Source: Acidobacteriota bacterium (GTDB taxonomy: Bacteria > Acidobacteriota > Terriglobia > Acidiferrales > UBA7541). Taken from it: a DNA stretch of 38,971 bases. The stretch is from positions 1 through 38,971 of the forward strand of contig QHYN01000220.1 of assembly GCA_003224145.1 (NCBI GenBank). Direction: 5' to 3'. The translations under genes were made by a program, and so were the position numbers. The notes under the pieces are model-generated. The model worked only from the letters and a program-made list of their open reading frames with translations. It was not told the origin of the DNA and ran no database searches. Shown here piece after piece: positions 1 through 38,971 of the stretch; position 1 is the stretch's first letter, and the number at the start of each line of letters is the position of its first letter.

Positions 1-681
1 GTTTCCGGTCGAGAGCCACGCCATCAGCAGAAAGACAAAGCTAATCGGGAAGTAGAACGCCTTTGTGAGATAGGCGCAGGCAAGAGCGAGGCCCAAGAGT
101 GCAAACCAATGCCAGCCACCGCGATTATGGGCTATCCGCACGACCAGACCGGCGATGAGATAAGTGAATGCCGCCACCCAGACATCCGGCGTTGTATTTA
201 GGACCGTCAACACGAAGAGTGAAGTTGAAAGAAATAGCGAGTACGCAAGCGTCCACCAGCCCAGTTCTGATAGCGAGGCCTCCGCATCTTCCGAGCCAGG
301 CAATTGAATGTGCGAGCGAAGAAACGCGCGGAAGAAAAATTCAAAGGTGAATAGTGAGAGGAGCAGTCCCACGAGATCAAGCAAGTGAAGAAGAGTGGAA
401 TCCCAGTAGGGGCTGCTGTGGAATACGCCGAGACAGAGCGCCAGGAGCCAGGACAAAAACGGGCTCCAGTAGGCGTTGACGATGTTCTTCCAGTCGCCGC
501 ACAAGTAGGCGCTGGCGACGTCCAGATAGTTGTTTCCATCCCCTTCGATCCAGAAACGCGAGGCCCAAGTCTGAACAAAGCCCGCGCCAATGGTGACAAG
601 CCAAACGATAGCGCGCAAGCGCCGCAGATTTCTCTTCAGATTTGTCGGCTCACTCCAGAACGAAAATTGTGCGTTAGCCAT
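1..681 (-). CDS. Multi-pass membrane protein, probable GT-C-type glycosyltransferase (3' part cut by window edge)
   Basis: The reverse strand is open from the ATG at 681 to the window edge, giving 227 residues with no stop, so the C-terminus is missing. The translation starts MANAQFSFWSEPTNLKRN and has at least five hydrophobic segments (for example around residues 25-42, 77-95, 100-120, 150-175 and 185-225). The first loop, after segment 1, contains RFWIEGDGNNYLDVA, an acidic loop like that of GT-C fold (ArnT/PMT-like) glycosyltransferases, which use polyprenyl-phosphate sugars at the membrane. Later comes a loop reading LNTTPDVWVAA. The family assignment rests on topology and the acidic first loop only. 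It is divergent from the carbamoyltransferase gene, with 155 bases between the starts. It could be another polytopic protein of unknown function. Confidence 0.6.
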   Translation of the reverse strand, partial: MANAQFSFWSEPTNLKRNLRRLRAIVWLVTIGAGFVQTWASRFWIEGDGNNYLDVASAYLCGDWKNIVNAYWSPFLSWLLALCLGVFHSSPYWDSTLLHLLDLVGLLLSLFTFEFFFRAFLRSHIQLPGSEDAEASLSELGWWTLAYSLFLSTSLFVLTVLNTTPDVWVAAFTYLIAGLVVRIAHNRGGWHWFALLGLALACAYLTKAFYFPISFVFLLMAWLSTGN

Positions 682-734
682 CGCGAAAGCTGAAGCCTTC
701 CTTGCCGAGAAATGCCCGGACATTCGACTCTCGA

Positions 735-756
735 AGCTTGGACAAGCTACTATAAC
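735..756 (+). promoter_or_regulatory. Inverted repeat plus -10-like box in the divergent intergenic region
   Basis: Between the two divergent genes, AGCTTG (735-740) and CAAGCT (743-748) form a 6-base inverted repeat with a 2-base spacer. TATAAC (751-756), a plausible -10 element for the carbamoyltransferase gene, follows directly. No convincing -35 box is seen at the usual distance, so the promoter call is weak. The repeat could be an operator overlapping the promoter. Confidence 0.25.
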
Positions 757-836
757 TTCCCTAGAAAGGATTTGAAAAAGAAAGCTCTTATTCACTGGGC
801 AGACTGCCGAGAGAAACTTCCTGAGACCAACGAGAA

Positions 837-2513
837 ATGCTGACGCTGGGGATTAATTATTCGCAGATGCATGATTCGGCGGCGTGCCTTGTGCGCGACG
901 GCGAGCTGCTGTTTGCCGTGGCGGAAGAGCGCATCAGCCGGCTGAAGCATGACGCGCGATTCCCGCACCAGGCCGTCCGGGCGTGCCTGGAGTTCGCCAA
1001 GGTGCGCGCGGAGCAACTGGATGAAGTGTGTTTTGGATGGCAAACGGCGGGGCCCGGGTACCGGCACGATTTGAAGTGTTACGCCATGGGGAAAATGCCG
1101 GTGACGTATTTGAACGGGCTGAATTCGACGCTGCACTTTTTGAGCATGTGGCATCAGGAGAGCGGGGCAAAGAAATTCGCGCAGCACTTCGGGCCAACAC
1201 GCGCGAAGATGCGGTTTGTGGACCATCACCTGGCGCACGCCATCAGCGCCTATGCGTATTCCGGCTTTGGCGAAGCCGCCGTGGTGGTGATGGACGGGCG
1301 CGGCGCTTGGGAAGCCACATCGATTTGGTACGGAAGCAACGGCAGGCTTGAACACGTACTCACGATTCCTTTTCCTAACTCAATCGGATTTTTTTACAGT
1401 GGGTTCACTGAATTTCTGGGATTTCAGCCCAACAGCGATGAATGGAAAGTGATGGGGCTTGCGCCCTATGGGCAGCCGGACGTGGATTTGGCCGCGTTCA
1501 TCGATTTGAAAGCGGCGCCGTATCGCGTTCACGCAAGACAGTTGTTTACCAACGGCGCGACGCCGTATGCGCGCATGACGGCGCAGCTCGGGCCAGCGCG
1601 CGTTGCGGAAGGTGAGATCGACGAACGGCACAAAAATATTGCCTACGCGGTGCAGGATGCCTGCGAAACCGCAATGACGAATGTGGTGCGGCTGGCGATT
1701 GAAAAGACGCGTTGCCGAAACGTTTGCCTGGCGGGAGGAGTGGCGCTGAATTCGAAGGCTAACGGAAAAATTGCCGCTTGCGGCATGGTGGACGAGTTTT
1801 TCGTGCAGCCGGCAGCAACGGATGATGGCGTGGCGCTGGGCGCGGCGCTGGCGCCGTATCTGGACAACAACGGAAAACTACCGAACAAGGCGATGCGCCA
1901 TGGGTATTGGGGGCCGTTGTTTGAGGATAAGGCCATCGAGACGGCGCTGCGCACTTACAAGCTGCGGTATACGGAGCTGGCGGACCCCGCGTGCGCGGCA
2001 GCGGAACTTCTCAGGCAGGGGAAAATTCTTGGATGGTTTCAGGGACGGATGGAATTTGGCCCGCGCGCACTGGGGAGCCGCTCGATTCTCGCCGACCCGC
2101 GCGATCCAGAAATGAACGCCAAGGTGAACAGTGCGGTGAAATTCCGCGAGTGGTGGCGGCCGTTTGCGCCTTCCCTGAAGAGGGAAGCGGCAAGCAAGTA
2201 TCTGGAAAGCGCCACAGATTCACCGTTCATGATTCTGACGGCGCAAGTACGGTTGGAAATGCGGAGGATCATTCCGTCGGTGACGCACGTGGACGGCAGC
2301 GCGCGTCCGCAAACGGTGGAGAAAGAAATTAATCCACTGTACTGGCGGCTGATCGACGAATTCGAAAAACGCACGGGCGTGCCGGTCATCATGAACACTT
2401 CGTTTAATTTGCGCGGAGAAGCAATCGTGCATACGCCGACCGACGCGATCCGCACCTTCTTCAGCTCCGGGATGGACGCGCTGGTGATGGGGAGCTTTCT
2501 CGTCGAGAAATGA
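837..2513 (+). CDS. NodU/CmcH-family O-carbamoyltransferase
   Basis: 558 residues, the usual size for the family that transfers a carbamoyl group from carbamoyl phosphate through carbamoyl-AMP to a hydroxyl on a sugar, antibiotic or lipid-linked glycan. The N-terminal Kae1-like half opens with LGINYSQMHDSAACLVRDG and AVAEERISRLKHD. FVDHHLAHAISAY, near residue 125, carries family histidines. The C-terminal domain shows GRMEFGPRALGSRSILADPR (about residues 402-421) and VPVIMNTSFNLRGEAIVHTP near residue 520, both hallmarks. The ATG at 837 gives the expected N-terminus with no extension. It stands alone on this strand, with no other rightward gene until 7.4 kb; a sugar or glycolipid acceptor is likely but cannot be read from sequence. 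Its stop lies one base from the stop of the converging ABC permease gene. Confidence 0.92.
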   Translation: MLTLGINYSQMHDSAACLVRDGELLFAVAEERISRLKHDARFPHQAVRACLEFAKVRAEQLDEVCFGWQTAGPGYRHDLKCYAMGKMPVTYLNGLNSTLHFLSMWHQESGAKKFAQHFGPTRAKMRFVDHHLAHAISAYAYSGFGEAAVVVMDGRGAWEATSIWYGSNGRLEHVLTIPFPNSIGFFYSGFTEFLGFQPNSDEWKVMGLAPYGQPDVDLAAFIDLKAAPYRVHARQLFTNGATPYARMTAQLGPARVAEGEIDERHKNIAYAVQDACETAMTNVVRLAIEKTRCRNVCLAGGVALNSKANGKIAACGMVDEFFVQPAATDDGVALGAALAPYLDNNGKLPNKAMRHGYWGPLFEDKAIETALRTYKLRYTELADPACAAAELLRQGKILGWFQGRMEFGPRALGSRSILADPRDPEMNAKVNSAVKFREWWRPFAPSLKREAASKYLESATDSPFMILTAQVRLEMRRIIPSVTHVDGSARPQTVEKEINPLYWRLIDEFEKRTGVPVIMNTSFNLRGEAIVHTPTDAIRTFFSSGMDALVMGSFLVEK

Positions 2514-2514
2514 A

Positions 2515-4167
2515 TCAGCGGCAGAGCGCTTCGAGGAGCACTTCTTTCTTCGCTTCGGCGAGGCGCGTCAAATGGTCGAGCGAGGCGAAGTATCCGCCCA
2601 CGGCTGCGGCGGCGAGAAACGCGAAGGCTTCGGCGGGGAGCCACGAGTTTCCCGTCCAGCGCCCGCTAAAAAGTATGACCGCCGAAATGCCACCCAACAA
2701 GAGCTGGGAGGCAAAAGCAATGAGGACGGCCATACCGGATTGCCGCTGGCCGCGCAGCTGGCCGAACTCCAACTTGCGCGGAAAATTGACCGAAGACCAG
2801 TTGGCGATGACAAGCTGGCCGACCACCGTGAAGATAATCGCGGCAAGAGTTCCGACCAGCATGGGAGGCGACGGCAGCCCCACGCGCCAGGCGAGCATGG
2901 TCAAAGTCAAGCCGATTTCCACCGCGAGCACGAAGGCGAGCATCAAATTCTTGCCGAGGAATACTTCACGGAAGCGCAGCGGCACCATGAAGTAGGTTTG
3001 CATGCCCCGGCCTTCGTAAGCAAAGCAGTTGTAAGCAGGAGCCATCAAAATCAGGATGAGGTAGGCCATCATCCCGGGGAAAAACATCTCCGAGGAAACT
3101 GGACGACCGGATATCGTCGTATGCCGCCCGGCAAATTGAAAACTGAAAAAGAGGACCAGAATCGGCGGCACGAAGAGCGTAAAAAGAGTGACGGGGTTGC
3201 GAGTCAGATAGCGGAACTCCTTGCGCACGACCGCCGCCACTTGCGGCGAAAGACCGCTCAAGCGATCGGGAGCATCTTCTTTTCTTGCCGTCGAACGTAC
3301 GACAACGGGCGCCGGCGCGGCCGTTTCACTGAGCTCTTCCCCGCGATACTGGGCCGCAAAACGGCTCCAGAGAAAAACAGTGAACACTGCCCCATAAAGC
3401 AAGAGCCCTGCTAAACCTACAAAGACCTCTGCGCCATGAAACTGCGCAGCGGCGGCGACCGCTTTGCCGGCCAACGAAGGCGGAAGCCACGCAAGGTACG
3501 GAATGAGCCGATGCGCCAGTGGCCGCAATGATGCGCTATAACGATTCACGGCCGGGTTGAGGAAATTCAAGGAAACCATCGAGAGGATAAAAAGCGCGAA
3601 AAATAATTCGCGAGTTCTGCGTCGCGACAAGAGCCGCTCCATCCACGAACCGATGAGCCGCTCCAGAGTTACGTTCAGCAACAGGAATACGGCCACAATC
3701 AAAAACATTAGCGGCAAGACTCCCGGGTTTGCCACCGTTGCACCCAGGGTCATTGAGATCAGCCAGCAGACCGAGGCAATTGCCGAAAAATCCGCCAGGC
3801 CATAGGCCAAAGCAATGATATAGAACGCGCCGCGGCTCAACGGAAAGCGCAGCAAGGTGCGAAACTCAAAACTTGCTCCGAAGCCGGCGACAAAAATGGG
3901 GAAGGTCTGCCAGAAAAGAAAAATGCCCCAGAAGAGCAAAGCGATCCGTCCAGGGCGGTCCCCGGAAAGGAAAGTGTAAGCTCCGGCATAAAAAGCGAAA
4001 CACATTCCGAGAACGAAGATCCCACTCAGGGCGCCGAGAAGGATCAGGCCGAGCAGATCAAGGCGACTGTTCTTCTTACGCAAACTGTTCCGGAGAATGC
4101 GCCAGCGGAGACCGGCAACCAAGCGAATCTGGGTGAGAATCCCGACGGAATGGGCTACATCAGCCAT
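2515..4167 (-). CDS. ABC-2-type exporter permease, multi-pass
   Basis: 550 residues from the ATG at 4167 (MADVAHSVGILTQIRLVAGL). This start overlaps the end of the upstream ATPase gene by 13 bases. An in-frame ATG exists 57 codons further upstream, but it would lie deep inside the ATPase gene. Many hydrophobic helices are visible: an N-terminal group over roughly residues 50-250, a soluble loop (ETAAPAPVVVRSTARKEDAP) near 300, then a second group over about 340-530. This resembles the large duplicated permeases paired with CcmA-type ATPases. It would form the membrane channel of an export complex with the ATPase encoded just upstream. The substrate is unknown. Confidence 0.8.
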   Translation of the reverse strand: MADVAHSVGILTQIRLVAGLRWRILRNSLRKKNSRLDLLGLILLGALSGIFVLGMCFAFYAGAYTFLSGDRPGRIALLFWGIFLFWQTFPIFVAGFGASFEFRTLLRFPLSRGAFYIIALAYGLADFSAIASVCWLISMTLGATVANPGVLPLMFLIVAVFLLLNVTLERLIGSWMERLLSRRRTRELFFALFILSMVSLNFLNPAVNRYSASLRPLAHRLIPYLAWLPPSLAGKAVAAAAQFHGAEVFVGLAGLLLYGAVFTVFLWSRFAAQYRGEELSETAAPAPVVVRSTARKEDAPDRLSGLSPQVAAVVRKEFRYLTRNPVTLFTLFVPPILVLFFSFQFAGRHTTISGRPVSSEMFFPGMMAYLILILMAPAYNCFAYEGRGMQTYFMVPLRFREVFLGKNLMLAFVLAVEIGLTLTMLAWRVGLPSPPMLVGTLAAIIFTVVGQLVIANWSSVNFPRKLEFGQLRGQRQSGMAVLIAFASQLLLGGISAVILFSGRWTGNSWLPAEAFAFLAAAAVGGYFASLDHLTRLAEAKKEVLLEALCR

Positions 4168-4943
4168 GAGAGTTCTTCCAGTTGCGGGCGTTCCGCACCG
4201 TCCTGCCCGACAATGGAGAGGAAGATTTGCTCGAGCGTGGTTTTGCTGTCGGCCTCGCCAGGAATGCCAGCACGCAATTCTTCCAGCGAACCCTGGGCAA
4301 CGAGGCGGCCTTTGTGAATAATGGCTACGTGGCTGCACAAGCGCTCGACGATTTCCAGAACGTGGGAGGTCAGGAAAATGGTCGTACCGCGTTCGGCCAT
4401 ACGCCCGAGGAGCGCTTTGAGTGCACCGGCCGCCAGGGCATCCACCCCTTCGAACGGTTCATCCAGAAACAAAATGCGCGGCCCATGAATGACTGCGGCT
4501 GCCAGGGCTAGTTTCTTCTGCATGCCATGCGAGTAGTCCGCGATCAGGGTCTTTGGTCGGTCGGCAAGCTGCATGAATTCCAATAACTCGTCCGCGCGTC
4601 GTTGCGTGGTGGCCCGATCCAGCCCGTACATCTGTCCTACGAACTGCAAGTACTCCGCTCCGGTCAATCTTTCGAAAAGTCCCATACCTTCCGGCACGAC
4701 GCCGATCTGGCGCTTTACGTTGACGGGATGCGCTGCAAAGTCCAAACCGAGAAGCTCCATGGCACCGGAGGTTGGTGCGAGCAAGCCCGTGAGCATCTTG
4801 ATGGTGGTTGATTTCCCGGCACCGTTTGGTCCCAAGAAGCCAAAGAACTGGCCTGCCGCGACCTGAAGATCGATGCCGTCAACGGCCGTCAAGTTTCCGA
4901 ATTTGCGGGACAGCTTTTGCGTCTGAATGGCGATTTCCAGCAT
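4155..4943 (-). CDS. ABC transporter ATP-binding protein (CcmA/ABC-2 exporter type)
   Basis: 262 residues if translation starts at the ATG at 4943, which has GGGAG five bases upstream; an ATG four codons earlier (4955) is the alternative. All ATPase motifs are present: Walker A GPNGAGKSTTIKML, Q-loop VVPEGMGLFERLTG, an ABC signature in the form YSHGMQKKLALAAA, Walker B RILFLDEPFEGVD, and the H-loop LTSHVLEIVERL. The signature is SHGMQ rather than the canonical LSGGQ, as is common in CcmA-like export ATPases. The C-terminal tail (residues about 215-262) is short and acidic. It overlaps the permease gene by 13 bases, so the pair is probably translationally coupled and makes one exporter. Confidence 0.93.
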   Translation of the reverse strand: MLEIAIQTQKLSRKFGNLTAVDGIDLQVAAGQFFGFLGPNGAGKSTTIKMLTGLLAPTSGAMELLGLDFAAHPVNVKRQIGVVPEGMGLFERLTGAEYLQFVGQMYGLDRATTQRRADELLEFMQLADRPKTLIADYSHGMQKKLALAAAVIHGPRILFLDEPFEGVDALAAGALKALLGRMAERGTTIFLTSHVLEIVERLCSHVAIIHKGRLVAQGSLEELRAGIPGEADSKTTLEQIFLSIVGQDGAERPQLEELSWLM

Positions 4944-5052
4944 CACGGCTCCCATGGACGTTCGAAATGAAGAAGAAAAACTCTAACACGAGTGGTGCAA
5001 AGTTCTGGAGCGGACAAAGAAAATGCTCGGGGCCGGGGCCGGGAAATTTTGA

Positions 5053-6870
5053 TCAGGAAGGCTTCCGCGGATTCGATCCCTGAGCGGTGAGCTGTTGCAA
5101 TTCCCTGGCGGGGAAAGCCGCCAGAAGGGCGGGGAATTCAACCCGAAAAACCGCGCCGCCTCCCTGGCGGTTGTAGCAAATGATTTTTCCGTTGTGTTCC
5201 TGAACGATGCCGAAACAGATGCTCAGACCGAGGCCCGTGCCCTTGCCGACCGGTTTCGTGGTGTAAAAAGGATCGAAGACACGGTGAGGTTCCTTGATAC
5301 CGGGACCGGTGTCGGAAAACAAGATGACGACGTTGCCCCGGTCACGCAGCGTCTTGATCGTCAAAACGCCGCCTTTGTGGCCTTCCATGGCATCGATCGC
5401 ATTGCTGATCAGGTTGAAGAAGACTTGCATCAGCTGATTTCCATCACCGCGGACGCCGGGTAACACGGACTCGAGCTGCAATTCGATGCGCGTGGTAGAC
5501 GAGCGAAGGTCGAGTTCGCGAAGCTGCACCGCGTTGCTCACGACGGTATTAATGTCCATGAGCGTACGCTCGGTCGGAACCTGGCGGGCAAAGCTCAGCA
5601 AATTCCCGACCAGTGTTTTCGTGCGCCGCGCTTGTTCACGGATTTTCGAGGCCGTGGCTCGTGCCTTCGGCGGCAGGCTCTCATCATCGGCCAAGAGATC
5701 CGAGAATCCGAGAATGGCCGCCAGTGGATTGTTGATTTCATGTGCCGCCCCAGCAGCAAGTTGCCCCAGGGAAACGAGTTTTTCGGTTTGCACCAGTTGT
5801 GCCTGAAGCCGCTTCAGATTCTCCAGCGCCTGTTCGGAGCGCAGGAGCAAGCGAGCGCGATCCGACTCCGCGAGATGTGATCGCACGAAAATAAGCGCCG
5901 CCAACGGCAAGGCCGCGACCATCGTAGTAATCAGCCGGAAATCGCGAACCTTCTGCTCGCCACGGTCAAAGTACAGGCTATACAACGCGAGAAGGGAGAG
6001 CGAGATTACCGCTGCCATGGCCAGGCGGGCGGGCCAGCCGTGGACGGTTCGCGCGAGATCGTCGTCGGAATCGAAAGAATCTTCTGCCAGAGCAGCGTCC
6101 ATATTTGCGCGATGGAGATAGGCAATCAGACCAGCCAGTGCAAACCAGAAAAAGGAAGCGATAAGCGGGAGGTCGTACAAACTGCCTGTATAGTAGTCGC
6201 CTATATCATTCCTTACGTCAATCACCAAGGCAGATAACATGTAGAGAGTGGAAGCCCCTAGGAGATGGAAATATGCGGTTTTCCAGGCACCCTTGCTTTG
6301 AAGCCAGAAAGCGATGAGTCCGATAACGATGACGAAGTTTTGAGTATTCGTGACGAGATTGAAATTGTGATTGTACTGCGGGAGTGAGGGCGTGGCATAA
6401 ATCCACGCCAGAACGAAAAACACATAAATAAACGTCCACCACGCCAGCAAGAGAGTGAAATCCAGGTAGCCAAGGCGGGTATGCAGTTCTCCGCGCTTGC
6501 GGTGCGGCTGCAATGCCAGCGCGGCCATTATAGGGATGCCACGCAAGAAAAAAAGAATGTCGCCCGGATACAGGCCGGGCAGCGGCTTGTGAAGGTAAAC
6601 CTCGTAATAGGTCCATTGAAATTGCCCGATCATCCATAGAGTGCAGCTCAGGGCGATCAGCATCCAGAAGAAATTCCGCCGCCAGTAGGGGGTTCCGGCG
6701 TTCAGAAGAAGCCCTGCATTGGCAAACAGCGGCACGATGCACTGCACCACGTTTCCGAACGTGACCAGTGTTTGCGAGCCGCGGGGTTGTAAGAGCGAGG
6801 CTCCGGCATAGACGGCGAGAATGAAGAAACATATTCCAACCGCCCAAACGATCGTGCGCGGAGAGGTCAT
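5053..6870 (-). CDS. Membrane-bound sensor histidine kinase with long polytopic sensor
   Basis: 605 residues. The N-terminal half (about 1-335) has eight to ten membrane helices and no recognisable periplasmic sensor domain, so the signal may be sensed in the membrane. A coiled segment (ALENLKRLQAQLVQTEKL) leads into the dimerisation domain, whose H-box GAAHEINNPLAAILGFSDLL puts the phospho-accepting His at residue 377. The catalytic domain has the N-box NLISNAIDAM, G1 DTGPGIKEPHRVFDPFYTT and G2 GKGTGLGLSICFGIV. The NtrB/HupT-like H-box suggests an NtrC-type partner, but no response regulator with an intact receiver is encoded nearby. It lies upstream of the ABC exporter genes on the same strand, 110 bases away, so co-regulation is possible. 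The start at 6870 has no clear ribosome-binding site. Confidence 0.9.
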   Translation of the reverse strand: MTSPRTIVWAVGICFFILAVYAGASLLQPRGSQTLVTFGNVVQCIVPLFANAGLLLNAGTPYWRRNFFWMLIALSCTLWMIGQFQWTYYEVYLHKPLPGLYPGDILFFLRGIPIMAALALQPHRKRGELHTRLGYLDFTLLLAWWTFIYVFFVLAWIYATPSLPQYNHNFNLVTNTQNFVIVIGLIAFWLQSKGAWKTAYFHLLGASTLYMLSALVIDVRNDIGDYYTGSLYDLPLIASFFWFALAGLIAYLHRANMDAALAEDSFDSDDDLARTVHGWPARLAMAAVISLSLLALYSLYFDRGEQKVRDFRLITTMVAALPLAALIFVRSHLAESDRARLLLRSEQALENLKRLQAQLVQTEKLVSLGQLAAGAAHEINNPLAAILGFSDLLADDESLPPKARATASKIREQARRTKTLVGNLLSFARQVPTERTLMDINTVVSNAVQLRELDLRSSTTRIELQLESVLPGVRGDGNQLMQVFFNLISNAIDAMEGHKGGVLTIKTLRDRGNVVILFSDTGPGIKEPHRVFDPFYTTKPVGKGTGLGLSICFGIVQEHNGKIICYNRQGGGAVFRVEFPALLAAFPARELQQLTAQGSNPRKPS

Positions 6871-6994
6871 ACGGTAAGCTATCCCAGTATAGGCTCACAG
6901 GGTGGGCGGGGTGCGTCGAAATTCCCCGAATTAGCTTGACAATAAACTATCTCCGAAGCGCAAGGAGCAGAGGTCGCACACGCGGTGGCAATTC

Positions 6995-7084
6995 TGGCGG
7001 AGGAGGAGGGATTCGAACCCCCGAGGCCCTTTCGAGCCTAACGGTTTTCAAGACCGCCGCCTTCAACCACTCGGCCACTCCTCC
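6995..7084 (-). tRNA. tRNA-Ser (anticodon UGA), CCA encoded
   Basis: On the reverse strand the gene starts GGAGGAGTGGCCGAGTGG and ends CTCCTCC-G-CCA. The 7-bp acceptor stem GGAGGAG/CTCCTCC is perfect. The anticodon loop CTTGAAA carries TGA, flanked by the GCGGT/ACCGT stem. The long variable arm (TAGGCTCGAAAGGGCCTCG) and the D-arm fit a class II tRNA-Ser. The T-arm GGGGGTTCGAATCCCTC is canonical. The 3' CCA (6995-6997 on the plus strand as TGG) is encoded. It reads UCA codons. Confidence 0.95.
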
Positions 7085-7112
7085 GTTTCTAATTCTAACG
7101 TATTCTGCGAGC
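7076..7112. repeat. tRNA-Ser 5' end plus upstream region, left copy of an imperfect direct repeat
   Basis: This 37-base stretch covers the first nine bases of tRNA-Ser and 28 bases upstream of it. It matches 31391-31427 without gaps at 30 of 37 positions, in the same orientation. The shared parts are CACTCCTCCG, AATTCTA, TCTG and GAGC. The similarity stops sharply on both sides. Confidence 0.5.
7092..7097 (-). promoter_or_regulatory. Candidate -10 box of tRNA-Ser
   Basis: TAGAAT (5 of 6 to TATAAT) on the reverse strand ends seven bases before the first base of tRNA-Ser, the expected place for a -10 element. No clear -35 is seen. The same box occurs at the same distance in the repeat at 31391-31427. 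Confidence 0.4.
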
Positions 7113-7423
7113 TGGAAGTGTGTTTGTGACAATGGAAGTATTTTCCTGCTACGTTTTGGTGCAACGCCAAATTGTCACCAAAGGCAACCAGCTTTTCGAC
7201 CGCGGCTCGTTTGGGTTTCGGGGAATTCCATTTCGGCACAAATCGCAGTTTCAATAGAGAAATTCGAATTGTTGTCCTGTAACGGGCGCTCGACCAGCAC
7301 TTTCTAGGAACATTCATCCTAATATGAAAGTACTCTTTTGAAGTACTTTCTTAGTACTTCCTCAAGTCCTTTTTTAGGTCTTTCCTTTTTCCCTGACAGG
7401 TCAATACTTTCTCGACGCCTTAA
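7113..7423. other. Non-coding region between tRNA-Ser and the polysaccharide locus
   Basis: I see no convincing gene here. A short reverse-strand reading frame across it has no ribosome-binding site or family resemblance. It ends in a pyrimidine-rich segment with phased AGTACT copies, and is the likely control region for the rightward locus. No clear -35/-10 pair is recognisable. Confidence 0.5.
7329..7370. repeat. Phased AGTACT repeats upstream of the locus
   Basis: The palindromic hexamer AGTACT occurs at 7329-7334, 7342-7347 and 7353-7358, with a one-base variant AGTCCT at 7365-7370. The spacing is 13, 11 and 12 bases, close to one helical turn, so all copies would face nearly the same side of the DNA. 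This lies 54 bases before the first gene of the polysaccharide locus and looks like a binding array for a regulator. An unstable repeat or chance in a T-rich region is the alternative. Confidence 0.45.
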
Positions 7424-7801
7424 ATGGTCATGACCAAGCTGATCCGCATCCTCGTGGCAAACCATCCCAGGCTGATGCGGGAGGCGGTTCTAGCAGCGTT
7501 CGCGAATCAACCGGACGTTGAAATCGTAGGAGAAGTTTCCGATGAGGCGGAGATTCACGATCGGATGAATGAAACCTTGCCTGACTTGCTGATAGTGACT
7601 TTGGATGACTCGGGAAAGCGACCCGCAATTTGCGACGCGGTCCTTCACGCCCATCCAAGAGTACGAATTATCGCCGTTTCTTCGGCGCAGAATCGGAGCA
7701 TTTGTTACTGGGCCGTTTTGCAAATTCAGTCCAAGAATATCGAGCCGTCTGAGGAGAGCATGCTGATCGCAGCGCGAAGCATGGCCACGGCTACGGGGTG
7801 A
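7424..7801 (+). CDS. Stand-alone degenerate receiver (pseudo-receiver) domain protein
   Basis: 125 residues, just one CheY-like domain with no output domain. Alignment by eye to NarL-type receivers (ILVANHPRLMREAVLAAF, IVGEVSDEAE, LPDLLIVTLDDSG, RIIAVSS) is clear. The acidic pair is replaced by Asn13-His14, and the position of the phospho-acceptor Asp is Thr59. Ser86 or Ser87 occupies the switch position, and Lys104 may match the conserved Lys. The protein therefore probably cannot be phosphorylated and may act by protein-protein contact. It is the first gene of the polysaccharide locus, 46 bases before the export gene. No strong ribosome-binding site precedes the ATG at 7424; the ATG at 7430 is an alternative start. 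Confidence 0.72.
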   Translation: MVMTKLIRILVANHPRLMREAVLAAFANQPDVEIVGEVSDEAEIHDRMNETLPDLLIVTLDDSGKRPAICDAVLHAHPRVRIIAVSSAQNRSICYWAVLQIQSKNIEPSEESMLIAARSMATATG

Positions 7802-7847
7802 ATTTCGTGATGCGAGACAGAAGGGTTTCATCGCAAGGGGACAAATC

Positions 7848-10800
7848 ATGAGGGTTCTGAAGAAAGCATTCCAGGTGGTTCTGACGTGCGGATTTGCCGC
7901 ATCTCTCAGTGGGGCACCTGTCCCGCCACAACAGCAGAGCCCTTCCGGGCGGCCCGCTGCGGACATCGTCTCGGACAATCTCGAGCGCGTGGCGGGCACG
8001 GCGGAGCAGATTCTAGAAGTCCTGAACAAGGACTCCGGGCTAATGGTGGAATTCAAGAGACTGCTTGCAGAGGATGCTGGGAATGGCGGACAGATCCTGG
8101 AGGAATCGGATCTGAGCGATGGGGCGATCAACGAGCGGCTGCGGCAGGATCTGCGGACACGGGTTCTCGCCACGCAACTGCTTCGGCGTTACGGCTATCT
8201 CGTGCCTAAGATCAATCCCGATTCGGAGCTGGCCACGGAGCACAACTTGGCGATGCGTGAGCGGGCAGTGGAGGCGGACCGCGCGGCTGACCGTGGCAAC
8301 GTTCCGCCACAAACCGTGATCAACGTTGGCCAGGGGACGCCGTCTCCAGGGCAAGTACCGTCTCAGGCGCGCCCTGTCCGGCCGCCGCTCAATGCTGTGG
8401 ATGGAGTGCTGGACAAGACGCGCCCCGATGTGCTGACGGCCCCAAAGGAAGCTGGCATGGAGCTGACCCAGGCTTCGGTGCGTCAAGCAAGCACAGCAAC
8501 AGCCACAACCCCTGAGGACGTTTCAGCCGTAGCTTCGACGGATGCGTTTCTCCCGCCCGTCGATTTGCCGTCTGCACCGGCATCACGGCCGTCACGCAGT
8601 GGCGCGAGAATGCCTGTTGCGGATTTTGAGCCGGTACGCCTGGAGCGGCGACCGAATCCGTATGCGGATGTGCCTTCGCTCTACGATCTATATGTACAGG
8701 CCAATTCACCGAATCGAAAAATGGAACGGTTCGGCTTGGAGGTCTTCCGCAACGGCACAGCAGATCCGGACATCTTGCCGATGGACCTTCCCGTGGGGCC
8801 GGACTACGTCGTGGGGCCGGGAGACAGCCTTTCGGTCAACTTATGGGGTGGCGTGTCGCAGCGGCTGCTCCGCACTGTGGACCGCGAGGGTCGCCTGGTT
8901 TTGCCCGAGGTGGGCCCGGTTCTGGTTGCGGGACGCACGCTCGGAGATGTGCAGCAAGAAGTCCAGAGCGTGCTACGCACGCAATTTCGCGATGTTTCCG
9001 CGGATGTGTCGCTGCTGCGGCTGCGCACGGTGCGCGTGTACGTTGTGGGCGACGTGGCCGAACCCGGCGCATACGACGTGAGTTCGCTCTCCACTCCTTT
9101 GAATGCCTTGTTTGCCGCTGGCGGCGTGAAACCGCAAGGCTCGCTGCGGCGCATCCAGCATTACCGCGGCAAGCAACTGGTTGAGGAAGTGGATGCCTAC
9201 GATCTGCTCTTGCACGGCATTCGCAGCGACCTGAAGCGGCTGGAAAATGGAGATTCCCTTCTCGTGCCTCCGCTTGGGCCAGTCGTCACAGTGGACGGCA
9301 TGGTACGGCGAGCGGCGTGGTACGAACTGCGGGACGAGAAAGATCTCGAAGATGCCCTGGATCTGGCGGGCGGGATTCTTCCTGCCGCGGCGCTGCGGCA
9401 CATCGAAGTGCAACGGCTGGTGGCCCATGAAAAGCGCACGATGCTCAGCCTGGAGATTGGAGAAACCAGCGATCCGGAAGCTCTGCGCAGCGAGCTGCGG
9501 AAGTTCGCGATCCAAGACGGCGATGAGATTCACATTTTCCCCATCGCGCCTTACAACGAACGCGCCGTTTACCTGCAGGGCCATGTGCTGCGGCCGGGGC
9601 GCTATTCCTATCACGAAGGGATAAAACTGACCGACGTCATTTCCTCATACAAAGACTTGTTGCCGGAACCCGCGGGGCGCTATGCCGAGATTATTCGCAT
9701 CACTGCGCCGGATTACCGTCCGGTAGTTCATGGATTCGACCTTGCGGCGGCGCTGGAGCATCCTGAGAACGCGCCGAAGCTCGAGCCGCTCGATACCGTG
9801 CGGATCTTCGGCCGTTACGATTTCGAGCCCGCGCCCGAAGTGCTGGTCACTGGTGAAGTGGGCGCGCCGGGCCGCTACCGGACCAGCGGCCAGCAGCATT
9901 TCCGCGACGCCATCTACCAAGCTGGCGGAGTCACGCCGGAAGCATGGCTCGACACGGCGCAACTCTTCCGTGCCATGCCCGACGGTTCGGCGAAGGTTTT
10001 CAATGTCTCCTTGCGCGATGCGCTGGCCGGGGACGCACTGAATAACATCCTGATCGAGCCGCGCGACCGCATCCTGGTACATCGCCAGCCGCAGAAAGTA
10101 AGCCCTCCCAGTGTCTATGTGCGGGGTGATGTGGCGCGGCCAGGACGCTACCCGCTTATGGCGAACATGCGCGTTTCGGATCTGGTGCGCTCGGCTGGCG
10201 GACTCTTGCGCAGCGCGAATGCCGAGGGTGGGGATCTGACGCACTACACGGTGAGCGGGACTGCATCGGCCGGTGCGCAGACAGCGGGAGAACAGAAAGT
10301 GAATCTCACAGCAGCACTCCAAGGCGAGACAGGGGAGGATCCCCCGCTGAGCGATGGCGACGTGTTGACCGTGCCCCAGCAGGGAAGGTGGAAAGATATC
10401 GGCGCGTCAGTGACGATCGCCGGCGAAATCGGTAAGCCGGGTGTGTACGGCATCCGGCCGGGCGAACGCTTGAGTTCGCTGCTGAAGCGTGCCGGCGGGT
10501 TCTTGCGGACCGCATATCCGCGCGCAGCCGTGTTCGAACGAAACGAAGTTCGTGAACTTCAGCAAAAGAGCCGTCAGGACCTGATCCAACGGCTCGAGCA
10601 GGAATCCGCCGTCGTGAAGACTTCGGTATCCACGACCGGAACGGAAGAAGTTGCGTTGCAACAGGCTGCCATGCAGCAGCGCCAGCGCGCGTTGGATGCA
10701 CTGCGCAAGGCTCCCATATCGGGGCGGCTGGTCATCCATCTTCGCTCGGACCGCAAAGACTTTGCGGGCTCCCCGGACGATTTCGAGCTTCGCGCCGGCG

Positions 10801-11159
10801 ACTCCCTCACGATTCCCAAGCAGCCGGGATCCGTGTTGGTTATCGGGCAGCTGTACAACGCCAATGCCCTCACCTATACACCGGGAAAAAACGCCGGGTG
10901 GTATCTCTCCCGCGCGGGAGGCCCCACGCAACTTGCAGACAAAAAGGGGGTCTTCATTATTCGCTCCGACGGCTCGGTCACCGGGGGAAGGCAGGGCAGT
11001 TTTTGGTCCGGAGGTGTGCTCTCGTCGACGCTGGGGCCGGGCGACATGATTGTAGTGCCGGAAAAGCCGGTGCTAGGGGGCGGCACGTTGAAAAATGTTC
11101 TTTCGGTCGCGCAAATCGCATCGTCTGCGGCATTGGTAGCGGCTGTGGCCATTCCCTGA
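7848..11159 (+). CDS. Very large SLBB-domain polysaccharide export protein (Wza-like)
   Basis: 1103 residues, about three times the length of Wza, which forms the outer-membrane channel for capsule or exopolysaccharide. A signal peptide is visible (MRVLKKAFQVVLTCGFAASL), without a clean lipobox. Residues about 30-315 form a low-complexity, Pro/Ala-rich N-terminal region. The Poly_export domain starts near 316 (YVVGPGDSLSVNLWGG). Then come about seven SLBB-like units, each with a (V)xGxVxxPGxY core: starts near 397, 479 (degenerate), 573, 664, 756, 854 and 995 (degenerate). A Gln/Glu-rich coiled stretch lies at about 890-940. The last 20 residues are hydrophobic (VLSVAQIASSAALVAAVAIP) and may form the Wza-like membrane-crossing helix. 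It heads the export part of the locus and should partner the GumC-like protein downstream. Confidence 0.92.
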   Translation: MRVLKKAFQVVLTCGFAASLSGAPVPPQQQSPSGRPAADIVSDNLERVAGTAEQILEVLNKDSGLMVEFKRLLAEDAGNGGQILEESDLSDGAINERLRQDLRTRVLATQLLRRYGYLVPKINPDSELATEHNLAMRERAVEADRAADRGNVPPQTVINVGQGTPSPGQVPSQARPVRPPLNAVDGVLDKTRPDVLTAPKEAGMELTQASVRQASTATATTPEDVSAVASTDAFLPPVDLPSAPASRPSRSGARMPVADFEPVRLERRPNPYADVPSLYDLYVQANSPNRKMERFGLEVFRNGTADPDILPMDLPVGPDYVVGPGDSLSVNLWGGVSQRLLRTVDREGRLVLPEVGPVLVAGRTLGDVQQEVQSVLRTQFRDVSADVSLLRLRTVRVYVVGDVAEPGAYDVSSLSTPLNALFAAGGVKPQGSLRRIQHYRGKQLVEEVDAYDLLLHGIRSDLKRLENGDSLLVPPLGPVVTVDGMVRRAAWYELRDEKDLEDALDLAGGILPAAALRHIEVQRLVAHEKRTMLSLEIGETSDPEALRSELRKFAIQDGDEIHIFPIAPYNERAVYLQGHVLRPGRYSYHEGIKLTDVISSYKDLLPEPAGRYAEIIRITAPDYRPVVHGFDLAAALEHPENAPKLEPLDTVRIFGRYDFEPAPEVLVTGEVGAPGRYRTSGQQHFRDAIYQAGGVTPEAWLDTAQLFRAMPDGSAKVFNVSLRDALAGDALNNILIEPRDRILVHRQPQKVSPPSVYVRGDVARPGRYPLMANMRVSDLVRSAGGLLRSANAEGGDLTHYTVSGTASAGAQTAGEQKVNLTAALQGETGEDPPLSDGDVLTVPQQGRWKDIGASVTIAGEIGKPGVYGIRPGERLSSLLKRAGGFLRTAYPRAAVFERNEVRELQQKSRQDLIQRLEQESAVVKTSVSTTGTEEVALQQAAMQQRQRALDALRKAPISGRLVIHLRSDRKDFAGSPDDFELRAGDSLTIPKQPGSVLVIGQLYNANALTYTPGKNAGWYLSRAGGPTQLADKKGVFIIRSDGSVTGGRQGSFWSGGVLSSTLGPGDMIVVPEKPVLGGGTLKNVLSVAQIASSAALVAAVAIP

Positions 11160-11165
11160 GGACAC

Positions 11166-11231
11166 ATGAGGACGACGCCTCTGATGACAATTCTCGGAAC
11201 AGCGCTACTGGTTCAGTGTTGGCAAGGTTAG
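11166..11231 (+). CDS. Possible 21-residue peptide with lipobox-like end
   Basis: ATG at 11166 to TAG at 11229-11231 encodes MRTTPLMTILGTALLVQCWQG: a short charged start, a hydrophobic core, and LVQC, which loosely resembles a lipobox. GAGGA lies three bases upstream, which is close for a ribosome-binding site. It sits between the exporter and chain-length genes, where small lipoproteins sometimes occur, but its length makes a decayed remnant or chance frame more likely. Confidence 0.15.
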   Translation: MRTTPLMTILGTALLVQCWQG

Positions 11232-11315
11232 TGTGTCGTACGCGAAATCGCAAAGATTTTTCAGTTCCACAACTTTTCTTGACGCACGAAGCGCGACAGG
11301 TGGAGGGAATCAAAA

Positions 11316-12725
11316 TTGAGTTCGACGGGAAAAGCGCCGGCGTGGGAACGACCGCCGGAGGTGCGTGAGCACGACATTCCGGAGCCATCGCTTCCATTAG
11401 AGCAGGTGGAAATCAAGGCAAGTCTCTTACCTTATCTCCGGCTGCTTTGGGAAAACCGCAGATTCATGCTGCGCGCTGGAGTTTATTCGTTCCTCGCAAG
11501 CATGCTCATCGCGATGCTGATTCCCGTGCGCTACCAATCTGTGACGAGGTTGATGCCACCCGATGGCCAGTCCGGATCGTTGGGAATGCTTGCCGCAATG
11601 ACAGGACGTGCAGGCGTGGGAGGACTGGGGAGTGTTGCCGGCGACGTGTTGGGCGTGAAAAGCCCCGGCGCGCTCTTTGTGGGCATCCTCCAGAGCCAGA
11701 CGGTACAGGACCGGCTGATCGAGCAATTCAATCTGAAGAAGCTTTACGGAGATTCCAAGATCGAGGACGCAAGAAAAGACCTGGCCGAGCACACCGATGT
11801 CGCGGAGGATCGCAAGAGCGGGATCATCACCATCGACGTGACGGACCACGACGCGAAGCGCGCGGCGGCGATGACGCAATCGTACGTGAACGAACTGGAC
11901 CGCCTCGTGGCCCAGGTCAGCACTTCTTCGGCGCGGCGCGAGCGGATTTTCTTAGAGGGGCGTCTGAAAGCGGTCAAAAGCGAGCTAGACAGCTCGGCGA
12001 AGAACTTCAGTGACTTCGCCAGCAGAAACACCGCGATTGATATTCCCGAACAAGGCAAGGCGATGGTGGAAGCTGCGGCCAGGTTGCAGGGCCAACTGAT
12101 CGCGGCACAATCCGAGCTTGAAGGATTGAAACAAATATTCACCGACAATAATGTGCGCGTGCGCGCAACGGATGCGCAAGTGCGCGAGCTAAGGAAAAAG
12201 CTGAGCGAGATCGGCAGCGCCGGAACGGATGGAGGCGCGAAGAGCGACAACTCGTTATATCCGTCGATTCGCAAGCTCCCCATTCTCGGAGTCACCTATG
12301 CGGACTTATACCGGCAAACGAAGATTGAGGAGACCGTGTACGGTTTGCTGACGCAGCAATATGAGCTGGCTAAAGTCGAAGAAGCAAAAGAAATCCCCAG
12401 TGTGAAAGTCCTGGATGCGGCAATCGTCCCGACGAAGAAGTCATTTCCTCCGCGCGGGGCGATCACCCTCTTGGGAACTCTGCTTGGGGTCTCGACAGCG
12501 ATGACGTGGGTCGTTGGCAAGGCGCGATGGGATGCGATAGAGGCGGGCGATCCGCGAAAGGAATTTGCCACGGAAGTGTTCACAACGGTGCGGGCAAGTC
12601 TGCCAAAGTTCTCGCGGAACGGCGCAGGCGCGGAATCGAACGGACACCGGCAGGGGAGCTTGTGGAAGAAGTCGGAAGCCAGGCCGGAAGGCAAAGAGCA
12701 CGAGGAAGAGAAGCATGGCGCCTAG
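11316..12725 (+). CDS. GumC/Wzz-type polysaccharide copolymerase without kinase domain
   Basis: 469 residues from a TTG start at 11316, with GGAGG about ten bases upstream; no ATG fits better. Typical PCP layout: cytoplasmic N-tail, membrane helix 1 (about 52-70, VYSFLASMLIAMLIP), a large periplasmic region with long coiled coils (about 200-290), the Pro-rich PTKKSFPPRG segment, and helix 2 (about 381-401). The tail after helix 2 is charged and lacks Walker motifs, so there is no fused BY-kinase, nor is one encoded elsewhere in the window. The protein would set chain length and link the inner-membrane polymerase to the SLBB exporter. It is followed by a 7-bp hairpin overlapping its stop. Confidence 0.9.
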   Translation: MSSTGKAPAWERPPEVREHDIPEPSLPLEQVEIKASLLPYLRLLWENRRFMLRAGVYSFLASMLIAMLIPVRYQSVTRLMPPDGQSGSLGMLAAMTGRAGVGGLGSVAGDVLGVKSPGALFVGILQSQTVQDRLIEQFNLKKLYGDSKIEDARKDLAEHTDVAEDRKSGIITIDVTDHDAKRAAAMTQSYVNELDRLVAQVSTSSARRERIFLEGRLKAVKSELDSSAKNFSDFASRNTAIDIPEQGKAMVEAAARLQGQLIAAQSELEGLKQIFTDNNVRVRATDAQVRELRKKLSEIGSAGTDGGAKSDNSLYPSIRKLPILGVTYADLYRQTKIEETVYGLLTQQYELAKVEEAKEIPSVKVLDAAIVPTKKSFPPRGAITLLGTLLGVSTAMTWVVGKARWDAIEAGDPRKEFATEVFTTVRASLPKFSRNGAGAESNGHRQGSLWKKSEARPEGKEHEEEKHGA

Positions 12726-12739
12726 TAGCTAGCTAGGCG
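12719..12739 (+). terminator. Hairpin across the stop codon of the GumC-like gene
   Basis: CGCCTAG (12719-12725) and CTAGGCG (12733-12739) form a perfect 7-bp inverted repeat with a 7-base loop. The stop codon is in the left arm. The sequence after it is AT-rich (TCTGTAATTAATTGT) but not a real T-tract, so this is a pause or weak terminator candidate rather than a classical one. Confidence 0.3.
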
Positions 12740-12769
12740 TCTGTAATTAATTGTAGATACATGGGTTAG

Positions 12770-12827
12770 GTCACAAATCACCCTGTGAGTGACGGGGCGA
12801 AGCCGTGTACCGCCAAATTCCACCGGC
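12770..12827 (+). promoter_or_regulatory. Structured leader before the NusG-like antiterminator gene
   Basis: Two hairpins can be drawn. The first pairs GTCAC (12770-12774) with GTGAC (12789-12793) and TCAC (12778-12781) with GTGA (12785-12788), with loop CCT and an AAA bulge. The second pairs GCCG-TG (12802-12807) with CA-C-CGGC (12821-12827), with one bulged C and a 13-base loop. No known riboswitch family is recognised. Its place, just after a hairpin and before an antiterminator gene, suggests a transcription-control element. Confidence 0.4.
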
Positions 12828-12860
12828 AGGGGGCCTGATGAATATAGGGAGCGCAGAACA

Positions 12861-13430
12861 GTGAGCGCAATTTCGCCGATTGTGGGCCTCGACGGACATG
12901 GAATGGGAGGCGTGGCGCTGCTGCCTGAAGCATACCTGGAGCAGCGGTGGTACGCGGCGTACACCAGCGCAAACCACGAGAAAAGGGTGGCGAAACAACT
13001 GAGCGTGCGAGACGTGGAGCATTTTCTGCCGCTGTATGAGTCGGTGCGGCGATGGAAGGACCGGCGCGTGCGGCTGCAAATGCCTTTGTTCCCCGGATAC
13101 GTTTTTGTGCGATTGGCCCTGCGTGACCGGTTGAAAGTTCTCCAGGTTCCGAGTGTGGTTCGGCTCGTGGGTTACGGCGACGCGCCAGCGGCACTCGACG
13201 AAGAAGAAGTCGAAGGCCTGCGCTGGGCGCTCGCCGAGGGAATGCGCGCGGAACCCCATCCGTATTTGCGGGTAGGCTGCGGCGTGCGGATCACGGACGG
13301 GCCACTCGCTGGCCATGAAGGCATCCTCGTGCGGCGGAAAGGCAACCAGCGCGTTGTCCTGTCCGTGGACCTGATCCAGCGGTCGATTCACGTGCAGATC
13401 GACTCGTCCTGCCTCGAGCCACTCGTGTAG
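12861..13430 (+). CDS. NusG-like specialised antiterminator (RfaH/UpxY type)
   Basis: 189 residues from the GTG at 12861, with AGGGA ten bases upstream; a longer GTG-initiated frame from 12789 would run through the structured leader. The NGN domain begins at RWYAAYTSANHEKRVAKQL (about residues 29-47) and includes MPLFPGYVFVRL. The KOW domain (about 138-160, VGCGVRITDGPLAGHEGILV) follows. This is the arrangement of NusG paralogs that keep RNA polymerase processive over long polysaccharide operons. It is embedded in the locus after the export genes and before the sugar genes, so it probably acts on the ~18 kb of downstream genes. It is not the housekeeping NusG, which lies beside secE and rplK. 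Confidence 0.9.
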   Translation: MSAISPIVGLDGHGMGGVALLPEAYLEQRWYAAYTSANHEKRVAKQLSVRDVEHFLPLYESVRRWKDRRVRLQMPLFPGYVFVRLALRDRLKVLQVPSVVRLVGYGDAPAALDEEEVEGLRWALAEGMRAEPHPYLRVGCGVRITDGPLAGHEGILVRRKGNQRVVLSVDLIQRSIHVQIDSSCLEPLV

Positions 13431-13502
13431 GTCCGGCCGGGACTAGGCTTTTTACCTTTTCCATTTTCTGACCGCATTGACAGCGAAGAAAGGAGTAGCA
13501 CT

Positions 13503-14576
13503 ATGAACTGGAGACATTCCCGTGTCTTAGTCACCGGAGGAGCGTCGTTCATCGGATCGGCGCTGGTGGACGCCTTGGTGGAGCGCGGCGCGCAGGTGCG
13601 CGTCGTGGACAATCTGAGCAGCGGCAAAACGGAAAGCCTCGCGGAAGCGCTGAAGCACGGAGCTGTCGAGTTCCATGAGGCGGACCTCTTTGGCGACGGC
13701 GTGGCACGAAGCGCCGTGGGTGGGATGGACGTGGTGTTTCATCTCGCGGCGGATCACGGCGGGCGTGGCTACGTGGACCTGCACCAGGCCGCCTGCGCGG
13801 CAAATTTTGCGCTCGACGGACTGGTGTTTCGCGCCTGTGTGCAAGAAAACATCGGAAAGATCGTGTTCGCCTCTTCCGGGTGCGTGTATCCGAACTACAT
13901 CCAGACAGACCCGAACGAAATTCTCTACCTCACCGAGGACAAGGCGGGTCCGCCTTATGACGCGGACAACCTCTACGGCTGGGCAAAGTTGATGGCAGAA
14001 ATGACCCTGCAGGCCTACCACCGGGATTACGGGGTCAAGACAGCATCCTGCCGCTACTTCACGGTATACGGTCCACGCGGACACGAAAACCACGCAGTGA
14101 TTGCGATGATTGCGCGGGCCTTTGTAAGACAGAGCCCCTACGTGGTCTGGGGCAACGGAGAGCAGATTCGCAACTGGACGCACGTAGACGATATCGTTTC
14201 GGGAACGATCCGCGCGGCGGAGGTGATCGAGGACGGTACGGCTGTGAATCTCGGGACGATGGAGCGCACGCGGGTGATCGATGCAGCGGTCGAAGTGCTC
14301 CGCTATACGGGTCACCGCGCATCGATCGAGCTGCATCCGGAAATGCCCACCGGACCGATGAACCGCGTCGCGGACAACTCACTGGCTAAGCGGCTGCTGG
14401 GCTGGGAACCGAAAGTGAGATTTATAGATGGGTTGCGCGCGACGATCGAGTGGTACTTCGCGACAAAGAATCGCACGAAGGTGGCCGCGGCGCTCGATTC
14501 GCTGCTGACAGAACGGAAAACGCCCGCAAGAGAAAGCAGAGCGAGCGGCGCGGCTTTGGCGGCTCCGGCCGACTAA
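13503..14576 (+). CDS. NAD-dependent SDR epimerase, GDP-mannose 3,5-epimerase-like
   Basis: 357 residues; GGAG ribosome-binding site about eight bases before the ATG. Rossmann motif TGGASFIGS (11-19) and the catalytic pair Tyr158/Lys162 (LYGWAK). Two segments point to the GDP-mannose 3,5-epimerase branch rather than plain GalE: LAADHGGRGYVDLHQAA, aligned with LAADMGGMGFIQ of the plant enzyme, and FASSGCVYP with Cys127, where GME has its catalytic Cys in ASSACIYP. The second GME acid/base (a Lys) seems not to be kept; the region reads GHENHAV. It would invert one or more stereocentres of a nucleotide sugar, perhaps the GDP-manno-heptose expected from the downstream heptose genes. UDP-sugar 4-epimerase activity is the alternative. 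Confidence 0.8.
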   Translation: MNWRHSRVLVTGGASFIGSALVDALVERGAQVRVVDNLSSGKTESLAEALKHGAVEFHEADLFGDGVARSAVGGMDVVFHLAADHGGRGYVDLHQAACAANFALDGLVFRACVQENIGKIVFASSGCVYPNYIQTDPNEILYLTEDKAGPPYDADNLYGWAKLMAEMTLQAYHRDYGVKTASCRYFTVYGPRGHENHAVIAMIARAFVRQSPYVVWGNGEQIRNWTHVDDIVSGTIRAAEVIEDGTAVNLGTMERTRVIDAAVEVLRYTGHRASIELHPEMPTGPMNRVADNSLAKRLLGWEPKVRFIDGLRATIEWYFATKNRTKVAAALDSLLTERKTPARESRASGAALAAPAD

Positions 14577-14608
14577 GGCCTTATGCGACGGAGATTTCAG
14601 AACTGACA

Positions 14609-16141
14609 ATGAACGCCACAGGCACTCAGCGCTCTCTTGCGCGGTCAGAGCTCGATTGGGCTCCGCCGGAGGAACTCACGGCGGACGCACCGACGGGGGC
14701 GGAAGCGCTGTCGTATGAAGTGGCGGGCAGCAAGCTGCGGCCCCGCGGCCTTCCAGTGCGCGTGGCCTACGGAGTGATCGATGCGGCGACGGTGTGTTTC
14801 ATCGGTGCGCTGGCGTATTGGGTACGCTTCGGAGTCGGGCACCCCTTCGGCCCGCGCGGCAGCTTGTTTGGGCAAGTGAAAGCTCACCCGTACATCGGTT
14901 TTTTTCTGGTTTACGCGGCACTGGTCGTTCTGGGCTGCGCGAGCCAGGACCTTTACCGCACATTGCGCGAGAGACGATTCCTGGACGAAAGCTGGATGGT
15001 AGCCAAGGCGGTAAGTCTGGCCACCGGGCTGTTGGTGCTGTTTATTTTCACTTCCGGGACCAAGGAGGTCTCGCGGTTGGTGGTGGTGTCAGCGGGCGTG
15101 ATGAACGTGGCGAGTCTGTCGGGGTGGCGCTATTTCAAGAGGCGGATGGTTGTGCGGCGAACAATGGAGGGCGTCGGGGTGCGCCGTGCACTGATCGTGG
15201 GCGCCGGAAGAACCGGGCGCGCACTGGCGCGGTGGTTCGAAGAAAACCGCCAGCTCGGTTACGCGGTGTGCGGTTTTCTTGACGCGCGGTTATCCGCAGA
15301 CCAGCAGATTCTCGGCACATTCAACGATTTGCGCCGCGTCGCGCTGGCGCACTTCGCAGATGAGCTGTTCATCACCGTGCCGTCAGAGCGCGAACTGGTG
15401 AAGAAACTGGTAGGGGAGGCGCGGCGTTTGCGCCTGGGATTAAAAGTGATTCCCGAACTCTACGACGGGCTGGGCTGGCGCACTTCGGTGCACATGATGG
15501 GCGGCTTTCCGGTGATGGAGCTGCACGGCGAACCGATCCCCAGGATGGGGCTGGCAGTGAAGCGCATGCTCGATGTGGTCATCGCCGGAGCCGGATTGTT
15601 CGTCACTGCGCCGCTGCTGGCGGTCCTAGCGCTTCTGATCCGGATCAATTCCCCGGGGCCGGCGATCTACGCGGCGCAGCGCGTGGGGCGAAAGGGCAAC
15701 AAATTCCGCTGCTTCAAACTGCGCACGATGATCGCAGACGCCGACGCGCAAAAGGGGCCGCTGCGGGAAACGAACGAACGCGACGGGCCGTTTTTCAAGA
15801 TGGAGGACGATCCGCGGGTAACGCGCTGCGGACGATGGCTGCGCAAGCTCAGCCTAGATGAACTGCCGCAGTTGTGGAACGTCCTGCGAGGCGAAATGAG
15901 CCTGGTGGGACCGCGGCCGCATCCGCTGGACGATTACGAGCGGTACACGGTCGAGAACCTGCGGCGGCTGGACGTCAAGCCGGGGATTACCGGGTTGTGG
16001 CAGGTGACGGCGCGGCGCGACCCATCCTTCGAAACAAGCATGGCGCTGGATCTGGAATACATCGAGAACTGGAGCCTGTGGCTGGACCTGAGAATCCTGC
16101 TGAAGACGCTGCCGGAAGTGCTCCGGGCATCGGGGAGGTGA
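14609..16141 (+). CDS. Polyprenyl glycosylphosphotransferase (priming enzyme, WcaJ/WbaP type)
   Basis: 510 residues from the ATG at 14609; an earlier in-frame ATG overlaps the epimerase gene. The N-terminal part has four membrane helices (about 55-160), then a Rossmann-like CoA_binding_3 domain (ALIVGAGRTGRALARWFEEN, about 193-212). The catalytic bacterial sugar-transferase domain begins at about 318 (KRMLDVVIAGAGLF). It holds SPGPAIYAAQRVGRKG, FKLRTM, LSLDELPQLWNVLRGEMSLV, GPRPHPLDDYERY and VKPGITGLWQV. It transfers a sugar 1-phosphate from a nucleotide sugar to undecaprenyl phosphate at the inner membrane, starting repeat-unit synthesis. Its stop is four bases from the next gene's GTG start. 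Confidence 0.94.
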   Translation: MNATGTQRSLARSELDWAPPEELTADAPTGAEALSYEVAGSKLRPRGLPVRVAYGVIDAATVCFIGALAYWVRFGVGHPFGPRGSLFGQVKAHPYIGFFLVYAALVVLGCASQDLYRTLRERRFLDESWMVAKAVSLATGLLVLFIFTSGTKEVSRLVVVSAGVMNVASLSGWRYFKRRMVVRRTMEGVGVRRALIVGAGRTGRALARWFEENRQLGYAVCGFLDARLSADQQILGTFNDLRRVALAHFADELFITVPSERELVKKLVGEARRLRLGLKVIPELYDGLGWRTSVHMMGGFPVMELHGEPIPRMGLAVKRMLDVVIAGAGLFVTAPLLAVLALLIRINSPGPAIYAAQRVGRKGNKFRCFKLRTMIADADAQKGPLRETNERDGPFFKMEDDPRVTRCGRWLRKLSLDELPQLWNVLRGEMSLVGPRPHPLDDYERYTVENLRRLDVKPGITGLWQVTARRDPSFETSMALDLEYIENWSLWLDLRILLKTLPEVLRASGR

Positions 16142-16145
16142 GTCT

Positions 16146-16937
16146 GTGGGCGAGAACCAGAGTGTCCTGACGATTGCGGCAGGGCTTGGGCCGGCCGCCA
16201 AGGAGGAGACGTGGATCACGGCATCTGATTTTTCCCGGAGCACGACCGCGCACATGCTCCGCGACCTGAAACTCGCGCTTGAGCCACTGCGCCATGCGGG
16301 AATTCAACGGATGCTGGACATCGGCTGCGGCTTTGGCGGGATCGCACGATTCGTCGGCATGCGTCTCGGAGTGAATGACATTCACGGTTTAGATAGAGAC
16401 TTGAGCGTACTGGCAGAGGCACGTGCGAAAGGCGTGGCGGCCGAACTGGCGGACTTGGCAGCGGAGCCGCTGCCGCACTCGGATGGGGCGTTCGATCTCG
16501 TGACGTCATTCGGGATGCTCGACTACTTTGCGGATTTTGACGTCGTGATCCAAGAAATGCAGCGCGTCTTAAGGTCGGGTGGTTACGCCATGGTCTCTTT
16601 GCCCAATCTCGCAGGCTGGCAGAATCGGATCGCCTTGCTCCTCGGGTATCAGCCGCGAGACGTGGAAGTTTCGCAGAAATTCGTGGTGGGCGTGCACCCG
16701 CACTACCGCGCGCGGAAGCCTTCGCCGGTGGGCCACATTCACACCGCAACGACAACGGCATTCTGGGAGCTCATGGAGAGACACGGTTTCGAAACGCTGT
16801 GGGTGACCGGAGCACAGCCGGTGCCGCAGGGATGCGGCTGGCTGGTCGCGCGGCTGGACGGGATTCTCTCCCGCAGCGCGAGTCTCGCGCGCCGCTTCTT
16901 CTACCTCGGAAGGAAGAGGCCGGAGGAAAGCGCATGA
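16146..16937 (+). CDS. Class I SAM-dependent methyltransferase
   Basis: 263 residues from the GTG at 16146, with GGAGG about eight bases upstream inside the end of the preceding gene. Motif I is MLDIGCGFGGIARF (about 56-69), the acidic end of strand 2 is GLDRD, motif II reads FDLVTSFGMLDYF, and the post-motif is LRSGGYAMVSLPNLAGW. This is the Methyltransf_11/23-like pattern. Following the priming transferase directly, it may methylate a sugar of the repeat unit, but the acceptor cannot be told from sequence. Confidence 0.85.
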   Translation: MGENQSVLTIAAGLGPAAKEETWITASDFSRSTTAHMLRDLKLALEPLRHAGIQRMLDIGCGFGGIARFVGMRLGVNDIHGLDRDLSVLAEARAKGVAAELADLAAEPLPHSDGAFDLVTSFGMLDYFADFDVVIQEMQRVLRSGGYAMVSLPNLAGWQNRIALLLGYQPRDVEVSQKFVVGVHPHYRARKPSPVGHIHTATTTAFWELMERHGFETLWVTGAQPVPQGCGWLVARLDGILSRSASLARRFFYLGRKRPEESA

Positions 16938-17021
16938 ACGGTTCCCTGGCAGCGCAATCTGCGGAGTCTGTCGGTGGCTATCGGCAGCGAGCAGAAACAG
17001 CTATCGCGATCGGAGGTGGCA

Positions 17022-17723
17022 ATGCAGATCTTCTTAGATTCCGCCAAGTATGACGAAATCGAAAACTGGTTGACGCAAGGTGTCGTCGACGGCGTCACAA
17101 CCAACCCCAGCATCATGCTCAAAGATAGTGTCTATGATTGCGAGGCTGGGGCCAGGCGGCTCTGCCGCTTGCTCGGCTCCCGTCCTCTCAGCGTTGAGGT
17201 TACCAGCAACAATCCTCGCGAGATGCTAGAACAGGGCCGGACGTTCGCAGGGTGGGCTGAAAACGTCGTGGTCAAGATTCCGATCGTGAATGAGCGCGGA
17301 GAATCCTGCCTGGGCGTCATCCACGGCTTAAGCGGCGAGGGCATTGCGGTCAACACGACGGCCATTCTCTCTTTCAACCAGGCCATTCTCGCAGTCAAGG
17401 CAGGCGCTGCCTACGTCAGCATCTTCGCGGGCCGCATCGCGGACGAAGGAAACGACGCGGCGGTGGTGATCCGAAACGTGCGTCAGTGGCTCGATCAGTG
17501 GAGTTACGCAGCGAAGATCATTGTGGGCAGCATCCGCGCAGTCATCGATATTCAGCAGGCAGCTCTGGCGGGAGCACACATCGTGACGATCCCGCCGCAG
17601 TTCTTACCCAAAATGGTGGACCACAAATACACGCGGGATACCGTCCGGCAATTCAATGAAGATGCGCGCAAGGCACAGGCGCAGATCGCGCATGTTCAGG
17701 CAGCCGCAGCCGTGCATGGCTAG
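17022..17723 (+). CDS. TalC/Fsa-family transaldolase
   Basis: 233 residues from the ATG at 17022, with a strong GGAGG seven bases upstream; an ATG 16 codons earlier is less likely. The family pattern is plain: MQIFLDSAKYDEIE, GVTTNPSIM, NVVVKIPIV with the Schiff-base Lys85 (same number as in E. coli FsaA), then AGAAYVSIFAGRIADEG. In that last motif Phe135 lines up with Tyr131 of FsaA and with Phe178 of transaldolase B. Phe marks transaldolases, Tyr marks fructose-6-phosphate aldolase, so a transaldolase is favoured. It would interconvert fructose 6-phosphate plus erythrose 4-phosphate with sedoheptulose 7-phosphate plus glyceraldehyde 3-phosphate in the cytosol. Such a gene is unusual inside a polysaccharide locus; see the heptose genes at 28.7-31.3 kb. 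Confidence 0.9.
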   Translation: MQIFLDSAKYDEIENWLTQGVVDGVTTNPSIMLKDSVYDCEAGARRLCRLLGSRPLSVEVTSNNPREMLEQGRTFAGWAENVVVKIPIVNERGESCLGVIHGLSGEGIAVNTTAILSFNQAILAVKAGAAYVSIFAGRIADEGNDAAVVIRNVRQWLDQWSYAAKIIVGSIRAVIDIQQAALAGAHIVTIPPQFLPKMVDHKYTRDTVRQFNEDARKAQAQIAHVQAAAAVHG

Positions 17724-17748
17724 GGATGGCCGAAGCGAAGGATAGGGA

Positions 17749-19074
17749 ATGGCGGTAGCGGGTAGAGCCACGGAATTGCTATGGACGCGGGCGAAGGTCC
17801 TGGTTTGGGGGCGGCTCTCGGCCTTGTCGCTCGTGGACCAGGGGCTCATCTCGGGCAGCGGGTTCATTCTCAATCTTCTCCTCGCGCGCTGGTTGCCCGC
17901 TGAGACCTACGGCGCATTTGCTGTAGCTTTCGCGGTGTTTCTTTTCGCCTCCGGCTTTCACAACGTGCTGCTGCTCGAGCCCATGTCCGTGTTCGGCCCG
18001 GCAAGTTATGCAGACCGCTTGCGTGACTATTTCCAGTCTCAGTTGAAGGTTCACGCAGTGCTAGCGGGCACACTCTCGGGGCTCATCCTGCTATCGGCAG
18101 TGGCGCTGAAGGCCTACGGATTGCGGACGCCCCTAACCGGGGCGCTCATGGGGAGCGGGATCGCCTTACCATTCCTGCTGCTTCTTTGGCTTGCCCGGAG
18201 GATGTGCTATGTAGTCCAAAGCCCGTTCTCCGCAGTGATGGGAAGCGTTTTCTACTTCGTCGCGATGGTTGCCGGCCTTGTGGCTCTCCGGCAACGTGGA
18301 ATGCTCAACCCTTTCACGGCCTTTCTCTTGGTGGCGGCAGCCAGCACGCTGGCTTCTGCGCTGCTCCTCTATCAGCACGGGATTTTCGGACCCGGAAGCG
18401 AACCACAGGGTTCGCTGGGGTGGAGAGAGGTGATCCGGGAGAATTGGGGGTACGGGCGCTGGTTGGTCGCCAGCACGGCTTTGTACGCCGCATGCAGCCA
18501 GACGCAAACGTTCCTGACAGCCGGGCTGCTGGGGCTGGGTTTGGCTGGTGTTCTGCGCGCCATGCAGATGCCCTCGCTGGTGATGACACAGATGGTGGTA
18601 GCCAGTGGTTTGCTGGTGATGCCGAGCATGTCCCGCGATTTCGGCCTGGGACGGATTGCTCATCTGCGGAGAAAGGCCACCCTGACCTCGGCTGCCCTCG
18701 CGGCGATCGCTCTAGTTTATGCCGCCGCCCTGTTCGTGGCAGCGTCCCCCATCGAGCGGATTCTCTTCGGCGGCAAATACGCTTCCTTTGCCTGGCTGAT
18801 CCCGCTGCTGGGTCTCATGCCTCTTTGCACCGGATTCGCGACGGGCTACTCGATGGCGCTGCGGGCTTCGCAGAGGCCGCAGTTTGATTTACTGGCCAAC
18901 AGTGTGTCCGCGCCAGTGGCGGTCGTCTCCGCTGTGCTCTTCATTCGTTGGTGGGGCATTGGGGGCGCGGCGGCGAGCACGGTGCTGGGCTTTGCCGCAT
19001 ACGCCGCTGTCTTTTTCCTTTCTTACCGCGCGCGGCCGTGGGATTGCCGAGGAATGGCGCGCAATGGCGATTGA
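17749..19074 (+). CDS. Wzx-like polysaccharide flippase (MOP superfamily)
   Basis: 441 residues with about twelve hydrophobic helices spread along the whole length, the usual size for MOP-superfamily oligosaccharide flippases. The start at 17749 places LVDQGLISGSGFILNLLLAR near residue 27, a typical first helix for this family. It would move the undecaprenyl-linked repeat unit across the inner membrane. The first codons overlap GGCGGTAGCG (17751-17760), which resembles the ops pause element. The stop overlaps the start of the next gene by 11 bases. Confidence 0.88.
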   Translation: MAVAGRATELLWTRAKVLVWGRLSALSLVDQGLISGSGFILNLLLARWLPAETYGAFAVAFAVFLFASGFHNVLLLEPMSVFGPASYADRLRDYFQSQLKVHAVLAGTLSGLILLSAVALKAYGLRTPLTGALMGSGIALPFLLLLWLARRMCYVVQSPFSAVMGSVFYFVAMVAGLVALRQRGMLNPFTAFLLVAAASTLASALLLYQHGIFGPGSEPQGSLGWREVIRENWGYGRWLVASTALYAACSQTQTFLTAGLLGLGLAGVLRAMQMPSLVMTQMVVASGLLVMPSMSRDFGLGRIAHLRRKATLTSAALAAIALVYAAALFVAASPIERILFGGKYASFAWLIPLLGLMPLCTGFATGYSMALRASQRPQFDLLANSVSAPVAVVSAVLFIRWWGIGGAAASTVLGFAAYAAVFFLSYRARPWDCRGMARNGD

Positions 19075-19966
19075 CCGAGGAACGGCGCGACTACTTCTTG
19101 AGGAGCACCGCCAGCGGCCTTTCGATGGCTCGGTTCTTCAGCTTGGGCGGCAGACGGTCCTGTTCAGCGAAAGGCAGCTTCGTGCCTGGGCCGAAGTGAC
19201 GCCCGTCGTCTTGCACTGCATCCCTAGTGAGCGGCTAGGCGGCATGCGCGACGGCAACGGGGCGACGGGTAGGAGGCTGGACGATGAGGTGTTCTTCAAG
19301 TTGCTGGGCTTTGGGGAGGTGCAGAGCTGCGACGTGAGTCCCTACGAAGGCGCCACGCTGCTGGCGGATTTGAACCAGCCTGTCACTCCGGCCATGCAAG
19401 GGCGCTTTGACATGATCTTCAACGGTGGCACCCTGGAGCACATCTTCGACATGCGGGCCGCGCTGGCCAATGTTCATAAGATGCTTAGGGTGGGCGGTCG
19501 CGCGATTCACATCGCCCCGTCTTCCAACACGATAGATCACGGGTTCTATTCTATCTCACCAACCTTGTTCGACGACTACTATAGCGCCAACCATTATTCC
19601 ATCCTGACGCTGTACTTATTTGAGTGCCACAGCTGGACCGGAGAGTGGGCGATCTACGATTACGGAAGGGGGCGGATGGACAGCCGGTTGGGCCGGACCT
19701 GCAGCGCAAAGATGGCCGGCGTGTATTGTGTGGTGCAGAAGACGGCGGGCTCAACTGCAGACGCCGTTCCGGCGCAGACTGATTTCGCCCGCCTTTGGCA
19801 GTCGGGTCGAGAAGACGGGGGTTCGGCACGCATGACCCCGCTCAAGGAAGCGGTCACGGAGCATTTTCCGGATGCGGCAGAAATGGTGTTCTGGACTCGA
19901 GGCCTAGTTTGGCGGCAACCAAGCGTGCGACGCAGGTCCATGCCCCCGCTCGTTCACAGATACTAA
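19064..19966 (+). CDS. SAM-dependent methyltransferase-like protein
   Basis: 300 residues from the ATG at 19064, which overlaps the flippase stop by 11 bases and has GAGGAA nine bases upstream; the longer in-frame extension would run through the flippase gene. The middle reads CDVSPYEGATLLADLN, then FDMIFNGGTLEHIFDMRAAL and MLRVGGRAIHIAPSSN, the second half of a class I methyltransferase fold. The glycine-rich motif I is not obvious, so SAM binding is uncertain. Proteins of this kind occur in sugar-modification clusters. The C-terminal third is less conserved and Arg-rich. Confidence 0.65.
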   Translation: MAIDRGTARLLLEEHRQRPFDGSVLQLGRQTVLFSERQLRAWAEVTPVVLHCIPSERLGGMRDGNGATGRRLDDEVFFKLLGFGEVQSCDVSPYEGATLLADLNQPVTPAMQGRFDMIFNGGTLEHIFDMRAALANVHKMLRVGGRAIHIAPSSNTIDHGFYSISPTLFDDYYSANHYSILTLYLFECHSWTGEWAIYDYGRGRMDSRLGRTCSAKMAGVYCVVQKTAGSTADAVPAQTDFARLWQSGREDGGSARMTPLKEAVTEHFPDAAEMVFWTRGLVWRQPSVRRRSMPPLVHRY

Positions 19967-19997
19967 GGGGGCGTTCCAACCCGTTGAGGTTAAGGAC

Positions 19998-20801
19998 ATG
20001 GGTCTCCTGAGTTTTATGCGAGAAGTAAGCGGCGCTCCCTGCTACAGACGCTCGCTGAGCGCCACAGCCAAGTATGGCTATGCCAAATGGGTGCTATCTC
20101 GATTCCGAGAGAATGATCCTGAGAAATTCCTGCAGGGACTCGGAGTCCGGGCCAGTCGCACATTGAGGGGCTATGAGCAATGGCGGCCAGAGTTGGAACG
20201 GGTAGTCCACGACGTCCAGCAGGCGTCGGACGGTCAGGGCGGGGTCAGCTCAGCAGATGGCTTGGTGCTTTACGGGTTGGTGCGGGCGCTTGAGCCCGAT
20301 TATGTGGTTGAGACGGGCGTGGCTGCGGGGGTTTCTACATCTTATATCGGCGCGGGCCTGATTGATAACGGCCATGGCCACCTGTTTTCAATCGAACTGC
20401 CTCCCGCGGAGGAACTCGCGCTCGTATGCGCGGACGGATCCCGGTACATCTGGCAGGACCGGGGGGTTGGCTGGGCGATTCCGGCGAGCATCCGAGCGGG
20501 CTTGGGAGGCCGACATCGCTTGATTCTCCGTGACGTTCGAAAGGCCCTCGCGGAGCTACTGCGGGAGATCCCCTATGTTGACATCTTTTTCCACGACGAC
20601 CTTCATGCGCCCGAACACATGCTTTGGGAGTACTCGCTCGTTTGGCCTCGGATTCGGCCTGGGGGCGTCCTAGTCTCAGACGACTCCAACTACGGCTGGA
20701 TTCAGTTCTGCAGGGAATTGCGACGAGGGGAAGAGGGATTCCCGAATCTTGACAGGCTTACGGCCCTCCGAAAGGGCCTCCGAACAGCCCCCAGCGAATA
20801 G
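19998..20801 (+). CDS. Class I methyltransferase-like protein (Methyltransf_24 type)
   Basis: 267 residues; GAGG lies about nine bases before the ATG. DYVVETGVAAGVSTSYIGAG (about 101-120) is motif I with the acidic Glu. FSIELPP follows at the strand 2 acidic position. VDIFFHDDLH (about 194-203) gives a metal-like His-Asp-Asp cluster as in Methyltransf_24/CmcI-type enzymes, and GGVLVSDDSNYG follows. The N-terminal ~80 residues are extra. An O-methyltransferase acting on a glycan is likely; the substrate is unknown. Confidence 0.75.
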   Translation: MGLLSFMREVSGAPCYRRSLSATAKYGYAKWVLSRFRENDPEKFLQGLGVRASRTLRGYEQWRPELERVVHDVQQASDGQGGVSSADGLVLYGLVRALEPDYVVETGVAAGVSTSYIGAGLIDNGHGHLFSIELPPAEELALVCADGSRYIWQDRGVGWAIPASIRAGLGGRHRLILRDVRKALAELLREIPYVDIFFHDDLHAPEHMLWEYSLVWPRIRPGGVLVSDDSNYGWIQFCRELRRGEEGFPNLDRLTALRKGLRTAPSE

Positions 20802-20885
20802 GGTGTTCAACCGGCAGATCTCTAGTGCTGCGCTCGGGTGCCATGCTGGGTGGTTGCGGGATACGGGCCGAAGGGTGCTGCCCTC

Positions 20886-22082
20886 ATGAGGATAGCGATT
20901 TTCGACTACGCAGTCGCCCCAACGAACGCAATCGGGCGCTGTCATTTGTACATGCTTGAAGCATTGCAAAGGGAACACGATTTCACAGTGTTCTCAATTC
21001 GTTTCGAGAATCCTAACCCTGAGCTTATCCGCTGGGTTCGGATTCCCGCGCCGACGCGCCCCGGAGCCCTCGTCTTCCTGGCTTTCCATTTCCTTGCGCC
21101 TCTTTATTACTGGTGGCACCGGCTTCGTCAGGGTACTCGATTCGACCTCGTACAGCTCGTGGGGAGTGACATGAGCTTCGGGGACGTCTCTTATGCACAA
21201 TTCTGTAACCGCACCTACTTGGTTCGCCACTGGAAACAATCTGGGGCGCGCGGTTTGCGGAGGGTCTTCTGCTGGCTTAGCCACTGGCTTCGCGCTTTGG
21301 CGGAGCCGTCGGTCTACCGGCGTGCCCAACACATCATTGTTCCATCCCTCGGCTTGGCGAGAGAGCTGCGAGCGGAATATCCATTCGTTGCCGACAAGAT
21401 TTATGTCTTGCCGAACCCGGTAGATACCGGGCAAATGCGCCGCCCATGCGATTTCGACCGGAAAAGGCTACGCGAGCAACTCGGTCTAGCGCCGGAAGAC
21501 GTGGCACTTGCATTCGTTGCACTTGGGCACTACGAGCGAAAAGGGCTGCCGCTTCTCATGCAGGCTCTGGCGCAGCTGCGGGATCGGCACGCAAAACTCG
21601 TCATTGTGGGAGGCCGAGCGGGTCTCGTAGAGACATACCGGCAGCGCGGAGAGCGTATGGGGCTACACGGCCGAATGGTCTTCACCGGAATGCAGCGGGA
21701 TGTGCGTCCGTATCTTTGGGCCGCCGACGGATTCGCGTTCCCGTCACATTACGAAGCCTTCCCCCTAGTGGCGCTAGAGGCAGCGGCGGCAGCGCTGCCC
21801 TTGGTTGTTACACCGTTGAACGGCGTGGAAGAGTTCCTTATCCACGGCGGGAACGGGATTCTAGTGGAGCGGTCGGTGGAGGGGGTCTGCAGAGGGCTTT
21901 CCCGCCTTCTCGAAATGTCGCCGCAAGCGCGACGCGAGATGGGGGCGCACGCCCAGCGGGACGTGGCGCGGTACGACACATCGCACTTCATTGCCGGATG
22001 GCGAAAGTTCTACGGCGAGTTGCGCGAAGCGCAAGGCCAGGTGTGCACTGAGGCTTGCGGGGAGCGGGTCGGGCGGCAATGA
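20886..22082 (+). CDS. GT4 family glycosyltransferase
   Basis: 398 residues from the ATG at 20886 (MRIAIFDYAVAPTNAIG). GT-B fold: the C-terminal domain has VLPNPVDTG, ALGHYERKGLPLLMQAL, VIVGGRAGL, and the EX7E motif in FPSHYEAFPLVALEA, which binds the nucleotide sugar. It would add a sugar to the lipid-linked repeat unit at the cytoplasmic face. The stop overlaps the next start in ATGA, suggesting translational coupling with the polymerase gene. Confidence 0.88.
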   Translation: MRIAIFDYAVAPTNAIGRCHLYMLEALQREHDFTVFSIRFENPNPELIRWVRIPAPTRPGALVFLAFHFLAPLYYWWHRLRQGTRFDLVQLVGSDMSFGDVSYAQFCNRTYLVRHWKQSGARGLRRVFCWLSHWLRALAEPSVYRRAQHIIVPSLGLARELRAEYPFVADKIYVLPNPVDTGQMRRPCDFDRKRLREQLGLAPEDVALAFVALGHYERKGLPLLMQALAQLRDRHAKLVIVGGRAGLVETYRQRGERMGLHGRMVFTGMQRDVRPYLWAADGFAFPSHYEAFPLVALEAAAAALPLVVTPLNGVEEFLIHGGNGILVERSVEGVCRGLSRLLEMSPQARREMGAHAQRDVARYDTSHFIAGWRKFYGELREAQGQVCTEACGERVGRQ

Positions 22083-23464
22083 CGACGAACGACCTGTTGG
22101 CCGGCGCTCTCCGCGAGGTCTACCCGATTACGCTGACCCTTTTCTGGATTTTCGCGCTCGGGGTCCTTTTTCTGCGCCCCCGCTGGGCTCTTCTGAGTCT
22201 ACTCCTGGGGGCTAACGTGAACGTCATCACACCTGGGTTTTTGTCAGCCACGTCGGTGGGATGGCAAAACGGCGTGCAAACGCTGGTGCTGCCGACCGTC
22301 CTCCTGCTGCGCCTGACGGGCTTCAAAGTGCCTAGGCTCCGGCTGGGGTTCCCCGCCATGGCATGGGCAGCCCTGACGCTCTACGCTGCTGTCTCGACCC
22401 TATGGAGCCCATTCAAGCTGTCGGGTGTGAAGATGATCGGGTTCCTGGCGGGGTGGTTTATCTTGTATCTGGTTTTCCATCTGGCGTGGGAACGCAGGAT
22501 TCTCGACGAGGGCTTGCTGATTGCGGCGCTGTGGTGCAGCTTGGGCCTCGCGTGCATTCAGACCTACGTCTTGGGCAGCCCCGAGCAAGTCGTGACCCAT
22601 CAGTTCACGTCCTTCACCGCCGCGGAGTCATTCGCCATATTTCTCAGTTCGATCCTTGCCCTTTTGCTCTTCTCGACGGGCCGACCTTGGCTGCATGGCG
22701 TGAGCCTTGCAGCATGCGTGCTCGGTGTCATCCTCGCCGGGGACCGCACCGCGCTGATTGGGCTCGCGTCCCTGCTGTTTGTATGGCTTTTGCATAGGAA
22801 GAAGGCAATTGGGACGAGATATGGTGTGCGGTTTGCGGCTGTGGTTCCCCCGTTCGTCGTACTCTTGCTCCTTTTTTTGGGCTTTCGTGCGGGTATGGCC
22901 TGGGGGATGCCCGAAAGCAGGCTAAATGAGCTCATGCAACTCGGGTCGAATTCGGTGGCGACCCTCCAGGATATAGGCACGGTCGCCTTTCGGCTAGACA
23001 TGTACGAGAGCACCCTGTCTGAGGTCTCCGGGCGTGCCCTTCCGGCGTTGGTCTTCGGGTCGGGGACGGCTAGTGGGGGAACGCTTTCCTTTGGGGGCCA
23101 GGAGCAATATGTGATTGGGATGGACCCCAACCGGACGATTCACGACGAATTTCTGAGGGCGCTTTACGAGTGGGGGCTGATTGGCCTCGGCTTGGGGTTG
23201 GCCCTAATTTTTCATCTTGCCGGCCGCTCCTGGCACTTGGCGGTGCGCGAGGGTTCCCTTCCCGCGATGGCGGTCGTAGGGATGCTGCCCGCGATGTTGC
23301 TCCTCCTTGTCGACGGCAACCCTTTGTCAAGCCCCGCCGAGACGATGGGCATGGGGTTGCTACTCGTCCTCACATACGGGTTCTCGGCGGGCCCGCAGGT
23401 AGCGAAGATGCGGGCGCGGGCGACGTTGGCGAAGTCATCGCAGAAACGGTCGGTTGCGGAATGA
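22079..23464 (+). CDS. Wzy-like O-antigen/exopolysaccharide polymerase or ligase
   Basis: 461 residues from the ATG at 22079 in an ATGA overlap. Ten to twelve hydrophobic helices, with a larger loop at roughly residues 290-370 containing FGSGTASGGTLSFGGQ and NRTIHDEFLRALYEWGLIGL. That H-x-x-(Y/F)-L-x-x-L-Y-E-x-G-L pattern is typical of the Wzy_C/O-antigen ligase family. It would polymerise flipped repeat units in the periplasm. With the flippase, chain-length protein and SLBB exporter also present, a Wzy-dependent pathway is the natural reading. A ligase role cannot be excluded from sequence. Confidence 0.85.
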   Translation: MTTNDLLAGALREVYPITLTLFWIFALGVLFLRPRWALLSLLLGANVNVITPGFLSATSVGWQNGVQTLVLPTVLLLRLTGFKVPRLRLGFPAMAWAALTLYAAVSTLWSPFKLSGVKMIGFLAGWFILYLVFHLAWERRILDEGLLIAALWCSLGLACIQTYVLGSPEQVVTHQFTSFTAAESFAIFLSSILALLLFSTGRPWLHGVSLAACVLGVILAGDRTALIGLASLLFVWLLHRKKAIGTRYGVRFAAVVPPFVVLLLLFLGFRAGMAWGMPESRLNELMQLGSNSVATLQDIGTVAFRLDMYESTLSEVSGRALPALVFGSGTASGGTLSFGGQEQYVIGMDPNRTIHDEFLRALYEWGLIGLGLGLALIFHLAGRSWHLAVREGSLPAMAVVGMLPAMLLLLVDGNPLSSPAETMGMGLLLVLTYGFSAGPQVAKMRARATLAKSSQKRSVAE

Positions 23465-24669
23465 CGCCAGCCGCATCGCCACAGGGGAGAGTGGTCGCGG
23501 CTGGTTCCTCCAGTCGCGTTCTCGCTGCGCGCGTAGCACTGCTGGGTGGTAGGATGCTGGCCCCTTACGAGCGACCGTGGCTGGAGGCCCTCCAGGAGCG
23601 TGTCGAGTATCTGCGCGTCTTTGTAGCGGAGTGGCCCAATCGGCGCCTTCCCTGGCGGAAGGATTTCGGGAAGTTAAGGGTCACGGTGTTGAACGCGCTT
23701 GTAGTGAGGGTGGTGCACAGACATCCGTCGGGATTTGCCGACCCGGACGAGAGGCTGATTCCGTATAACGCCGTCTGCCAGCTCCGTCGGATTCGACCCG
23801 ACGTCATCATCGCCGCGGAACTTGGGGCGGCGACGCTTCAGGCTATTGGGTATGCGCGGTTGAGGCCCTCGGCAAGGGTGGTTATTGTCGTGGGGCTCTC
23901 CGAGAGAACAGAGGCCGGCCGTGGGGTTCTTCGCAGGCTTCTGCGCAGGTTTCTGCTGCGGCGCGCAGATGCGATCATCACGATCGGCTCAGGCTCGGTG
24001 AGGTACCTGGAACGGTTCGGGGTGGGCCGGAAAGCAATTTTTGTCATGCCGCGCACTACAGACATGCGACCTTTCCTCGATTTGCCGCTGAGCCGCGATG
24101 AGGAGGGTGCGGGCCGGTTGTTCTTCCCAGGCCAGTTCATACAGCGCAAGGGACTGCTGCCGTTCCTCGATGTGCTCTCTCGCTGGGCGACAGCACACCG
24201 TGATCGATGCGTGCAATTCTGGCTCCTTGGTGAAGGGCCCGAGCGAATGGCTCTTGAACATTACCCCACTTCGCCTAACCTGAGCCTCCGCCTCTGGCCG
24301 GGTGTGCCGTACGACGAGTTGCCCCGCTTCTACGGGCAGGCGGGCATACTGGCATTCCCAACTCTGGCCGATGAGTGGGGCCTTGTCGTGAACGAGGCCC
24401 TTGCCTCGGGCGTGCCGGTGCTGGGGAGTGAGCACAGCCAAGCGGTCGTAGAGCTAGTGCACGATGGGGAGACTGGGTGGAGGTTTAACCCGGAGAAGCC
24501 AGACGATACGTACGAGGCAATTGACCGGGCTCTATCGACCCCTCGCGAGCGGTTGGCGGCGATGCGTGCCGCGGCTCGGAGAAGCGTCGAGACGGTCACC
24601 CCCGAGCTTGCGGCAGACCAAGTCGTGGAGGCCCTGCACTTTGCTCTTTCGGGGAAACGTGGCGGCTGA
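23461..24669 (+). CDS. GT4 family glycosyltransferase
   Basis: 402 residues from the ATG at 23461, in an ATGA overlap with the polymerase stop; an open extension upstream lies inside the polymerase gene and is rejected. The C-terminal GT-B half has FPGQFIQRKGLLPFLDVL, WLLGEGPERM and FPTLADEWGLVVNEALASG. In that last motif the first Glu of EX7E is Asp, as judged by alignment with the E(P/G)WGLVVNEA pattern. The N-terminal acceptor domain is divergent and Arg-rich. It probably adds one sugar to the repeat unit. Confidence 0.85.
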   Translation: MTPAASPQGRVVAAGSSSRVLAARVALLGGRMLAPYERPWLEALQERVEYLRVFVAEWPNRRLPWRKDFGKLRVTVLNALVVRVVHRHPSGFADPDERLIPYNAVCQLRRIRPDVIIAAELGAATLQAIGYARLRPSARVVIVVGLSERTEAGRGVLRRLLRRFLLRRADAIITIGSGSVRYLERFGVGRKAIFVMPRTTDMRPFLDLPLSRDEEGAGRLFFPGQFIQRKGLLPFLDVLSRWATAHRDRCVQFWLLGEGPERMALEHYPTSPNLSLRLWPGVPYDELPRFYGQAGILAFPTLADEWGLVVNEALASGVPVLGSEHSQAVVELVHDGETGWRFNPEKPDDTYEAIDRALSTPRERLAAMRAAARRSVETVTPELAADQVVEALHFALSGKRGG

Positions 24670-24764
24670 GCTGCCCGACTCTGACATCCTGGGGAACCGA
24701 GATGGTGGTCCCCCCTAGGGCAAGGTGACGTAGGGGCAGTGAAAAGGGGGTCGAGAGGTTTGCT

Positions 24765-25430
24765 TTGAGGACTGACGCAACGCTCAGGTGGGTCAAAGGC
24801 CCAAAGGTCCTGGACATAGGGTGCACGGGGCACGTCGTAGAAATCGGTTCGCCCTATTGGTTGCACGGTCGCTTGCGAGAGAACTTTCCTTCGGTGACCG
24901 GAGTCGATATCTCTGCTGAGAATGTCGAGACTCTGAGAAAGCACGGCTTGGGTGACGTGTATGTGGAGAGTGCTGAATCCTTTGACCTCTCGCAGAAATT
25001 CGACACGATCGTCGCTGGGGAGCTAATTGAGCATCTTTCAAACCCAGGCCTGTTTCTGCAGCAAGCGCGCCGACACTTGGGCGACCAGGGAAGGCTTGTA
25101 CTTACTACACCGAACCCGTTCTCTTTGGCGTACCTGCTTTACGCGATTCTCAAGTTTCCGCGGACGTGCCAGAACCCACAGCACGCCTGCTGGTTCTGCC
25201 CGCGGACAATGATCGAGCTCGCTGAGAGATTCGGGTTCAAAGTGGTGTATTTCGAACTGATAGACGACTACCGCTCGGATGATCCTTCATTCGTATATCG
25301 GCTATTCGGCAAGTTGATGATGATCTTTAGCCCGGTCATTCCGAAGCAGATGAAAAAGACCATGCTATTCGTGCTGGCGCCGAACGCGAATGGCCACAGC
25401 GTGTTGAAGCGTCGACTGCCAGACGAATGA
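24765..25430 (+). CDS. Class I SAM-dependent methyltransferase
   Basis: 221 residues from a TTG at 24765, with GAGG six bases upstream; no ATG fits. Motif I is KVLDIGCTGHVVEIG, a variant with TGH after GC. The acidic strand 2 end is GVDISAENVE, then FDTIVAGELIEHLSNPG and LGDQGRLVLTTPNPFSLAYL. CWFCPRTMIELAERFGF follows, typical of Methyltransf_23-type proteins in glycan clusters. Codons such as AGG, ATA and TTG look more frequent here than in the gene that follows. The stop overlaps the next ATG. Confidence 0.82.
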   Translation: MRTDATLRWVKGPKVLDIGCTGHVVEIGSPYWLHGRLRENFPSVTGVDISAENVETLRKHGLGDVYVESAESFDLSQKFDTIVAGELIEHLSNPGLFLQQARRHLGDQGRLVLTTPNPFSLAYLLYAILKFPRTCQNPQHACWFCPRTMIELAERFGFKVVYFELIDDYRSDDPSFVYRLFGKLMMIFSPVIPKQMKKTMLFVLAPNANGHSVLKRRLPDE

Positions 25431-26638
25431 AAATCCTGTACATCTACAACCTCTACCAGCAGCCGGGCGGGGAGAACCACTGGGTGGAGAGCGAACCGCA
25501 GTTGATGGAAGCGCACGGCCACGCGGTGGTCCTCTACAAACGCGACAACAGCGAGATCCGGGACTTCTCTTGGTGGCAGAAGGGCGCGCTGCTGTGGCAG
25601 GCGGGCTGGTCGCGGCAATCCTTTCGGGAAGTCCGCTCGTTACTTCGACGCGAGCGGCCGGACGTGGCGCACGTGTACAACACACTGGCGCTGGTGACGC
25701 CGTCGGTCTATTACGCCTGCCGGGATGAAGGCGTGCCCATCGTGCAGACGCTTTACAACTACCGGCTGGTTTGCCCGGCGGGTAGCCTGCTCCGCAAAGG
25801 GCGAATTTGTGAGGAATGTATCGACCATTCGCTCTGGCGCAGCGTGCGCTATGGATGCTACCGAAACTCGCGCGTGCAGACGGCTGCGGTGGCCGGGATG
25901 CTTTACCGGCATCGGCGGCGCGCGACGTGGTCACAAATGATCGACGCCTATCTGGTTCCCACCGAGTTCATGCGGCGAAAACTGATCGAAGGCGGGTTGC
26001 CTGCGGACAAGATCGTGGTCAAGCCCAATTTTCACGAGCCTGACGCGGGACTGCGAGAGGCCTCGGACGGCTCGGCACTTTATGTCGGCCGCTTGACGGA
26101 GGAAAAAGGTTTGCGAGTTCTGGTGGCGGCCTGGAAGCAGATGAAGAGCCCGCCACGGCTGCGCCTCATCGGGGACGGGCCGCTCCGGGAGGAACTGGAA
26201 CGAGCGGCAGGCGTTTCGCGAGGTGGCATCGAGGTGCTGGGTCAGCGCAGCCAAGCGGAAACAATGGAATACCTGAAAAAGGCTGCGTTGGTCGTTCTGC
26301 CCTCCGCGTGGTACGAGGGATTTCCCCACGTCATTCTGGAGGCTTACGCCTGCGGCATCCCGATACTCGCGAGCCGCATCGGAACCCTGGCGGACGTGAT
26401 CGAGGACGGAGTGACCGGGCTGCTTGCGGAACCAGGAGACCCGGCGGAGCTGGCGAAAAAAGTACGCTGGATCATCGAGAATGAATCCGCAGCGCGGCAA
26501 ATCGGCTTGAACGGCCGAAGGGCGTACGAAACGCTGTACACCGCGGAGCGGAACTACCTGCACCTTATGGCCATCTACCAGCGTGCGATCGAGACTAGAC
26601 TTGTCAGCATCTGCAGCCAAGTAGCCAGCCAGGCGTGA
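25427..26638 (+). CDS. GT4 family glycosyltransferase
   Basis: 403 residues starting in an ATGA overlap. The N-terminal domain opens with ILYIYNLYQQPGGENHWVES; the PGG(A/E) loop is typical of GT4 enzymes. A Cys-rich insert (RLVCPAGSLLRKGRICEEC, about 107-125) resembles the zinc-ribbon-like segment seen in some GT4 transferases. The C-terminal half has ALYVGRLTEEKGLRVL, LRLIGDGPLREEL and LPSAWYEGFPHVILEAYACG with an intact EX7E. It would extend the lipid-linked repeat unit. A 202-base gap follows. Confidence 0.9.
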   Translation: MKILYIYNLYQQPGGENHWVESEPQLMEAHGHAVVLYKRDNSEIRDFSWWQKGALLWQAGWSRQSFREVRSLLRRERPDVAHVYNTLALVTPSVYYACRDEGVPIVQTLYNYRLVCPAGSLLRKGRICEECIDHSLWRSVRYGCYRNSRVQTAAVAGMLYRHRRRATWSQMIDAYLVPTEFMRRKLIEGGLPADKIVVKPNFHEPDAGLREASDGSALYVGRLTEEKGLRVLVAAWKQMKSPPRLRLIGDGPLREELERAAGVSRGGIEVLGQRSQAETMEYLKKAALVVLPSAWYEGFPHVILEAYACGIPILASRIGTLADVIEDGVTGLLAEPGDPAELAKKVRWIIENESAARQIGLNGRRAYETLYTAERNYLHLMAIYQRAIETRLVSICSQVASQA

Positions 26639-26840
26639 TCGAACCGCCCTCCCCGCGAGGAATCGGAAGAGCTCGCGGCGACACGCGCAGGACGGCTTTA
26701 GAATCCCCTCCTTTCTTCTCCCGAGCCGGCCCAAGCGCAGGCGGTCGAACGCGGAACGCCCACTCGCCAGCAGAAACACAATGGATTTTCAACAGTTGTC
26801 TTTTGGCAGGCCATCTCACTACAGAAGGAGTTCTCAAAAC

Positions 26841-27788
26841 ATGAAAGAACGCGTGCTGGTGACCGGCGCTGCAGGCTTTGTCGGCAGCAACCTGACGAAG
26901 CATCTGCTCGACCGTGGCTATTCGGTGATCGGGATCGACGACCTGAGCGCCGGAACGCAGGAAAACGTGGCTGACCGCGTCGAGTTCCACAGGAAAGATA
27001 TACGCGATCCGGTCATTTATCCGCTATTTGAAGGAGTGGACGCTGTCTTTCACTTGGCGGCGAAAAGCTGCCTGACCGATTGCCTGGACCATCCCGTCGA
27101 GGCAGCTAGTGTAAACGTGCTCGGAACAGTCAATGTTCTCGAAGCGGCCCGCAAGGGGGGCGTGCACAAATTTATCTATGCCGATACGTCGGCGGAGTAC
27201 GAAGGGATCGATTCCTTTCCCACCAAGGAAGACAAGATTCGCCCGATTGGCGTCTATGCGGCCAGCAAGCACGGCGGCGCAGCACTCTGCGAAAGCTACC
27301 GCGCGCTTTATGGGATGAACGTGACGCTTCTGCGCTACTTCAACGTCTATGGTCCCGCGCAGGACTGGCGGCGCGTCGTTCCCCCGGTCATGAGCGCGTT
27401 CATCATTCGCATGCTGCAGGGGGAACGGCCGATCATCTACGGAACCGGGGAAAAGCGGCGGGACTTCATTTATGTGGACGACGTCAACGACCTCCACTTG
27501 CTCGTCCTCGAAGACCCGCGATCAAACGGGAAGATCTTCAACGCCGGAACGGGAACGAATTACTCCATCAACGAAGTCTATGCGCTCATCGAAGGGATAC
27601 TCAAGACGGGGCTCCGACCCACTTACGAACCGGATCTGCCCGGGGAGGCTCAGATCACTCTTGCGGATACGAGCGAAGCAAAGGCGCTTGGGTGGAAGCC
27701 CAGGATCAGCATCCGCGAGGGCCTCGAGCGCTCAATCAGCTACATCGGAGAAAGAGTCTTGAAGCTCAAGCTGAAGCGAGCCGTCTAG
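26841..27788 (+). CDS. NAD-dependent epimerase/dehydratase (GalE-like SDR)
   Basis: 315 residues from the ATG at 26841, with GAAGGAG upstream; an ATG 20 codons earlier is weaker. Rossmann motif VLVTGAAGFVGSN, GIDDLSAGTQEN at the strand 2 acidic end, VFHLAAKS, catalytic Tyr139/Lys143 (VYAASKHGG), RYFNVYGPAQ, and RRDFIYVDDV. These mark extended SDRs that act on UDP- or GDP-sugars, usually as 4-epimerases. It follows a 202-base gap after the glycosyltransferase. It would supply an activated sugar for the repeat unit; the nucleotide and sugar are unknown. Confidence 0.88.
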   Translation: MKERVLVTGAAGFVGSNLTKHLLDRGYSVIGIDDLSAGTQENVADRVEFHRKDIRDPVIYPLFEGVDAVFHLAAKSCLTDCLDHPVEAASVNVLGTVNVLEAARKGGVHKFIYADTSAEYEGIDSFPTKEDKIRPIGVYAASKHGGAALCESYRALYGMNVTLLRYFNVYGPAQDWRRVVPPVMSAFIIRMLQGERPIIYGTGEKRRDFIYVDDVNDLHLLVLEDPRSNGKIFNAGTGTNYSINEVYALIEGILKTGLRPTYEPDLPGEAQITLADTSEAKALGWKPRISIREGLERSISYIGERVLKLKLKRAV

Positions 27789-27847
27789 CATCTCGTGATG
27801 CCCGTCTTGGTTGGCATCGCCGCTTCGCGAAAGCTCCTCCTCTCGTC

Positions 27848-28711
27848 ATGGATAGCCACACCGGCTCAACTGTTGTAGACGCGATCCCTGGCTCGCTGGC
27901 AAATCGGCAGTCCAGAGCGTGTTTTCACGTGCTTGGAGTGCGCGTGGATGCCGTGGACATACTGAAGGTCATCACGACGATGGAGCAGTGGATCTGTGAG
28001 GGTGACGGTTGTCATTTCATTGCTGTGACGGGCATGCACGGCGTGATGGAGGCGCAGCACAACCCAGGCTTTAAAGATGTTCTCAACGCGGCAGACCTGG
28101 TCGTGCCCGACGGGATGCCGCTGGTCTGGTTGGGCCGCGCTTATGGGCATGCGTTGAGGCGCCGGGTGTACGGGCCGGAATTGATGCTGGCCTTTTGCAA
28201 GCGAAGCACCGCCAACGCCTATCGGCATTTTTTCTATGGAGGAAAGCCGGGCGTAGCAAAGAAGTTGGCAGAAATCCTGGCCCAACGCTTCCCGGGAATC
28301 TCTGTAGCCGGTACTTACTCGCCAGCTTTCCGGCCGCTGACCGCGGAGGAGGACGAAAAAGTCGTGGCCTTGATTAACGCTGCTGCTGCAGATGTGGTCT
28401 GGGTGGGTCTGAGCACGCCCAAGCAGGAACGTTGGATGTCCGAGCATCGGAACTGCCTGCGCACGCCTGTGTTGGTGGGTGTCGGAGCGGCGTTTGACAT
28501 CAATTCGGGGGTGGCTCGCCAGGCCCCGCGTTGGATGCGTGAGAACGGGCTCGAGTGGCTCTTCCGACTGCTCCAGGAACCGCGACGCCTCTGGTGGCGC
28601 TACCTCGGTTATGGCTCCGAGTTCGTGTTCTCCGTGCTCTTGGACTCTTTGCCGTTCAAGACTCCCTTCGCAGGTAAATCAAGAGTTGACGGAGAAACCG
28701 GCCCGAAGTAG
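27848..28711 (+). CDS. WecB/TagA/CpsF-family glycosyltransferase (GT26)
   Basis: 287 residues from the ATG at 27848, which has no good ribosome-binding site; an alternative ATG at 27692 would overlap the epimerase gene. Family motifs: VTGMHGVMEAQHNPGFKDVL, ADLVVPDGMPLVWLGR, RRVYGPELMLAFC, FFYGGKPGVAKKLAEIL and VWVGLSTPKQERWMSEH. GT26 enzymes usually transfer N-acetylmannosamine(-uronate) or a related sugar to a lipid-linked acceptor at the membrane surface. The acceptor and donor are not readable here. The basic C-terminus may bind the membrane. Confidence 0.92.
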   Translation: MDSHTGSTVVDAIPGSLANRQSRACFHVLGVRVDAVDILKVITTMEQWICEGDGCHFIAVTGMHGVMEAQHNPGFKDVLNAADLVVPDGMPLVWLGRAYGHALRRRVYGPELMLAFCKRSTANAYRHFFYGGKPGVAKKLAEILAQRFPGISVAGTYSPAFRPLTAEEDEKVVALINAAAADVVWVGLSTPKQERWMSEHRNCLRTPVLVGVGAAFDINSGVARQAPRWMRENGLEWLFRLLQEPRRLWWRYLGYGSEFVFSVLLDSLPFKTPFAGKSRVDGETGPK

Positions 28712-28752
28712 GGACGATTTCTCGCTGCGGCCTTGAAGAGGAAAAGCAAGCC

Positions 28753-29823
28753 ATGATCATTACGCAAACACCATTCCGTATCACGTTGGGCGGTGGCGGA
28801 ACGGACTTGCCTTCTTTCTATCGCGAGCATGGGGGCTACATTTTGGCTGTCGCCATCGACAAGTATATGTACCTGAACGTGAATACACCGATTGTCGACG
28901 ATAAAATCCGCGTGAAATACAGCAAATCAGAGCTGGTTGACCACACCGATCAGGTGGAGCACACCCTCGCCCGCGAAGCGCTGCGGTATTTCGGTGTGAC
29001 TCGCGGAATCGAGATCGTCTCGCTGGCCGATATTCCCGCCGGCACCGGCCTCGGCTCATCCAGCGCCTATCTGGTTGGGTTGCTGAACGCCTTGCACGCG
29101 CTCACGCAGTGCCCCGCTGGTCCCCAGCGACTCGCTGAGGAAGCTTGCCGCATCGAGCTCGAAGTTCTCAAGAAACCAATCGGGAAGCAGGACCAGTACA
29201 TGGCCGCGTATGGCGGACTCACGGCGCTCGAGATCGCCCGCGACGGTCGTGTGCAGGTGAGGCGAGTAGCGATCGATGGGGAAGTGTTGGAAGCCCTCGA
29301 GCACAACGTGGTGATGTTTTATACACACGATACACGCGATGCGACCACGATCCTCAGCAAGCAGAATCACGGCGCAAACCGCAATGACCGGACTGTCCTT
29401 TCGGCCCTGCAGGAGATCAAGGACATCGGGCTTGAGATCGAAACCGCTGTCGCTGCCGGCGCCCTCCGCCGGTTTGGTGAATTGTTGGACGCGCATTGGC
29501 AAGCAAAAAAGCATCTGGCTGCGGGCGTGACGAATCCTCAGATTGATGCTTGGTATGATTTGGCCAAACGCAATGGTGCAATTGGCGGCAAGATCTCCGG
29601 CGCGGGCGGCGGTGGCTTCTTAACGCTGTATTGCGAGGAGAACAAGCCCCGGCTTCGCGAAGCCATGCGCGGCGCCGGGCTGAGGGAGCTGAACTTCCGC
29701 TTCGATTTTGAAGGGAGTAAGGTCATCTTCGATGTCGTTTCCCGCGATGGACGCCTGGCACACATCCAGCGTCAGAATGGTCAGGAAAACGGATTCGCTT
29801 TCGCAGCAAAGGTTTCAGCCTAG
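28753..29823 (+). CDS. hddA: GHMP kinase, D-glycero-D-manno-heptose 7-phosphate 1-kinase-like
   Basis: 356 residues; GAGGAAA lies about ten bases before the ATG. GHMP-kinase motifs in order: GGGGTDLPSFYREHGGYIL near the N-terminus, the ATP loop GTGLGSSSAYLVGLLNAL (about 97-114), KKPIGKQDQYMAAYGG, and the C-terminal KISGAGGGGFLTLYC. This is the HddA branch, which phosphorylates C1 of D-glycero-D-manno-heptose 7-phosphate. Galactokinase-like fucose kinases are the alternative. The GmhB- and GmhA-like genes next to it support the heptose reading. Confidence 0.85.
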   Translation: MIITQTPFRITLGGGGTDLPSFYREHGGYILAVAIDKYMYLNVNTPIVDDKIRVKYSKSELVDHTDQVEHTLAREALRYFGVTRGIEIVSLADIPAGTGLGSSSAYLVGLLNALHALTQCPAGPQRLAEEACRIELEVLKKPIGKQDQYMAAYGGLTALEIARDGRVQVRRVAIDGEVLEALEHNVVMFYTHDTRDATTILSKQNHGANRNDRTVLSALQEIKDIGLEIETAVAAGALRRFGELLDAHWQAKKHLAAGVTNPQIDAWYDLAKRNGAIGGKISGAGGGGFLTLYCEENKPRLREAMRGAGLRELNFRFDFEGSKVIFDVVSRDGRLAHIQRQNGQENGFAFAAKVSA

Positions 29824-29954
29824 CTCTCTATTCCACCCTTGTGCCCACTTGCCCGTCTTTAGGGATTCTGGGACCCGTTTACAGTTTTGACCCAAACGAC
29901 CATTTGAAAAATCCAAGGAAGTTACAGCCAACTCGTATTTGAGGTGCCCCGGAT

Positions 29955-30590
29955 ATGAAAGCCGTTTTGTTGGATCGCGACGGTGTTATTAACGCCCTCG
30001 TCTATCACGAGGATGCAGGGGTGATCGACTCGCCGTTCAGGGCCTCGCAGTTCAAGCTGCTTCCGGGTGTCCCAGAAGCGATCCGGCTGCTGAACGATAT
30101 GGGCTTGAAGGTTGCCGTTGTGTCGAACCAGCCGGGCATCGCCAAGGGGCACCTAAAGCCCGCAATGTTGAAGACGTTCGATCGCAGAATGCTTTCTGGA
30201 ATTCGCACGGCCGGTGGGCATATTGATCGGATCTATTACTGCCTGCATCATCCGGAGGCAAAAGTGCTCAAACTCCGGCAGCGCTGCCGTTGCCACAAGC
30301 CGGAGATTGGCCTGCTCGAGCAAGCAGCTGAGGATCTGCGGGTATCCCTCCTGGAATGCTACATGGTTGGAGACGGCATACCGGACCTGTTGGCTGGAGC
30401 GCGGGCCGGCTGCCGCACTATCTTCATCGGCCGCTGGAAATGTGAGGTCTGTCAGTTCACCGAGGCTCCGCATGTCCACGCGGCTCTCATAGCGGAGAGT
30501 CTCTGGGACGCTGCCCTTCTCATCCAAGCGGAAATGCGGGGAACGAGGCCCATTACTTCCTCCTACAAGTGCCTCTCTGCCCAAGCATGA
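29955..30590 (+). CDS. gmhB: HAD phosphatase, D-glycero-D-manno-heptose 1,7-bisphosphate 7-phosphatase-like
   Basis: 211 residues; GAGGTG about nine bases before the ATG. The HAD nucleophile motif LLDRDGVIN gives Asp7/Asp9, then VAVVSNQPGIAKG (motif II) and YMVGDGIPDLLAGARAG (motif IV). The zinc-binding insert typical of GmhB is complete: Cys96, His98, Cys111 and Cys113, in YYCLHHPEAK and RCRCHKPEIG. The C-terminal extension RWKCEVCQFTE adds a CxxC pair that E. coli GmhB lacks. It would remove the 7-phosphate after the HddA step. It is separated from HddA by 131 bases. Confidence 0.88.
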   Translation: MKAVLLDRDGVINALVYHEDAGVIDSPFRASQFKLLPGVPEAIRLLNDMGLKVAVVSNQPGIAKGHLKPAMLKTFDRRMLSGIRTAGGHIDRIYYCLHHPEAKVLKLRQRCRCHKPEIGLLEQAAEDLRVSLLECYMVGDGIPDLLAGARAGCRTIFIGRWKCEVCQFTEAPHVHAALIAESLWDAALLIQAEMRGTRPITSSYKCLSAQA

Positions 30591-30648
30591 CCTCTTGGTC
30601 CGAAGCTCGATAGTCTAATTTTCCCCTTGATTTGAGGAGACGGTTTGC

Positions 30649-31260
30649 ATGAACTACGTGGCACAGTACCTTCAAGAAGTAATCGAGATTGCGGGTCTGT
30701 TGGATCGCTCAGCCATCGAGCGAACCGCGGACCTGCTTCTTGAACTCCGCGAGCGAGGTGGCCGGCTGTTCCTCCTTGGGGTCGGCGGCGGAGCGGGTCA
30801 CGCCTCACACGCTGTCTGCGACTTCCGCAAAATCGCGCAGATCGAAGCCTACTCGTCCTCCGACAACGTCTCCGAGCTCACCGCCCGCGTCAACGATGAT
30901 GGCTGGGAGTCTTGTTACGCGAATTGGCTGCGTGGGTGCCACCTGAACAATGCCGACATGGTTTTTGCGCTCTCCGTCGGGGGCGGAGACGCCGCAAAAA
31001 ACATTAGCGCCAACCTCGTGCGAGCCCTTGAATATGCTTGCGAGGTTGGCGCGACGATTTGCGGTGTTGTCGGCCGCGACGGAGGTTACACTGCTCAGGT
31101 TGCAGATGCTTGCATTCTAGTCCCGGTCGTGAACCCCTCCACCATCACACCCCACACCGAATCCTTTCAAGCTCTGGTCTGGCATCTTCTGGTTTCCCAT
31201 CCGAAGCTGAAGGCTGCGGAAATGAAGTGGGAATCCGTGCAGTCCGCTGCAAGGGCTTAA
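30649..31260 (+). CDS. SIS-domain protein, divergent GmhA-like sedoheptulose 7-phosphate isomerase
   Basis: 203 residues; GAGGAG nine bases before the ATG. SIS fold pattern: GRLFLLGVGGGAGHASHAV, VSELTARVNDDGWES and VFALSVGGGDAAKN. Context (HddA- and GmhB-like genes upstream) points to sedoheptulose 7-phosphate isomerase. The metal ligands of E. coli GmhA (His61, Glu65, Gln172, His180) line up with His54, Asp58, Glu171 and His179. The phosphate-binding Ser residues of the GNGGS and STSGNS loops are mostly Gly or Asp here. The enzyme may therefore have altered specificity, or work with a different metal site. The true substrate remains unproven. It ends the rightward locus. Confidence 0.72.
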   Translation: MNYVAQYLQEVIEIAGLLDRSAIERTADLLLELRERGGRLFLLGVGGGAGHASHAVCDFRKIAQIEAYSSSDNVSELTARVNDDGWESCYANWLRGCHLNNADMVFALSVGGGDAAKNISANLVRALEYACEVGATICGVVGRDGGYTAQVADACILVPVVNPSTITPHTESFQALVWHLLVSHPKLKAAEMKWESVQSAARA

Positions 31261-31534
31261 CTGAATGCTCTACGTATAGCTTGAAGTAGATAATCTCCCA
31301 GCGCCCCGTTTCCTTCCTCGTTAGATGCCGTTCCACCTCCCTCTTCAAACCTTCCTTCGGTAGTTCCCTCGCCAGTTTCATCCGTTCACTCACTCCTCCG
31401 CCTCCAATTCTAGCTTACTCTGAGAGCGATTTGCGGGGTCTCGGTTTGTCTCCAAGAGGCTCCTCAGGAATCATGCGAGGCACAGTTTTGGCCCGAACGG
31501 GATATTATGGTGCCCGCAAACTTACGAACCTAGG
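31261..31534. other. Intergenic region between heptose module and GH3 gene
   Basis: Holds the right copy of the tRNA-Ser-like repeat and no recognisable gene on the plus strand. A reverse-strand frame from 31393 to 31145 (82 codons, GTG start) encodes a charged peptide (MSERMKLARELPKEG...). It overlaps the end of the SIS gene by 116 bases and matches nothing I know. No T-tracted terminator is seen after the SIS gene. Confidence 0.4.
31391..31427. repeat. tRNA-Ser 5'-end-like relic, right copy of an imperfect direct repeat
   Basis: Matches 7076-7112 at 30 of 37 positions without gaps, same orientation. On the reverse strand it reads the -10-like TAGAAT, then CGGAGGAGTG, which equals the base before tRNA-Ser plus the first nine tRNA bases. 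The next 24 bases keep about half of the tRNA-Ser positions, then similarity ends; no anticodon or T-arm is present. It is not a working tRNA. Confidence 0.45.
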
Positions 31535-33769
31535 ATGACTACTGTGAACATAAATAAACTCTGTCGCGGGACTCTCGCACCCTCTGCAGCAATCGTATTC
31601 CTCGCTGTGGTATCAGCCGTTCTGGAGCAATGCCCTTTGCGTGCCCTGGCAGATAGCCAACCTGTGGATCGCCCGTGGATGGATAAGACACTGTCGCCTG
31701 ACCGCCGCGCGGATCTGGTGCTGAAGGAGATGACGCTCGACGAAAAAATCGGCTTCGTCCACGGAAACGGCATGCCCGGCTGGGGGTCGCCGAGGCCCAA
31801 TGCCTATCTCGGCAATGGTGGCGCCGGTTTTGTCCTCGGTGTTCCGCGGCTGGGCATTCCGATGATCCAGATGAGTGACGCGGCCTACGGGGTACGCAGC
31901 AGCGGGGAGAACGGCCGCTACTCCACGGCGTTGCCCTCCAATCTTGCCGCGGCTTCCAGTTGGGACGTGCAAGCGGCCTGTGCCTACGGCGCGCTAATCG
32001 GGCGTGAATTACGCGCGCAAGGCTACAACATGACGCTCGGCGGAGGTGTGAACCTGACGCGCGAACCCCGCAACGGTCGGACGTTTGAATATCAGGGCGA
32101 AGATCCGATCCTGGCCGGAACACTGGTGGGCAGCCGGATGAAATGCGAGCAGGCCCAGCACGTGATGGGCGACATGAAACACTATGCCTTGAACGATCAG
32201 GAAAGCGGACGAAACGAAGTCAACGTGATCATCGGCAAGCGCGCCATGCGCGAGAGCGACCTGCTGGCTTTCCAGATCGGGATTGAGATTGCCGATCCCG
32301 CCGGAGTGATGTGTTCTTACAACGCGGTCAACGGTGACTTTGCTTGCGAAAACAAGTACCTGCTGACGGATGTCCTGAAGAAGGATTGGAATTTCAAAGG
32401 CTTCGTCCTTTCGGATTGGGGTGGGACACACAGCACCGTAAAGGCCTCCGCTGCCGGACTGGATCACGAGGAACCGATGGATGACTTTTTTGGCGAAAAG
32501 TTGAAGCAGGCCGTGGAGTCGGGCAAAGTTCCCATGTCCGAACTGGACGAGCATGTGCATCGCATTCTGCGTTCGGAGTTTGCAAGCGGCATTGTTGATG
32601 ACCCGGTAAGAAAGAGTGTGGTGGATGTGGAGGGTGGGTTCGAAACCGCTCGCCGTATCGCAGAGCAAAGCATCGTTTTGCTGAAGAATGACCAGGGGAT
32701 ACTGCCCCTCGATCGCGCAAAACTGCATTCCGTTGCCGTCATCGGACCCAACGCGAACACCAGCATGATTTCCGGCGGCGGTTCCGCACAGGTGGATCCT
32801 CCCGGACACCCCGCTACCAAATGGAAAGAACATGTTTGGTTCCCAACATCGCCGCTGAAAGCCATCAGCGCAAAGGCGCCGGGAGTGACCGTGGAATATG
32901 ACTCCGGCGTTGACCGATCCACGGCGGCAGCGCTGGCGAAGAAATCGGATGTCGCGATTGTTTTTGCCTATCAATGGACGAGTGAGGATTTTGATCTGCC
33001 CAGTCTTTCCCTGCCGGATAATCAGGATGCGCTCATCGAACAGGTGGCCGCGGCCAATCCTCGAACCATCGTTGTGCTCGAAACGGGTTCGGCAGTAACC
33101 ATGCCATGGCTCAGTCAAGTGAGCGGCGTTTTGGAGGCATGGTACGCAGGCAGCAAGGGCGCCGATGCGGTTGCGAACATTCTGTTTGGGGAAGTGAATC
33201 CGAATGCAAAGCTGCCGATGACCTTTCCGCGCAGCGAAGCGGACCTCCCGCATACGCACCTGGTGATGCCGCCGCCGGAAGCGCAGGACCGCTCCGCAGT
33301 CATGAAGACGGGCGAAGCCAAGCCCACCTTTGAAGTGCACTACGACGAGGGGTTGAAGGTCGGCTACAAATGGTACGACGCGGAAAACAAGCCGGTACTT
33401 TTTCCGTTCGGTTACGGGCTTTCGTACACGACATTCAGCTACTCCGGCCTGAAGGTAAATCCGGGTAGCGAAACAACCGTCAGTTTTGCTGTGAAGAATA
33501 CCGGCAGCCGCGCCGGAGAGGAAATTGCCGAAGCATACGCCTCGCTCCCGGCCAGCGCTGGCGAACCGCCAAAGCGTCTGGTGGGCTGGAGCAAGGTGTA
33601 CTTGAACGCCGGTGAAAGCAAGGAAGTGAGTGTGGCGGTCAAACCCTTGTATCTATCGATTTACGACGAAGCTTCGAACAGTTGGAAGCTCTTGCCAGGC
33701 AGCTATGCGTTTATGGTGGGCGGTTCGTCGCAGAACCTGCCATTGGTTCAAAAAGTGGATTTCAAATAG
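31535..33769 (+). CDS. Secreted GH3 family beta-glucosidase-like glycoside hydrolase
   Basis: 744 residues from the ATG at 31535; GTG at 31544, with AGGA at eight bases, is a good alternative start. The N-terminus is a signal peptide (about 1-41, core AAIVFLAVVSAVL), probably cut after ALA. The (beta/alpha)8 domain (about 55-350) contains GVMCSYNAVNG and the nucleophile Asp294 in FVLSDWGGTHS. The alpha/beta sandwich follows (about 370-600; SIVLLKNDQGILPLDRAK). A fibronectin III-like domain (about 655-730; GYGLSYTTFSYSGLKV) closes the protein. GH3 exo-enzymes release terminal glucose, xylose or related sugars from oligosaccharides in the periplasm. It is the first gene of the saccharide-use block. 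Confidence 0.94.
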   Translation: MTTVNINKLCRGTLAPSAAIVFLAVVSAVLEQCPLRALADSQPVDRPWMDKTLSPDRRADLVLKEMTLDEKIGFVHGNGMPGWGSPRPNAYLGNGGAGFVLGVPRLGIPMIQMSDAAYGVRSSGENGRYSTALPSNLAAASSWDVQAACAYGALIGRELRAQGYNMTLGGGVNLTREPRNGRTFEYQGEDPILAGTLVGSRMKCEQAQHVMGDMKHYALNDQESGRNEVNVIIGKRAMRESDLLAFQIGIEIADPAGVMCSYNAVNGDFACENKYLLTDVLKKDWNFKGFVLSDWGGTHSTVKASAAGLDHEEPMDDFFGEKLKQAVESGKVPMSELDEHVHRILRSEFASGIVDDPVRKSVVDVEGGFETARRIAEQSIVLLKNDQGILPLDRAKLHSVAVIGPNANTSMISGGGSAQVDPPGHPATKWKEHVWFPTSPLKAISAKAPGVTVEYDSGVDRSTAAALAKKSDVAIVFAYQWTSEDFDLPSLSLPDNQDALIEQVAAANPRTIVVLETGSAVTMPWLSQVSGVLEAWYAGSKGADAVANILFGEVNPNAKLPMTFPRSEADLPHTHLVMPPPEAQDRSAVMKTGEAKPTFEVHYDEGLKVGYKWYDAENKPVLFPFGYGLSYTTFSYSGLKVNPGSETTVSFAVKNTGSRAGEEIAEAYASLPASAGEPPKRLVGWSKVYLNAGESKEVSVAVKPLYLSIYDEASNSWKLLPGSYAFMVGGSSQNLPLVQKVDFK

Positions 33770-33853
33770 ATTCTTTGCGTTTTCAAAAAAACCAAAGGCT
33801 GTTCTCGTCTGGGCAGACTTAAACCCCGGCGCACCGGCGAAACTGACGGGAGA

Positions 33854-34229
33854 CTAATCAGCGGCAGGAATGGTGCAGAGGGCTGCGCCGCCGGCAATTC
33901 CTGCTTCTGGGCCATAACGCGCGGTCACAATCGGAATCTCCAGGCAGCGTTTGTTCAAGCACCAACCAGGCATGCGCTTGCGGATCTCCCCGAAAAAGGG
34001 ACTCAGCATGGCCGCAACGCCGCCGCCAACAATGATCACGTCGGTGCAGTTCGTCAATCGCGGCCGTCACCGCGGCCAGCCCTTCGGCCGCCGTGCCATG
34101 GGAGTTCATCGCCACGCGCGTGTGCTGATGAATTTCTCCCCGCGGATCGACGAAACCTGCCGCCACTTTCGTGCCGCCGACATCCACGCCGATTGCCCAC
34201 GCGCTTGCTTCCAACCTGGTCGTCTCCAT
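33854..34229 (-). pseudogene. ROK-family sugar kinase, internally deleted and frameshifted
   Basis: The reverse strand starts as a normal ROK kinase at the ATG at 34229: IGVDVGGTKVAAGFVDPRG (ATP-binding start) and about 50 residues up to AAIDEL. It then switches frame. The C-terminal end of a ROK protein appears in another frame: NCTDVIIVGGGVAAML, then EIRKRMPGWC and GPEAGIAGGAALCTIPAAD, ending at 33854. About 190 residues, including the DxGxGxG and Cys/His zinc motifs of a ~300-residue ROK protein, are missing. It cannot make an active kinase. It follows the sugar porter gene by 18 bases, so it was probably the kinase for the imported sugar. Confidence 0.85.
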
Positions 34230-34247
34230 TTTACGGGAGCCAATCTG

Positions 34248-35612
34248 CTAGGCCTTCGAATTGCGCTCGCTATTCGGTTTCGAGCCACTCACCGCGAAGA
34301 AGAGAATGTAAAGGTAGCAAAAGGCTGCGGCAATCAGTGCATAGTGGATTCCCTGGCCCCAACTGGTCTCACCCTGGATCATCCCCGGATAGTAATGATG
34401 GTTGATCAAGTCGCCCGTCTTACCGACAATCCAGGGAATCACTGCCCCACCTACAATCGCCATATTCAGAATGCCCGACCCGTCACCCGTCAGCGGCCCC
34501 AACTCCGCGATTCCCATGGTGAAGATGCAAGGGAACATAATGGAGTTAAACAATCCGACTGACAGAATGGACCACATCGCGACGTGCCCGCTAGTCAACA
34601 CCGAGGTGGTGACCAACAGTCCTGCCATCATCGCGGCAAAGGCCAGCAGCTTTCCCGGCTTGATTTTTTGCAGCAGGGCTGACCCGATGAAGCGGCCAAT
34701 CATGGCTCCCATCCAATACAGCGAAATGTACTTGGCGGCCTCACCCAATGCCGCCCGGTACCGCGCGGCTGCGTCTGGAATTGCGGCTGCCGAAAGAAAG
34801 CCTCCGATGTTGTCCAACGCGAGATAATTTGCAATGGAGCTGCCAATCGCGACTTCTCCACCGACATACACAAAAATTCCAATCGCGCCGAAGACAAGAT
34901 TCGGATGCCTCCAGACGGAGTCGCTAATCTTCTCGCCGATGTGGTGCCCGGCGGATTCCATCTTGGGAAGTTTGGAAAGTCCGATTCCGATGGCGAGCAG
35001 CGTCAGTGCCGTGGCGAAAAAATAGACATAAAGCCGTATCACCGCGTCCGCTGCCTGCGAGGCGCTCTGGCCCATCGCCACAGCAGTTGTTCGGAGAATC
35101 AAGTGGGCGCCGATCCAGGGAAAGATGGTGGTGCCGAGAGAATTGAAAGCCTGGGTAAGATTCAAGCGGCTGGATGCCGTCTGCGGCTTTCCCAGCACCG
35201 CGACGTAAGGATTCGCCGCCACCTGCAGGATCGTGATCCCAGTGGCCAAAAGAATTAGAGCAACCAAAAAGAATGGGAACGACGGAATCTTTGCCGCTGG
35301 AAAGAAGCCCAGGCAGGCAATCACCATGGTGAATAACCCGACCACGATGGCTCTCTTGTAGCCGATCCAATCAATGATCTTCGCCGCCGGAATCGAAAAG
35401 ACGAAATAGGCGGAAAAAAACGCCGTTTGGATCAGCATGCTCGCTGCCAGTTCGATTTTGAAAACATGCTGCACGTACGGGATCAGCACGTCGTTTAACG
35501 ACGTGAGCGAACCCCACATGAAGAAAAGCGTGGTGAGAATCGCCAGCGGACCGCTATAGTTCACCGTCGTGCTGCTCGTTACTGTTGGACTTCCAACCGA
35601 TACGTTTTCCAT
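34248..35612 (-). CDS. FHS-family (FucP/GluP-like) sugar:H+ symporter
   Basis: 454 residues with about twelve membrane helices. The N-terminal part reads LTTLFFMWGSLTSLNDVLIP, the FHS-family first helix with its (F)FxxG and N-D-(I/V)L pattern. VAANPYVAVLGKPQTASSRL and LTQAFNSLGTTIFPWIGAHL are family motifs of the FucP/GluP group. It takes up hexoses such as fucose, glucose or galactose across the inner membrane. The ROK kinase remnant lies just downstream on the same strand. Together with the flanking glycoside hydrolases this suggests uptake of sugars released in the periplasm. Confidence 0.93.
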   Translation of the reverse strand: MENVSVGSPTVTSSTTVNYSGPLAILTTLFFMWGSLTSLNDVLIPYVQHVFKIELAASMLIQTAFFSAYFVFSIPAAKIIDWIGYKRAIVVGLFTMVIACLGFFPAAKIPSFPFFLVALILLATGITILQVAANPYVAVLGKPQTASSRLNLTQAFNSLGTTIFPWIGAHLILRTTAVAMGQSASQAADAVIRLYVYFFATALTLLAIGIGLSKLPKMESAGHHIGEKISDSVWRHPNLVFGAIGIFVYVGGEVAIGSSIANYLALDNIGGFLSAAAIPDAAARYRAALGEAAKYISLYWMGAMIGRFIGSALLQKIKPGKLLAFAAMMAGLLVTTSVLTSGHVAMWSILSVGLFNSIMFPCIFTMGIAELGPLTGDGSGILNMAIVGGAVIPWIVGKTGDLINHHYYPGMIQGETSWGQGIHYALIAAAFCYLYILFFAVSGSKPNSERNSKA

Positions 35613-35820
35613 CGAAGGTCACGTCCATTTTGTTGCAGGATCCGCCGAAGCTCGCGGGTCTTTGTTTGCAGCCGCGCTGGAAGCGCGACCATCGCTCTTG
35701 AACCGCGCAGGATAATGACATAATTGTCGCGGATAAAAAACCTCTTGTGAAATGTACGCGCTGCCTTAGGAGTGGTATAAGGTTTTGCAGAATCGATATT
35801 TTATAGGTGTTGAGCAGACA
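35613..35820. other. Divergent intergenic region, porter gene versus hydrolase gene
   Basis: Contains GACATAATTGTC near 35718-35730, with 4-base inverted arms around an AT-rich centre, and TATAAG near 35776, a possible -10 for the rightward gene. No -35 partner is convincing for either direction. I see no coding content. Confidence 0.3.
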
Positions 35821-38800
35821 ATGAACACGGCTAAGTTCCTGGCTTTGGCCTTCTGTTCCGCAACTTTCTTCTTCCACGCGGCGCCTCTCCCCGCGCAAGA
35901 CTCCTCAACGGTCATTGTCCTCCACGAGGCCGGTCTGCCCGCAGCCGACTCCGCCGCATTCCCAAAGGAGCAACTGGAACGGGCTCTTCCGGGTGCACGC
36001 TTCGTCTCCGTAGAACAACTGGAATCGCTCTTGGCCGATTCCACTGCTCGTCTGCTCGTGCTGCCCTACGGTTCCGCTTTTCCCGAAGAGAGTTGGTCAG
36101 CGATTCAAGCGTTTCTCCAGCGAGGTGGAAACTTATTGGCACTCGGTGGCCGCCCGTTTACGCGGGCCGCGTATCGTGATTCTTCCGGCTGGCATCTCCG
36201 CGATTACAGCGTTCGTTTCATCCGGCAACTTTCCATCGATCAATTCCAAACCACGCCCGGCTCTGCGGGTTTGGAATTCCATGACAATCCCGACGTCCTA
36301 CTTTCTCTGCCGCGCTTTTCCTGGCAACACGCCTCCAGTCCCATCATCCGGCTTAGTGCCGTGGACCTCTATAATCGTGGCGGCTCGGCTGGCTCGATTG
36401 ACGCGCGGCTCGACCCACTAGCCTGGGGCGTGAAAGATGGCCGCAAGCTGGCCGCTCCAGCGATGGAAATCGATCACCTGCGTAATGGCTTCGATGGCGG
36501 CCGCTGGATTTTTCTGCCCGCAGAACTCGACTCACAATTTCTCGCCAGCGGCGACGCCGTCACCCTGATTCGCACGCTTGCCGAGCGCGCCCGCCACGGT
36601 TCCGAAGAATTCACCGCCCGCCCCACGCTTCCTCTTTATCTTCCCGGTGAACCCGTGGAACTAGAAGTTCTGTGGCACGCTGCCGAAAAGCCGTCCGCGC
36701 CCCTCACCGTTCGCATCAGTGAATCTCCCGAGGCTCACCCCTCGCAGCGACAAGTGCAAACCGTAAACTCGTCTGTGCCGCAAACCATATTGTTTCCGGC
36801 GCCCAAAGAAAAAGGCTTTCACGTCATCGAAGCCGAGCTCCTGGATAGCGGCAAAGTCCGCGCCACTTACCGCTCCGGCTTCTGGATTCGCGACATGGAG
36901 TTCTTGCGCTCTGGTCCGCATCTGACGGTCAATCATGATTTCTTCGAGATCGACGGTCATCCGCTCGCCGTCGTCGGCACCACCTACATGTCCAGCGAAG
37001 TCCAGCGCCTCTACTTCGATCACCCCAACGCTTATGTCTGGGACCGCGACATGGCCCAGATCCAGGCCGTTGGCCTCAACATGCTGCGCACCGGTTGGTG
37101 GACCGGCTGGGACAAATTCTGCGACGAGAACGGCCAGCCCTACGAGCGTACTCTACGCACGCTCGAGGCCTATCTGATGACCGCGCGAAAACACAGTCTC
37201 CCCGTGCAATTCAATTTCTTCGCCTTCCTTCCCGAAGTCCTCGGCGGCGTGAATTCCTATCTGGATCCTCAGGCCCTTCGCAAGCAGCAAACGCTGGTTT
37301 CCACGGTCGTTGCGCGCTTTCACGATGTTCCATTTTTGGCGTGGGACCTCATCAACGAGCCCAGCATTTCGCAGCACATGTGGATGACGCGCCCGAACGG
37401 CGATCCCATCGAGCTAGCCGCGTGGAATCAATGGCTGGCAAAGCGCTATCCCGACCGTGCAGCGCTGGCTGCCGCGTGGAACGTCCCACCAAGTTCCATC
37501 GCGGGGACCATTTCCCTTCCTCAGGAAATCGAATTCAGTTCGCGCGGCATGTATGTCGGCCACAACTCGCTCCGCGTTTACGATTATTATCTTTTCGCGC
37601 AGGAAACTTTTCTCGCCTGGGTCCGCGCCCTGCGCGACAAAATTCGTGAAACAGGCTCCGAACAACTCATCACGGTGGGCCAGGATGAAGGCGGCGTCGC
37701 GGACCGCCTCTCACCGGCTTTCTATGCGCCAACCGTCGATTTCACCACTAACCATTCCTGGTGGGGAAACGATTCGCTGCTATGGGATTCTCTTACCGCC
37801 AAGCAGCCGGGCGTCGCCATGCTGATTCAGGAGACCGGGCTGCAGCGCGAAATCAATCTGGACGAATCCGCGCGTCTCACTCCCGAGCAGGAAGCGTCCC
37901 TGTTTGAACGCAAAGTCGCGCTCTCGTTCGCGCAGGGCTCCGGTGCCATTGAATGGCTCTGGAACACCAATTGCTATATGACGGAGGCCAACGAGGCGCC
38001 CATTGGCGCGTTGCGCGCGGACAGCACGGAAAAGCCCGAAGCGACCGTGATGCGCGATTTCGCTCGTTTCGCAAAGTCTTTCCAGAACCATTTGCAAAAT
38101 CCGAAGCAGCCCTCCGTTGCGATTGTCACATCGCAAGCTGCCCAATTCTCGGTTCTCGGCGACTTGCAACTTGAAGGGCAACACAAGGCCGTTCGCGCTC
38201 TCGCCTACGGCCTGCACATCTCTCCTTTCGTCATTGCCGAAAACCAGATTGCCAGGCTAGGCTCCCCCCAGCTCGTCATTCTTCCTTCTCCTCAGTCCTT
38301 GAACGAGAACACCTGGCAAAGCCTCCTCGCTTATGTAAAAGCTGGTGGCAGTCTGCTGATCACTGGTCCCGTTTCGCGCGACGAGCACTGGCAATTTCGC
38401 GACCGGGCTCAGGACCTTGGATTAAGCGCTCGCACCGAGCCGCAAAGCTATCGCGGCGCGGGAATTCATCTGCCCGGCAAGGTTGTTCCCCTCTCGTTCG
38501 ATCAGCAAAAACAATTTGCGCTCGAAGCCCTTCGTTTCAGTGACGGCTCGACCTGGAAAGAGACTTCCGCTGGCAAAGGGAAAGTGTTCTGGTCTTCCTA
38601 TTCCGCAGAGCTGGCGGAAGGGCTCGAGCCTGCAGCAGCTTTGTACGGTTACATTCTCGGGGCCCTCAAGATCAAGCCCATGTTCGAACTACAATCACCG
38701 CTCCCGCCCAGCGTTCTGATTTACTCCACGGAACTCCAGGATTCCGTCCTTTACATCCTGGAATCGGAGGAAGCGGATGACACGCTGGTCGACTTGCGCG

Positions 38801-38907
38801 ATGCGCTCACAGGAGCGCGATTGACACTCAAGCTCCCGGCGCAACATGCCGCTCTCGCTCTCATCGCAAAGCAGGAAAAATCGGTAATCGCCAAATATGG
38901 ATTCTGA
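35821..38907 (+). CDS. Large secreted clan GH-A glycoside hydrolase with flanking Rossmann-like domains
   Basis: 1028 residues from the ATG at 35821, chosen because MNTAKFLALAFCSATFFFHA is a good signal peptide (cut after PAQ); an in-frame ATG 12 codons earlier spoils it. The TIM barrel (about 370-720) carries a clan GH-A acid/base, Glu513 in DLINEPSIS, and a probable nucleophile, Glu671 in MLIQETGLQ, 158 residues apart. Before it, residues about 25-150 form a glutamine-amidotransferase-like fold (RLLVLPYGSAFPEE, FLQRGGNLLALGG). A similar domain follows the barrel (about 755-880; QLVILPSPQSLNEN, YVKAGGSLLITGP), as in GH42 trimerisation domains. The family (GH5, GH42 or a newer one) is not clear. 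It lacks a carbohydrate-binding module that I recognise. Confidence 0.85.
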   Translation: MNTAKFLALAFCSATFFFHAAPLPAQDSSTVIVLHEAGLPAADSAAFPKEQLERALPGARFVSVEQLESLLADSTARLLVLPYGSAFPEESWSAIQAFLQRGGNLLALGGRPFTRAAYRDSSGWHLRDYSVRFIRQLSIDQFQTTPGSAGLEFHDNPDVLLSLPRFSWQHASSPIIRLSAVDLYNRGGSAGSIDARLDPLAWGVKDGRKLAAPAMEIDHLRNGFDGGRWIFLPAELDSQFLASGDAVTLIRTLAERARHGSEEFTARPTLPLYLPGEPVELEVLWHAAEKPSAPLTVRISESPEAHPSQRQVQTVNSSVPQTILFPAPKEKGFHVIEAELLDSGKVRATYRSGFWIRDMEFLRSGPHLTVNHDFFEIDGHPLAVVGTTYMSSEVQRLYFDHPNAYVWDRDMAQIQAVGLNMLRTGWWTGWDKFCDENGQPYERTLRTLEAYLMTARKHSLPVQFNFFAFLPEVLGGVNSYLDPQALRKQQTLVSTVVARFHDVPFLAWDLINEPSISQHMWMTRPNGDPIELAAWNQWLAKRYPDRAALAAAWNVPPSSIAGTISLPQEIEFSSRGMYVGHNSLRVYDYYLFAQETFLAWVRALRDKIRETGSEQLITVGQDEGGVADRLSPAFYAPTVDFTTNHSWWGNDSLLWDSLTAKQPGVAMLIQETGLQREINLDESARLTPEQEASLFERKVALSFAQGSGAIEWLWNTNCYMTEANEAPIGALRADSTEKPEATVMRDFARFAKSFQNHLQNPKQPSVAIVTSQAAQFSVLGDLQLEGQHKAVRALAYGLHISPFVIAENQIARLGSPQLVILPSPQSLNENTWQSLLAYVKAGGSLLITGPVSRDEHWQFRDRAQDLGLSARTEPQSYRGAGIHLPGKVVPLSFDQQKQFALEALRFSDGSTWKETSAGKGKVFWSSYSAELAEGLEPAAALYGYILGALKIKPMFELQSPLPPSVLIYSTELQDSVLYILESEEADDTLVDLRDALTGARLTLKLPAQHAALALIAKQEKSVIAKYGF

Positions 38908-38971
38908 ATTTCAAGGGGATTGAGAAGCCTTGGCTGTACCTTGACCATCCTCTCGGCCGGAAATTGCGGAG

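Follow-up and report, generated by a model that had tools for sequence, protein, structure and literature searches.

Does the polysaccharide locus in the window, by which we mean the whole stretch of 38,971 nucleotides that was analyzed, encode its own enzyme for making the precursor of a heptose-type sugar? The locus carries a TalC-type gene together with heptose-type genes, and we propose, with a probability of roughly 0.6, that a dedicated transaldolase feeds sedoheptulose 7-phosphate into heptose activation in this locus.

Architecture of the locus

Between 11316 and 31260 all polysaccharide genes called share the + strand and are spaced −19 to 142 bp apart; a few starts were placed by eye and are approximate. 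A Wza-like polysaccharide export protein (Poly_export, SLBB) is encoded ahead of them on the same strand (7848..11159). The run contains a Wzz/GNVR-type chain-length protein (11316..12725; GNVR barely above and Wzz barely below cut-off), a NusG-like protein (12789..13430; PF02357, E 3e-20) whose probable role is that of an operon antiterminator, an NAD-dependent sugar epimerase (13503..14576; PF01370) and a polyprenyl-phosphate sugar transferase of the Bac_transf type (14612..16141, start approximate, ORF opening at 14450; PF02397). The talC gene follows (17022..17723; 233 aa); its ATG sits within a larger ORF that extends from a GTG at 16974 to 17723. To judge by its position and hydrophobic sequence, 17749..19074 may encode a Wzx-like flippase; it matches no Pfam family. 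The gene at 22079..23464 is a possible Wzy-like repeat-unit polymerase (TIGR04370, 18 bits against a cut-off of 40). Two GT4-type glycosyltransferases were recognized in an NCBIfam scan (20886..22082 and 23446–24669), and a GT4-like candidate (25427–26638) by reading of the sequence alone. An NAD-dependent sugar-nucleotide epimerase/dehydratase (26781..27788; PF01370) has 54–59% identical relatives that adjoin gmhA or talC in three other loci (L037, L074 and L123), and is followed by a WecG/TagA/CpsF-type glycosyltransferase (27842..28711, start approximate; TIGR00696 above cut-off).

The heptose-type genes lie 11.0 kb from talC (measured to the hddA-like gene) within the same co-directional run, and Pfam and NCBIfam matches bear out the initial annotation, which had placed HddA-, GmhB- and GmhA-like genes at that distance downstream: an HddA-like GHMP sugar-phosphate kinase (28753..29823; PF00288/PF08544), a GmhB-like HAD-IIIA phosphatase (29955..30590; TIGR01656 domain above cut-off) and a GmhA-like SIS isomerase (30649..31260). 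Three enzyme classes of a GDP-heptose pathway cassette, the GHMP kinase, the HAD-IIIA phosphatase and the SIS isomerase, are therefore present together.

Family and active site of TalC

The window TalC contains a PF00923 domain (E 2e-45, 155.7 bits against a cut-off of 27), and its best PDB match is the Thermoplasma acidophilum transaldolase 3s0c (E 7e-37). Alignment to E. coli FsaA (PDB 1l6w) pairs K85 with K85, E59 with Q59, T113 with T109, S133 with A129, F135 with Y131, R138 with R134, S170 with S166 and R172 with K168. The protein thus combines the Schiff-base lysine with transaldolase-type Glu59 and Phe135, as had been claimed for Lys85 and Phe135 from the sequence alone. These active-site residues support its assignment as a transaldolase rather than a fructose-6-phosphate aldolase.

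An enzyme resembling fructose-6-phosphate aldolase and handling free dihydroxyacetone is highly improbable. The best NCBIfam model is indeed TIGR00875 (fructose-6-phosphate aldolase, fsa_talC_mipB), yet at 160.5 bits the protein falls short of its cut-off of 245.95, and Glu59 and Phe135, which replace Gln59 and Tyr131 of FsaA, occur together in all 43 rows of the TalC clade described below. Swapping the residues of the water network to which these two positions belong is reported to interconvert transaldolase and FsaA activities, according to a passage of PMC13259622 that cites others. The argument that Phe marks a transaldolase, made earlier with reference to this site, is right but does not discriminate among TalC proteins: Phe135 is also present in 62/62 TalC rows outside the clade, and we rejected it as a mark special to the clade. 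The F178Y change in TalB is said to create aldolase activity.

In a tree in which identical sequences were entered once, and from which the talC of L074 was excluded as split over two frames, the clade separates with support of 100/100 and includes NCBIfam TIGR02134, a model whose family note concerns Coxiella and Staphylococcus. The tree label TIG_hep was set beforehand, and covers one locus (L137) where no heptose gene was seen. The window TalC belongs to a distinct 12-row branch (support 94/90), and scores 132.8 bits against the TIGR02134 cut-off of 281.95. Clade proteins have four extra residues (six in L037) between K85 and T109, after the strand of the catalytic lysine; together with changed residues 130 and 136, this signature is found in 43/43 clade rows and 0/62 others.

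Heptose-type proteins and the isomerase loop

The names HddA, GmhB and GmhA are family-level: none of the three proteins exceeds an equivalog cut-off, which counts against our preferred reading. The HddA-like protein reaches 159 bits with its best NCBIfam model, NF049969 (cut-off 600), and matches PDB 3k85 with E 1e-41; the GmhB-like protein reaches 136 bits with PRK08942 (cut-off 178). Among named families, both match heptose enzymes best. The GmhA-like protein scores 45 bits with TIGR00441 (cut-off 209) and 23.7 bits with Pfam SIS_2 (cut-off 27), and matches PDB 1tk9 with E 5e-9. GmhA–GmhB fusion ORFs also occur, which speaks for the preferred reading.

In a whole-genome search with one hddC type, no HddC-type nucleotidyltransferase was found on the contig of the window, whereas hddC is present in many relatives' cassettes. 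The best match in the genome is 33% identical and lies on another contig (C47) beside a second HddA; weaker partial matches are on C254 and C39.

The zinc-binding or catalytic residues His61, Glu65, Gln172 and His180 of E. coli GmhA align to H, D, E and H in the window isomerase; the zinc site of N. gonorrhoeae GmhA is given as H61/E65/Q175/H183 in PMC5387315. The isomerase differs from E. coli GmhA in having SVGGGDAAKNIS in place of STSGNS, which we take to be the phosphate-binding loop. An insertion of 4–9 residues in this loop is found in 36/36 TalC-linked isomerase rows and in 0/11 distinct unlinked rows (5 of 16 unlinked rows being second copies of the same genes). The phosphate loop of the partner isomerase is altered, and its substrate could therefore differ from sedoheptulose 7-phosphate.

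Transaldolase can form octulose. TalC might accordingly make another ketose phosphate, for example octulose 8-phosphate with ribose 5-phosphate as acceptor, so that the sugar would not be D-glycero-D-manno-heptose and TalC would be needed because the ketose is absent from the normal metabolite pool. We consider this rather unlikely. It would account for the isomerase insertion and for the residues near the TalC active site that only the clade has (the extra residues between K85 and T109 and the altered positions 130 and 136). It would also make sense of the absence of talC from the canonical-loop cassettes inspected. Against it, heptose enzymes are the closest named relatives of the HddA- and GmhB-like proteins, and in one genome (G168) a loop-insertion isomerase and an hddA-like gene occur with talC absent from the 20 kb read. 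Doubtful to a slightly greater degree is the broader proposal that the TalC clade and the loop-insertion isomerase constitute a distinct pathway, spread by horizontal transfer, whose activated sugar is something other than ordinary glycero-manno-heptose. If that were true, a non-standard ketose phosphate (perhaps of eight carbons) would be built de novo and accepted by the altered isomerase, and many bacterial coats would contain an undescribed higher-carbon sugar.

Co-occurrence of TalC with heptose-type genes

Among the 95 genomes of the order, the set with clade TalC, the set with HddA at 330 bits or more and the set with GmhA at 97 bits or more are the same 13 genomes, both thresholds having been picked after the order-level lists were viewed. 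When the E-value limits of the searches are used instead, HddA is found in 13/13 TalC-positive and 17/82 TalC-negative genomes (p 3e-8), and GmhA in 13/13 and 13/82 (p 3e-9), with p values that ignore relatedness. In a phylum sample of 396 genomes, with the 97-bit threshold fixed beforehand, this GmhA type is present in 21/22 TalC-positive and 0/374 TalC-negative genomes; 18 of the 22 had been seen before this test, which newly contributes 374 negatives and three more positives. Set just under 80 bits, the threshold would admit two TalC-negative genomes, G413 and G168. In the phylum sample the pairing spans 13 families; it is also seen in two Rhizobium plasmids, a Lawsonia plasmid and two deltaproteobacterial contigs. 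Co-occurrence of TalC with hddA, gmhA and gmhB is strong and clade-specific, and the idea of a locus-borne precursor enzyme, which the initial annotation had staked on this comparison, survived it.

Gene neighborhoods agree. Clade talC is often the last gene of a cassette hddA-hddC-gmhA-gmhB-talC, with the five genes standing in tandem in two Rhizobium plasmids, and the Lawsonia plasmid has the order SIS-HAD-transaldolase. Of 20 TIGR02134 members above cut-off in the phylum sample, 18 lie within about 1.5 kb of a heptose-type gene; with wider flanks for the two misses the count rises to 19. For TalC outside the clade the counts are 0/19 in phylum controls, hand-picked from 99 non-clade places and given wide flanks (0.2 to 13 kb, mostly more than 5 kb per side), and 1/37 in a contig scan, where the single exception, in an Aerococcaceae contig, is an SIS protein of 28% identity. 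Within 1.5-kb flanks a heptose gene was seen at 0/8 non-clade TalC, and likewise at none of the non-clade loci of a separate TalC search. These controls led us to reject the notion that any TalC adjoins heptose genes. That any hddA cassette has talC was rejected too: talC was found at 0/12 HddA places (L107–L118), fetched from the 25 in the order at or below 287 bits, with L113 covering only 5.5 kb.

A mere back-up housekeeping enzyme in the locus, be it a chance traveler or a drain for excess sedoheptulose 7-phosphate, would be consistent with the plasmids of Streptomyces, Ligilactobacillus and Treponema that have a TIGR02134-type match and no heptose genes within 5–7 kb (three of six examined, out of 98 plasmid records with such a match). 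These plasmids count against our preferred reading, and so does the TalC of G502:C216, whose flanks of 18.9 kb and 4.7 kb are free of heptose genes, although its genome has two cassettes on other contigs. Still, we judge a back-up role quite improbable, given (i) the exact co-occurrence, the tight gene order and the phylum test, (ii) another PF00923 protein in 35/35 carrier genomes searched (in G315 a partial one and a fragment only) and (iii) the control counts for other TalC, which chance linkage leaves unexplained. A tblastn search of plasmids with the window TalC gave Firmicutes records alone, at 42% identity or less, among the best 20 of 130 matches.

The 35/35 count also led us to reject the locus talC as the cell's sole transaldolase, and it fits a dedicated copy. 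Sedoheptulose 7-phosphate can already be made in any cell that has transketolase and a further transaldolase, which counts against dedicated supply.

Proposed role

We propose that the clade transaldolase probably supplies the starting material of activated seven-carbon-type sugars. The enzyme would take a dihydroxyacetone unit off fructose 6-phosphate via the Lys85 Schiff base and join it to erythrose 4-phosphate. The resulting sedoheptulose 7-phosphate would be converted to a heptose 7-phosphate by the GmhA-like isomerase, the HddA-like kinase would add the 1-phosphate and the GmhB-like phosphatase would remove the 7-phosphate. A nucleotidyltransferase, hddC in many relatives and none found in the window locus, would then activate the sugar for the exported polysaccharide. 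The sequence itself shows the transaldolase-type active site, the membership in a cassette-linked clade, the co-occurrence with its gene order, and that the genome holds a further transaldolase-family gene at another place. We infer which way the reaction runs, which acceptor it uses, which sugar results and that this sugar is part of the glycan. The suggestion that the locus has its own precursor enzyme is supported in part, by the transaldolase-type residues and the clade co-occurrence; the search for a nucleotidyltransferase gave no match on the contig.

The arrangement had been noted as not known to be described, and our search of open-access literature likewise turned up no account of a heptose or polysaccharide cassette that includes a transaldolase. 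Transaldolase and transketolase genes are reported to tend to cluster with other carbohydrate genes in PMC5702140, where the word "heptose" is absent. Heptose pathways are written as drawing their sedoheptulose 7-phosphate from the central metabolic pool. A cassette-borne transaldolase that has a sequence signature of its own and is paired with an altered isomerase suggests that the polysaccharide locus encodes the supply of the precursor, or its identity. TIGR02134 also gains a testable role from the cassette pairing.

Comparison with known systems

The GDP-heptose pathway begins at sedoheptulose 7-phosphate, according to PMC10680097. Its enzyme classes share one cassette in many relatives of the window locus. 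The window-type cassette differs in including a transaldolase and an isomerase with an inserted phosphate loop, and in the window HddA, GmhB and GmhA fall below equivalog cut-offs and the contig yielded no hddC. E. coli FsaA shares the superfamily and the Lys85 Schiff base with the window TalC, but has Gln59, Tyr131, Ala129 and Lys168 where the latter has Glu, Phe, Ser and Arg. TalC/MipB proteins outside the clade (TIGR00875 type, and T. acidophilum transaldolase 3s0c) belong to the same family with the same catalytic residues, but lack the extra residues and have Pro130 and Asp/Glu136. Transaldolases of TIGR02134 (transald_staph) fall together with the window clade in the tree and share its extra residues as well as its altered positions 130 and 136, whereas the window protein scores below the TIGR02134 cut-off and sits in the separate 12-row branch.

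A transaldolase within the polysaccharide locus

The window is a single contig (G000:C222) from a 4.8-Mb draft genome, and its polysaccharide export and assembly locus spans positions 7848–31260. Besides a Wza-like export protein, a Wzz-like protein and a NusG-like factor, the locus encodes an initiating sugar transferase, glycosyltransferases, a WecG-type transferase, sugar epimerases and methyltransferases. All called genes from 11316 to 31260 lie on the plus strand, with intergenic gaps of -19 to 142 bp. The initial annotation had placed a TalC-type gene in one locus with HddA-, GmhB- and GmhA-like genes, and we find them there, at 17022–17723 and 28753–31260, respectively, all on the plus strand. 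The closest talC relatives on named contigs are mostly acidobacterial, and the window is therefore probably from Acidobacteriota. A contig filed under Elusimicrobia (L033) carries talC and hddA genes 74% and 61% identical to those of the window; either these genes were transferred or the contig was assigned to the wrong bin.

The NusG-like protein (12789–13430), which lies within the polysaccharide run and adjoins the Wzz-like gene, is probably an operon-specific antiterminator; relatives (58–60%) also adjoin a Wzz-like gene in G009 (L078) and G502:C216 (L034). Upstream of the polysaccharide genes is a carbamoyltransferase (837–2513) with Carbam_trans N and C domains.

Active-site and clade features

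Aligned with Escherichia coli FsaA and Thermoplasma acidophilum transaldolase as references, the window TalC has Lys85, Asp6, Asn28, Thr113 and Ser170. It differs from FsaA by Glu59 for Gln59, Ser133 for Ala129, Phe135 for Tyr131 and Arg172 for Lys168, and at these positions, where the two references differ, it carries the transaldolase letters. Reading Phe135 as the mark of a transaldolase, as done previously, is right but not distinctive: the 62 TalC rows that fall outside the clade defined below all have Phe as well.

In a 107-row tree, drawn by midpoint, with a bootstrap that had not fully settled and a long-branch warning, the window type (12 rows), a deltaproteobacterial protein (L037) and NCBIfam family TIGR02134 (30 rows) separate from other TalC rows with support of 100/100. 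The stretch from Lys85 to Thr109 comprises 29 residues in this clade (31 in L037) versus 25 in all 62 others. By FsaA numbering, residue 130 is Ile/Leu/Val in 43/43 clade rows and Pro in 62/62 others, and residue 136 is Ala/Asn/Ser in 43/43 as opposed to Asp/Glu in 62/62.

The partner isomerase is also altered. Where E. coli GmhA has STSGNS, which we take from work on that enzyme to be the phosphate-binding loop, TalC-linked isomerases have SVGGG or SVHGG and 4 to 9 extra residues. The insertion occurs in 36/36 TalC-linked rows versus 0/11 distinct unlinked rows. Across the 396-genome phylum sample it is present in all 20 TalC-linked matches (largely the same genes as the 36 rows); of eight additional full-length rows, either unlinked or second copies, seven are without it. 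The eighth, in G168 (L241; 79.7 bits), is a loop-insertion isomerase of the second kind adjoining an hddA-like gene (36%), with talC absent from the 20 kb read, and is a true exception to the pairing.

Co-occurrence with heptose-type genes

Within the order (95 genomes), window-like TalC was found in 9 genomes at E<=1e-45, and the TIGR02134 model at E<=1e-25 recovered 13, the same 9 plus G019, G020, G034 and G035, whose proteins score above the TIGR02134 cut-off. HddA matches of at least 330 bits (next place, 287 bits) and GmhA matches of at least 97 bits (next, 70 bits) each mark 13 genomes, and the three sets are identical. At each search's own E-value limit, HddA is found in 13/13 TalC-positive versus 17/82 negative genomes (p = 3e-8), and GmhA in 13/13 versus 13/82 (p = 3e-9). 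Eleven of the 14 order TalC genes share a contig with hddA, at 1.2 to 15.6 kb. The remaining three are the G460 gene, whose contig stops 580 bp away, and the two G502 copies: one lies 5 bp from the end of its contig, and the other has no heptose gene within flanks of 18.9 and 4.7 kb.

In the phylum, 20/396 genomes encode a TIGR02134 protein over cut-off, and for 18 of these 20 the flanks, 1.5 kb or less, contain a gmhA-, gmhB- or hddA-like gene. In wider flanks, one of the two misses has hddA at 2.9 kb; the second shows no heptose-type gene, its talC lying 438 bp from a contig end. For control TalC outside the clade, a heptose-type gene was beside 0/19 in wide flanks in the phylum, these 19 being drawn from 99 listed places, and near 1/37 in other taxa.

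We predicted beforehand that a GmhA type at 97 bits would mark the 22 TalC-positive phylum genomes (the 20 plus G000 and G153), which fall into 13 families. It was found in 21/22, versus 0/374 other genomes (Fisher 5e-34, relatedness ignored). For 18 of the 22 the neighbouring gmhA was known before this prediction was made, and the result therefore bears chiefly on specificity. In the sole miss, G044, the contig reaches talC at base 483. Below the threshold, the gmhA of G413 (85.8 bits) follows hddC and hddA and is cut short where the contig stops. The proposed association of this clade with heptose genes is borne out in both samples.

Gene order and genomic context

A common order, hddA-hddC-gmhA-gmhB-talC, occurs with near-zero gaps in G034, G035, G019 and G020, and also on plasmids of Rhizobium jaguaris and Rhizobium sp. 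CB3060. The order is hddA-gmhA-gmhB-talC in G037 and G153, and epimerase-gmhA-gmhB-talC on two deltaproteobacterial contigs (L037 and L074). The L074 talC (7461–8131), downstream of gmhB, is broken across two frames, which could mean that the gene has decayed or that the sequence contains an error. The cassette genes are more scattered in the window and its nearest relatives than in the tandem arrangement. GmhA and GmhB form a single open frame in G034, with the reverse order in G502:C14; the fusion frame is GmhA-GmhB at L103:8948–10111 and GmhB-GmhA at L120:8173–9423, so that the two genomes have opposite enzyme orders.

Lawsonia plasmid 3 is annotated with a SIS protein, a HAD-IIIA hydrolase and a transaldolase; ~5 kb farther on come a nucleotidyltransferase and a galactokinase-type kinase. 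Among six plasmid records examined, from 98 matching the TIGR02134-type query, heptose-type genes adjoin the match in three and do not in the other three. On Streptomyces plasmid p3211-1 (L155) a lactone oxidase and a hexitol phosphatase flank the TIGR02134-type transaldolase, with no heptose genes nearby, and the family here has a different setting.

A further match to the transaldolase-family domain PF00923 is present in all 35 clade-carrying genomes searched; the window's genome has a 351-aa stretch of tal_mycobact type (299.6 bits; cut-off 233.75). The locus talC is probably a dedicated copy, and it is not the sole transaldolase-family gene in the carriers searched. A search of the window's whole genome gave no hddC match on the window's contig. 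The best candidate, 33% identical, is on contig C47, and the nucleotidyltransferase there may supply the activation step missing from the window locus. At G000:C47:10403–12167 (L118), a second HddA-like gene (39%) lies beside a nucleotidyltransferase and an epimerase; the 20 kb read there contains no talC.

Proposed role

The simplest reading of these sequences is that the locus transaldolase provides precursor for heptose activation: TalC would convert fructose 6-phosphate and erythrose 4-phosphate to sedoheptulose 7-phosphate, which the GmhA-like isomerase would draw into the pathway. Both the isomerase loop and the TalC stretch after the catalytic lysine are altered, and both enzymes may instead act on a ketose phosphate other than sedoheptulose 7-phosphate.

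Single genes bear family names in RefSeq, such as transaldolase or SIS protein, and TIGR02134 already exists as a family; we found no description in the open-access literature searched of the link between the transaldolase clade, the loop-insertion isomerase and the heptose-type cassette. We class the transaldolase-bearing cassette as a variant of the known nucleotide-heptose pathway.
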